From Candidatus Kapaibacterium sp. (GTDB lineage: Bacteria > Bacteroidota > Ignavibacteria > Kapaibacteriales > UBA2268): 64,000 nt of DNA. Made by a program: the position numbers and the translations under genes. The DNA lies in contig CP058732.1 of assembly GCA_013414795.1 (NCBI GenBank), forward strand, positions 546,501 through 610,500, given 5' to 3'. Below the pieces are notes generated by a model. That model was not told the DNA's origin and ran no database searches. It worked only from the letters and a program-made list of their open reading frames with translations. This document shows, piece by piece, positions 1-64,000 of this stretch (position 1 is the stretch's first letter; each line of letters begins with the position of its first letter).

Positions 1-744
1 ATCTTCAAGATTTTTAGTTTGGTATCGGACTTCTTCTTCTTTCATTTTTTGATATTTCTGTTGCAAGCGAATGTTTATCTCTTCCATCTTTTCGGGTTGA
101 ATATGTAAAGATGTAATAACCCTTCGTTCCCCATTTTTCGGTTTTCCAGTTGTTGCCCAAGGATATTCAACATTTACTCTTGGTTCTTGCGGTGGCAGTT
201 CAACTTTTTCCATCATTTGCCCAAGGGCACCATCTGCAAGAATCATTACTGGGTTTCTGTACTTAAAAGCAAGTTCAAAACCAAGTTTGACAAAGTCTGC
301 CATTTCTTGAACGTTATATGGGGCAAGGACAAGCAATCGGTAGTCGCCGTGCCCGCCACCCTTTGTTGCTTGGAAATAATCACCTTGGGCTGGTTGAATC
401 GTACCCAATCCCGGGCCTCCTCGATTGATATTTGCAAGCAAGCAAGGAAGTTCTGCACTTGCAATGTATGAAAGTCCTTCTTGCATAAGGCTTATTCCAG
501 GACTGGATGAAGTAGTCATTGCTTTTTTTCCGCAGCCAGCAGCTCCATAAATCATATTAATTGCTGCAACTTCACTCTCTGCTTGAAGTACAAGCATACC
601 AGTTCTTTTAGTCGCTTCACGCGAAAGATATTCTATAACTTCAGACTGTGGCGTTATAGGATAACCAAAGTAAGCGTCGACACCAGCACGTATTGCCGCT
701 TCGGCAAGTGCCTCGTTTCCTTTCATCAATTTTACTTCGCCCAT
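1..744 (-). CDS. vorB: 2-oxoacid:ferredoxin oxidoreductase alpha subunit, VorB-type (partial, 3' end cut by window edge)
   Basis: The reading frame is open for 248 codons from an ATG at 744 to the window edge, so the C-terminus is missing. The N-terminus reads MGEVKLMKGNEALAEAAI, followed by FGYPITPQSEV, which is the pyrimidine-binding (domain I) signature of the alpha subunit of 2-oxoacid:ferredoxin oxidoreductases. GGPGLGT and a GHGDYR segment follow. These enzymes convert branched-chain 2-oxoacids (or 2-oxoglutarate) plus CoA to acyl-CoA, reducing ferredoxin in the cytoplasm. A GGAGGAAA ribosome site lies just upstream of the ATG. The gene starts 13 bp after a 2x[4Fe-4S] ferredoxin gene, the usual small subunit, so they are almost certainly co-transcribed. 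VorB fits best; KorA (2-oxoglutarate) is the main alternative, since substrate cannot be read from this fragment. Confidence 0.88.
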   Translation of the reverse strand, partial: MGEVKLMKGNEALAEAAIRAGVDAYFGYPITPQSEVIEYLSREATKRTGMLVLQAESEVAAINMIYGAAGCGKKAMTTSSSPGISLMQEGLSYIASAELPCLLANINRGGPGLGTIQPAQGDYFQATKGGGHGDYRLLVLAPYNVQEMADFVKLGFELAFKYRNPVMILADGALGQMMEKVELPPQEPRVNVEYPWATTGKPKNGERRVITSLHIQPEKMEEINIRLQQKYQKMKEEEVRYQTKNLED

Positions 745-757
745 AAACTTTCCTCCA

Positions 758-1003
758 TTATGCAGGTACTTGTTGTTTTGTTTTGTAAACTTTTCGATAA
801 ACAGTTATTACTGCGTCTGGGCAAATTATCGCACAATTAGCACAACCCGTGCAATTATCGTTTATTTTAACCACATACTGGTACCCTTTATGATTGAGTT
901 GTTTACCCAACGCAAGGGTTTGCTCGGGACAGGCTTGTACACAAAGCTCACAGGCTTTGCATCTTTCAATATCAATAACAACTTCCCCAACAACTTTTGC
1001 CAT
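758..1003 (-). CDS. 2x[4Fe-4S] ferredoxin-type subunit of 2-oxoacid:ferredoxin oxidoreductase
   Basis: An 81-residue protein with two complete CxxCxxCxxxCP clusters: Cys15, 18, 21, 25 and Cys51, 54, 57, 61. It therefore carries two [4Fe-4S] centres, as in the delta (VorD/KorD-type) electron-transfer subunit. The frame extends further upstream, but the ATG at 1003 is preferred because an AGAGGT ribosome site precedes it and the protein then begins MAKVVGEVVIDIERC, as usual for the family. It lies directly upstream of the vorB-like alpha subunit (13 bp), so it probably passes electrons from that enzyme to free ferredoxin. It is 104 bp downstream of ftsI, so a separate promoter is possible. Confidence 0.87.
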   Translation of the reverse strand: MAKVVGEVVIDIERCKACELCVQACPEQTLALGKQLNHKGYQYVVKINDNCTGCANCAIICPDAVITVYRKVYKTKQQVPA

Positions 1004-1106
1004 TTTTACCTCTATGTTAATAAGCAAAAATGCAAATTAAAACTTCTATTTTGATTTTAAAAGGAATAAATCTATTTAATTTTAGAATTGTTGCTTTATG
1101 TTGTTG

Positions 1107-2789
1107 TTAATCATAGATGTATTTTGTGAGTTTAGAGTTGAGAAGAGCAAGAACAATCTTTCTAAAAATTGGTACAACAGTTGAACCAGCATAAATAGAA
1201 GTTTGTGGCTCGTCGAGCAAAACAAGCATTATCACCTTTGGATTGTCTGCGGGAAAGAACCCAACAAATGTATTGACATAACTACTTTTCGAATAAGCAC
1301 CTTGTTGATACTTTTGCGATGTTCCAGTTTTTCCGGCTATTTCAAAACCCTCTAACTTCGTCGAAATTGCTGTTCCTTCGTTTACAACCCCTACTAAATA
1401 TTTATTCAAAATTTGTACAACTTCCTTGTCAAGAATTTCATTTTTTGTATCGCCAGTCGTATCATTAGCAAGCAGCTTAGGTTTAACAATAATTCCATTA
1501 TTAGCAATCGAGGTATAAGCAACTAATAATTGAATTGGGGTAGTTAATATCCCATAACCAAAACCTAAAAACATTTGTTGAGTAAGCGTCAAACTATCTG
1601 TTCGTTTTACATAACCTTTTAATTCTCCTGGAATTGGAATTCCTGTCTTTTGCCCAAATCCAAAATTCTTTAAATCGTTTTCAAGTAATTCATTTGGTAT
1701 TAGCGAAGCGATTTGTGCAAATGCAATATTACTTGAATAAACCAAGGCATCTCGAAGATTAACAGTCGAAAACGGATGTTCATCTGTGATTAAAACATCT
1801 CCATATGAAAATTTCCCGTTATAACCATTGAATAGAGTGTGTTCATTTATCAATTTTCGACTCAAAGCAATAGCCGCGATGAAAGGTTTAATCGTTGAAC
1901 CGGGTTCAAAACCAAAATTTACTGGATAGGAAAATAATCTATCGTTATCCAGTTGTGTGTTCTGGTTCGGATCGAAATTTGGATAACTAACAAAAGCCAG
2001 AATTTCACCATTCTTGGGGTTCATAGCAACAACACAACCACCCTTGGCTTTTGTTTCATTTATTCCTTGTTCAAGGAAATAGGACGCAATGTTTTGAAAA
2101 TCGATATCTATCGTCAACTTTAAGTCTAAACCATCTACTGCTGGTTTGGAAGGAAGTTCCAAACTTGGCAAAAGTCTCCCTCGTGCATCTTTTAAAAAGT
2201 ATACGTAACCGTCTTTCCCCGACAATATTGAATCGAAAGACAATTCAAGACCACCGATACCTTTGTTGTCTAAATTAACGAGACCAAGCAGATGTAAAGT
2301 TGCCGCTCCATAAAGATAAATTCGTTTTGGCTCAGTTAATTTTATCAATCCCGGAAAATCAAAAGTATCCAATGTTGGAGAATATTCGATTAAATTTCTC
2401 TTTATCCAAACAAATCTTTTTTCGGAATTTAAAATTTGAAGTAGTTTGTTCTCCGTGAAACCCAACAACTTACCAAAAGCAAAAAATTCCTTTGTTGCGT
2501 TTGAATCTTTGCTAACAATAAAAGGGTCGATTGCAAAAGAGCGAGCAGTTATTGTCGAAGCAAGCAAATTTCCATTACGGTCGAAAATATTTCCTCGTTT
2601 TGCTTTCGATTCAACTTTCTTGAGGTGTTGCACTTCAGCAAGTTTGCGATATTTACTTGAATTGAGAATTTGAATGTAAAAAAGACGTGCAAAAATTGCT
2701 AAAAACAAGAATAAAAAAAAGAAAAGAACAAGTTTCAATCTATTTCGAGTACGAAAGTCTACCTCGGGTTCACAACTCGATTCAAACAT
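1107..2789 (-). CDS. ftsI: Penicillin-binding protein 2 / FtsI family D,D-transpeptidase
   Basis: A 560-residue class B penicillin-binding protein that cross-links peptidoglycan at the division septum. It has a short cytoplasmic tail, one membrane anchor at about residues 18-38, the RGNIFDRNG dimerisation-domain motif at 65-73, and the three transpeptidase motifs: STIK at 298-301 (nucleophile Ser298), SSN at 352-354 and KTGT at 487-490. It ends shortly after the transpeptidase domain with no PASTA repeats, so it is FtsI-like rather than SpoVD-like. It follows the LOG gene by 39 bp and murE lies upstream of that, a cell-wall cluster in which the usual ftsI-murE order is reversed. Confidence 0.93.
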   Translation of the reverse strand: MFESSCEPEVDFRTRNRLKLVLFFFLFLFLAIFARLFYIQILNSSKYRKLAEVQHLKKVESKAKRGNIFDRNGNLLASTITARSFAIDPFIVSKDSNATKEFFAFGKLLGFTENKLLQILNSEKRFVWIKRNLIEYSPTLDTFDFPGLIKLTEPKRIYLYGAATLHLLGLVNLDNKGIGGLELSFDSILSGKDGYVYFLKDARGRLLPSLELPSKPAVDGLDLKLTIDIDFQNIASYFLEQGINETKAKGGCVVAMNPKNGEILAFVSYPNFDPNQNTQLDNDRLFSYPVNFGFEPGSTIKPFIAAIALSRKLINEHTLFNGYNGKFSYGDVLITDEHPFSTVNLRDALVYSSNIAFAQIASLIPNELLENDLKNFGFGQKTGIPIPGELKGYVKRTDSLTLTQQMFLGFGYGILTTPIQLLVAYTSIANNGIIVKPKLLANDTTGDTKNEILDKEVVQILNKYLVGVVNEGTAISTKLEGFEIAGKTGTSQKYQQGAYSKSSYVNTFVGFFPADNPKVIMLVLLDEPQTSIYAGSTVVPIFRKIVLALLNSKLTKYIYD

Positions 2790-2828
2790 TTAAAATTTAA
2801 ACGAGAAAAATACAAAACCATTTATTAT

Positions 2829-3692
2829 TCATCTTCCTTTTAAGGAAGAAGAATCCAATTCACGAATAATAATATCGAAAGCCTCTTGTGGCGTATCAGC
2901 AAAATTGAAAATTTTTGTGTCGTTTTTTCCAATCATACCCATTTCAATTAAATAATCAAAATTAACAACCTTTTTCCAATAATTACTCGAGTATAGAATT
3001 ATCAATCGAGGCTTTTTCATTTTTCCAGTTTGACGTAGAGTGAGTATCTCCATCATTTCATCAATTGTACCATAGCCACCAGGGAAAACAATCAATGCTT
3101 GTGCTGGATAAACCAACCAAAATTTTCTCATAAAAAAGTAATGAAATTCAAAATTTAGTTCTTTGGTTATGTATGGATTTGGTTCTTGCTCGAATGGAAG
3201 ACTTATATTCAAACCAATCGTTTTCATTCCAGCATCGTGTGCACCCTTGTTTGCTGCCTCCATTATGCCCGGTCCACCACCAGAGCAAATATAGAACCTA
3301 CTTCTCGGTGGCAAGGTTTTGCTCCACTCTGCAATCATTTTTGAGAGCGTATAAGCGTCCTCGTAAAATTGAGCAACTGTCGAAATTTTATGTTCTAAAT
3401 CCGCAATTTTTTTCTTTATTTGCTGCTTATCTCTTTCCGACACAACAGTCAATTTGCCTTTAAGTTGTTCAATCTCCGCCAAATATTGTTCCTTCGGTTT
3501 AACTCTTGCAGAACCAAAGAAGATTATTGTTTTCTTTATCCCGTGTTTTTTTAGATGTTGTTCTGGATAGAGATATTCTGCCATAATGCGAATAATTCTT
3601 CCTTCGTTGCTATGTATAAAGACTTTGTTGTCGTAAGCCTTTACCGGATGTTTAGGGTGCAATTCTTCTTCTGTAAATTTTTTCTTTTTCAT
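2829..3692 (-). CDS. LOG-family protein (TIGR00730-like, possible nucleotide 5'-monophosphate phosphoribohydrolase)
   Basis: A 287-residue protein with the Rossmann-type LOG signatures: FFGSAR at 58-63, SGGGPGIMEAANKGA at 137-151 and PGGYGTIDE at 204-212, the last being the phosphoribohydrolase active-site motif. Members cleave nucleoside monophosphates at the N-glycosidic bond; many were once mislabelled lysine decarboxylases. A charged, probably helical insertion at about 66-105 makes it longer than the classical proteins of about 190 residues. Its ATG overlaps the murE stop by 4 nt (ATGA), so translation is coupled to murE, and ftsI follows by 39 bp. Why it sits between two cell-wall genes is not clear; the family assignment is firm, the substrate is not. 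Confidence 0.87.
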   Translation of the reverse strand: MKKKKFTEEELHPKHPVKAYDNKVFIHSNEGRIIRIMAEYLYPEQHLKKHGIKKTIIFFGSARVKPKEQYLAEIEQLKGKLTVVSERDKQQIKKKIADLEHKISTVAQFYEDAYTLSKMIAEWSKTLPPRSRFYICSGGGPGIMEAANKGAHDAGMKTIGLNISLPFEQEPNPYITKELNFEFHYFFMRKFWLVYPAQALIVFPGGYGTIDEMMEILTLRQTGKMKKPRLIILYSSNYWKKVVNFDYLIEMGMIGKNDTKIFNFADTPQEAFDIIIRELDSSSLKGR

Positions 3693-5188
3693 TTTTCGTC
3701 AACTCCAAATTTTTTTAATTGTTCAACATCGCTAAAATGGTATTTGACTTCACCAATGATTTGATAGTCTTCGTGTCCTTTACCAGCAACAAGTATTATG
3801 TCATTGCAACTACTTAAATTATATGCATATTCAATTGCTTCATCTCGATTACCGATTTGAATCACTTTTTTCTTGCCTTCGTTCGTAATACCAGCGTAGA
3901 TCTGATTGATAATCTTGGTTGGATTTTCTTTTCGAGGATTGTCATTTGTTAATACAACATAATCTGCAATTTCGGAGGCTATTCTACCCATAATTGGTCT
4001 TTTCTCTGGGTCACGTTCCCCTCCACAACCAAAAACACAAATCAATCTTCCACTTTTGCTGCTTTCATTCAAAATTTCCCGACAAGTTTCCAGGGCTTTT
4101 TTCAATGCATCTGGGGTATGAGCATAATCTACAATTCCAATAGCACCATTTTTTAACGCAACTCTTTGCATTCTCCCATCGACGCCTTTGAAACGGCTAA
4201 TAGAATTTTTCACTTCATCGGGCTTTAAACCAAAAGCCAAAGCAAGAACACTTGCTAATGCTACGTTCTCGACATTAAATCTTCCAAGCAAATTGCTTTT
4301 TATATGCAATTCTTTAATACCTATTTCGGTTGTGTTGAAAATCAAATCAAATTCTGTGCTTTCCAATCCAAATTTTTCATTTAAAATCACAACGTCTGCG
4401 TCTTTATTTCTACCAACGAAGTATCGTCTACTGGCTGGTGTACCAGAAACTATTCTTTCAACGTAGGGGTCATCTTTAAAGGCAACCACAACCGCTTCAT
4501 TATTCAAATTTTTGAAAAGTATGGATTTAGCCTCTGCATACTCATCCATATTTTTGTGATAATCCAGATGGTCTTGGGTTAGATTGGTAAATATTGCGCC
4601 TTTGAAGTCAATCCCATAAACTCTTCCTTGATGGAGGCTGTGCGAGGATACTTCCATTGCAACAAAATCGACGCCTATCTTCCTAAAATCGTGGAAAATC
4701 TTAAATAGTTCATAACTTTCGGGTGTCGTATTCGAAAGCCTGCAATAGTAGTCCTTTGCAAAAGCACCAATTGTACCAACCACGCCAGCGTTTCTCCCCG
4801 AAGTTTGCATTATCTCTTTCAAAAGATATGTAATCGTGGTCTTCCCATTAGTACCAGTAACACCGACAACTTCTACATCCTTTGTGGGAAAATCAAACCA
4901 AAAATTCGAGGCTTTCGCCAATGCAATTCTTGAGTTTTCGACAACAATGTAAGTGCAATCGGGATGAATCTTTTCGGGTAGTTTTTCGCAAACGATAAAT
5001 TTTGCTCCCCTTTCAATCGCCTGTTCAATGAAGTTGTGACCATCCAGACGAGTTCCAGATATGGCAACAAAAAGCGACAATGGTTCACACTTAATAGAAT
5101 TATAACAAACGGATGAAATCATTCCAAAAGATGGACCAACGACTTCTTTTGGTTCAAGCAAATCAATTACTTTTTTAATTTCTTTCAT
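3689..5188 (-). CDS. murE: UDP-N-acetylmuramoyl-tripeptide synthetase MurE
   Basis: A 499-residue Mur ligase that adds the third amino acid to the peptidoglycan precursor in the cytoplasm. The ATP-binding motif GTNGKTT is at 112-118, the substrate motif NTTPES near 153-158, the carbamylated-lysine candidate at K221 and GCGGERDPEKRP at 387-398. The motif DNPR at 416-419 is that of enzymes using meso-diaminopimelate rather than lysine, which fits a Gram-negative wall. The stop overlaps the start of the LOG gene by 4 nt, and the gene begins 53 bp after the symporter, so it may head a murE-LOG-ftsI unit. Confidence 0.95.
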   Translation of the reverse strand: MKEIKKVIDLLEPKEVVGPSFGMISSVCYNSIKCEPLSLFVAISGTRLDGHNFIEQAIERGAKFIVCEKLPEKIHPDCTYIVVENSRIALAKASNFWFDFPTKDVEVVGVTGTNGKTTITYLLKEIMQTSGRNAGVVGTIGAFAKDYYCRLSNTTPESYELFKIFHDFRKIGVDFVAMEVSSHSLHQGRVYGIDFKGAIFTNLTQDHLDYHKNMDEYAEAKSILFKNLNNEAVVVAFKDDPYVERIVSGTPASRRYFVGRNKDADVVILNEKFGLESTEFDLIFNTTEIGIKELHIKSNLLGRFNVENVALASVLALAFGLKPDEVKNSISRFKGVDGRMQRVALKNGAIGIVDYAHTPDALKKALETCREILNESSKSGRLICVFGCGGERDPEKRPIMGRIASEIADYVVLTNDNPRKENPTKIINQIYAGITNEGKKKVIQIGNRDEAIEYAYNLSSCNDIILVAGKGHEDYQIIGEVKYHFSDVEQLKKFGVDEK

Positions 5189-5241
5189 AATTGAAGTATA
5201 AAAATAAAACTGATTTTACGAAAAAGTTAGAATAATATTTA

Positions 5242-6702
5242 TTAAACATTTTTTTCCATTTTCCATACAATCACACTTACCAACGCATCACCAGTTACAT
5301 TGGGAATCGTACGCAACATATCCAAAATTCTATCCACTCCAAGTATCAAACCAATTCCTTGGGGTGGTATCCCAGCAGAATGCAAAACCATAATCAAGAT
5401 TATTATTCCTACTCCTGGGACTGGGGCGGTTCCAACAGCAGAGAATATAGAGGTTAGCAAAATTGTCGACATTTGGGCAAAATTCAAATCCAAGCCATAA
5501 AATTGAGCTATGAAAACGGCAGCGACACATTGGTATAACGCTGTTCCATTCATATTGACTGTAGCCCCCAACGGAAGCACGAAACTTGCAATTTTATTCG
5601 GAACCCCAAGGTTTTCCTCGACACATTTAAATGTTATAGGAAGCGTTGCTGCGCTTGAACTTGTAGTAAAGGCGACTATGAGTGCCTCGCGCATTCCCTT
5701 GAAAAAGTTAAGTGGATTGGTTCTTGCAAATGCTATTAGTAATAAAGAATATACAACAAAGAATTGAATAGCTAAGCCCAAAATAACAGTAAACATATAG
5801 TAACCCAAAGTGGAAAGGATTGAGGCACCAAACTCCGACACAGCAACCGCTATTAGAGCAAACACACCGAACGGGGCAAACCAAAGAACAAATCGAACCA
5901 TTTTGATAAACAATTCGGATATTCCATCGAAGAAATTGATTATTGGTTGTGATTTTTGCGGTTCTAATAAAGTTAAGCCTATTCCAACAAAAACTGCAAA
6001 AAAGATAATTTGAAGCATTTCCCCATTGCTTATTGCTTTGAAGGGATTTGATGGAACAATATTTACAAGAAAATCTACAAAATCGAATTTACCTTTTTTT
6101 TGCAACTTTTCTTCAAATTGAGACTGGTCGATAGTCTCGATTTGACTTTTTGCTTCGGCTGTAATCTTCTTTCCAGGCTCAATAATATTTACAACAATTA
6201 AACCAATTATTACAGCCAAAGCAGTTGTTACGAAATAGAACAAAAGCGTGCGAAAACCAATTCTACTTAATGTTTTAATGTTTCCAAGACTTGCAACACC
6301 CACTATCATCGAGGAAATAACAAGCGGAATAGCCAAAAAACTAAGCAATCGCAAGAAAAGAGAGCCGATTGGCGATAGGAATTTAATCGGAGATTCTTCT
6401 CCTTTCACACTTTCAATATCCGTAAATTTTCTCCCATCGATTTCGACTGAAACAATATTAGCCAAATGCTTCTGAAACGCTCCTAAGAATTCACCTTTGG
6501 TTTTGGGATGAAGTGTATCTAACTCACTACCCTTTCGAGTGATTATCAAAAAACTTTTGGCTACTTCAAATTTTTGAGTGTAGAATTTTCCATTTTCTGA
6601 ATAAGTTACAACAACTGCTTTTTCATTTGCCTTAAAAATTAATCCAGCAATTATTCCAAGAAAAAAAGATATTATTATCCAGTGGTAAATCTTTAGTTTC
6701 AC
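5242..6702 (-). CDS. Dicarboxylate/amino acid:cation symporter (DAACS / Glt family)
   Basis: A 486-residue inner-membrane secondary transporter. Family hallmarks are the serine-rich hairpin SSSAATLP at 348-355, NMNGTALY at 383-390, GTAPVPGVG at 424-432 and the substrate/cation site DRILDMLRTIPNVTGDA at 457-473. It probably imports glutamate, aspartate or C4-dicarboxylates with Na+ or H+. The start codon is GTG at 6702 (no good ATG lies upstream) with a weak ribosome site. A hydrophilic insert of about 80 residues (about 25-107) separates TM1 from TM2 and another of about 35 residues follows at 177-212; both are longer than in typical GltP. A 291-bp gap separates it from the upstream phosphohexomutase, so it probably has its own promoter. 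Exact substrate is unknown. Confidence 0.9.
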   Translation of the reverse strand: MKLKIYHWIIISFFLGIIAGLIFKANEKAVVVTYSENGKFYTQKFEVAKSFLIITRKGSELDTLHPKTKGEFLGAFQKHLANIVSVEIDGRKFTDIESVKGEESPIKFLSPIGSLFLRLLSFLAIPLVISSMIVGVASLGNIKTLSRIGFRTLLFYFVTTALAVIIGLIVVNIIEPGKKITAEAKSQIETIDQSQFEEKLQKKGKFDFVDFLVNIVPSNPFKAISNGEMLQIIFFAVFVGIGLTLLEPQKSQPIINFFDGISELFIKMVRFVLWFAPFGVFALIAVAVSEFGASILSTLGYYMFTVILGLAIQFFVVYSLLLIAFARTNPLNFFKGMREALIVAFTTSSSAATLPITFKCVEENLGVPNKIASFVLPLGATVNMNGTALYQCVAAVFIAQFYGLDLNFAQMSTILLTSIFSAVGTAPVPGVGIIILIMVLHSAGIPPQGIGLILGVDRILDMLRTIPNVTGDALVSVIVWKMEKNV

Positions 6703-6993
6703 TTCAAATTTTTAAGAAAAAATGCAAATTTACCAATTTTAATGATTATTTTAAAAAAGACGAGTTAGACTATAAAAAACGGAAATAAATATGTTCTTTT
6801 CAAAATTTAGCAAAATTGTGATAACCATAATAACTTAATGTGAGCGGAAGAGTTAAAAAAGGTATGTTCGCAGAGATTCAAGTATTGTTTCAAAGTTAAT
6901 GATAAAAACTCTGCACTTTACAATAAAGCCTTGGATTCAGAAATCAATCTTAAGAATACTAAGCAGAATTAAAGATAAATTATCCACGGATAA
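6703..6993. other. Intergenic region without a gene
   Basis: No convincing open frame is seen. On the minus strand a TAACTTTG element (complement of 6891-6898) matches the Bacteroidota -7 consensus TAnnTTTG and could drive the symporter gene, but a clear TTTG at -33 is lacking. A perfect 8-bp inverted repeat (6978-6985 with 6988-6995) overlaps the stop codon of the phosphohexomutase gene, but its loop is only 2 nt and no T-run follows. Confidence 0.4.
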
Positions 6994-8391
6994 TTATTTC
7001 AAAAGTTTCATTGCGCTTTCAAGCAATTCGTTGACAATACTCATCGAACTTGCTTCGGCGTAAAACCTAATTAATGGTTCGGTTCCCGATGGTCGAATCA
7101 ACAACCAAGCATCATCAAAATAGAATTTATAACCGTCTTTGGTATCGATTTTGTTAACAATGTATTTTCCAATTTTGATTGGTCCTTTTGCACAAGCACG
7201 GAGCAATGCTCTTTTTTCTTGTTCGCTAACTCGAACATCACGTCGCCAATAGCGGTGGGGACCAAATTCTTTATCCAACTCATCCGATAGTTCTTTAAGG
7301 GACATCTTGCGGGTTGCCATAACTTCAAGTAAAAGTAAGGCATTGAATATCCCATCGCGCTCGGGAATATGAATTATTGTGCCCAAACCACCAGATTCTT
7401 CGCCCCCAATAAGAATTTTGTGCTCGTTCATCAGTTTTGCAATATGTTTAAAACCGACGGGTGTCTCAAATAAAGGTATGTTGTTCTTTTCGCAATATTT
7501 GTCAACCATTGAAGTTAGTGAAACTGTTTTTGCAACTGCACCCTTTTTGCCTCGTACTTCGTACAAGTACTTCAACAAAATCATAAAAACTCGGTGTGAA
7601 TCGACGAAATTGCCTTCGTGGTCGACAACTCCAAGCCTATCTGCATCTCCATCAGTTGCAATACCGATGTCATATTTTCCAGTTTTCATCAAATCGAACA
7701 AAGTGTGAAGATTTTCGGGGACTGGTTCTGGGTGGTGCAATTCTCCAAAGGACGGATTGATTTCATTATGTATTTCAGTAATATTAGGAATCAATAATTT
7801 AAGGATGCCCTGTCCAGCGCCATACATTGGGTCGAAAAGTATCTTAAAATTTTTCGAGCGAATCAAATCTATGTCGATTTTCTTTTTAATATACCGAATG
7901 TATGGCTCGCGTGCGTCGAAAGGTCTAATTAGTCTGTTTCCAACATAAGTATCCCAGGGTTTGAATTTAAATTTTGGGACTCTTTTGATATTTTGCAGTT
8001 CTGCCTCCACTTTTTGGACTTCTTCTGGGGGTGCTGGTCCACCGAAGCGTCCTTTAATCTTGTACCCATTATAAATTGGAGGATTGTGCGACGCTGTAAT
8101 CACAATCCCAATGTCGGAGCCCTTTTGTTTAGTATGGAACGATACCATTGGAGTGGAAGCAAAAGTATTAGTCAGATGGACAATAATTCCATTAGAAGCA
8201 AAAATCAAAGCAATTTCGTGTGCAAATTCCTTCGAAAGAAAGCGTGTATCGTAGCCAATAACAACTGATGTATTAGGTTTTTTAGATTGTTTTAAATAAT
8301 TTACCGTAGCAAGTGCAACTTTGTGTAAATTTTCGAAAGTGAAATCGCGTGCGATTTCACCACGCCACCCATCGGTTCCAAAAACTATCAT
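6994..8391 (-). CDS. Phosphoglucomutase/phosphomannomutase family protein
   Basis: A 465-residue alpha-D-phosphohexomutase, cytoplasmic, interconverting hexose 1- and 6-phosphates. The four domain motifs are present in order: phosphoserine loop TASHNPP at 99-105 (Ser101), metal loop DGDADR at 247-252, sugar-binding GEESGG at 330-335 and phosphate-binding RPSGTEP near 433-439. The substrate could be glucose, mannose or glucosamine phosphate; GlmM-type loops are not distinctive enough here to choose. It begins 28 bp downstream of eno and is probably the last gene of the asnS-trxA-pcd-eno unit. Confidence 0.9.
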   Translation of the reverse strand: MIVFGTDGWRGEIARDFTFENLHKVALATVNYLKQSKKPNTSVVIGYDTRFLSKEFAHEIALIFASNGIIVHLTNTFASTPMVSFHTKQKGSDIGIVITASHNPPIYNGYKIKGRFGGPAPPEEVQKVEAELQNIKRVPKFKFKPWDTYVGNRLIRPFDAREPYIRYIKKKIDIDLIRSKNFKILFDPMYGAGQGILKLLIPNITEIHNEINPSFGELHHPEPVPENLHTLFDLMKTGKYDIGIATDGDADRLGVVDHEGNFVDSHRVFMILLKYLYEVRGKKGAVAKTVSLTSMVDKYCEKNNIPLFETPVGFKHIAKLMNEHKILIGGEESGGLGTIIHIPERDGIFNALLLLEVMATRKMSLKELSDELDKEFGPHRYWRRDVRVSEQEKRALLRACAKGPIKIGKYIVNKIDTKDGYKFYFDDAWLLIRPSGTEPLIRFYAEASSMSIVNELLESAMKLLK

Positions 8392-8419
8392 AATACAAAA
8401 AACTTTATGTTAAACAACT

Positions 8420-10012
<1,593 letters not shown>

Positions 10013-10020
<8 letters not shown>

Positions 10021-10342
10021 ACAAAAGCTTTTCAATTTGTTCGACAATTTTTGATTTACCGACTGCACCAATTATGCTACCCATAACTTTACCATCTTTA
10101 AAGAAGAGCAAAGTGGGTATGGAACGAATGCCATAATTAATAGCAGTGTTTGGATTATTGTCCACGTCAAGTTTGCAAACTTTCACCTTCCCATCGTATT
10201 CGCGTGAGATTTCTTCTACAATTGGGGCAATCATTCTGCAAGGAGCACACCAGGTTGCCCAAAAATCGACAATTACTGGCAAATTTGAATTAAGCACTTC
10301 ATCTTGAAAATTCTGGTCTGTAACGTGAATTACTTGTCCCAT
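10013..10342 (-). CDS. trxA: Thioredoxin
   Basis: A 109-residue cytoplasmic thioredoxin with redox motif WCAPC at 31-35 (a common variant of WCGPC), the preceding VDFWAT strand and the cis-proline segment RSIPTLLFF near residue 75. The frame is open 20 codons further upstream, but the ATG at 10342 gives the standard N-terminus (MGQVIHVTDQNFQDEV) and has AGGG a few bases upstream. It follows asnS by 49 bp and overlaps the pterin dehydratase by 8 nt. Confidence 0.95.
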
Positions 10343-10391
10343 ATTTAGCCCTAATAAAATTAAAAAAATCGAATATGTTACAAAAATATTT

Positions 10392-11759
10392 TTATGGTAC
10401 AATCCTATAAATCATCCTCGGAAATGGAATTACCTCGCGAATATGTTTAGCCCCAGTAATCCATTTGACAGTTCGTTCAATTCCAAGTCCAAATCCGCTA
10501 TGAGGAACGGAACCGTACTTTCTTAAATCGAGGTACCATTGGAAAGCCTCGATTGGAAGATTTTCCTCCTTTATTCGTTCAAGCAGACGGTCGTAATCGT
10601 CTTCGCGTTGGCTACCGCCAATTATTTCACCACCCCGTTCGGGAGCAAGCATATCCATTGCCAAAACAAGTTCTGGATTCTCTGGGTCACGTTTCATATA
10701 AAATGCTTTGACTTTTGCTGGATAGTGATGGATAATACAAGGCTTGTCGAATTGCTCCATAATCGCTTCTTCTTGCACAGCCCCGAAATCCTCACCCCAG
10801 GGGAATGGCTCTTCAATTTCTTTTCCTCCGACTTTTCGAATAAGGGGAATGTTGTTTTTGTTCAACCATTCCACTGCTTCGGTATAAGTCATTCTGTAAA
10901 ATGGTCTTTTGACTTTTTCAAGTTTTGTGGTATCTCTTTCCAAAGTTTCAAGTTCTTTTTTGCAAGTTTTCAAAACGTATTGAACTATGTATTCAACCAA
11001 ATCCTCGGCAAGGTCCATATCATCTTCTAAATCGAAATAAGCCATTTCGGGTTCCACCATCCAAAATTCCGTTAAATGTTTTCGGGTTTTGGACAATTCT
11101 GCTCGAAACACTGGACCAAAGGTATAAACACGACCAAGAGCCATTGCAGAGGCTTCGGCATACAATTGCCCAGATTGTGAAAGATAGGCTTTGCCCAGGT
11201 CGAAATATTGCGTTTCGAAAAGTGTTGTCGTTCCTTCGCAAGCGTTTGGAGTAAGTATGGGTGAATCCATAAGTTTGAAACCATTTCCATCGAAGAAATC
11301 TCTAATCGCTTTGACAACGGCAGCGCGAACTCGCATAATTGCATGCTGTCGGGAAGAGCGAAGCCACAAGTGTCGATGTTCAAGCAAAAAAGTATCGCCG
11401 TGCTCTTTTGGAGTTATTGGGTAGTCGCGTGTAAGTTGAACGACTTTTAGATCGGTTACATCAATTTCAAAACCGCTTGGGGAGCGTGGGTCCTCGCGGA
11501 CGGTTCCTTTGATTATTACAGAGCTTTCTTGTGTCAAATCCTTAGCATTTTCAAATACTTCCTCGGAAACATTGCCTTTGAAGACAACACATTGTACAAT
11601 TCCAGTTCCGTCCCGAAGTTGGATGAATTGCAATTTCCCCTTTCCAGTTTTATGGTATACCCAGCCACGAAGAGTAACCTCTTGCCCAACGTATTTGTCT
11701 AAATTTTCAATGTAATGATATGTTTTGTATCGAGAGATAATTTGTCCTTTCGACTCCAT
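10392..11759 (-). CDS. asnS: Asparaginyl-tRNA synthetase
   Basis: A 455-residue class II aminoacyl-tRNA synthetase. An N-terminal OB-fold anticodon domain (VTLRGWVYHKTGKGKLQFIQLRDG) precedes the catalytic core with motif 2 around FRAELSKTRKHLTEFWMVEPEMA and motif 3 SGFGLGIERTVKWITG near the C-terminus. The ending HIREVIPFPRMIYRI is typical of AsnRS rather than AspRS. The frame is open 30 codons upstream, but that part lies within the preceding gene; the ATG at 11759 forms a TAATG junction with the stop of the outer-membrane protein gene and is preferred. Presence of AsnRS implies direct charging of tRNA-Asn. Confidence 0.95.
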   Translation of the reverse strand: MESKGQIISRYKTYHYIENLDKYVGQEVTLRGWVYHKTGKGKLQFIQLRDGTGIVQCVVFKGNVSEEVFENAKDLTQESSVIIKGTVREDPRSPSGFEIDVTDLKVVQLTRDYPITPKEHGDTFLLEHRHLWLRSSRQHAIMRVRAAVVKAIRDFFDGNGFKLMDSPILTPNACEGTTTLFETQYFDLGKAYLSQSGQLYAEASAMALGRVYTFGPVFRAELSKTRKHLTEFWMVEPEMAYFDLEDDMDLAEDLVEYIVQYVLKTCKKELETLERDTTKLEKVKRPFYRMTYTEAVEWLNKNNIPLIRKVGGKEIEEPFPWGEDFGAVQEEAIMEQFDKPCIIHHYPAKVKAFYMKRDPENPELVLAMDMLAPERGGEIIGGSQREDDYDRLLERIKEENLPIEAFQWYLDLRKYGSVPHSGFGLGIERTVKWITGAKHIREVIPFPRMIYRIVP

Positions 11760-12418
11760 TATCTTCCACCAAATACTATTCCAATTCCAACTGTTAAATA
11801 ATTCTTTTTGGGCTCGTTGTCCCCAGAACCAATCAAGTTTACAAACCAATATTTTGCTTCAAGATTAAGTGAGATGATTTCTAAATCAAAATCGACCCCA
11901 GCACCAATTCCTGCTCCAATTCGACTTTCGATTTTAGAATTTGATATAGGCAATTCTTGATTCATTTTAACTATATCAATCGAATTGACTAAATAGAAGT
12001 AAGAGAGATTGCCAGAAATATATGGTGAAACAACGCTACGAAAAAGAAATAAATCGAAACCAGCGGAAATCGGGACAAAATTTTGCATCGATTTAAGAAT
12101 AACTGTATCGGCTGGCTCTCCTGGAAAAATCAACTTTATTTCCGATTGTGGAAAACGATTCAAAGCTATACCACCTTTAAAATTAAAGTTTTCAGAAAGA
12201 GGCAAATTCAAATTCAAACTTAAATAGTAGCCAATTTTTGCAGATTCCTTAGCAACATCCCACAAGTTGTTGTTTAAGTTGATTTTGTTGCTATTATAAA
12301 CATTATTTATCTGGTCGTTTGGAGTTGCCAACCCAAGCGAGAAACCAACTCCCATTGGAGCCGACTTTATACTTGCAATTGCAAACAAAAAAACAAAAAC
12401 AAAAAAAACCTTTTTCAT
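11759..12418 (-). CDS. Outer-membrane beta-barrel protein (hypothetical)
   Basis: A 219-residue secreted protein. Residues 1-20 are a clear signal peptide (MKK, a phenylalanine/valine-rich core, then SIKSA). The rest alternates hydrophobic and polar residues with repeated short strands ending in aromatic residues (for example YYLSLNLNLPL, YISGNLSYFYL, LEAKYWFVNL) and closes with LTVGIGIVFGG, which fits an eight- to ten-strand barrel of the OmpW/outer-membrane protein beta-barrel type. No enzyme motif is seen. Its stop overlaps the asnS start (TAATG), so it appears to be the first gene of the asnS unit. Function unknown. Confidence 0.75.
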   Translation of the reverse strand: MKKVFFVFVFLFAIASIKSAPMGVGFSLGLATPNDQINNVYNSNKINLNNNLWDVAKESAKIGYYLSLNLNLPLSENFNFKGGIALNRFPQSEIKLIFPGEPADTVILKSMQNFVPISAGFDLFLFRSVVSPYISGNLSYFYLVNSIDIVKMNQELPISNSKIESRIGAGIGAGVDFDLEIISLNLEAKYWFVNLIGSGDNEPKKNYLTVGIGIVFGGR

Positions 12419-12521
12419 ATACTAAATCACTATTTTACTAAAATTAAATTTTTTTTACTAATTTAGGACTTTGCAAAATTAATAAAACTTTTTGAATATT
12501 ATTTAAAACAGAGGTGTAAAG
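12419..12521. promoter_or_regulatory. Divergent intergenic promoter region
   Basis: This AT-rich region lies between two divergently read outer-membrane protein genes, so it must hold a promoter for each. On the minus strand TAATTTTG (complement of 12474-12481) matches TAnnTTTG about 56 nt before the start of the barrel gene; no good -33 element was found. An AGAGGTG ribosome site lies just before the OmpA-family ATG at 12522. The exact promoters are inference. Confidence 0.35.
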
Positions 12522-14486
12522 ATGAGAAAACAAATCATTGCATTATTTATTTTTCTGCTTCTTATTCCAGTTTTCGGCACCTCCCAAAATCACAAACCTA
12601 TTTTTCCTTTCAACATTGGAATTTGGGGAACATATTCCGGAACTTTTACTTCTGTGGACCTTAAATGGTATACGCCAACCGAGGGATTGGTAGGTTCTGC
12701 CGGAGATAACTTTTTCAGTTCTGGCATAGGATTCGGCGGTATTCTAAACTATCCTATCACTGAAAATTTGTTCATTACTGGAAGAATTGGGTTCAACCAC
12801 TACTCAACAGATTTGAATTTCTTCTTTTTCAATTATTCTACTGGGACCGTAACAGTCTATGAAAATGTAAGTAATCTTAGTTTGTCCTATCTTGAAATTA
12901 CCCCAGGGATTGTTTTCTATCCAAAATTTCCAAACTTAAATAATCTTTACTTTCTTGGTGGACTTGAAATCGGTTCCTATATTAACAAAGAGTTTCAAAA
13001 TACACTGACAAATACTACATCTGATTTACCAGACGCCAAGACCCGTTTTGCTCTGGCACTTGGTGCTGGTTATACATTTCAGATTGCCGATAACATATAC
13101 CTTTCACCCGAAGTTTCGTTTAGACTGCCATTAACAAAATTTTACGATCAAGACTACATTAGCACAGATATCCAAGGAAACCAAATTGGTACTCAAAATG
13201 AACAAATGTCCTTTTCGCAACTTCGTATCGGCTTAAACCTAACTTTTTCACTTTCCCCCAAAAAAGAAACCCCAGTTGTTCCAGTTGGCCCAAGTGGAAA
13301 TGTTGGTTTCAAACAAGTACTTGCACTTGACAATTCTGGTAACTTTGTCCCCGCAACGAGTATAAAAGTCCAAGACACACGCTACCAAGAATATTTCCCG
13401 CTCGTTCCCTACATATTCTTTGAACAAAACTCTTCCAAACCCGCGGAAAATACACAAATTATCGGTTCCAAAGCCGAGGCTGGGGCTTTCGAACCCCAAA
13501 ATTTACCATTGGACGCTCTGGAAATCAATAAAAGAACCCTCGACATCGTTGGATGGAGACTTAAAAATATTCCTAACGCAGATCTTACAGTGATTGGGAC
13601 AACCGACGGAACCAATATTGAAAAAAACAATAAGCAACTTCCTGCCGAAAGAGCAAATTTTGTGAAAAAGTACTTAGTTGAAAACTGGGGTATCAACGAG
13701 CAAAGAATAAATACTCGAACCGTACAATTCCCATCGAAACCCTCAACAAGCAATGTTCCGGAAGGTGTTGCAGAAAATCGTAGGGCAGAGCTTTCAAGTT
13801 CCAATCCAGAAATTCTTGCCCCTATCCTTATTGAAAGCGAAAATCAAAGAATTGCCGAACCAGGCTTAATCCAATTCATACCATACGCCGATGTACAAGA
13901 TTCAATTTCATTCTGGGAAATTGATATTTACCAAGGAGGTAACCTGTTGAAGCGACAAAATGGAAGCGGTCAACCACAAACCTTGCACTGGACAATAAAG
14001 CCAAATGAACTTGCTGCAAACAACATTCCCGTGGATTACACACTCATTGTTGAAACAATTAATGGAAAGAAATACTCTGCTAAAGGGTCTATCCCAACGG
14101 AGTATATTTCACAAGTAAAAAAGAGAACCGAAGAACAACCAGACCTTTCAATCACAAAATTTAGCCTTGTCCTTTTTGATTTCGATAAGGCTGATGTCTC
14201 CTCGGCAGATAGAGAAGTTATCAACAGGCTTGTGATACCAAATATTAAATTCAACTCTACGGTAAAAATCTATGGCTACACCGACAAAATTGGCGACGAT
14301 GAATATAATTTGAAACTTGCCACCCGACGTGCAGAAGCAGTAAAAAATATTATTCAACAAAAACGAAAAGACGTAAAAATCGAAACCTACGGCGTCGGCG
14401 AACGAGCCTTGCTCTTCGACAACGATTTACCCACAGGACGACATCTTTCCAGAACTGTTCAGATTCTTATTGTAACACCAAAATAA
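12522..14486 (+). CDS. OmpA-family outer-membrane protein with N-terminal barrel and two OmpA-like modules
   Basis: A 654-residue envelope protein. Residues 1-21 form a signal peptide ending FGTSQ. Residues about 25-245 read as a beta-barrel with alternating strands and conserved YTFQIADNIYLSPEVSFRL. A proline-rich linker (KKETPVVPVGPSG) follows. Residues about 345-440 are OmpA-like (VIGTTDGT, AERANFVKKYL, AENRRAELSS) and about 545-652 form a canonical OmpA peptidoglycan-binding domain (LFDFDKADVS, IYGYTDKIGDDEYN, LATRRAEAV, GRHLSRTVQI). It probably tethers the outer membrane to the wall. It is monocistronic and ends just before a strong terminator. The first OmpA-like module is more diverged, so its binding role is less sure. 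Confidence 0.87.
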   Translation: MRKQIIALFIFLLLIPVFGTSQNHKPIFPFNIGIWGTYSGTFTSVDLKWYTPTEGLVGSAGDNFFSSGIGFGGILNYPITENLFITGRIGFNHYSTDLNFFFFNYSTGTVTVYENVSNLSLSYLEITPGIVFYPKFPNLNNLYFLGGLEIGSYINKEFQNTLTNTTSDLPDAKTRFALALGAGYTFQIADNIYLSPEVSFRLPLTKFYDQDYISTDIQGNQIGTQNEQMSFSQLRIGLNLTFSLSPKKETPVVPVGPSGNVGFKQVLALDNSGNFVPATSIKVQDTRYQEYFPLVPYIFFEQNSSKPAENTQIIGSKAEAGAFEPQNLPLDALEINKRTLDIVGWRLKNIPNADLTVIGTTDGTNIEKNNKQLPAERANFVKKYLVENWGINEQRINTRTVQFPSKPSTSNVPEGVAENRRAELSSSNPEILAPILIESENQRIAEPGLIQFIPYADVQDSISFWEIDIYQGGNLLKRQNGSGQPQTLHWTIKPNELAANNIPVDYTLIVETINGKKYSAKGSIPTEYISQVKKRTEEQPDLSITKFSLVLFDFDKADVSSADREVINRLVIPNIKFNSTVKIYGYTDKIGDDEYNLKLATRRAEAVKNIIQQKRKDVKIETYGVGERALLFDNDLPTGRHLSRTVQILIVTPK

Positions 14487-14523
14487 AATTACGTCGTATC
14501 CATAAGCATAGTAAAACTTTTAC

Positions 14524-14559
14524 AGCCTTAGCGTAAAATTATGACGCTAAGGCTTTTTT
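14524..14559 (+). terminator. Rho-independent terminator after the OmpA-family gene
   Basis: A perfect inverted repeat AGCCTTAGCGT / ACGCTAAGGCT with a 9-nt loop is followed by a run of T. It lies 38 bp after the OmpA stop and insulates the cas operon from upstream transcription. Confidence 0.9.
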
Positions 14560-14688
14560 CTATTAATTGACACTCTGAACAATTCTCTAATACACTTCTT
14601 ATTTAATAAAATTCAGTATCTAAGTCATTGATATAATTAAAAAATAATTCTTTTTGAGAAAATTTTATGAAAAAAATTTTAAAAAAAA

Positions 14689-14719
14689 TTTGGAAATTTG
14701 AAATATTATTTTATATTTG
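14689..14719 (+). promoter_or_regulatory. Candidate promoter of the cas operon
   Basis: TTTG at 14689-14692 and TATATTTG at 14712-14719 are 19 nt apart, matching the Bacteroidota-type sigma factor consensus (TTTG about -33, TAnnTTTG about -7). The predicted start of transcription is near 14727, about 60 nt before cas6. The rest of 14560-14788 is very AT-rich with A- and T-tracts and contains no gene. Because the region is so AT-rich, a chance match is possible. Confidence 0.4.
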
Positions 14720-14788
14720 TATTTTTGAAAGTTACAAAAACAAAATTGTTCTTTCGCAAAAGTAATAGTCACTAATAATAAATCAATA

Positions 14789-15541
14789 ATGAAACTTAAA
14801 ATTAAGTTTCGTTCAGAAGGTGGAAAATTTTCCTTGCCCTGCAACTACAACGAGTTAGTTCAAGGTTTAATTTATTCCTATCTTGACAAACATTTGTCAG
14901 AAAATTTACATAACGAAGGATTTGCCGACCCACTAACGAAACGTAAATTCAAATTTTTCACTTTTTCCCGAATAATTCCCGAAGATAAGCCCACTATTAA
15001 GGACGGCAAACTCTTTGTCAAAGGTTCGGCTATTTTGCATATCTCTTCTTCTTTGGACAACTTTATCCACTCGTTTGGAAACAATCTTTTAAAAGCAGAA
15101 TATTTCAATCTTGGAAATACAAAATTTTCCGTGGAGTATATTTCTGTGGAACCGTCACCTAAGTACAGTGAAAAAGTACTTGTCAAGGTCTTGTCCCCGA
15201 TAACTATCTATTCAACACTAAAGACCCCAAATGGTGGAAAGAAAACTTATTATTACAATCCATTCGAACGAGAGTTTAACCAACTATTAATCCAAAATTT
15301 GGAGAAAAAGTATAGAGCACTATTTGGGGAAAAAATTCAAGGTGGATACATAAAACCGTATAAAGTTTCAACAAAAAACGAAAGAATAGTGATTTTCAAG
15401 GGGACAGTAATAAAAGGCTGGGACGGAATCTACGAACTATCGCTACCACGTGAACTATTTAAATTAGCATTCGACACTGGCCTTGGAGACAAAAACAGCC
15501 AAGGCTTCGGCTGCATTGATATATGGAAAAGGGAAGGATAA
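14789..15541 (+). CDS. cas6: CRISPR-associated endoribonuclease Cas6
   Basis: A 250-residue RAMP protein that cuts the CRISPR transcript within each repeat. The N-terminal half has a ferredoxin-like fold start (MKLKIKFRSEGGKFSLPCNYNE), and a Tyr31/His41/Lys53 set could be the catalytic triad by analogy with Cas6 of Pyrococcus. The C-terminal glycine-rich loop GLGDKNSQGFGCI at 231-243 is the Cas6 signature. It is the first gene of the operon, 18 bp before cas8b. Cutting 8 nt before the spacer would leave the AUUGAAAC handle encoded by the repeat end. No strong ribosome site is seen. Confidence 0.93.
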   Translation: MKLKIKFRSEGGKFSLPCNYNELVQGLIYSYLDKHLSENLHNEGFADPLTKRKFKFFTFSRIIPEDKPTIKDGKLFVKGSAILHISSSLDNFIHSFGNNLLKAEYFNLGNTKFSVEYISVEPSPKYSEKVLVKVLSPITIYSTLKTPNGGKKTYYYNPFEREFNQLLIQNLEKKYRALFGEKIQGGYIKPYKVSTKNERIVIFKGTVIKGWDGIYELSLPRELFKLAFDTGLGDKNSQGFGCIDIWKREG

Positions 15542-15559
15542 CAAACAAAGGGTTTAAAT

Positions 15560-17386
15560 ATGTTGTCGGCAATCTATGAACTTGGAAGTTTAAACATAAA
15601 AATGGAAAATAAAAGCACAGATTCGTTGTTAGAACTTATAGTCCACGACCCCAACAAAGGCGGTAATTATCCGAAAGTTCTCGCTGCAGTTTTTGAGGAG
15701 GTTAATAAAGAACAAATTATTGAATATCAGTACAGAGAAATTTCAATTGAAGACCTTTCAAAAGAAAAGATTTTACAATATCTTTATCGAAGAGGTAGTT
15801 CCCAAGGTCCAGATTTTACATTATCAACCAAAATTACAGAAGTTGAAAAGACATTTAAAAACAAAGTATTATCCTGGATAAACAAATTCAAAAACTATGA
15901 AAGCAATATCATACAATCGTTGTGTAAAGGTATTTTAAATAACCAAGACAAAATTTTGTTTGATTTAAAAGAGAGATATGAAGAAATTAACTGCACGAAA
16001 GATAAAATAGGCTGCTTATTCACTATAAAAATTTTAAAAGACGGTAACTATTTTTATATTGGTGATATAAAGGACTTCCGTGATTTACTGATAAAATTAG
16101 TTAAAGAGGACTATCGAAAAATTTCACAAAATAATCATATCTGCGCTTTGTGTGGGAAAGAAAAAGAAGAAGTTTTTGGAAATTCCATAAGTAAAGTTTT
16201 CCCGTTTTACAACCTGGACAAGCCAGGAAGCATTGCCGGTGGATTTAATGAATTTTTGGCCTGGAAAAATGCACCAGTGTGTTTAGAATGCACATTAAAA
16301 TTAGAAGAAGGGAGAAAATTCTTAGAGGAAAAATTAAAGTATAAAATGGGTGGGCAACAATATTTTCTTATTCCTAAGTTTATTTTAGGAGTAAACTTTA
16401 AAGAAGAAATTGTAAAGACATTTTTTAAATATGCCTCAAAACCCAGCGAACAAATACATAATTTTGAAACAATTCGAAGAATAACAAACGACGAGAGGGA
16501 AATTCTCGTGGAACTCGGAAATTTAAAAGACATATTGACATACAACTTTTTGTTTTTTCAATCACCAAATCCACAAGTTTTCGAAGTGATTTGTTCAATT
16601 GATGATGTACTTCCCTCAAGAATAAGCCAGATTTTCCAAGCTAAAAAAGATATTGAGGAGAACCCATCATTCCAAGAAATATTTCACAATGTGAAAATCA
16701 GCAAGAATAATCCCCAAAATATAAAATTCACATTTGACGATTTTCGAAAATTTACACCATCGGTAGATTCCTTTCTTGAAATTGTTGATAAAACTTTCAA
16801 GGGAGTAAAATTTGATGCCAAATTAATTATTTCTTGGATGATGAATCGAATTCGAGAGATGTTTAGGAAAGAAAATTATTTAAAGCAAACTGTATTACAA
16901 GCATTTATATCAATTCTCTTTTTCAAAAAACTTGGACTATTTTACAATAACAATGATATAAAAGAAGGAGGTCAAATTATGAATGAACTCAAAGAAAAAA
17001 CAGAAAGTTTCTTTCAAAAATTTCCCGAAACATTCGACCACCCTTGTACCAAAGCGGTGTTTTTGCTCGGTGCTCTGACACAAAAATTGCTCAACATCCA
17101 GTACAAAGAAAGGGGTTCAACTCCATTTCGTTCTCATCTAAAGAACCTTATGATGCGAGAAGATGACTTTAAAGGGTTACTTCCCAAAATTCAAAACAAA
17201 TTGGAGGAATACAAAAAAAATTATTATCGTAGTTTGGAAACCATCATTTCAATGTATTTCATTGAGAGCGGTCAAAACTGGAAAAGGAGTATTGATGAGT
17301 TAAATTATTTCTTCGTTTTAGGTATGAATTTAGTTGATGAAATTTCTAATTATCTAACAATAAAAGAGGAGGATGAAAATGAATAA
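15560..17386 (+). CDS. cas8b: Type I-B Cascade large subunit Cas8b (Csh1 family)
   Basis: A 608-residue protein with the arrangement of Csh1-type Cas8b. A treble-clef-like zinc site is formed by CALC at 195-198 and CLEC at 241-244. A long helical C-terminal half follows, ending in a motif rich in tyrosine and helix-formers (KKNYYRSLETIISMYF, ELNYFFVLGMNLVDE). It is the PAM-reading large subunit that recruits Cas3. Its position between cas6 and cas7 is that of I-B operons. An AAAGGG ribosome site precedes the start. The assignment rests on context plus these features; the family is highly divergent in sequence. Confidence 0.88.
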   Translation: MLSAIYELGSLNIKMENKSTDSLLELIVHDPNKGGNYPKVLAAVFEEVNKEQIIEYQYREISIEDLSKEKILQYLYRRGSSQGPDFTLSTKITEVEKTFKNKVLSWINKFKNYESNIIQSLCKGILNNQDKILFDLKERYEEINCTKDKIGCLFTIKILKDGNYFYIGDIKDFRDLLIKLVKEDYRKISQNNHICALCGKEKEEVFGNSISKVFPFYNLDKPGSIAGGFNEFLAWKNAPVCLECTLKLEEGRKFLEEKLKYKMGGQQYFLIPKFILGVNFKEEIVKTFFKYASKPSEQIHNFETIRRITNDEREILVELGNLKDILTYNFLFFQSPNPQVFEVICSIDDVLPSRISQIFQAKKDIEENPSFQEIFHNVKISKNNPQNIKFTFDDFRKFTPSVDSFLEIVDKTFKGVKFDAKLIISWMMNRIREMFRKENYLKQTVLQAFISILFFKKLGLFYNNNDIKEGGQIMNELKEKTESFFQKFPETFDHPCTKAVFLLGALTQKLLNIQYKERGSTPFRSHLKNLMMREDDFKGLLPKIQNKLEEYKKNYYRSLETIISMYFIESGQNWKRSIDELNYFFVLGMNLVDEISNYLTIKEEDENE

Positions 17387-18416
17387 CATTATTCAAAACA
17401 GGTCTGAACTTTTGTTCATTTATGACGTCCGTGATGCAAATCCAAACGGAGATATCGAAGAAAACAAGCCAAGAATCGATGTAGAGTCAGGTATCAATAT
17501 CGTAACAGATGTGCGATTAAAAAGAACAATTCGCGATTACTTGCTTAATCATCGACAGCAAGAAATATTTGTCAGAGAAATAGAATACGCCCCGGGAAAA
17601 ATTCAAGATGCTAAACTTCGTGCAGAAGATTTTTTATTGGACGATAGTGGACAAAAAATCACAAAATCTGATTTTCAAAATCGCTTCCGTTCAAACGAAA
17701 AAAAAGATCAAGAAATTTTTCAAGAAATGAAAATGGTTATTGACAGTAACATTAAAAAACATTGTATCGATGTTAGGTTATTTGGCGTAACATTACCAGT
17801 TGAATTTGATCAAAAGAACAAAGGTTCTATTACATACACTGGTCCAGTCCAATTTAAAATAGGACGTTCACTTCACCGAGTTGGTGAACCAAAATTAATT
17901 CGAGGGACTGGAGCATTCGCTTCTAAACAAGATTATGGCCAAAAAACTTTTAGAGAGGAATATATTCTTCCCTATTCTCTCATTTGTTTCTACGGAATTA
18001 TTAACGAAAATGCTGCAAAAGATACAGGGTTAACTGATGATGATGTTGAATTATTAATTGACGGTATGTGGAACGGAACCAAAAATCTCATAACCCGTTC
18101 TAAGGTCGGACAGATGCCAAGACTTCTTCTTCATGTGATATACAAAGAGCGAAATTATCACATAGGTGACCTCGATAAAAAAATCAAGATTATAACATTG
18201 AACAATAAAAATGAAGAGGAAATTAGAGGAATATCCGACTTTAAACTAGATCTAACGGAGTTGGCAAAAGTACTTTTCACGAACAAAAATAAAATTGAAA
18301 AAGTTAGATTCTTGGTAGACGACGACTTGCAAATCGTAAAAGATAATGATGAGATAAAGATAGATAACCTCGTAGAGGAAATTGTTTTTGAGAAAATACA
18401 ACTTCAATTATATTAA
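17379..18416 (+). CDS. cas7: Type I-B Cascade backbone protein Cas7 (Csh2)
   Basis: A 345-residue RAMP protein that polymerises along the crRNA. The N-terminal signature LLFIYDVRDANPNGDIEENKPR followed by VTDVRLKRTIRDYL is diagnostic of Csh2/Cas7b. Conserved GPVQFKIGRSLH and GTGAFASKQ lie in the middle. Two in-frame ATGs compete: 17373 touches the GAGGAGG ribosome site directly, whereas 17379 has a 6-nt spacing and is therefore preferred. The gene overlaps the end of cas8b by 8 nt, implying coupled translation and matched output for Cascade assembly. Confidence 0.95.
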   Translation: MNNIIQNRSELLFIYDVRDANPNGDIEENKPRIDVESGINIVTDVRLKRTIRDYLLNHRQQEIFVREIEYAPGKIQDAKLRAEDFLLDDSGQKITKSDFQNRFRSNEKKDQEIFQEMKMVIDSNIKKHCIDVRLFGVTLPVEFDQKNKGSITYTGPVQFKIGRSLHRVGEPKLIRGTGAFASKQDYGQKTFREEYILPYSLICFYGIINENAAKDTGLTDDDVELLIDGMWNGTKNLITRSKVGQMPRLLLHVIYKERNYHIGDLDKKIKIITLNNKNEEEIRGISDFKLDLTELAKVLFTNKNKIEKVRFLVDDDLQIVKDNDEIKIDNLVEEIVFEKIQLQLY

Positions 18417-18434
18417 TGATTCATTGGGGCTAGA

Positions 18435-19175
18435 ATGGATTCGAGCAATTCTAACCAATGGTTGATTTTCGATGTCTGGGGAGATTATGCACACTTCAAA
18501 AAATTTTATACAACAGCCTCTCCTTTGACCTTTTCAATTCCCCCAAGAACCGCTTTAATTGGGCTGGTCTCGGCAATTCTTGGATATCCAAAAGATTCGT
18601 ATTTTGAAAAAATGCTTACAAGAAAAGCAAAATTTGCAATAAGAATACTTAACCAAATTAAAAAAACAAGGCTAATAATCAATTTTATAAATACTAAAGA
18701 TAATTTTTGGACACCAGCCCGAACACCTCATCATGAACCAAGGACTCAATATATCATAGAATTTTTAAAAGACCCCAGATATAGAATCTATTTCTTACAC
18801 GAGGAACGCCAAGTTCACAATTCCTTTAAAGAAATGTTGATTAATCACAAATCTTTTTATACACCATATTTAGGAATTACCGAATTAATAGCAAATTTCG
18901 AATTTATAGGAGAGACAGAAACAGAAGAAGAAATAGAGAGCTCTTTGGAACAATTGGAAATTTGTAGTGCAATTCCTATTGACCAAAACTTTAAAATAGA
19001 GTTTGAAAGCGACAAAAAGTATTTCAAAGAAAAAATACCTATTGAAATGACAAATGATAGAATTGTTACTAATTATCGTGAGGTTTTATTCGAAGCAAGT
19101 GGCAAAACAATTCGAGCAAAAAAAGATAATTTAATAAAATTGAAAAATGGAGATTGTATCGCTATTCTCAAATGA
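18435..19175 (+). CDS. cas5: Type I-B Cascade protein Cas5
   Basis: A 246-residue protein that caps the crRNA 5' handle. The start WLIFDVWGDYAHFKKFYTT followed by SPLTFSIPPRTALIGLVSAILG is the Cas5 signature (strand with F-x-G..A-F-R/K, then P-R-T/S-x-x-x-G-L). A TPYLGITE segment, seen in Cas5 proteins, lies in the second half. It begins 18 bp after cas7 with GGGG a few bases upstream of the ATG, and it overlaps cas3 by 29 nt. Confidence 0.94.
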   Translation: MDSSNSNQWLIFDVWGDYAHFKKFYTTASPLTFSIPPRTALIGLVSAILGYPKDSYFEKMLTRKAKFAIRILNQIKKTRLIINFINTKDNFWTPARTPHHEPRTQYIIEFLKDPRYRIYFLHEERQVHNSFKEMLINHKSFYTPYLGITELIANFEFIGETETEEEIESSLEQLEICSAIPIDQNFKIEFESDKKYFKEKIPIEMTNDRIVTNYREVLFEASGKTIRAKKDNLIKLKNGDCIAILK

Positions 19176-21516
19176 ATGTTTTGCTCACCCGGACAAACCC
19201 CTTTGGGAACATTTGGAAAGCACCGGGAAAATTTGTGAAGCATTGGTTGAGGAATTGAACTTAAATATTCCGAACTTGCCTAAAGAAAAGATACAAAACA
19301 TTTCAAAAATCATTGGTTTGTATCACGATTTTGGTAAAGCAACCAAATTTTTCCAAGATTATTTATTGGAAGATAATCCAGACAAAAAAGCCAGATTAAA
19401 AAATAAAGATGAAACAAAACATAGTTTGCTTTCTGCAGTTGCAACCTATTTCGCAGTTGAGAAATGCCTCCAAGAAAATGAGCCCGAAAATGAATGGAAT
19501 GAATTTTTGCAAATATCTTCATTTGTAGTAGTGCGTAGACATCACTCAAACCTAATTTCCATATTAGACGATTTAGCAATTGACGACTACGAATACTCCG
19601 TTTTGAAGAAACAAATCAACAGTATCAACTTTAATTGCTTAAAAAACCTACCCTATTTAGACTACATTCGCGAAAAATTAAATAATCTCGAAAAACTTCC
19701 GTTAAGTAAGTTCAAATTTTCGCGTTGGTTAAATTCTAAAAGCGATAAAGGTGTTCTTCCCTATTTAATCTTCAATCTTCTGTACTCCATTTTGCTCGAT
19801 TCTGACAAGCATCAAACAGTTCTGGAAGATATCAAATTTAGAAATGATATAGACCCAAACCTTATTGAAAAGTTCCGCTCAATTAAAGACTTTAACAACT
19901 TCAGTAGTAAAATTAATCTTTTGCGAAATGAAATTTATCAGCGAATTATTGATCAAGTTCAGAATTTAGATTTAAATCAAGACAAAATTTTATCAATAAC
20001 TGCCCCCACTGGCTCGGGAAAGACTCTTACAACAATGTCTTTCGCTCTCAAACTACGAGATAGAATACAAAAAAATTTTAATTACAAACCTCGTATTATC
20101 TATTGCCTTCCTTTTCTTAGTATTATAGACCAGAACGCAAAAGTAATTGTTGAAGTATTTAAAGAAGTTCTTGGCGAACCACCTACCTCCGACCAGTTTC
20201 TTACCCATCATCACCTTTCAGACATTTCATACATTACTAATGAAAAGGAATACGATACCGATGAAAGTGAGATTTTAGTTGAAGGATGGGATTCGGAAAT
20301 AATTATTACTACATTTGTTCAGTTTTTTCACTCCCTCTTTACAAATAGAAAAAATCCTATAAGAAAGTTTAATAAAATACCAGGTTCGATTGTAATCCTT
20401 GATGAAATACAAAGCTTTCCTTCAAAATATTGGCGTCTTTTAAATGAAATTGCTACTTGTCTTACTAAGCACTTCAATACATTTTTTATTCTGTCGACTG
20501 CTACTCAACCGATTATTTTTGATAACCCCAAAGAATTGCTACCTAATAATAAAGTTTATTTCTCTGAATTTAACCGAACCGAAATTCAAATAAATATTGA
20601 TGAAGCGTTAACTCTTGATGAATTAGTAGAAAAACTAAATCAAGATCTAAGAATTAATCCTAAAAATACAATGGTTGTTCTCAACACTATTCAATCAGCA
20701 GTAACCCTTTATGATTCGATAAAAGTCTTTGCGCTTGACCAAGGATTTGAAACCTTCTTTTTGTCTTCACATATTACTCCGTATGAAAGATTGGAGCGAA
20801 TCTCAAGAATCAAAGAAAAAACAGATACTAAAAAACTCATTGTTACCACCCAGTTAGTTGAAGCAGGTGTTGATATAGATATTGAAAGAGTGATAAGGGA
20901 CATTGGCCCAATGGATAGCATAATTCAAGTCGCTGGTAGATCAAACCGAAATTGGGAGTTTCCTTTAGGGAATGTTGAACTTATTAAATTACGTGACGGG
21001 AAAGGAAAATATTTTTTTTCATACATTTATGATCCCACGTTAATCGACTCTACTTACAGAGTATTAAAGAATTTGGAATCAATATCTGAAAATGATTTTT
21101 ACGAAAAAGTAATAGATTATTATGAAAACCTTTTAAAATCTATTTCCAACGATACCTCGAACCGATTTATTGAGTATATTCTTAGACTTGATTATGACAA
21201 AATAGGTGAATTTCAACTCATTAATGACGATATACAAAAAGTTGATGTATTTGTTGAAATAAATGAGGAAGCCTCAGAGGTTTGGGAACGATACATACAA
21301 ATTGTTCAAATCGAAGATAGATTTACTCGCAGGAAGCAACTTAAACAAATTAGAAATTCTTTAAACCAGTTTATAATTTCTGTTGGTTTAAGAAAAGCAG
21401 AGAAGAATTTACCGCCTTTTGTTTATGGTTTACACTTAATTCAAAAAGATCAACTTGAAACTTATTACGACTTACAAACTGGGTTTAAAACTAATTCTCT
21501 CACATTAATTTATTAA
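19147..21516 (+). CDS. cas3: CRISPR-associated Cas3, HD nuclease fused to DExH helicase
   Basis: A 789-residue effector that degrades DNA flagged by Cascade. HD nuclease domain: His14 and His22 near the start, the HD pair at 60-61 in GLYHDFGKA, KHSLLSA at 91-97 and HH at 132-133. Helicase domain: Walker A APTGSGKT at 286-293, DEIQ box at 419-422, STATQP at 450-455, TQLVEAGVDID and the arginine-finger motif VAGRSNR near 590. All catalytic residues expected of both halves are present, so the protein should be active. The start at 19147 lies inside cas5 (29-nt overlap) and is needed to retain the first HD-domain histidines. Confidence 0.96.
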   Translation: MEIVSLFSNECFAHPDKPLWEHLESTGKICEALVEELNLNIPNLPKEKIQNISKIIGLYHDFGKATKFFQDYLLEDNPDKKARLKNKDETKHSLLSAVATYFAVEKCLQENEPENEWNEFLQISSFVVVRRHHSNLISILDDLAIDDYEYSVLKKQINSINFNCLKNLPYLDYIREKLNNLEKLPLSKFKFSRWLNSKSDKGVLPYLIFNLLYSILLDSDKHQTVLEDIKFRNDIDPNLIEKFRSIKDFNNFSSKINLLRNEIYQRIIDQVQNLDLNQDKILSITAPTGSGKTLTTMSFALKLRDRIQKNFNYKPRIIYCLPFLSIIDQNAKVIVEVFKEVLGEPPTSDQFLTHHHLSDISYITNEKEYDTDESEILVEGWDSEIIITTFVQFFHSLFTNRKNPIRKFNKIPGSIVILDEIQSFPSKYWRLLNEIATCLTKHFNTFFILSTATQPIIFDNPKELLPNNKVYFSEFNRTEIQINIDEALTLDELVEKLNQDLRINPKNTMVVLNTIQSAVTLYDSIKVFALDQGFETFFLSSHITPYERLERISRIKEKTDTKKLIVTTQLVEAGVDIDIERVIRDIGPMDSIIQVAGRSNRNWEFPLGNVELIKLRDGKGKYFFSYIYDPTLIDSTYRVLKNLESISENDFYEKVIDYYENLLKSISNDTSNRFIEYILRLDYDKIGEFQLINDDIQKVDVFVEINEEASEVWERYIQIVQIEDRFTRRKQLKQIRNSLNQFIISVGLRKAEKNLPPFVYGLHLIQKDQLETYYDLQTGFKTNSLTLIY

Positions 21517-21524
21517 TTTCCTTT

Positions 21525-22037
21525 ATGAAGAATTGGAATTATCATAAAAATATTTTCCCGACGCTTGTTTGGTACTTCTACATTTGCCATCGCGAAGTTT
21601 GGCTTATGAGTCGCCAACTCAATCCATTACAAAGTAATCCTTTCATTGAAATCGGAAGGCTTATGTCAGAGGAAAGTTACCAAAAGGAACGAAAAGAAAT
21701 TCATCTGGAAAATATGATAATTGATGTTCTACGAACAAAGGAGAATAAAGTCATAGTCGGCGAAGTCAAAAAAAGTTCTCGCTTCGAAAAAGCAGCAACA
21801 ATGCAACTCGCCTATTATCTCCACCGACTTAAATTACTTGGCTTGGATGCACAAGGCGAACTCCTTTTCCCAAAAGAAAAGAAAAAATTGACTGTTATAC
21901 TTACTCCCGAACTAGAAGAAGAGCTTACCTCCGCTTTGGAAAAAATAAATTCTATTCTTGAAATGGAAAGACCGCCCGAACCAAAGAAAATCAAATTTTG
22001 TAGCAAGTGTGGTTATCAAGAGTTTTGCTGGTCGTGA
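21525..22037 (+). CDS. cas4: CRISPR adaptation exonuclease Cas4
   Basis: A 170-residue RecB-like nuclease that trims pre-spacers and helps select PAMs. Cys21 in the segment TLVWYFYICHREVWLMSR and Cys159, Cys162 and Cys168 in CSKCGYQEFC are the four iron-sulfur ligands. The GEVKKSS and QLAYYLHRL segments are RecB motifs II and III. A second ATG at 21606 would lose Cys21, so the start at 21525 is right. It follows cas3 by 8 bp with no ribosome site, suggesting coupled translation, and its stop overlaps the cas1 GTG. Confidence 0.95.
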   Translation: MKNWNYHKNIFPTLVWYFYICHREVWLMSRQLNPLQSNPFIEIGRLMSEESYQKERKEIHLENMIIDVLRTKENKVIVGEVKKSSRFEKAATMQLAYYLHRLKLLGLDAQGELLFPKEKKKLTVILTPELEEELTSALEKINSILEMERPPEPKKIKFCSKCGYQEFCWS

Positions 22038-23026
22038 AAAGAACTGTCTACATTTTTTCTGATGGCGAACTCAAACGAAAGGATAATACCCTTTGTTTGA
22101 TTAATGATGAAGGGAAAAAGTTCATTCCAGTGGAAAACACTTCGGAAATAATGGTTTTTGGCGAGGTTTCAATCAACAAAAGACTTTTGGAATTTCTTAC
22201 CGAAAGCCAAATAATTTTGCACTTTTTCAACTACTATGGTTACTACGTGGGGTCCTTCTACCCTCGGGAACATTTGAATTCCGGTTATATGATTCTTAAA
22301 CAAGCAGAATTCTATCTTGACTTCGAAAAGCGAATTAATCTTGCAATCAAATTTGTCCAAGGTGGTGTCGAAAACATAAAAAAAGTTTTAACATATTACT
22401 TAAACCGAGAAAAACCTCTGGGGGAATTCCTTGAAAGAATTACAAACCTTGAGGAATCAATCACCAATAGCAAAACGATTGAAGAACTTATGGCAATCGA
22501 GGGTAATATCCGAGACCATTACTACCAGTCGTTCGACATCATTTTGGATAATGAACACTTCGTCTTCCAATCAAGAACTAAAAGACCACCCAAAAACAGA
22601 CTTAACGCTTTAATTAGTTTCGCAAACTCGTTAGTTTATACAACTTGTTTAAGCGAAATCTACCATACTCATTTGGACCCTAGAATTGGATTCCTTCATA
22701 CAACAAATTTCCGCAGATTTTCTCTAAACCTTGATATAGCCGAAATTTTCAAACCAATCATTGCCGATAGAGTCATCTTTAATTTAGTAAATAAAAATAT
22801 TATCAAGCCCCAACACTTCGAGAAAAAACTCGATGGAGTTGTCCTTAACCAAAAAGGCAAACAACTTCTAATCCAGGAAATGGACAACAGGTTGAGAACT
22901 ACATTAAAACATCGAAAATTAAATAGGCACGTTTCCTATCGACAAATCATCCGTCTAGAACTTTACAAAATTCAAAAGCACTTAATGGGAGAACAAGAGT
23001 ATAAACCATTTGTAACAAGTTGGTAA
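22034..23026 (+). CDS. cas1: CRISPR integrase Cas1
   Basis: A 330-residue integrase that joins new spacers to the leader-proximal repeat. The start RTVYIFSDGELKRKDNTL is typical of I-B Cas1. The metal-binding residues sit in EGNIRDHYYQSF, in DPRIGFLHT (histidine) and in DIAEIFKPIIADRVIF (acidic residue). The frame is open to a GTG at 22007 inside cas4, but the GTG at 22034 matches family N-termini and forms a GTGA overlap with the cas4 stop, so it is preferred. The stop overlaps the cas2 ATG as TAATG. Confidence 0.96.
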   Translation: MKRTVYIFSDGELKRKDNTLCLINDEGKKFIPVENTSEIMVFGEVSINKRLLEFLTESQIILHFFNYYGYYVGSFYPREHLNSGYMILKQAEFYLDFEKRINLAIKFVQGGVENIKKVLTYYLNREKPLGEFLERITNLEESITNSKTIEELMAIEGNIRDHYYQSFDIILDNEHFVFQSRTKRPPKNRLNALISFANSLVYTTCLSEIYHTHLDPRIGFLHTTNFRRFSLNLDIAEIFKPIIADRVIFNLVNKNIIKPQHFEKKLDGVVLNQKGKQLLIQEMDNRLRTTLKHRKLNRHVSYRQIIRLELYKIQKHLMGEQEYKPFVTSW

Positions 23027-23289
23027 TGAATGCAATACTTGTCTACGACATTAACGAGAAAAGAGTTGGCAAAGTATTAAAAATATGTAGGAAATACCTC
23101 ACCTGGGTACAAAATTCAGTTTTCGAGGGCGAAATAACAGAAGCGAAACTTTACAAATTAAAATGCGAATTACTTGAAATCATTGATGAGGAAGAAGATT
23201 CAATAATCATCTACACATTTCATTCAAGTTGGTACACCCAAAGAGAAATCTTGGGAATAAGCAAAGGAAATGAAAATTATATTATTTGA
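23026..23289 (+). CDS. cas2: CRISPR adaptation protein Cas2
   Basis: An 87-residue ferredoxin-fold protein that forms the core of the Cas1-Cas2 integrase. It begins MNAILVYDINEKRVGKVLKICRKYL, with the conserved Asp in the first strand (VYDI), then TWVQNSVFEGEIT. The ATG at 23026 overlaps the cas1 stop by one base; a TTG two codons earlier also exists but is less likely. It is the last cas gene; the array leader begins right after its stop. Confidence 0.95.
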   Translation: MNAILVYDINEKRVGKVLKICRKYLTWVQNSVFEGEITEAKLYKLKCELLEIIDEEEDSIIIYTFHSSWYTQREILGISKGNENYII

Positions 23290-23442
23290 TGAAAGGATTT
23301 CGTCGACGATTAAAAGAGGAAAAAAGATAGGGTTACGACGAAGCAAAAATTTTAGTAAAATTGCAGAAAATGAGAAATATAAAGCAAAAGTAACGAGTTC
23401 TTTGACAATTAAAAGAAAAAGAACAGCAGGACGTCTAAACGG
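23290..23442 (+). promoter_or_regulatory. CRISPR leader
   Basis: A 153-bp purine-rich, AT-rich stretch lies between the cas2 stop and the first repeat. Position and orientation (repeat 3' end GAAAC pointing away from the cas genes) make this the leader, where integration occurs and array transcription should start. A TTGACA-like hexamer is at 23402-23407, but no matching downstream element is clear. A 63-codon frame crosses it into the first repeat and is judged spurious. Confidence 0.8.
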
Positions 23443-26400
23443 GATTAGAGCCTACCTATAAGGAATTGAAACGTTTTGCGAGTTTGATGTCCATTTTGAA
23501 TGCTTCGTGATTAGAGCCTACCTATAAGGAATTGAAACTTCCTTTTCCGAATATCCCCGCCTGGTGGAATTGGGGATTAGAGCCTACCTATAAGGAATTG
23601 AAACTTATGAAACCAGCAAAGGAAGCAATTATATAAGTTTGATTAGAGCCTACCTATAAGGAATTGAAACTAATTTCTTGTAATTTTTGTAACAAAAATT
23701 CCTGTGATTAGAGCCTACCTATAAGGAATTGAAACACAAACTCGAAGAGAAACTCAATCTTTGGAGGCAACAGATTAGAGCCTACCTATAAGGAATTGAA
23801 ACATTCAAGGGTTTCTGGGAGAAGTTCAACATCTGCCAAGATTAGAGCCTACCTATAAGGAATTGAAACCTCGATTCCACCAACCGAAAAAATCCAGTAG
23901 ATTTGATTAGAGCCTACCTATAAGGAATTGAAACCCTGGCGTGAAGACGGAATGCAACTTGATGATAGAGATTAGAGCCTACCTATAAGGAATTGAAACA
24001 AATTTTTGATATTTATAACCCGGTGGATAAGTGGGATTAGAGCCTACCTATAAGGAATTGAAACTCGAAAGAATTTTGGCTGGATATGACTTATTTAGTC
24101 GGATTAGAGCCTACCTATAAGGAATTGAAACGTTTTTCATTTTCGGTTCCAACCATACCACCCAAACGATTAGAGCCTACCTATAAGGAATTGAAACGGG
24201 CTTTTTCAAGCGAATTTTTAAAAATCATAAGGGATTAGAGCCTACCTATAAGGAATTGAAACTGGAAAAACTGATTAACTTGATTAGTACTTATTCTGAT
24301 TAGAGCCTACCTATAAGGAATTGAAACTTCTTTCGAATTGTATACGAAGAGCCAACGGGTGTGATTAGAGCCTACCTATAAGGAATTGAAACCAGTTGTG
24401 AAAAGATATAGATTGAAGTTTGGAGCCAGATTAGAGCCTACCTATAAGGAATTGAAACAATTAAATTATCCAGAAGTTCTTGGAACTTTTCAAAGATTAG
24501 AGCCTACCTATAAGGAATTGAAACTCAATATTGAAAACAGAAAATATATCTATGTCTCGTGATTAGAGCCTACCTATAAGGAATTGAAACCCGGAATGTT
24601 GGAGAGGATAGATTTTTCCGCAATGGATTAGAGCCTACCTATAAGGAATTGAAACTGATATTCAAAGAGCGTTTTGTAATATAAAAATCGAGATTAGAGC
24701 CTACCTATAAGGAATTGAAACGAGTTCTAATATTGCATCGTGAGAATCAGTGAATTTTGATTAGAGCCTACCTATAAGGAATTGAAACCCAACCTGGCTG
24801 ATCCGGTCAATCCCACAGATGCTGGATTAGAGCCTACCTATAAGGAATTGAAACACCACCGAGCCGATAGGACCTTCTGAAACCGCTTCTAAGATTAGAG
24901 CCTACCTATAAGGAATTGAAACTCTGAATAATGCCATCAGAAACGGCGAAAAGCCAATTGATTAGAGCCTACCTATAAGGAATTGAAACGAACTAATACC
25001 AAAGACATACATCATTAAACTGGAAGATTAGAGCCTACCTATAAGGAATTGAAACATACCCTGCAAAGCGAACAACGATGTTACCAATGCACGATTAGAG
25101 CCTACCTATAAGGAATTGAAACACGATTTGACGATGAGTATGATTAGTAACATAAAAAGATTAGAGCCTACCTATAAGGAATTGAAACCATTGCTGGAAA
25201 TCACGGTAAAATTTCCTTCGTTGGGATTAGAGCCTACCTATAAGGAATTGAAACAAAATCCAAAGCAAAACAACCAAAAAAAGTAGTCCGGATTAGAGCC
25301 TACCTATAAGGAATTGAAACTCGATATTGCACCGAATACTGAACTTTACGGCGACGGATTAGAGCCTACCTATAAGGAATTGAAACTCTCCTGACACTCC
25401 TGCTTGAGCGAAAACCACACTCGATTAGAGCCTACCTATAAGGAATTGAAACTTGGGATGGAACAAATTGGATAGCTTTCGGGCGACCGATTAGAGCCTA
25501 CCTATAAGGAATTGAAACGAGCGTCGGGGAAATGTTTTATATGCAAAGCTAAAAGGATTAGAGCCTACCTATAAGGAATTGAAACCTCGGAGGATGGAAC
25601 CAAAATAAAAGTTTTGGTTGCGATTAGAGCCTACCTATAAGGAATTGAAACAAATAATACAATAATAAAATAATAACATCGTTTTTAGATTAGAGCCTAC
25701 CTATAAGGAATTGAAACTTCCGATTCCCTTTCTCACCGTTTGGGTTCAATTCGGATTAGAGCCTACCTATAAGGAATTGAAACTAATAATATTCAACTTC
25801 CTCTTCATACTCATAACCCGATTAGAGCCTACCTATAAGGAATTGAAACAATTTTGATTTGCGAGCTCTTTTCCAATGATGCTTTGATTAGAGCCTACCT
25901 ATAAGGAATTGAAACTTTGTTTCTTCGATAGTATCACCTAATTTTTCGCTTGGATTAGAGCCTACCTATAAGGAATTGAAACATTGTGTAATTCTTTTTG
26001 TTTTTTGCAAATTGTAAATGATTAGAGCCTACCTATAAGGAATTGAAACAATACGAGGTTCAAAAGACAAACTGGACGCAAGATGGATTAGAGCCTACCT
26101 ATAAGGAATTGAAACCAATTGCTATACCTAAAATCAAATCGGTTGCTCTCAGATTAGAGCCTACCTATAAGGAATTGAAACTAGATGAAAGCCCCTCGCT
26201 GGCGCCTGATAAGCCCAGATTAGAGCCTACCTATAAGGAATTGAAACAAGCCTTGGGTATCAAAAACTGGAATAAGGTCAAATGATTAGAGCCTACCTAT
26301 AAGGAATTGAAACCTCCATCGTGAAGATAGTCTCCAGCGGAATATATAGATTAGAGCCTACCTATAAGGAATTGAAACTAAAATTTCCAGCCATTGATAA

Positions 26401-29400
26401 AATAAGTTGAAGAGGATTAGAGCCTACCTATAAGGAATTGAAACTAATTTCTTGTAATTTTTGTAACAAAAATTCCTGTGATTAGAGCCTACCTATAAGG
26501 AATTGAAACTCAATGAAACTACCAGTGGCCTTGTTGTATCGCTAGATTAGAGCCTACCTATAAGGAATTGAAACTTCTGATATAAATATTCGTCGAAGAG
26601 AGACAAGAAAGATTAGAGCCTACCTATAAGGAATTGAAACCAAAGGTTGTATATGAATTTATAGGTTACACAAAAGGATTAGAGCCTACCTATAAGGAAT
26701 TGAAACCCGGTTTACAGTCAAATGGATTACCACCACAAAAACGATTAGAGCCTACCTATAAGGAATTGAAACAGGATTTGGTTTTTGGAATAATAATTCT
26801 GATTCTTTGATTAGAGCCTACCTATAAGGAATTGAAACTATTTTTCAAGGATTGAAAGGGCAAAATCATTTAAGATTAGAGCCTACCTATAAGGAATTGA
26901 AACAAATTCAGCAAAAACTGATTTAATTCAGTGGAAAAGGATTAGAGCCTACCTATAAGGAATTGAAACTGGATTTTTTACATAGCAAAGCAAAACAATT
27001 CGCAAGATTAGAGCCTACCTATAAGGAATTGAAACATATTATCATCGCAAAGCATATAGTTTGCATCATCGATTAGAGCCTACCTATAAGGAATTGAAAC
27101 AATCCAATCCAATGCTTAAAACTGCATCAGCCATCTGATTAGAGCCTACCTATAAGGAATTGAAACATGATAAGCAAAAAGAATATTTAGACAAGATTTT
27201 GAGATTAGAGCCTACCTATAAGGAATTGAAACGTTTCACCGAAGCAATCGATAATCCCACCGTTGCACGATTAGAGCCTACCTATAAGGAATTGAAACTC
27301 ATCTTGTTATCCGGCGCAACTTTGGTCCAGTTGGATTAGAGCCTACCTATAAGGAATTGAAACACAATATTTATGGCATTGGAATTGGCAATAATGCAAG
27401 ATTAGAGCCTACCTATAAGGAATTGAAACCGACCCCGTTCCAAAGCCATAGCAACCACGCCAACAAGATTAGAGCCTACCTATAAGGAATTGAAACATTC
27501 TTTGATTTTTTCCATTTTTTCTCAAGTTTTTGATTAGAGCCTACCTATAAGGAATTGAAACCAATTTTCACATACAAAAGACATTTTACCTCCTTTGGAT
27601 TAGAGCCTACCTATAAGGAATTGAAACTCAGAGATACGATTAAATTGGAAGCAAAAGCACGAGATTAGAGCCTACCTATAAGGAATTGAAACTGGGATTG
27701 TCTTAGTTGAGACCGGGGGAGCTATTACGATTAGAGCCTACCTATAAGGAATTGAAACGATTTCCACCTCCAACAGGAGAATGAACTGTGATGTGATTAG
27801 AGCCTACCTATAAGGAATTGAAACTTGAACCAAAAACAAAAAACAACATCTAAAAAAAAAAGATTAGAGCCTACCTATAAGGAATTGAAACTTTTATACC
27901 GAAAGATTTTGTTCTTATCCAATTTTCGATTAGAGCCTACCTATAAGGAATTGAAACTAGAAGCCAAAAACAGATTAACCGAAATGATTTTACGATTAGA
28001 GCCTACCTATAAGGAATTGAAACTCATACAACCATTCGTAAAATTCAATTTCGAAAATCGATTAGAGCCTACCTATAAGGAATTGAAACATAAGAAAATC
28101 GAACAAATCAAAAAAAGCAATCCAAGATTAGAGCCTACCTATAAGGAATTGAAACACTAAACTATTTCCGAGTATAGTAACAACAACAATAGATTAGAGC
28201 CTACCTATAAGGAATTGAAACAGTGCACAAATCGACCAATTGGGCGAAAGATTGAAAAGATTAGAGCCTACCTATAAGGAATTGAAACACAAATATCGTA
28301 TCAAATCTTTCAAAGGATATACAGGATTAGAGCCTACCTATAAGGAATTGAAACCCGGTTTACAGTCAAATGGATTACCACCACAAAAACGATTAGAGCC
28401 TACCTATAAGGAATTGAAACTCGAAAGCGTCCGAAATCCAATCAAAGTTAATACCTGATTAGAGCCTACCTATAAGGAATTGAAACCCCAAAAAAACACC
28501 GATTTCACAGAACCAACCATCGTGATTAGAGCCTACCTATAAGGAATTGAAACATTTCATTAGCCATCATTCGAGCGGTTCGACTTGTGATTAGAGCCTA
28601 CCTATAAGGAATTGAAACTTAGAAAAACGCTATGAGTTTATTACACTTATGCAAGATTAGAGCCTACCTATAAGGAATTGAAACATCCATAAAGAATTCC
28701 AATAGTAGCAAGAGCAACCGGGATTAGAGCCTACCTATAAGGAATTGAAACCTTTTTCCGAAAGATATGTGTTTAAATGCGTGTAAGATTAGAGCCTACC
28801 TATAAGGAATTGAAACCTTGAAGAAAAACGATACAAAGACTATTTAATCAATGATTAGAGCCTACCTATAAGGAATTGAAACATCTTAATTTGTCTTTTG
28901 GACTTTTGGATGCCCATGATTAGAGCCTACCTATAAGGAATTGAAACCAGTATTCGTACGAAAATAGTTCGAAGCATACGAAAGATTAGAGCCTACCTAT
29001 AAGGAATTGAAACTTCCAGATAATCCTTGAAGCAGTAGCTCGCCTCCAAGATTAGAGCCTACCTATAAGGAATTGAAACTTTCTTTAATCTCCTCGGTGC
29101 TTGGAGCGGTTTTTGGATTAGAGCCTACCTATAAGGAATTGAAACATTTCTACCACCTTTCCAATATTAGCATTGTTCCAAGATTAGAGCCTACCTATAA
29201 GGAATTGAAACCTCACTGAATACAATCAGCAAATCGAAAAGATGAACGATTAGAGCCTACCTATAAGGAATTGAAACCGACGCTATCGTTTTTCTCAATA
29301 TTGATTTTTCAGCGAGATTAGAGCCTACCTATAAGGAATTGAAACCCCGTTATCAAGGCTCGAAAAAGATTGAGATTTCACGATTAGAGCCTACCTATAA

Positions 29401-32400
29401 GGAATTGAAACCTCTAATAACATTGAAATCAGTAAAGAAAAGGCGTTGGATTAGAGCCTACCTATAAGGAATTGAAACAAAGGTGTGTCATGTCGACGAA
29501 TGGAATTTTGACTAGGATTAGAGCCTACCTATAAGGAATTGAAACCCTTGTAATATGGAAGCGAGGGGATACTATGCGAGGACAGATTAGAGCCTACCTA
29601 TAAGGAATTGAAACTGAAATTCAAAGAATAGAAAAGAGAATTAATAAAGGATTAGAGCCTACCTATAAGGAATTGAAACTACAGAAAAAATTGACACCGT
29701 CGGCATTATCTGTGGGATTAGAGCCTACCTATAAGGAATTGAAACTCAAAATTCACCAGGCGTATTATTCCAATGCTAATTCGATTAGAGCCTACCTATA
29801 AGGAATTGAAACCCCAAAAAGGCAAAATCCAGTACAAAATCAAACACAGATTAGAGCCTACCTATAAGGAATTGAAACTTGGTTGTACTTCTATTCACAA
29901 TTCCAGGCTTTGCGATTAGAGCCTACCTATAAGGAATTGAAACATTTCATATTTCAGAACTCGACCCCAACCAATTCGAGATTAGAGCCTACCTATAAGG
30001 AATTGAAACTTCGTGGCAAGGGCAAGCGTTTGGGACATACAATATGATTAGAGCCTACCTATAAGGAATTGAAACTGTAGTGCGGGAATACAACAGCGGA
30101 GCGGTATTACAGGATTAGAGCCTACCTATAAGGAATTGAAACCATCCACGAAAAAGAGTGGAGCGAGTTTGTTTTGGGATTAGAGCCTACCTATAAGGAA
30201 TTGAAACTATGAATAAATTCTCTCGGGTGTTATACTCTTTCGAGATTAGAGCCTACCTATAAGGAATTGAAACCGGGTATAGTGGTTTGACAAGTTTGAA
30301 TGAAGATGGGATTAGAGCCTACCTATAAGGAATTGAAACTCCTCTATGGTTTTGAACACCCTTTCCCAGCGTTCACGATTAGAGCCTACCTATAAGGAAT
30401 TGAAACCTTTTGCCATTGCGTCCTGTAAATCTGCCATATTCGGGATTAGAGCCTACCTATAAGGAATTGAAACCCTTTGTCTTCTGAACATCGATTTCCT
30501 TCCTTGCACGATTAGAGCCTACCTATAAGGAATTGAAACGAAAAATATAAGCAAACATTAAGGGAAAACATTCTTAGATTAGAGCCTACCTATAAGGAAT
30601 TGAAACTTTTGACACCAGGAAATCGTCTGGTTAGGTATTCCAGATTAGAGCCTACCTATAAGGAATTGAAACTGCGAAAGTTTTCGGGTGGGCGTTGTAA
30701 GATTTCAAGATTAGAGCCTACCTATAAGGAATTGAAACTTGGATTAAGCAGAGTATTTATCCCCGCCGAAACTAGATTAGAGCCTACCTATAAGGAATTG
30801 AAACATATTTTTCAGCCCTTCGAGTTGGTCTTTTGTTTTTTGATTAGAGCCTACCTATAAGGAATTGAAACCTGGATTGACAACTCAAATAGCACCTCTA
30901 ATACAAAGATTAGAGCCTACCTATAAGGAATTGAAACTTCTGTTCGCATCCGTATTTCTGCTACTTTGTATTGGGATTAGAGCCTACCTATAAGGAATTG
31001 AAACCTTCAACTATTTCTCTGGTGTTGGTGTTGGGAATGAGATTAGAGCCTACCTATAAGGAATTGAAACTTGGTAGTATGCTGCGTTCTCAAGGGTTTG
31101 TTTACAGATTAGAGCCTACCTATAAGGAATTGAAACTAAACTTTTGGGTGAAATCTTACGAAGTTTTTTCGAGATTAGAGCCTACCTATAAGGAATTGAA
31201 ACTGAGTATAAATACACTGGAATGTTAGATTTTGCTCGGATTAGAGCCTACCTATAAGGAATTGAAACTACCTATTTTCATTATTGGACACCTGAAACAT
31301 ACCAGATTAGAGCCTACCTATAAGGAATTGAAACCATTCTTCTGAATGCCCAAACCTTCCATAGCACCAGGATTAGAGCCTACCTATAAGGAATTGAAAC
31401 ATCGCATCGGGCGATGTTGATTATACTTCGAGTTGGGATTAGAGCCTACCTATAAGGAATTGAAACCCCATCCGCCTTCAATTGTTTTGAAATGATATTT
31501 TTGATTAGAGCCTACCTATAAGGAATTGAAACGCGTGATTCTAATGCAAAGCCAAGCATCACAATAGGATTAGAGCCTACCTATAAGGAATTGAAACGCA
31601 TAGTTGTAGTATGCATTGAATCCAATTCCAATAGATTAGAGCCTACCTATAAGGAATTGAAACTCTGAATAATGCCACGAGAAACGGCGAAAAGCCAATG
31701 ATTAGAGCCTACCTATAAGGAATTGAAACCGATAATCGACCCCGCCTGGGGCTCGCACAAGCAGTGATTAGAGCCTACCTATAAGGAATTGAAACACAAT
31801 ATCTGAAAACCTTTGCCCGGTGAAGCACCCAGATTAGAGCCTACCTATAAGGAATTGAAACTCAGGGGAAACTCAAAGTGGGACATGCCTTCCCGGGATT
31901 AGAGCCTACCTATAAGGAATTGAAACATGAGAAAGAAGCCCCACGATTATTTTTGGATGAAAGATTAGAGCCTACCTATAAGGAATTGAAACTGCTTCAT
32001 CAAATTCCAAAGAAATTTGTACAGTAGCGATTAGAGCCTACCTATAAGGAATTGAAACCAGCACATCCCATTCTCGGGTCAGGGGATACAGCACAGATTA
32101 GAGCCTACCTATAAGGAATTGAAACTGATGCAATGCGAGGTTTCGGATTTGATGGTGTAAGATTAGAGCCTACCTATAAGGAATTGAAACATCGTCCAAA
32201 AACAGAGGCTTCAATTTCATTTGCGTGATTAGAGCCTACCTATAAGGAATTGAAACCTACAAATACCAATCCGAGCGAATATTATTGAAGCGAGATTAGA
32301 GCCTACCTATAAGGAATTGAAACCTTTGCTTGGTCCACAAGGTATCGGAAAAACCACTATGATTAGAGCCTACCTATAAGGAATTGAAACTGAAACCAGG

Positions 32401-35400
32401 CAAGACATTCAAAAAGTGCGAATAGGATTAGAGCCTACCTATAAGGAATTGAAACATTGAAAATTTAAAAAAATTCCAAGCAATATATAAAGATTAGAGC
32501 CTACCTATAAGGAATTGAAACCTTTGCTTGGTCCACAAGGTATCGGAAAAACCACTAGATTAGAGCCTACCTATAAGGAATTGAAACAAAAATATGACGA
32601 AAAAACGCGGGGACTGGAAATCCGGATTAGAGCCTACCTATAAGGAATTGAAACCCTCAAACAATACACCTGAAGTGTTTTCGAAAATCGGATTAGAGCC
32701 TACCTATAAGGAATTGAAACATTGCACTTTTGATGGGTTCAAGCACACCTAACCAAGATTAGAGCCTACCTATAAGGAATTGAAACCTCGCTTTCCAAGG
32801 AATGTCGGCACAGAACCATTTAGATTAGAGCCTACCTATAAGGAATTGAAACGAGAAACTCCGACCCCTCGCTTCAAAAGCCGAAGAGGATTAGAGCCTA
32901 CCTATAAGGAATTGAAACTAGTGTCGCCGAATCTCACCGTCTATAAATTCATAGGATTAGAGCCTACCTATAAGGAATTGAAACTTTGTTTAACTATTTT
33001 GAGGAAATATGAAAATAATTGATTAGAGCCTACCTATAAGGAATTGAAACCAGATTGATAAAATCATTAAAACAGTGGTCTGTGGGATTAGAGCCTACCT
33101 ATAAGGAATTGAAACCAGAATTTGACTTTTCAAGACACTCTTTGGGGATAGGATTAGAGCCTACCTATAAGGAATTGAAACCAAGACGAAAATGGAATTA
33201 GTAGTTGAGAGCAAGCCAGATTAGAGCCTACCTATAAGGAATTGAAACATTGGCAACAAAGAGGCTGTGGGGTTGTGGGCTTGGGATTAGAGCCTACCTA
33301 TAAGGAATTGAAACCCTTTTTTCTCTTCAATATCAAACAAACTTTCAACAGATTAGAGCCTACCTATAAGGAATTGAAACTCTTGTATAAAAAAACTAAA
33401 CAATAAACGCACAAAAGATTAGAGCCTACCTATAAGGAATTGAAACTGTTATTACTCGACCACGTAATTGAAGATATCAAAAGATTAGAGCCTACCTATA
33501 AGGAATTGAAACTCCTGGACGGTTATGGTCGTTGCGACCGGGAAATCAAGATTAGAGCCTACCTATAAGGAATTGAAACACGACATTAACGCCTCTTTTT
33601 ACGACCGCTTTTTGGGATTAGAGCCTACCTATAAGGAATTGAAACTAAAATATGGCTCGCCTTCGATTAGATTGCCAGCAGGATTAGAGCCTACCTATAA
33701 GGAATTGAAACTAAGCCATTTTAAGGGGTAAATTTTGAGGATAAATGGATTAGAGCCTACCTATAAGGAATTGAAACTCTAGAATCCATTCTCGAAAAGC
33801 CAATTCAAGATAAGATTAGAGCCTACCTATAAGGAATTGAAACTTCCAATGCTAATTCAGAAAGGATATTCAACGAAGCGATTAGAGCCTACCTATAAGG
33901 AATTGAAACACTGCTTCCGACGCTCCAATACAAATGTATACTTGGATTAGAGCCTACCTATAAGGAATTGAAACTTTTTGAAAAACAAATATTGGAGATG
34001 ACTATGGGAGGATTAGAGCCTACCTATAAGGAATTGAAACCCTCAAACCTCATCGATTAGGTGGGCGCGTCTACTTGATTAGAGCCTACCTATAAGGAAT
34101 TGAAACTTCCGAACGATGGTTGGTTTTGCGAGATTGGTGTATGATTAGAGCCTACCTATAAGGAATTGAAACGAGGAAGTGCTTGGGGTTAGCCCCGATG
34201 ATACACAAGATTAGAGCCTACCTATAAGGAATTGAAACAAATATTGATTATTTTTTCGTAAATCACTTGTAACGGATTAGAGCCTACCTATAAGGAATTG
34301 AAACTACGCATTCAAATTCCAAATCTCAAATTTTTGCCCGATTAGAGCCTACCTATAAGGAATTGAAACATTGCCCCTTCGATTTTCCAACATTTCACTG
34401 CTCGGATTAGAGCCTACCTATAAGGAATTGAAACTCCATTCTATTGTTTTTATTCTGGCTTTTCGACCAGGATTAGAGCCTACCTATAAGGAATTGAAAC
34501 ACTTGCACCTCTAATCTTTTAAGCCTCTCATTCTGGATTAGAGCCTACCTATAAGGAATTGAAACTATTGATGGAGACCATTCTTACGAAGCGTTTAAAT
34601 TGATTAGAGCCTACCTATAAGGAATTGAAACTGCTTATTTTAATTATAATAGCGGCACTGGAATTGGGATTAGAGCCTACCTATAAGGAATTGAAACTCT
34701 TATCAATCGCTCTATCAAACTGCTCGGCATTATTGATTAGAGCCTACCTATAAGGAATTGAAACTGCCGAACTTCTATAACCATTTCGCCATTATATTCG
34801 GATTAGAGCCTACCTATAAGGAATTGAAACGTATGCTGTCTTTGGTATTGTTGATTGCCTGTGTAGGATTAGAGCCTACCTATAAGGAATTGAAACCCTT
34901 TTTGGGTAATCGTGATTGTATCTCGAATGATTGATTAGAGCCTACCTATAAGGAATTGAAACTAATCGCAGTGACACCATCCATCGACTCGCCTAATAGA
35001 TTAGAGCCTACCTATAAGGAATTGAAACTGCTATTGGCTTCCGAGGTGTTAGTTTCACCGAAGCGATTAGAGCCTACCTATAAGGAATTGAAACTTTACC
35101 AACAAGTGGAGTTACAGCGGGGCAAAAATTGATTAGAGCCTACCTATAAGGAATTGAAACCAAGGTAATTTCTGCCAACTTTTTTGTATCCTTTTGCGAT
35201 TAGAGCCTACCTATAAGGAATTGAAACATTCGCTTGCTGAACTCCTGATACAACAGGCTCCGCGATTAGAGCCTACCTATAAGGAATTGAAACTATCGCA
35301 TAAATTCCAGAACAAAATGCGAGTTTCGTGATTAGAGCCTACCTATAAGGAATTGAAACCCTGATAATGATGGCTTTGAAAGATGGGAAAAAATTGATTA

Positions 35401-38042
35401 GAGCCTACCTATAAGGAATTGAAACATACTTCGAGAGTCTCAAATTCAGAACCAAATTGATGATTAGAGCCTACCTATAAGGAATTGAAACTCTGCCATA
35501 AATGGTAAATATGTGAATGTTTAAAAAGGATTAGAGCCTACCTATAAGGAATTGAAACTGCAAAAATACGAAAAAGATATTCTTAAGACCCTTGGATTAG
35601 AGCCTACCTATAAGGAATTGAAACTCAATTTTGGTTTTTAGTTCGGTGATTGACTCCATAGATTAGAGCCTACCTATAAGGAATTGAAACGTGAAATTCT
35701 CCATCCCGTGTTGAAAATTCTCATACGATTAGAGCCTACCTATAAGGAATTGAAACTAACCTCGATCTGAAAGCGCCTTGAAAAATTTCCTGAGATTAGA
35801 GCCTACCTATAAGGAATTGAAACATAGGTTCCAAGTCGAAACCGAAACTCAGACATATGGATTAGAGCCTACCTATAAGGAATTGAAACACTGTTTCGCC
35901 ACCGATTTCGCTCTTTTTCGCCAGGATTAGAGCCTACCTATAAGGAATTGAAACCCATGCAAAAAAACGAAAGATTCTTCAAAATGGACGGATTAGAGCC
36001 TACCTATAAGGAATTGAAACTGCGATATAAAAGGTTTGAACTTTGATAAATTGCAAGATTAGAGCCTACCTATAAGGAATTGAAACCCATGCAAAAAAAC
36101 GAAAGATTCTTCAAAATGGACGGATTAGAGCCTACCTATAAGGAATTGAAACCCTTGTGAATTGTGTTTATCATTTATCCTCAAAATTGATTAGAGCCTA
36201 CCTATAAGGAATTGAAACCGAAAAATTCAAAATATTTTGCTTAAACAACAACGAGATTAGAGCCTACCTATAAGGAATTGAAACAAATCTTAAAGACCTT
36301 TTTAAACTGGGCGGTTTCAAGATTAGAGCCTACCTATAAGGAATTGAAACACGAAAAAATAATCAATATTTTAATGGATATCGACGGATTAGAGCCTACC
36401 TATAAGGAATTGAAACTCCTTGACGACGGCTCTTATCCAGTGGATTTAACCGGATTAGAGCCTACCTATAAGGAATTGAAACAAAGTAATGTTTTTGAGG
36501 AGGATAACGATGACAGGAGATTAGAGCCTACCTATAAGGAATTGAAACACGACATTAACGCCTCTTTTTACGACCGCTTTTTGGGATTAGAGCCTACCTA
36601 TAAGGAATTGAAACTGGGATTTGAGAATTTCGACCCTCAAACCATCGATAGATTAGAGCCTACCTATAAGGAATTGAAACTCGTAACTGGATAAGAATTC
36701 CTCGATTGAAACTGAGAGGGATTAGAGCCTACCTATAAGGAATTGAAACCCTGATAATGATGGCTTTGAAAGATGGGAAAAAATTGATTAGAGCCTACCT
36801 ATAAGGAATTGAAACAAAAATCAAAAAGTAAAATAAAGTTTATCGAAATCCGATTAGAGCCTACCTATAAGGAATTGAAACGAAACCTTCATCAACATCA
36901 ATCAATTTGGAGTCGTCGGATTAGAGCCTACCTATAAGGAATTGAAACCAACCCGGGTTAAGGCTCAGGAAATGAGAAAAATATGATTAGAGCCTACCTA
37001 TAAGGAATTGAAACGAATGTTCCGCAGTCAATGTTCGACACATCAATTGTGATTAGAGCCTACCTATAAGGAATTGAAACACCTGCCGATGAATTTTTTT
37101 CGTTCGTCGGCACTCGGATTAGAGCCTACCTATAAGGAATTGAAACAGAGCAACATCATTTTTGATATCTTCGATTACGTGGGATTAGAGCCTACCTATA
37201 AGGAATTGAAACAATAATGAAATTCTTAATTCTTTAAAACAGTTTCAGGATTAGAGCCTACCTATAAGGAATTGAAACTCTGAATAATGCCATCAGAAAC
37301 GGCGAAAAGCCAATGATTAGAGCCTACCTATAAGGAATTGAAACAAAGTCGGTTTATAGGAAAAGGGTGGCTTAAATAGAGATTAGAGCCTACCTATAAG
37401 GAATTGAAACTCTTTTGCACGCCGTAACTCCGATTTTTCTCTTTTGAGATTAGAGCCTACCTATAAGGAATTGAAACTTTTGTTCAAAGAAAAGATAAAT
37501 GTTTCAGATGTAAAGATTAGAGCCTACCTATAAGGAATTGAAACCCAGTTGGAAGTGCATATTGTTATGCAGGACATTACTGATTAGAGCCTACCTATAA
37601 GGAATTGAAACACAAAATCGGAGTAGATGGGCAACAAGTCGCAGAAGGATTAGAGCCTACCTATAAGGAATTGAAACACTCATTTACAACGACATCAGTT
37701 TGTCCCTTTGGGGGATTAGAGCCTACCTATAAGGAATTGAAACATTTTAAAACCCCTTCGAACGATTTGAATTTGAAGGATTAGAGCCTACCTATAAGGA
37801 ATTGAAACTGCACCAAATTAATTACATTATTATAATTGTTTTATGATTAGAGCCTACCTATAAGGAATTGAAACTTATTTAACAAATGACCACGCCATTT
37901 AACAAATTTAGATTAGAGCCTACCTATAAGGAATTGAAACAATATAACGGAGAACACGCTAAAAAGCATAATCGAGGGATTAGAGCCTACCTATAAGGAA
38001 TTGAAACGAAATGATGAACACGTGGGATTATACGAGTATAAA

Positions 38043-38107
38043 GATTAGAGCCTGAGATTGCAAAAAAGAGATTGGAAAATGGAAACTGGGGATTATACGA
38101 GTATAAA
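38043..38107 (+). repeat. Broken CRISPR repeat with partial duplication of a spacer tail
   Basis: Only the first 11 nt of a repeat (GATTAGAGCCT, 38043-38053) remain; the other 19 nt are replaced by about 36 nt of unrelated sequence. An 18-nt copy of the preceding spacer's end (GGATTATACGAGTATAAA) then occurs directly before the next full repeat at 38108. The joint looks like slippage or recombination between two copies. The unit cannot give a normal crRNA. Confidence 0.85.
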
Positions 38108-41100
38108 GATTAGAGCCTACCTATAAGGAATTGAAACTACGCATTCAAATTCCAAATCTCAAATTTTTGCCCCGATTAGAGCCTACCTATAAGGAATTGA
38201 AACCCGATAATAGGATTTGTCAATGGATTAAGAACAAAAGATTAGAGCCTACCTATAAGGAATTGAAACACTTTATCTGGCAAATTGTTGCGGAAATTGC
38301 TGTAAGATTAGAGCCTACCTATAAGGAATTGAAACATATTTTACCGCAATGATAACAACGTAACTTAATCGGATTAGAGCCTACCTATAAGGAATTGAAA
38401 CTACATTTGCAACTGTGCTTCGTTGTTTCGATAGAAAGATTAGAGCCTACCTATAAGGAATTGAAACTATCGATTGTGGAACATTTTAGGAGAATAAAAT
38501 GCGATTAGAGCCTACCTATAAGGAATTGAAACCCTCACCAATTGTTCGACTTTTTCGTCAAAAACCTTGATTAGAGCCTACCTATAAGGAATTGAAACTT
38601 GAGATTAAGAGACAAGGCTTACCCGCTCGCAGATAGATTAGAGCCTACCTATAAGGAATTGAAACTGGAAAAATATGAACTTTTCTTCGCCTAAAAATAT
38701 CGATTAGAGCCTACCTATAAGGAATTGAAACGATTTAAGTATTTGTTATGCTTTCCCGCAGAATGAGTGATTAGAGCCTACCTATAAGGAATTGAAACAT
38801 TTCAGCAATTTCCTCCTGCGTCGGAGCGGTTTTTGATTAGAGCCTACCTATAAGGAATTGAAACATTACGAGGATATAATGAATGCAGCGGATGAACTTT
38901 GATTAGAGCCTACCTATAAGGAATTGAAACCTTCCGTACCGTTTTTCAATCTGGATGCAATGAATTGATTAGAGCCTACCTATAAGGAATTGAAACTGGA
39001 AAGACGGCGGGGGGCGGATTGGAACCCAGAGAGAGATTAGAGCCTACCTATAAGGAATTGAAACGATATTCCCCCGTGTTTGGATTTTTTAGTGCCATTA
39101 CGATTAGAGCCTACCTATAAGGAATTGAAACGATTTTCTACATTAGCTGTTTCGCCACCGATTTCGCGATTAGAGCCTACCTATAAGGAATTGAAACTCG
39201 TATTCCAATGTCGATACCTCGAAGGTTTTTGGGATTAGAGCCTACCTATAAGGAATTGAAACTTGAAAAACAGAAGGAAAAACTTCTTGCAAAACTACGA
39301 TTAGAGCCTACCTATAAGGAATTGAAACTATTTCCTTATAAACAAAGGAGTTAGAAATGAAAAAAGATTAGAGCCTACCTATAAGGAATTGAAACGACCC
39401 TATGCAACATTCCTGGCTATATGAATTACTTGATTAGAGCCTACCTATAAGGAATTGAAACCCCGAACTTCTGGATGTTTTTCCATCCAAAGCCGATGGA
39501 TTAGAGCCTACCTATAAGGAATTGAAACAAGTTTGGAGCCACCAAAGAGCCAGAACCTCGAATTGATTAGAGCCTACCTATAAGGAATTGAAACTTTGCT
39601 TCATCTACACTTAATCCTGCTTGCATAAAGATTAGAGCCTACCTATAAGGAATTGAAACCCCGAACTTCTGGATGTTTTTCCATCCAAAGCCGATGGATT
39701 AGAGCCTACCTATAAGGAATTGAAACAAAGAACTGGGTATGCCATTAAAAGAAGCATTCAAGATTAGAGCCTACCTATAAGGAATTGAAACTTGTCACCC
39801 TATGTTCAATTCGATACCACAGCAGTAGATTAGAGCCTACCTATAAGGAATTGAAACTGCTTTTTCGGATGAAAACATTTGCGAATACCATCCGATTAGA
39901 GCCTACCTATAAGGAATTGAAACCAGAAAAAGATTTCCAATCCAGAAACAATTCTTCAGATTAGAGCCTACCTATAAGGAATTGAAACCTCGTATCCACC
40001 ACCAGAGCACCGCTATCGACGATGGATTAGAGCCTACCTATAAGGAATTGAAACAAGGAAATTTTGAAAAATTATACAGAAAAAATTGACAGATTAGAGC
40101 CTACCTATAAGGAATTGAAACATGGTAAACTCGCAGAAACCTTCCACCCATTTAAGGGATTAGAGCCTACCTATAAGGAATTGAAACATTTTATTCCGAA
40201 CAAGTTTTATGTCTTCTCGTCTAAGATTAGAGCCTACCTATAAGGAATTGAAACTCCAGGTCGATATTCTTTGCTAACAGGTTGTGTTTGGATTAGAGCC
40301 TACCTATAAGGAATTGAAACACGATTTGAACTCGAAGAGAAGGGGTTAGGAATTTGATTAGAGCCTACCTATAAGGAATTGAAACGACCCTATGCAACAT
40401 TCCTGGCTATATGAATTACTTGATTAGAGCCTACCTATAAGGAATTGAAACTTGGCAATCTTTTTGGTTCAGATGATGAGAAAAAAGCGATTAGAGCCTA
40501 CCTATAAGGAATTGAAACTCTGGGCAAAGAACTGATAAACACTGCTTGCAAGGGATTAGAGCCTACCTATAAGGAATTGAAACTTCGCAAGACAAAATTC
40601 AATCTAAAAGGTATCGACCGATTAGAGCCTACCTATAAGGAATTGAAACTTTGCAGCTTTAACATTGGATTAAAATAATGAAAGTGATTAGAGCCTACCT
40701 ATAAGGAATTGAAACACCAAAATCCATCAGGTTTGTTCCGGCACAGTGATAAGATTAGAGCCTACCTATAAGGAATTGAAACTCGGGAGAAAAAGCTATA
40801 CTGAGCGTGGTAATGTAATGATTAGAGCCTACCTATAAGGAATTGAAACTTCTATGGATTTTTGGTAATCATAAACCTGAAATTAGATTAGAGCCTACCT
40901 ATAAGGAATTGAAACCTCAGACCACTGGAACAGTTCTGGGGTATGCTCTTGGATTAGAGCCTACCTATAAGGAATTGAAACTTGAATACTGGCAGAAGGT
41001 GTTTGCTATCCTCGGCAAGATTAGAGCCTACCTATAAGGAATTGAAACAGTTTCGAGGTGCAAGAAAGCGACATCGTCGAAACAGATTAGAGCCTACCTA

Positions 41101-41675
41101 TAAGGAATTGAAACCCCGAAAACAAAATCGAAACGCTGATTCACGAGGTGGATTAGAGCCTACCTATAAGGAATTGAAACTTTAGAGCAAATTCGAGGTT
41201 CTGGTTCTTTGGTGGGATTAGAGCCTACCTATAAGGAATTGAAACAGATTTTGAGTGGCTTTCCAAAAGCAATAATATTGAGATTAGAGCCTACCTATAA
41301 GGAATTGAAACTCTTGTATAAAAAAACTAAACAATAAACGCACAAAAGATTAGAGCCTACCTATAAGGAATTGAAACCTCCCTTGATTTTTTAAACCATT
41401 TTAACTTTATTTGATTAGAGCCTACCTATAAGGAATTGAAACTAGAGCCAAATGATTGCATATTTGCAATGGACACAAGATTAGAGCCTACCTATAAGGA
41501 ATTGAAACACGCTATACAAAGGAGGCAAAAATGAGCCCAGAACGATTAGAGCCTACCTATAAGGAATTGAAACCCGTAGTTACTTCCGTTTCACCATAAG
41601 CAAGTTTTGGATTAGAGCCTACCTATAAGGAATTGAAACAAAATAGGTGATTATTCCCCGTTGCGTCCGATTTCC

Positions 41676-42071
41676 GATTAGAGCCTACCTATAAGGAATT
41701 GAAACAAATCAAACGGCGCATATGTTTGCAAGGTAAATCTTGATTAGAGCCTACCTATAAGGAATTGAAACTTGTTGTTTTTCATTTTACGCCTCCTTTT
41801 CAATTTGGATTAGAGCCTACCTATAAGGAATTGAAACGTAAAAAAAAATATTTAGTAAAGGATAAAGAAGAAGGATTAGAGCCTACCTATAAGGAATTGA
41901 AACAAATCAAACGGCGCATATGTTTGCAAGGTAAATCTTGATTAGAGCCTACCTATAAGGAATTGAAACTTGTTGTTTTTCATTTTACGCCTCCTTTTCA
42001 ATTTGGATTAGAGCCTACCTATAAGGAATTGAAACGTAAAAAAAAATATTTAGTAAAGGATAAAGAAGAAG
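41676..42071 (+). repeat. Tandem duplication of three repeat-spacer units
   Basis: The 198-bp segment 41676-41873 is followed directly by an identical copy, 41874-42071. Three spacers are repeated in the same order: those starting AAATCAAACGGCG, TTGTTGTTTTTC and GTAAAAAAAAA. This indicates unequal crossing-over within the array or replication slippage. Confidence 0.9.
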
Positions 42072-45000
42072 GATTAGAGCCTACCTATAAGGAATTGAAA
42101 CACTGGGGAGAAGTTAGAGCGACATGTACACGCAAAGAGATTAGAGCCTACCTATAAGGAATTGAAACTTTTTTTAACCTTCAATTTTTCTTTAATTCTT
42201 TGTGATTAGAGCCTACCTATAAGGAATTGAAACTTCTGGCATTGGCGATTGGGTTTTAGATTGTTTTGGGATTAGAGCCTACCTATAAGGAATTGAAACC
42301 TTTGTTCTCAATCTTTTCTAATGCCCGATACATCGGATTAGAGCCTACCTATAAGGAATTGAAACTAAGACGAAAATGGAATTAGTAGTTGAGAGCAAGC
42401 CAGATTAGAGCCTACCTATAAGGAATTGAAACATTTTAATTGTCCATTTTCAATGGTTAACAGTTTCAGATTAGAGCCTACCTATAAGGAATTGAAACCT
42501 GGAACTAAAACTAAACCCGCAAATCCAGTTGTTGGATTAGAGCCTACCTATAAGGAATTGAAACTTGTTGCTTTGTTGATTCCTGTGTAAAATGGGTGCG
42601 ATTAGAGCCTACCTATAAGGAATTGAAACTTTGGGTAACAATCCAGTATGGAATTTGTTAATAGGATTAGAGCCTACCTATAAGGAATTGAAACCTATCG
42701 GCGTGGCTTTGGTTGTTTTATCGGTCTTAAGATTAGAGCCTACCTATAAGGAATTGAAACCCGTAAAAAGCCGAAAAAGTCGTAATTCGCTTGTAAGATT
42801 AGAGCCTACCTATAAGGAATTGAAACCCGAAGAAGGATAGGTTTAGATTATTCAGAATCACTGATTAGAGCCTACCTATAAGGAATTGAAACAAGGAAAT
42901 AGTAAAAATTGACATTGATTTAGACAAGGATTAGAGCCTACCTATAAGGAATTGAAACTTGAAATAAAATCTACTGGTAGGAATATTGAAGCAGGATTAG
43001 AGCCTACCTATAAGGAATTGAAACAAAGTAAAGAAAGCCGTTGCAACAGCATTGACTACGATTAGAGCCTACCTATAAGGAATTGAAACGGAGTAATTGA
43101 TGGGCGAGCAGAGCGAAGAAAAGTGGATTAGAGCCTACCTATAAGGAATTGAAACATAATAAAACGGTAACCTTTTTCAAATGCTTCATTAGATTAGAGC
43201 CTACCTATAAGGAATTGAAACTTGCTAAATCATTTGTGCTCGTATCTTTGTTTTTCGATTAGAGCCTACCTATAAGGAATTGAAACCCGTCCCCTCTTTA
43301 AATTTCAAAAGATTATTTACAGATTAGAGCCTACCTATAAGGAATTGAAACTTTTGTTGTGTAATCTCATTCCTAATCGTTGCTTTACGATTAGAGCCTA
43401 CCTATAAGGAATTGAAACCCTTCATTAGTTCTGAAATAAACTTTTCTCTAAACGGATTAGAGCCTACCTATAAGGAATTGAAACTCATAAAGGAATGTAT
43501 ACGGGTCAAATGGGGTTACAGGATTAGAGCCTACCTATAAGGAATTGAAACCACCCCTGGTGGAAAGATTTTTGGGAAACTTATCCCGATTAGAGCCTAC
43601 CTATAAGGAATTGAAACCCGGGTCAATGTCTGTTATGCCACCGCGGATTTTAAGATTAGAGCCTACCTATAAGGAATTGAAACCTTCGAAAAATCTTGTA
43701 ACGAGGCGAGTAAATTCAAGATTAGAGCCTACCTATAAGGAATTGAAACAAACGTAAAGCATTGGAAACATCAGATTCGATAGCCGATTAGAGCCTACCT
43801 ATAAGGAATTGAAACGAATCTCAACAGAAGAAGCAAAGAAAATTCCGCTGGGATTAGAGCCTACCTATAAGGAATTGAAACACATAATCTACAAGGTTTT
43901 TGGCAAACCAGAACCCGATTAGAGCCTACCTATAAGGAATTGAAACTGAGAATGATGGTAATGGGGAGAAACTATGAATATCGATTAGAGCCTACCTATA
44001 AGGAATTGAAACTGGAAATCCGTCGCATTTGCTGGGATTATCATCAAGAGATTAGAGCCTACCTATAAGGAATTGAAACTAGCGGTTTCGTCTTTGATAA
44101 GCATTGCATCAATACGATTAGAGCCTACCTATAAGGAATTGAAACACATTGATGTTGAAAATATTTTCTGGATATGAATAGGATTAGAGCCTACCTATAA
44201 GGAATTGAAACCAAGTGTTGTGTTGTTAGCGTTGTCTCTTTTGATTGGATTAGAGCCTACCTATAAGGAATTGAAACATTGAATTGCCAACTACAATCAG
44301 AGGGATATTTTCGATTAGAGCCTACCTATAAGGAATTGAAACAAAACCAGGGCAACAGAAATTACGACCGAGGCAATCGATTAGAGCCTACCTATAAGGA
44401 ATTGAAACCAGTTGTGAAAAGATATAGATTGAAATTTGGAGCCAGATTAGAGCCTACCTATAAGGAATTGAAACCAGCACTCTGTCAAGAATGATTTTTT
44501 TGTTTTCAATGATTAGAGCCTACCTATAAGGAATTGAAACAGATTCTTTGCGACTAATCTAGAAAACAACGAAATTGGATTAGAGCCTACCTATAAGGAA
44601 TTGAAACACGGAAAACAAAATCCTTTGGAATACTCTGATTTTGGATTAGAGCCTACCTATAAGGAATTGAAACTGATGGATACAATCTCGGTCTTATCAA
44701 CGATATTAGGATTAGAGCCTACCTATAAGGAATTGAAACCTTTTTTTTTAAGTTTGATTTTTAAGCTGTTAATTAGATTAGAGCCTACCTATAAGGAATT
44801 GAAACATGGAAAAGTGATAAAAGAGATGGACTATCCAATTTGATTAGAGCCTACCTATAAGGAATTGAAACTTTTAACGCGGAAGAAAATTCTCAATCGT
44901 TCTAAAATGATTAGAGCCTACCTATAAGGAATTGAAACTGTTAAAACAACAAAAGGAGGATTGAAATGGCAATATGATTAGAGCCTACCTATAAGGAATT

Positions 45001-48000
45001 GAAACTTCTGGCTTTTCGACCAGAAAGTAATGAAAGAAATAGGATTAGAGCCTACCTATAAGGAATTGAAACATAAAATATATTGAAGAGCCAAAGTTCA
45101 AATTTAAAGATTAGAGCCTACCTATAAGGAATTGAAACTATCCTCTTTTGTTCGTAGAGTTTTTCGGTTTCAATGATTAGAGCCTACCTATAAGGAATTG
45201 AAACCTCGTATTCACTGATTGAAACATCGTTTTGCACCAAGATTAGAGCCTACCTATAAGGAATTGAAACCAGACAATGATGTGCAGAACCTTAAAGCCG
45301 AGCAAGGATTAGAGCCTACCTATAAGGAATTGAAACCCGATAGAAGAGAAAGATGAGAGGCGTCGAGTAATGAGATTAGAGCCTACCTATAAGGAATTGA
45401 AACTGAAGAGCGTCGAAAGATGATGGAAAAGCAATTAGAGATTAGAGCCTACCTATAAGGAATTGAAACTTGGAGCGAGGTTTATGTTCCAAACAAATGG
45501 AATAGATTAGAGCCTACCTATAAGGAATTGAAACATTTAAATGGAATTAGAATAGAAGGGGCGGAGTTAGGATTAGAGCCTACCTATAAGGAATTGAAAC
45601 TTGTTTTAACTGGGGAGAAGTTAGGTCGACTTGTACGATTAGAGCCTACCTATAAGGAATTGAAACATGGATATTAAGTATGCACCCGATACAATTAAAA
45701 TAGATTAGAGCCTACCTATAAGGAATTGAAACTTTTGTTCAAAGAAAAGATAAATGTTTCAGATGTAAGATTAGAGCCTACCTATAAGGAATTGAAACAT
45801 GGATATTAAGTATGCACCCGATACAATTAAAATAGATTAGAGCCTACCTATAAGGAATTGAAACGTTTTAGACCCGTTTTGTGGGAGTGGTTCGACACTT
45901 GATTAGAGCCTACCTATAAGGAATTGAAACAAGTATTGTATAAACTAATTCAGAAACACTATGAGTGATTAGAGCCTACCTATAAGGAATTGAAACCTGG
46001 GATTGTAACTGGTAATGCCGAAGCAACAAAAGGATTAGAGCCTACCTATAAGGAATTGAAACGAGCAAAAAATGGAAAATCAAGCAATTCTTTTTGAGAT
46101 TAGAGCCTACCTATAAGGAATTGAAACTCAGAGTTTGATTTAAGATTTCTTTTAGATTATTACGATTAGAGCCTACCTATAAGGAATTGAAACATTCTAT
46201 GTCCTGTTCCTCGGCTATTTTAATCTTAAAGATTAGAGCCTACCTATAAGGAATTGAAACAAGACCAAACAACTGCTTCGCAAAATGGAATCTATGGATT
46301 AGAGCCTACCTATAAGGAATTGAAACTTGATTCGGAAGTAGAACAAAACATCGAAGAGAAAAGATTAGAGCCTACCTATAAGGAATTGAAACAGACTTTG
46401 CCAGCTAAATAAATTATTTGTTTCTTAGATTAGAGCCTACCTATAAGGAATTGAAACCAAGAATTTCCCTTTTTTTGTTGCAGAAAAACTTTAGATTAGA
46501 GCCTACCTATAAGGAATTGAAACGTTTTTTGCTATCGATTCAGCAAACCCTTCTAACGGATTAGAGCCTACCTATAAGGAATTGAAACTTCGCTTCTTCT
46601 AATTCTTTTGCCAGCGGAATTTTCGATTAGAGCCTACCTATAAGGAATTGAAACTAGTCTACGACCACGGGGAAATCTCACTGAGCCAGGGATTAGAGCC
46701 TACCTATAAGGAATTGAAACATCGTATCTCTGATGATGATAGTATCTTGCTTTTGAGATTAGAGCCTACCTATAAGGAATTGAAACAAAATTCGCTTGAA
46801 AAAGCCCTTAAAGAGGGAATGAGATTAGAGCCTACCTATAAGGAATTGAAACTCCAGAAGTTCTTGGAACTTTTCAAAATCATTTGAGATTAGAGCCTAC
46901 CTATAAGGAATTGAAACCGGAGCTAAACATTGGCGGCGACCATCGACCGCTGGATTAGAGCCTACCTATAAGGAATTGAAACTACTTACAGCACAGAAAA
47001 ATCTGGCATTCTGTATTTGATTAGAGCCTACCTATAAGGAATTGAAACTTTTTGTCTGCTTTAAAAACTGAATTAACTCACTTAGATTAGAGCCTACCTA
47101 TAAGGAATTGAAACAACTCAAACTCGTGTGAACCATAGCCAAGAAGAGTGGATTAGAGCCTACCTATAAGGAATTGAAACCCTTTTGGTGATTTCACTTC
47201 GAATGCAACAAATCGAGATTAGAGCCTACCTATAAGGAATTGAAACAGAATATCTTTTTCGTATTTTTGCATAAGTGTAATAGATTAGAGCCTACCTATA
47301 AGGAATTGAAACCAAAGTTTGTGATAGATGTTTCCTTGAAGGTTGGGGATTAGAGCCTACCTATAAGGAATTGAAACCATTATACCCAACCCCAACACCG
47401 TAGGAATAATTGGATTAGAGCCTACCTATAAGGAATTGAAACAAGTAACAACAGAATGCAAGTTTTCATTGCCTTGTGATTAGAGCCTACCTATAAGGAA
47501 TTGAAACTAAAAAAAAAATTAAAAATGCAAGAGTTTTTCGAGAGATTAGAGCCTACCTATAAGGAATTGAAACTCTGGTTTCGAACGGTAATGGAAGTAA
47601 TTCGAAGGGATTAGAGCCTACCTATAAGGAATTGAAACATTGATTGAAATCATCATAAGTTACTTCTGTCGCTTCGATTAGAGCCTACCTATAAGGAATT
47701 GAAACTTCAAAGGCATAAGATAAAGATTTTAAAAGGTTCAAGATTAGAGCCTACCTATAAGGAATTGAAACGTTATATACGACGGCAATTCTTCCCGATT
47801 CAGGAAAGATTAGAGCCTACCTATAAGGAATTGAAACATCGATAAGTTTCAAGTTACTCAAAGACTTGATTTTGATTAGAGCCTACCTATAAGGAATTGA
47901 AACACTTCTTTGCGAGGCTTTTCACTCAAAAGGTTCTTGGATTAGAGCCTACCTATAAGGAATTGAAACAAGAAGAGGATTGGCGGGCATTAGTTGAGAT

Positions 48001-50921
48001 AATGAGATTAGAGCCTACCTATAAGGAATTGAAACCAATTGCTATACCTAAAATCAAATCAGTTGCTCTCAGATTAGAGCCTACCTATAAGGAATTGAAA
48101 CCCATAATTTGCCCCTTTCAACAATCAATCCATTCAGATTAGAGCCTACCTATAAGGAATTGAAACTTCGAAATTCATTTTTTTGACTATTGAAATATAA
48201 ACGATTAGAGCCTACCTATAAGGAATTGAAACATCTTCTCTACCATCCTATTCTCATATATTTCCGCATAAGATTAGAGCCTACCTATAAGGAATTGAAA
48301 CCTGGGAGTTTAAGGGTTATGAAACAGAACAGCCATAGATTAGAGCCTACCTATAAGGAATTGAAACTCTTAATTCTCAAACCAAATGTGAATTTCGCTG
48401 GGAGATTAGAGCCTACCTATAAGGAATTGAAACAAACCCAACTCATCGCAAATCACCATCCACCTCGCCAGATTAGAGCCTACCTATAAGGAATTGAAAC
48501 TAAATCATTAATAATCAAGAGGTTAAAAATGAAGAAAGATTAGAGCCTACCTATAAGGAATTGAAACTTTGTCAGAAAGAGCAGGGCGAATTACTTCGAA
48601 CCAGGATTAGAGCCTACCTATAAGGAATTGAAACCCCCGCCAGAAGCATATATTTCGTGACCGTGTGCAATGATTAGAGCCTACCTATAAGGAATTGAAA
48701 CATCAAAATATTTGCAGTTTGATGTATAAGGGTTTCAGATTAGAGCCTACCTATAAGGAATTGAAACATATTTTTCTTTTCTTTTCTTTCTTTCTTTAAT
48801 AAGATTAGAGCCTACCTATAAGGAATTGAAACGAAGTAAAAAGTTACGATTTGCCTCGTATTGCAGAGAAAGATTAGAGCCTACCTATAAGGAATTGAAA
48901 CATTCTTGTTTTTATTTTTGAACGAAACAAAGTAATAAGATTAGAGCCTACCTATAAGGAATTGAAACTTGCATAACTATGAAACTTTTTTAAAATCATT
49001 TAAAGATTAGAGCCTACCTATAAGGAATTGAAACGCGATGGAATACAACAGAATTATAAACGAACTAAATGGATTAGAGCCTACCTATAAGGAATTGAAA
49101 CTTATTTTTGCAATTGAATGAAAATTGAGGTGCAAAAGATTAGAGCCTACCTATAAGGAATTGAAACTCTGTTAAAGCCCGCCGTGTATAATCAAAAAAT
49201 TTGATTAGAGCCTACCTATAAGGAATTGAAACAAAGCAAAAGGCTCTATTTTACTGCTGTTGACGATTTGATTAGAGCCTACCTATAAGGAATTGAAACG
49301 AGTTTACGAGTGAAATGCAGGCGAGATTAGAGGCGGATTAGAGCCTACCTATAAGGAATTGAAACTTCAGGAACCGTAATTTGCGAAAGCGGAGCAAGAA
49401 GATTAGAGCCTACCTATAAGGAATTGAAACAAAAATCTGACGTAACTTCTGCAAAATGAACAAAATTGATTAGAGCCTACCTATAAGGAATTGAAACACA
49501 GAAAAGTTTCGAATTCTTTTCGAAGTTTATCGAGATTAGAGCCTACCTATAAGGAATTGAAACACCGTAAAAAGTTTCAAAAACTTATCGATTTGCTCGG
49601 ATTAGAGCCTACCTATAAGGAATTGAAACTCCAAACTTACGGCGCTAAACATTGGCGGCGCCCATGATTAGAGCCTACCTATAAGGAATTGAAACTGTAA
49701 ACTAAATTTTCGAAGGGGGAAAAATGAGCGAGAGATTAGAGCCTACCTATAAGGAATTGAAACTCCACCATTGCCTTTCTTCTGAATATGGCACTATGGA
49801 TTAGAGCCTACCTATAAGGAATTGAAACTGGTTATGTAGAGGACGAGCAAATTGTAGACCCGACGATTAGAGCCTACCTATAAGGAATTGAAACGAAGTA
49901 AAGAGTTATGATTTGCCACGTATAGCGGAGAGATTAGAGCCTACCTATAAGGAATTGAAACATGAGTTTCAGACGCTTAAAAATAGAGTATATACCGGAT
50001 TAGAGCCTACCTATAAGGAATTGAAACTTCAATCAAAATTGGTTCACCTAAATTAAAACTAAGATTAGAGCCTACCTATAAGGAATTGAAACGTAAAATT
50101 GTCAACAAATTTGGCGTCTAAATCGAGGGATTAGAGCCTACCTATAAGGAATTGAAACAAATTCGCCGTCCTTACGCCCACCGCCACGATGTTTTGATTA
50201 GAGCCTACCTATAAGGAATTGAAACAGTTATCAGCGGGCGGATAGAGTATACACGTATTCTGATTAGAGCCTACCTATAAGGAATTGAAACTTCGCTTAA
50301 TCACCGGGTCGATACCTTTGAGATTGAGATTAGAGCCTACCTATAAGGAATTGAAACTTTGATTGGGGTTAGTTTTGTGAAGACGGGAGAAGGGATTAGA
50401 GCCTACCTATAAGGAATTGAAACCTCATTGGAGAATCGTTTTTAAAAATCGGGCAAGGGATTAGAGCCTACCTATAAGGAATTGAAACCTGGTTTTCCAA
50501 GACAAAAGAGGAGTGGATTTACAAGATTAGAGCCTACCTATAAGGAATTGAAACACTACACTTGCAATAGGTTTTGTTAAGGACGCAGTAAGATTAGAGC
50601 CTACCTATAAGGAATTGAAACAGTTATCAGCGGGCGGATAGAGTATACACGTATTCTGATTAGAGCCTACCTATAAGGAATTGAAACTCCAATTTTCGCC
50701 TCCACCAACTCTAATGTAATCTGTGATTAGAGCCTACCTATAAGGAATTGAAACTTTAATTAGTTATTTTGTATTTAATGGCAAAAGAAGGATTAGAGCC
50801 TACCTATAAGGAATTGAAACACTGCATTACTCAATGGACAAATTGTTGAGAAAGATGATTAGAGCCTACCTATAAGGAATTGAAACTTTATATACACATT
50901 CCGAAACTACTTCACAAATTC

Positions 50922-50951
50922 GATTAGAGCCTACCTATAAGGAATTGAAAT
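50922..50951 (+). repeat. Isolated GAAAT-ending repeat
   Basis: This repeat ends in T although its neighbours end in C. It is the only T-ending repeat I noticed outside the two distal blocks. The spacer before it (50887-50921) is a near copy of one in the second T block (starting at 58581). Confidence 0.85.
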
Positions 50952-53900
50952 CGGGTAAATCGAATGAAATATGGCTCGATTTCGGCGAGGATTAGAGCCT
51001 ACCTATAAGGAATTGAAACATAATCGCAACCCGCAAACCCGCACCAGAAGTAAGGAGGATTAGAGCCTACCTATAAGGAATTGAAACTTTGCTTTGTTTT
51101 GGTCTTTTCTTTTTCCCCCTTTGGATTAGAGCCTACCTATAAGGAATTGAAACCGAAAAAAGAAAGTAGGAGGATAAGCCTATGGCAGGATTAGAGCCTA
51201 CCTATAAGGAATTGAAACATTTTTTTCTTTATAACAAAACCAAAAAAATTTATTTTGATTAGAGCCTACCTATAAGGAATTGAAACATGGTTTTCATCTT
51301 GGTAATGGCTCGCAAAAATGTGATTAGAGCCTACCTATAAGGAATTGAAACTACTGTTTGGGCGGATAGTATTGGACACAAGCGGTTAGATTAGAGCCTA
51401 CCTATAAGGAATTGAAACAAGATTGAGAGCGAAATAATTAGTTTATTACAAAAAGATTAGAGCCTACCTATAAGGAATTGAAACGTTTATGAAAAAATGC
51501 GAGAGAAGGAGATTGAACAAGGATTAGAGCCTACCTATAAGGAATTGAAACCTCTATAATAATCGGAATTATGTGACTATGTCCTTCGATTAGAGCCTAC
51601 CTATAAGGAATTGAAACCGAAAAAAGAAAGTAGGAGGATAAGCCTATGGCAGGATTAGAGCCTACCTATAAGGAATTGAAACAAATATTATCTGGTGTTA
51701 ACCCACCTGCCACAATGCGATTAGAGCCTACCTATAAGGAATTGAAACAGGCTAAACCGAAATCTCTTTCGCAAAGACATTATTTGATTAGAGCCTACCT
51801 ATAAGGAATTGAAACGATGATGATGAACCGTTTTGATGTGGCTAATATTCGGATTAGAGCCTACCTATAAGGAATTGAAACCTCTATAATAATCGGAATT
51901 ATGTGACTATGTCCTTCGATTAGAGCCTACCTATAAGGAATTGAAACCAGCATTTGAGGAAGACGGGAATATATCACATCAAAGATTAGAGCCTACCTAT
52001 AAGGAATTGAAACTGAGTTTAATTCTTGGTATTTTCATACGCTTCGTTACGATTAGAGCCTACCTATAAGGAATTGAAACCAACTTTGGAATCACCGATT
52101 GATTCAGCAAAGCGGGATTAGAGCCTACCTATAAGGAATTGAAACTTGTATAAAGAATGGTTGGCTGGAAAGAAATATTATGATTAGAGCCTACCTATAA
52201 GGAATTGAAACCGAGAAATAGAACGAGAAGGGGAGTTACAAAGATTAGATTAGAGCCTACCTATAAGGAATTGAAACATTGCCGGAGTACGTGGATAATC
52301 GAGCCAAATCCAAGATTAGAGCCTACCTATAAGGAATTGAAACCCACTATAAGCGGTAAAACCATAGGAGCGTGGAGCGTGATTAGAGCCTACCTATAAG
52401 GAATTGAAACCCAGAGTTCCACTGTTTTATATCGCATAAACGCCAGGATTAGAGCCTACCTATAAGGAATTGAAACAAATCAAGAGAACTTAAGGGTTTG
52501 CCGACCGAAAGCGATTAGAGCCTACCTATAAGGAATTGAAACAAATATTATCTGGTGTTAACCCACCTGCCACAATGCGATTAGAGCCTACCTATAAGGA
52601 ATTGAAACAGGCTAAACCGAAATCTCTTTCGCAAAGACATTATTTGATTAGAGCCTACCTATAAGGAATTGAAACGTGCAACAAAAGGCGGAGCCCCCGA
52701 CATTGTTTGCGATTAGAGCCTACCTATAAGGAATTGAAACTTAATATTGAAAACAGAAAGTATATCTATGTTTCAGATTAGAGCCTACCTATAAGGAATT
52801 GAAACGATGATGATGAACCGTTTTGATGTGGCTAATATTCGGATTAGAGCCTACCTATAAGGAATTGAAACAAATATCTTGTATCATCGCCCGCTCTGTT
52901 GTCAACCGGATTAGAGCCTACCTATAAGGAATTGAAACAGGTGATGAATTCGTAACGTTTTTCCAATAGTTCCCAGATTAGAGCCTACCTATAAGGAATT
53001 GAAACAGGTGATGAATTCGTAACGTTTTTCCAATAGTTCCCAGATTAGAGCCTACCTATAAGGAATTGAAACGCAAATCTGATTTGGATGTGAAATTTTT
53101 CAATGAAAGATTAGAGCCTACCTATAAGGAATTGAAACTTTTTGTGATTTTTTCTGCTTTTATAAATATGCCTTGATTAGAGCCTACCTATAAGGAATTG
53201 AAACAAATATCTCCGTTCATTTTTTTACCCTCCTTTTATTTGATTAGAGCCTACCTATAAGGAATTGAAACTACATTTTAAAATAGAATTTACTTTTATA
53301 ACTGTTAGATTAGAGCCTACCTATAAGGAATTGAAACTAAATCGACGACTCTAATCGCTCTTGCTTCTCTTTTGATTAGAGCCTACCTATAAGGAATTGA
53401 AACCTGTCAAACAATTTGAACACACTCGGAATATTTTGGGATTAGAGCCTACCTATAAGGAATTGAAACTTTACCAACGAGTGGAGTAGCAGTAGGACAA
53501 AAGTTGATTAGAGCCTACCTATAAGGAATTGAAACCTATTCCACCATACAAATAAATACCAGGGTCAATTGGATTAGAGCCTACCTATAAGGAATTGAAA
53601 CCTTTCATAAATTCTTAAAAAGTTTTTGCCAATTATTGGATTAGAGCCTACCTATAAGGAATTGAAACACTTCTCAAATTCTAAATCAAATGGCGGGTCA
53701 GTTAATGATTAGAGCCTACCTATAAGGAATTGAAACATTCCGAACTAATCTTTTCTCTAAACGCCATATAATGGATTAGAGCCTACCTATAAGGAATTGA
53801 AACGCAGAAATGTTCTCCCCAGCAATTGCCGTAAAACTCTGATTAGAGCCTACCTATAAGGAATTGAAACTAATTTAAGGTCGCAAAATACCCAATTCCA

Positions 53901-54903
53901 ACGCCGTGATTAGAGCCTACCTATAAGGAATTGAAACTATCTTTTGTAAATTTTTTAATCATCTTATCCTCTCCAGATTAGAGCCTACCTATAAGGAATT
54001 GAAACTTGATAAAAATGAAAGAGCGTTGCTTTTTATCCCATGATTAGAGCCTACCTATAAGGAATTGAAACTTTACCAACGAGTGGAGTAGCAGTAGGAC
54101 AAAAGTTGATTAGAGCCTACCTATAAGGAATTGAAACAAAAATTAAGAGGTGCATAATGGCAACGCTATATTCTGATTAGAGCCTACCTATAAGGAATTG
54201 AAACGAAAAATTCCAATACAGCACTGGCACCCGCTTGCTAGATTAGAGCCTACCTATAAGGAATTGAAACATTGGTATTCTTCATTTGCTTGTGTGCAAG
54301 GTTCGGGATTAGAGCCTACCTATAAGGAATTGAAACTTGATAAAAATGAAAGAGCGTTGCTTTTTATCCCATGATTAGAGCCTACCTATAAGGAATTGAA
54401 ACTTTACCAACGAGTGGAGTAGCAGTAGGACAAAAGTTGATTAGAGCCTACCTATAAGGAATTGAAACAATTAATGAGGCTCGACAATGGAAAATAGATG
54501 GCGTGATTAGAGCCTACCTATAAGGAATTGAAACGAAGGATGGAAAATGCAAATAAAAATTACATAGTTAGATTAGAGCCTACCTATAAGGAATTGAAAC
54601 TTTGCTCCTCTCGACGCTCAAACTCATATTTCTGAATGGATTAGAGCCTACCTATAAGGAATTGAAACAAATCCCATATCTACCGTATCGTTCTGCTGGA
54701 TTAATGATTAGAGCCTACCTATAAGGAATTGAAACATTTGTGAAAATTGCAATGGGAAAGGTTGGGTGTTAGATTAGAGCCTACCTATAAGGAATTGAAA
54801 CAAATCATTTAAACGCTTGTAAAATCGAGGTTTTAGTGATTAGAGCCTACCTATAAGGAATTGAAACCTTTGAAGGTGTTAGTATATTTTTGCAACGTTT
54901 AGA

Positions 54904-56724
54904 GATTAGAGCCTACCTATAAGGAATTGAAATCCCAAAATGTTAGGAAAGTGTTAGGTGCAAAAATTCGATTAGAGCCTACCTATAAGGAATTGAAATC
55001 CACCACACCCGTGCTCAAATCTTTTGTAATAAAGTGATTAGAGCCTACCTATAAGGAATTGAAATTTCACAGTCTGGAAATAAGCCTTCTTTTGTTCTTT
55101 ATGATTAGAGCCTACCTATAAGGAATTGAAATATGATTGCGATTTCCACATTTTAATACTCTTTTGGGATTAGAGCCTACCTATAAGGAATTGAAATCAC
55201 CAAAACTCGCTACACCTTGCAATAGAGGCATAAGATTAGAGCCTACCTATAAGGAATTGAAATACAAGATAAACCTCTAATTCGAACCCCTCTTTGAAGA
55301 TTAGAGCCTACCTATAAGGAATTGAAATTTGGACACCCGAAACATATACCCAACTCGATACAAGGATTAGAGCCTACCTATAAGGAATTGAAATTTATTT
55401 CCTGTAATTTTTGCAGTAAAAATTCCTGTATGGATTGGAGCCTACCTATAAGGAATTGAAATTTTTTCTCAACAATTTGGTGGATTGCAACCAACAGAGA
55501 TTAGAGCCTACCTATAAGGAATTGAAATCCTTTTAGAAATGAATGAACTGAACGCCGTTGCAAGGATTAGAGCCTACCTATAAGGAATTGAAATCCAGTT
55601 AACCTCAATTTGTCTCTTGGACTTTTGGATGCGATTAGAGCCTACCTATAAGGAATTGAAATTTCAATTCGTTTGTTAAGGTTTTTGCAAAGTCGTCGGA
55701 TTAGAGCCTACCTATAAGGAATTGAAATAAGTCAGCGGAGACTCAATGATACCGACCATACCCCGATTAGAGCCTACCTATAAGGAATTGAAATATGATT
55801 GCGATTTCCACATTTTAATACTCTTTTGGGATTAGAGCCTACCTATAAGGAATTGAAATTAATATTCCATCCTCAAAATTTGACTTTTTGCGATACGATT
55901 AGAGCCTACCTATAAGGAATTGAAATCCAGAAAAAGAAAGTTTAGGTGTTGTTTCGTATACAAGATTAGAGCCTACCTATAAGGAATTGAAATGAGGCTT
56001 ATAACCGATTAAAACAGTTGAATACAGAAGATTAGAGCCTACCTATAAGGAATTGAAATCAATTTCATCATCAAATTCACCATAGCCTTTACATAGATTA
56101 GAGCCTACCTATAAGGAATTGAAATTTTTGACCCAGACGAGTATTTGCTTTGATTTAGGTGAGATTAGAGCCTACCTATAAGGAATTGAAATCTTTTGAC
56201 GAGATGATTGACGAACTCATCAGAAAAAGATTAGAGCCTACCTATAAGGAATTGAAATCAAATTTCAACAAGTGCTTTTATAAAGTTGCGTGGAAGATTA
56301 GAGCCTACCTATAAGGAATTGAAATAAATATGTTCCCTTCGATACGGCGAGCAACAATTAAAGATTAGAGCCTACCTATAAGGAATTGAAATAGATTCAA
56401 CAGAAAATTCATCAGTCTGAAAGTCACCGATTAGAGCCTACCTATAAGGAATTGAAATTAATATTCCATCCTCAAAATTTGACTTTTTGCGATACGATTA
56501 GAGCCTACCTATAAGGAATTGAAATCCAGAAAAAGAAAGTTTAGGTGTTGTTTCGTATACAAGATTAGAGCCTACCTATAAGGAATTGAAATGAGGCTTA
56601 TAACCGATTAAAACAGTTGAATACAGAAGATTAGAGCCTACCTATAAGGAATTGAAATCAATTTCATCATCAAATTCACCATAGCCTTTACATAGATTAG
56701 AGCCTACCTATAAGGAATTGAAAT
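54904..56724 (+). repeat. Block of about 28 CRISPR repeats ending in GAAAT
   Basis: Every repeat from 54904 to 56724 ends in T instead of C, while repeats on both sides end in C. One repeat in it (55433-55462) also begins GATTGGAG. If cut as usual, crRNAs from this block would carry the handle AUUGAAAU. The block has an internal four-spacer duplication. Confidence 0.93.
55860..56095 (+). repeat. Four-spacer segment, first copy (second copy 56459-56694)
   Basis: Four spacers, beginning TTAATATTCC, CCAGAAAAAG, GAGGCTTATA and CAATTTCATC, recur in the same order 599 bp further on, at 56459-56694, with no difference seen. Five other units lie between the copies. Confidence 0.88.
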
Positions 56725-57688
56725 AAAGTCAATAAAGGAGTGGAATATGAGAATTGATTTTGGATTAGAGCCTACCTATAAGGAATTGAAACTGATCCTG
56801 GCGATTTGATTGCGGGCCACCAATTGGCGATTAGAGCCTACCTATAAGGAATTGAAACTAATTCTTCTTTTGTGTAAACCTGTGGGATTTTTTCGATTAG
56901 AGCCTACCTATAAGGAATTGAAACTAATTCGTCAAAATGAAACACTGGTAACTGTTTTAGATTAGAGCCTACCTATAAGGAATTGAAACCCCGCAACAAC
57001 AACATAGGAATTAGTGCCTACGCATGATTAGAGCCTACCTATAAGGAATTGAAACTCAACAGCAACAACAAGAGATTAAGAACAGAATACAGATTAGAGC
57101 CTACCTATAAGGAATTGAAACGAAAAAAAGGAATTAAGTTTTGAAGAGTTCCAGAATGATTAGAGCCTACCTATAAGGAATTGAAACTTAGAAAGCGAGG
57201 TGAAGAATGATAGACGAAAAAAGGATTAGAGCCTACCTATAAGGAATTGAAACACTTGATGATGGTGAAATTAAATTTGAGCGTTATCCGATTAGAGCCT
57301 ACCTATAAGGAATTGAAACACGGTAAATGATAATGGATTAAAGGATTTTACGTGATTAGAGCCTACCTATAAGGAATTGAAACAGAAAAGATATAGAAAT
57401 CCAGTGGTCTACTGGACTACGATTAGAGCCTACCTATAAGGAATTGAAACCTTGAATTTGCAGGGCTTCGTTTGTATCGTCTGCTACGATTAGAGCCTAC
57501 CTATAAGGAATTGAAACCCCTCCAATGATTTTTGTTCTGCTTCAAGAAATGCTGGATTAGAGCCTACCTATAAGGAATTGAAACATTCTTCTTCTGGCAA
57601 CACAAGACGGAACATCTCATTGGATTAGAGCCTACCTATAAGGAATTGAAACAGGAAAAATGAAAATAATTATCACCGACTGGACTGA

Positions 57689-59174
57689 GATTAGAGCCTA
57701 CCTATAAGGAATTGAAATCCCCAAGGCACCCGTCCATAGATGATAGCAAGAAAGATTAGAGCCTACCTATAAGGAATTGAAATACAATCCTTGCGAATAG
57801 TGTCTATCAATTTATCGCGATTAGAGCCTACCTATAAGGAATTGAAATACTGGGGAAAGATTAGAAAGGCTTGTGCATGCAAAGAGATTAGAGCCTACCT
57901 ATAAGGAATTGAAATTCTTTTCACCCTCGCAAAACATATATAGTCAAATCCAGATTAGAGCCTACCTATAAGGAATTGAAATTCGCTCTTTGGCTCGGCT
58001 TCCATCTATTAGTCCCACGATTAGAGCCTACCTATAAGGAATTGAAATTTTAGTCGACGTTTCGGTGAATACAACGTTTCATACGATTAGAGCCTACCTA
58101 TAAGGAATTGAAATACTCTTCTAAAACCCTGCAACCATCCTTGTTTTTGTGATTAGAGCCTACCTATAAGGAATTGAAATTCTTTTCACCCTCGCAAAAC
58201 ATATATAGTCAAATCCGATTAGAGCCTACCTATAAGGAATTGAAATGATTTTGAAACTGCTTTCGGATAGCGATTAGCGAAGAGATTAGAGCCTACCTAT
58301 AAGGAATTGAAATATTGGATTTCAGACGCTTTCGATAAAATCGTACAAACGATTAGAGCCTACCTATAAGGAATTGAAATTCTTCGACACGCAGAAAAAG
58401 GTATTGAGAATTTTGCGATTAGAGCCTACCTATAAGGAATTGAAATCTGCTCTTTTCAGTGATATATTTGGTACCAAAACTGGGATTAGAGCCTACCTAT
58501 AAGGAATTGAAATCACAATGCTGAAAAAGTAGGTGGAATTCCTGCTTCGAGATTAGAGCCTACCTATAAGGAATTGAAATCTCATATACACATTCCGAAA
58601 CTACTTCACAAATTCTGATTAGAGCCTACCTATAAGGAATTGAAATCCACAAACGTTATCCAAGGTATTCGCATAGTCTACAGATTAGAGCCTACCTATA
58701 AGGAATTGAAATATATAATGGGCTCCGAAAAGAAAGAACCAAAGTAAAGATTAGAGCCTACCTATAAGGAATTGAAATCCTTCTTGGATAGCCGCACGGA
58801 CAAATCTTTTAATCGATTAGAGCCTACCTATAAGGAATTGAAATGGAAAGAGGGCGTTTGCAATTACTGGTGCTTTAAATAGATTAGAGCCTACCTATAA
58901 GGAATTGAAATGTCGTTTGCATTGTGGTGAAACAAAAAGCCGTCGTGATTAGAGCCTACCTATAAGGAATTGAAATAGGTTAAGACCAAAATCAGTGTAT
59001 TTGCTGGAATAAGATTAGAGCCTACCTATAAGGAATTGAAATAATTCAATTGAATTTGTGCCCGTACCAATTCCCATTGATTAGAGCCTACCTATAAGGA
59101 ATTGAAATCAGTATTTGGCGAAACGCTTTTGTATTTATCCGTTCGATTAGAGCCTACCTATAAGGAATTGAAAT
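57689..59174 (+). repeat. Second block of about 23 CRISPR repeats ending in GAAAT
   Basis: All repeats from 57689 to 59174 end in T. The block is separated from the first T block by about 14 C-ending repeats (56763-57650) and followed by C-ending repeats to the array end. One spacer (starting TCTTTTCACCC) occurs twice within the block, near 57916 and 58181. Confidence 0.93.
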
Positions 59175-59477
59175 CTAAAATCCACTCTCGGAAAGCCAAT
59201 TCCAGATAAGATTAGAGCCTACCTATAAGGAATTGAAACCGGATATCAAAATGCTTTTTGCTGACAATATAGTTCGGATTAGAGCCTACCTATAAGGAAT
59301 TGAAACTTTATGGGGCTTGCACTTTCTGGCTCCTGGAAAATCGATTAGAGCCTACCTATAAGGAATTGAAACTCGTTGTATGAAGAGAGGGGTTAGTTTA
59401 TTTGCGCCCGGATTAGAGCCTACCTATAAGGAATTGAAACCGTTGTTGGTACTTGGGATGGTATTCTCATTCTAAAA

Positions 59478-60366
59478 GATTAGAGCCTACCTATAAGGAA
59501 TTGAAACTTATCTTTTTGGCTCGCACCAGTTCGCTGTTTTAAAGATTAGAGCCTACCTATAAGGAATTGAAACTGGAAAATATCTCATTCCCAAACCAAT
59601 CCACAAAGAGATTAGAGCCTACCTATAAGGAATTGAAACCTTGATATAACGCTCAAAAAAGGTTCATATGTTATCAAGATTAGAGCCTACCTATAAGGAA
59701 TTGAAACAAAGGTGTAAAGGGTATTGGACCAGTTTTAGCAATGGGATTAGAGCCTACCTATAAGGAATTGAAACAATTAACCAGTCGAGCAACCTTAACC
59801 CTTGCAATCGATTAGAGCCTACCTATAAGGAATTGAAACGCATTAAGAGGGGGCAAAAGATTAGGGATTTACAAAGATTAGAGCCTACCTATAAGGAATT
59901 GAAACATTTTAAACGCACCTTTCCCCGTAATATTTTTCCAAGATTAGAGCCTACCTATAAGGAATTGAAACTGCATTCAAAGAATTTGTCTATTTCAATT
60001 CCAATACGATTAGAGCCTACCTATAAGGAATTGAAACACAATCCAAAGAACTCGAACAATTCTTTGAAACAAGATTAGAGCCTACCTATAAGGAATTGAA
60101 ACTACTTAATCCTGCTTGCATAAAAGAGCGAACAAGACGATTAGAGCCTACCTATAAGGAATTGAAACGTATTGTCAAAGTATTCTATCTCATCGCCTTC
60201 GTTAGATTAGAGCCTACCTATAAGGAATTGAAACATAAATCGATTTGTTTGGAGCGAATAAAGTCAGCAAGATTAGAGCCTACCTATAAGGAATTGAAAC
60301 ATAAATCGATTTGTTTGGAGCGAATAAAGTCAGCAAGATTAGAGCCTACCTATAAGGAATTGAAAC
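59478..60366 (+). repeat. Large array duplication, first copy (13 spacers)
   Basis: This 889-bp segment, 13 spacers with their repeats, recurs at 60470-61358, 992 bp further on, with no difference seen. Within each copy the spacer beginning ATAAATCGATTTG itself stands twice in tandem, so a single-unit duplication came before the large one. Two unrelated spacers lie between the copies. Confidence 0.92.
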
Positions 60367-60469
60367 CAAATTCAAAAAATGGACTGTAACCGAAACCCGT
60401 AAAGATTAGAGCCTACCTATAAGGAATTGAAACCAAGGAATTTTCCTTCTGGTCTTTCTTCGAAACGTT

Positions 60470-61358
60470 GATTAGAGCCTACCTATAAGGAATTGAAACT
60501 TATCTTTTTGGCTCGCACCAGTTCGCTGTTTTAAAGATTAGAGCCTACCTATAAGGAATTGAAACTGGAAAATATCTCATTCCCAAACCAATCCACAAAG
60601 AGATTAGAGCCTACCTATAAGGAATTGAAACCTTGATATAACGCTCAAAAAAGGTTCATATGTTATCAAGATTAGAGCCTACCTATAAGGAATTGAAACA
60701 AAGGTGTAAAGGGTATTGGACCAGTTTTAGCAATGGGATTAGAGCCTACCTATAAGGAATTGAAACAATTAACCAGTCGAGCAACCTTAACCCTTGCAAT
60801 CGATTAGAGCCTACCTATAAGGAATTGAAACGCATTAAGAGGGGGCAAAAGATTAGGGATTTACAAAGATTAGAGCCTACCTATAAGGAATTGAAACATT
60901 TTAAACGCACCTTTCCCCGTAATATTTTTCCAAGATTAGAGCCTACCTATAAGGAATTGAAACTGCATTCAAAGAATTTGTCTATTTCAATTCCAATACG
61001 ATTAGAGCCTACCTATAAGGAATTGAAACACAATCCAAAGAACTCGAACAATTCTTTGAAACAAGATTAGAGCCTACCTATAAGGAATTGAAACTACTTA
61101 ATCCTGCTTGCATAAAAGAGCGAACAAGACGATTAGAGCCTACCTATAAGGAATTGAAACGTATTGTCAAAGTATTCTATCTCATCGCCTTCGTTAGATT
61201 AGAGCCTACCTATAAGGAATTGAAACATAAATCGATTTGTTTGGAGCGAATAAAGTCAGCAAGATTAGAGCCTACCTATAAGGAATTGAAACATAAATCG
61301 ATTTGTTTGGAGCGAATAAAGTCAGCAAGATTAGAGCCTACCTATAAGGAATTGAAAC
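60470..61358 (+). repeat. Large array duplication, second copy
   Basis: Identical as far as can be seen to 59478-60366, in the same order and orientation. It lies in the oldest part of the array, so recombination and not acquisition explains it. Confidence 0.92.
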
Positions 61359-61462
61359 ATTCTACAAGCCCACCCTAAAAAAATGAAAATCAAAGATTAG
61401 AGCCTACCTATAAGGAATTGAAACGAGTACACACTCGAAATGAAGTCTCGGATGTTGGCTTG

Positions 61463-61491
61463 GATTGAGCCTACCTATAAGGAATTGAAAC
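61463..61491 (+). repeat. CRISPR repeat with one-base deletion
   Basis: This repeat begins GATTGAGCC, having lost one A from GATTAGAGCC, and is 29 nt long. It is one of very few decayed repeats near the distal end. Confidence 0.85.
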
Positions 61492-62395
61492 AATGCTCTA
61501 TTTGTTGACGAGGCAATCCGTCAATTCTGGATTAGAGCCTACCTATAAGGAATTGAAACCTCGAACAAAAAAGATATAAAGACTATTTAATTAATTGATT
61601 AGAGCCTACCTATAAGGAATTGAAACTTTCAATGGGAGTGTGGTTTGGGACGCAGAACAAGAGATTAGAGCCTACCTATAAGGAATTGAAACAAAGCATT
61701 AGTCGCCAAAGCAAAAATCTCGACTAGAGATTAGAGCCTACCTATAAGGAATTGAAACTATTGAAAATATTTTCTGGGTATGAGTAGCAAATTGAGATTA
61801 GAGCCTACCTATAAGGAATTGAAACTTTTATGAATGGCTGGAAATTTTACAAATATAAACAGGATTAGAGCCTACCTATAAGGAATTGAAACTGAACTTG
61901 CTCAAAGATTTGCTCTTCCAACAGCGGGATTAGAGCCTACCTATAAGGAATTGAAACACAAAATCAAGCCCGCTATTCCTAAATAAATTGCGTGATTAGA
62001 GCCTACCTATAAGGAATTGAAACTCTGATTAATAAAGGCTTTAAACTGGCGTTTCCGACGATTAGAGCCTACCTATAAGGAATTGAAACCATATCTGGTT
62101 TTCAAAGACCAGGAGCAAAGGCAAAGATTAGAGCCTACCTATAAGGAATTGAAACCCACCATAAGCGGTAAAACCATAGGAGCGTGGAGCGATTAGAGCC
62201 TACCTATAAGGAATTGAAACATCGCTTGCATTGTGGCGAAACGAAAAGCCGTCGTTCGATTAGAGCCTACCTATAAGGAATTGAAACGAATAAATATACA
62301 TAGGATTGAAATTGTCTCTGATAAGATTAGAGCCTACCTATAAGGAATTGAAACTAAAATTTCCTTTCCAATGGTCTAAATACTGTTGAGTATAC

Positions 62396-62428
62396 AAAAA
62401 ACCTCTACTTTTCGAGTAGAGGTTTTTT
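62396..62428. terminator. Bidirectional terminator at the array end
   Basis: The inverted repeat ACCTCTACT / AGTAGAGGT with a 5-nt loop has an A-run on the left and a T-run on the right, so it can stop transcription from both sides: the CRISPR transcript on the plus strand and the lipoprotein operon (stop at 62446) on the minus strand. It begins 42 bp after the last repeat. Confidence 0.88.
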
Positions 62429-62445
62429 GCTTGTTAAATTTTGTT

Positions 62446-63150
62446 TCACCACCTAAACAAATTCGGGTCGATAGGTTTGTTGATGGCAAGAGTATCGATT
62501 GTTACTCGTGCCAACAAATTTTTTCCGTTGTAAACTTCCGTCTTGAATGGGATGAAAAAGCCTTCGGTTTTGCGATAGTCGCTATATCTTGTTTCAGTTT
62601 CCAACTTTTGACCTTCGACCATTTTTTCGGTTCGAGTTCCAAGATTCAAATAAGAACTTTTATCGACAAATACATATGAAGTGGAACCATCAGGATAAGT
62701 TATCTTGAATTTATGCGCCTCTTTACCAAGAAATTTTTCTTGAGTTACCCCAGCTAGTTTTCCACCTTTTTCTGTATAGTTCATTAATTCAGACCGAAGA
62801 TAATTCAACTGGTTATCAAGATTTTGACGCATTTCGGTAATTGCTTGCGATGGTAAAGGAGTAACATTATTATCCAAAAGTGCAATTGCCGTATCTGGAA
62901 GAAGTATTGTAACAAGTTCTTGACCACCAAAATTAACTTCTGTTCTCATAGAAGAAGGACGTATAATGTAAATTTTTACGGGAAGTTCCATTCCCATTGA
63001 ATTAATGCTCATAACCATAAACACATTCTTAATCTTATCGAAATTGGCTTTTCCCCCACGCAATTCTATATTCTTTTCTATAATGCTTTCGGGAGATTCC
63101 TTGCACGCAACTAAAACCAATACTAAGAATAATAACAACACTTTTTTCAT
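62446..63150 (-). CDS. LolA-like outer-membrane lipoprotein (hypothetical)
   Basis: A 234-residue secreted lipoprotein. A lipobox LVAC at 13-16 follows a leucine/valine-rich signal, so Cys16 should be acylated. The mature part (IELRGGKANFDKIKNVFMVMSI, VKIYIIRPSSMRTEV, YPDGSTSYVFVDKSSYLNLGTRTEK, FFIPFKTEVYNGKNLLARVTIDTL) has the half-barrel pattern of LolA/LppX-like proteins that carry lipids or lipoproteins. No closer family is recognised. A GAGAGA ribosome site precedes it, and it begins 11 bp after a paralogous gene, with which it forms an operon ending at the terminator 62396-62428. Confidence 0.75.
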   Translation of the reverse strand: MKKVLLLFLVLVLVACKESPESIIEKNIELRGGKANFDKIKNVFMVMSINSMGMELPVKIYIIRPSSMRTEVNFGGQELVTILLPDTAIALLDNNVTPLPSQAITEMRQNLDNQLNYLRSELMNYTEKGGKLAGVTQEKFLGKEAHKFKITYPDGSTSYVFVDKSSYLNLGTRTEKMVEGQKLETETRYSDYRKTEGFFIPFKTEVYNGKNLLARVTIDTLAINKPIDPNLFRW

Positions 63151-63161
63151 TTTTCTCTCAA

Positions 63162-63863
63162 TTACTTTTTAAACAAACTATCGTCAACAGGTTCATTAAC
63201 CTTTATAGTAACATATTCCATTTGAAGGTTTTGACCTTGGCCAAGATTCATATTGATTAACTTTGGAAACGTCATCCCAGCAACTTGTTGGTATTCTTTG
63301 ATGTAGATGTCAATGTTCTGTTCCTGACCCATTTGCTTTTGCTTAAAAGAAACTTTGCGAAGTAGGTAAGTGTTTGGTTCAAACCAAAAATATCCTTCGG
63401 ATTCACCTTCGGTCGTATCCTTTGGAGTAATTTTCATTCGATAGCAGTTCACACCATCAATTTTTTCTCTTCCGACAATTTCGAAGTTGGTATTTTGTTC
63501 GCTGAAATCCTCATTGAAAAAATTAAATCCCTCAGCAAGACTCTGGTTTTTTAGTTGCTTTTTGGCTTCAGTAATTTGTTCTTTTGGTATGTCTGTAACC
63601 GAACCATTTTGAATTTGCCAACCACCATTTGGGGTTAAGACTACAGTGGTAGTTTGACCCATAAAAGAAGTTTCGTAACGCAGATTGTCTACTTTGATCC
63701 AGATTTTGCTTGGCATTTCCATTCCCATTATTGTCGCTTTCATTTCTTGATAAAGTGTTTTCACTTTCGACCTATCTGCAATTTGTTTCTGCTTTTGAAT
63801 GAAATTTGAAATGATTTCTTGATCCGATTGCGAATATGTTAACCCTACAAAAGAGAAAAACAA
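63162..63863 (-). CDS. LolA-like periplasmic protein (hypothetical), 5' end probably frameshifted
   Basis: The intact frame gives 233 residues from a TTG at 63863: a hydrophobic stretch ending GLTYSQ (signal-peptide end), then a LolA-like half-barrel (LYQEMKATIMGMEMPSKIWIKVDNLRYET, YRMKITPKD, YFWFEPNTYLLRKV, MTFPKLINMN). It is a paralogue of the next gene. No good ribosome site lies near 63863. Instead, GGAGG and an ATG lie at 63899-63910 in another frame; adding one A to the A6 run at 63890-63895 would join them into one frame starting MSKKIVFSISIFILFF, a textbook signal peptide. The true gene is therefore probably 63162-63901. The function is unknown. Confidence 0.7.
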   Translation of the reverse strand: MFFSFVGLTYSQSDQEIISNFIQKQKQIADRSKVKTLYQEMKATIMGMEMPSKIWIKVDNLRYETSFMGQTTTVVLTPNGGWQIQNGSVTDIPKEQITEAKKQLKNQSLAEGFNFFNEDFSEQNTNFEIVGREKIDGVNCYRMKITPKDTTEGESEGYFWFEPNTYLLRKVSFKQKQMGQEQNIDIYIKEYQQVAGMTFPKLINMNLGQGQNLQMEYVTIKVNEPVDDSLFKK

Positions 63864-63889
63864 AATAAAAATACTGATTGAAAAAACAA

Positions 63890-63895
63890 TTTTTT
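63890..63895 (-). other. A6 homopolymer frameshift site in a signal peptide
   Basis: Six A residues (minus strand) follow ATG TCT. With six, the frame ends after 18 codons at TAG; with seven it runs into the 233-residue LolA-like frame. This may be a sequencing error, a real mutation, or a slippage-controlled switch. Confidence 0.65.
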
Positions 63896-63912
63896 AGACA
63901 TAAAACCTCCAA

Positions 63913-64000
63913 TTATTTAAAATTGTTTATAAAAGAAATTTTAGTGAAAAATTCTTCGACTTCACGTTTGGTAAGTCCCATTTCGAGCATTTCTTCGAAA
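63913..64000 (-). CDS. 3' end of an unrecognised gene
   Basis: The frame is open from the window edge to a TAA at 63913-63915 and encodes the last 28 residues, FEEMLEMGLTKREVEEFF and then TKISFINNFK. It is only 12 bp from the start of the next gene, whose GGAGG ribosome site lies between them, so it is probably upstream in the same operon. The fragment is acidic and helical; too little is visible to name it. Confidence 0.6.
   Translation of the reverse strand, partial: FEEMLEMGLTKREVEEFFTKISFINNFK

Follow-up and report, generated by a model that had tools for sequence, protein, structure and literature searches.

In the CRISPR array analyzed here, the last base of the repeat (base 30, the base touching the spacer) switches between C and T in long, heritable blocks, and inherited changes in related arrays are also in excess at this base. 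This pattern is probably best explained by copying of a fixed length of repeat, whatever its last base, with rare changes at base 30 becoming heritable. The array is a record of small copying errors in immune memory, a pattern that can be checked, and represents no new kind of system. The “window” is the whole stretch of DNA that was analyzed, 64,000 nucleotides from Candidatus Kapaibacterium sp. (contig CP058732.1, positions 546,501 to 610,500, forward strand). Repeats and spacers are numbered from the leader, each spacer carrying the number of the repeat before it.

The CRISPR locus

The cas operon (14789..23289, plus strand) was assigned from Pfam and NCBIfam matches above curated cut-offs and has the order cas6, cas8b (TM1802/Csh1), cas7 (Csh2), cas5b, cas3, cas4, cas1b, cas2. 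NCBIfam models above their cut-offs include TIGR02591, TIGR02590, TIGR02592, TIGR01587, TIGR01877, TIGR00372, TIGR03641 and TIGR01573; cas2 was assigned by NCBIfam, the Pfam set being without cas2. All components by which type I-B was recognized (Cas8b, Cas7/Csh2, Cas5b, Cas3, Cas6, Cas4, Cas1b and Cas2) are present. As in other type I-B systems of the Cas8b/TM1802 branch, the gene set is complete, the array adjoins cas2, and the 30-nt repeats are of the TACCTATRAGGRATTGAAAC kind common to Cas1 relatives. Unlike others of this branch, the locus has 588 repeats, and its last repeat base switches in heritable blocks. The segment between cas2 and the first repeat (23290..23442, plus strand) is presumed from its position to be the leader.

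The array occupies 23443..62354 of the plus strand, with the newest repeat at 23443. Low coordinates were taken as newest on two grounds: the array is to the right of the cas genes, and the plus-strand repeat has ATTGAAAC/T at its end. There are 587 intervals between repeats. Interval 221 is 100 nt long and contains an 11-nt repeat remnant, so that the stored pieces may truly number 588; it was excluded from spacer comparisons and mapping. In the CRISPRCasdb paper (PMC7145573), the longest array mentioned, from Haliangium ochraceum, has 587 spacers, as many as the intervals counted here.

Exact copies of GATTAGAGCCTACCTATAAGGAATTGAAAC make up 535 of the 588 repeats, and another 51 differ from it by a T at base 30 alone. 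Repeat 484 (at 55433) combines this T with A5G, and repeat 575 (at 61462), which ends in C, is altered near its 5′ end. In all, 536 repeats have C at base 30 and 52 have T. From the leader, the runs are C 1-415, T 416, C 417-475, T 476-503, C 504-517, T 518-540 and C 541-588. The newer T block (28 repeats, 54904..56724) and the older one (23 repeats, 57689..59174) are separated by a C block of 14 repeats (56763..57652), all on the plus strand. A reading made earlier from the sequence only had placed both T blocks, with about 14 C repeats between them, exactly; it overlooked the isolated GAAAT repeat 416 (50922..50951, plus strand), a private change. That reading had also held that the pattern requires several switches, and there are indeed four base-30 borders in the runs of the window besides the lone T of repeat 416. 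When repeat order was shuffled 10,000 times, the T repeats formed 47.5 runs on average and at least 39 in every shuffle. The three runs observed are therefore not a product of chance.

Inheritance and rearrangement within the array

Thirty-eight spacer sequences are present more than once, five of them inside the T blocks, and none is found behind both a C and a T repeat. Base 30 therefore moves with its unit, in agreement with the earlier proposal that a repeat passes on its last base. The array also contains segmental duplications (545-557 = 560-572, 490-493 = 499-502 and 276-278 = 279-281) that acquisition of spacers one by one would not make, and recombination has therefore been active in it. 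Such segmental spacer duplications are a likeness to the repeat-mediated array rearrangement reviewed in PMC8047081, but rearrangement alone leaves the location of the switches at base 30 unexplained.

The repeat core was searched for with up to three mismatches in the one-contig genome (2,660,650 bases), giving 588 forward matches and one reverse match. The forward count equals the number of repeats in the array of the window, and no other array with this repeat was found in the genome among the matches listed; a prophage contains a reverse copy that differs at one position of the core. With up to two mismatches the core was found in none of 39 relatives. A second, GAAAT-ending array had been suggested as an exchange partner, and these searches give it no counterpart; exchange with an array of another lineage is possible. 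The idea that the C block 504-517 had been copied from elsewhere in the array was rejected, since none of its spacers has a similar copy there at the threshold used.

PAM and spacer boundaries

When part of the array (43400-62354) was compared with sequences of the genus, many matches fell near one end of the window's own contig (among the best 40 of 88 candidates). We then mapped 586 of the 587 spacers against C1:1-60000 plus four other stretches. Protospacers with no more than two mismatches were obtained for 81 units, 79 of them in C1:1-60000. Seventy-six of the 81 units begin directly after TTA (61) or TTG (15). Four others (12, 47, 128 and 349, all 35 nt and all behind C-ending repeats) begin one base late, and unit 472 lacks the TTA/TTG motif. 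Reversed spacers, used as a control against C1:1-60000, gave no matches with up to nine mismatches. The PAM is TTA or TTG. The last base of this PAM is A or G, that of the repeats C or T, and base 30 is therefore not derived from the PAM.

The sequence-only reading had named a base taken from the PAM or protospacer as what would overturn it. As a general rule, its claim of inheritance withstands this comparison, in T units as well: the same PAM and boundary are seen for T units 518 (four mismatches, TTA), 521 and 525 (six mismatches, one site, TTA) and 487 (seven mismatches, TTG). T units 524 and 538 match only at nine mismatches, with the flanks CTT and GTA in place of TTA/TTG, and were kept out of the statement on the PAM. 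In seven cases a spacer of a C unit is related to one of a T unit; five pairs share their 5′ boundary (4-483, 46-483, 282-520, 415-531 and 536-586), and in the other two the boundary is shifted, by one base (157-540) or by seven (83-486). The single contrary case is the founder repeat 540, described below.

In E. coli type I-E, the last base of the repeat comes from the PAM and is not propagated, as described by Swarts et al. 2012 (PMC3338789). In the window, too, variation falls on the repeat base adjacent to the spacer, which is affected by integration. The system in the window differs in that the last base of the repeat is not the last base of the PAM and in that the variant base is propagated to newer repeats, in T runs of 28 and 23. 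To judge from that account, completion of the repeat seems to differ between the two systems, and the contrast suggests that there are two ways of achieving it among type I systems. We expect the choice of C or T at base 30 to have little effect on self/non-self discrimination, because AAC and AAT are unlike the PAM and a C or U at this base would be unpaired with the target strand near these PAMs.

Founder repeats of the switches

The oldest switch is that of repeat 540 (repeat and spacer at 59145..59209, plus strand), the founder of the older T block. The protospacer of spacer 540 is in the prophage, with four mismatches, and its site reads ATTA-T-CTAGAATCC. Relative to the PAM, the spacer begins one base late; the skipped base is a T, as is the last base of repeat 540. 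Spacer 157, a C unit from the same site, starts at that T. Taking the frequency of late starts (4/81) and that of an initial T in spacers behind C repeats (198/535), the coincidence has a probability of about 2%; note that it depends on a protospacer with four mismatches and is one such coincidence among two founders examined. The site is as expected if the copy of the repeat had been one base too short, or if its C had been lost in the leader-proximal position. At least one base-30 change may be derived from an incoming spacer.

At the switch from T to C (repeat and spacer 517, 57623..57688, plus strand), the protospacer is in the resident prophage with one mismatch and starts exactly after the PAM TTG. 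With an exact boundary, the C of repeat 517 was not borrowed and the switch arose otherwise; the return to C is a substitution or an exchange. Protospacers were not found for the founder of the newer T block (repeat and spacer 503, 56695..56762, plus strand) or for the newest switch, from T back to C (repeat and spacer 475, 54838..54903, plus strand). Spacer 503 is 38 nt long, so that its length gives no hint of a shortened spacer. The signature of a short copy is thus seen at one of the four switches of the window. Late starts usually leave base 30 as it was: the late-start units 12, 47, 128 and 349 all kept their C.

Searches of phage records for protospacers of 54838-59310 gave none, and viral contigs gave none for the 157/540 site, 416, 475 or 517, each searched with one degenerate or exact pattern. 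A match to spacer 503 in viral contigs was rejected as chance, as only 27 of 38 bases align and the site lies next to a start codon. Relatives were searched for 54838-59210 (mostly the best seven candidates per genome), for 503-504 and for 475-476, with weak matches throughout; those for 475-476 include matches with E values of 7.2e-4 and 8.1e-4. Among the loci listed, matches to 475 or 503 are partial and gapped, with no TTA/TTG flank.

Survey of related arrays

Genome contigs were searched for Cas1 relatives, and the best 80 of 163 were used; arrays were seen in 56 of these 80 loci. We examined 61 arrays with 2427 repeats in 50 loci, leaving out the array loci L034, L057, L061, L077, L087 and L095 and one of the two arrays in L080. 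With the window included, and after four of the 62 arrays had been dropped as shorter than eight repeats, the survey comprised 58 arrays with 2992 repeats. Changes in only the final repeat of an array (61, nine of them at base 30) were treated as trailer decay and kept separate from these counts.

Base 30 accounts for 7 of 12 inherited switches and for 2 of 27 private variants in the 58 arrays (Fisher p = 0.0014). Some private variants share one repeat (three in repeat 575 of the window, four in L067, two in L049); when changes in one repeat or at one border were counted once, the excess had p = 0.0026. The window supplies four of the seven inherited switches at base 30. Without it, the counts are 3 of 8 inherited against 1 of 22 private (p = 0.048). 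Base 30 thus changes heritably more often than the rest of the repeat, in several separate genomes, and outside the window the excess is suggestive rather than strong.

Base 30 runs C-T-C in L022 and changes from T to G in L053; an additional step from C to T in L053 is outside the seven because, as a last-repeat change, it was counted as trailer decay. Protospacers of the L053 founders were searched for in viral contigs, with none found. Inherited switches elsewhere in the repeat are at positions 17 and 18 in L036, position 10 in L058 and positions 9 and 18 in L076, all near the old end of the array. Among 245 sampled genomes of the class of L063, two have a non-C repeat newer than a C repeat: L147 has changed from C to G, its six C repeats being older than 15 G repeats, and the T of L146 is a lone private one among 127. 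Arrays that end in T throughout are found in L041, L068 and one array of L074. In a phylum sample of 395 genomes, none of the 394 others has a border of T newer than non-T in repeats of this kind, the share of genomes with such arrays being uncounted; borders of C newer than T were outside the search in this sample and in the 245 genomes. A literature search for blocks of repeat variants gave hardly any matches, which leaves absence from print unproven.

Origin of the switches

Repeat length is measured from anchors inside the repeat in Haloarcula I-B and other systems. According to the explanation that we favor, the array would grow at the leader end, Cas1-Cas2 copying a fixed 30 nt of the leader-proximal repeat by a length-measuring step. 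Base 30 of that repeat would be copied whatever it is, and any change there would be inherited until another occurred. At other positions of the leader-proximal repeat, changes would seldom be transmitted; those at base 30 would be, because base 30 would fall outside what must be read. Base 30 would change repeatedly, in part through errors at the junction of repeat and spacer, and the changes would be tolerated. At the oldest change (540), the repeat would have been one base short, with the first base of the incoming spacer, T, replacing C; the next (517) would be a substitution or exchange with no short copy. A more specific version holds that copies of the repeat made by the integrase are occasionally one base too short and that invader DNA supplies the last base, which is then written into all later repeats. 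We put this forward tentatively and consider it rather unlikely. If it were true, acquired phage sequence would heritably rewrite the CRISPR repeat and hence the crRNA handle, and these events could be read as switch points in long arrays.

The four borders could also be ordinary point mutations: each would be an independent substitution (C to T twice, T to C twice), inherited because base 30 is the one harmless position of the leader-proximal repeat. This is a real possibility, though we think it is somewhat improbable, and it overlaps with fixed-length copying, from which it differs in denying a special junction error. It fits the observations that every switch in the window is a transition, that private changes occur repeat-wide and inherited ones are concentrated at base 30, that the boundary at 517 is exact and that entirely T-ending arrays exist. 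It would leave the T of founder 540 as a coincidence with the first protospacer base, and the changes to G in L053 and L147 also speak against it. In another account, one change from C to T founded a T lineage and recombination between sister lineages moved blocks, with no back mutations. The segmental duplications and the lack of a junction-slip signature at 517 are in its favor. Against it, the searches gave neither a T array at another place in the genome nor this repeat core in the 39 relatives; none of the 38 duplicated spacers is on both sides of a C/T border; nothing similar to spacers 504-517 is present in the rest of the array at the threshold used; and exchange alone leaves it unexplained that the lineages would differ only at base 30. 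We regard this account as unlikely; because it overlaps with fixed-length copying at switch 517, the probabilities of the two need not add up to one.

The T of founder 540, equal to the protospacer base there, could also be taken to mean that every repeat draws its last base from the PAM or protospacer, in the manner of E. coli type I-E, the blocks then reflecting phages with another flank. As a general rule this was ruled out by a PAM that ends in neither C nor T and is the same in T units 518, 521, 525 and 487, and the common boundary of five of the seven related C/T pairs and the T blocks of 28 and 23 units weigh against it further; we give it almost no credence. Very improbable, too, is an artefact of assembly or base calling. 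The array is long and repetitive, and the single T of repeat 416 could be an error of this sort, but the two clean blocks have their own spacers within one contig, and blocks at the same base are present in other assemblies (L022, L053 and L147).

Switch points in long arrays offer a sequence-only test of the fixed-length copying model. They record repeat evolution that is hard to see in short arrays, and with their help what the integrase must read in a repeat can be told apart from a base that is merely copied.

A resident prophage with a CRISPR-like mini-array

The prophage occupies approximately C1:1-50,000 and encodes a tape measure protein, major head protein, terminase, portal, primase and integrase. 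It is matched exactly by 59 distinct spacers, with TTA or TTG directly upstream at 56 sites, and 29 of the newest 65 spacers are among those with exact matches to it. On its minus strand, at C1:31,921-32,013, is a CRISPR-like mini-array consisting of TATTTAAGCCTACCTATAAGGAATGGAAAT, 33 nt, and GATTATAGCATACCTATGAGGACGCGGCTC, followed by a terminator-like hairpin. The two units, 33 nt apart, match the repeat of the array at 25 and 21 of 30 positions. The mini-array spacer was tried as a guide on the window and on C1:1-60000, and no site there combined TTA/TTG, a seed match and 15 of 33 matching positions. Candidate homologues in three viral contigs were rejected as ordinary array stretches.

RNA anti-CRISPRs (Racr) encoded as solitary repeats in prophages are described in PMC10651486. 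They are expressed mimics of a single CRISPR repeat, encoded by phages and unaccompanied by cas genes; the mini-array has two repeat-like units in place of one. An RNA of this kind from the mini-array could explain the survival of the prophage, which may, with its 59 perfectly matching spacers and its mini-array, be a stronger lead than the base-30 switches. A 201-nt stretch around the mini-array, hairpin included, is predicted to fold better than 200 shuffled versions of itself (z -5.0).

Self-targeting of the resident prophage

When array spacers were mapped on the window's own genome (G000:C1), 59 distinct spacers matched the resident prophage exactly (G000:C1:1–50,000, covered by loci L108–L110), with TTA or TTG directly upstream at 56 of the prophage sites. 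The array is thus self-targeting to an extreme degree. The prophage also carries a CRISPR-like mini-array on the minus strand (L109 11,921–12,013; G000:C1:31,921–32,013), in which two repeat-like units that mimic the host repeat are spaced 33 nt apart and followed by a terminator-like hairpin. Its product is a candidate RNA anti-CRISPR or crRNA-like RNA.

Variation within the array

Spacers behind repeats ending in T (window 54904–59174 plus repeat 416) began with C in 20 of 52 cases, a higher share than the 119 of 535 behind repeats ending in C (Fisher p = 0.016). Spacers 12, 47, 128 and 349 are 35 nt long and start 1 nt past the PAM, possibly through over-trimming on the PAM side; the repeats of these units still end in C.

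Segments of spacers are duplicated in the array (window 23443–62354), for example 545–557 = 560–572, 490–493 = 499–502 and 276–278 = 279–281, which points to repeat-mediated rearrangement. Interval 221 (window 38008–38107, 100 nt) is a damaged unit; it contains an 11-nt repeat remnant and a 19-nt end present twice.
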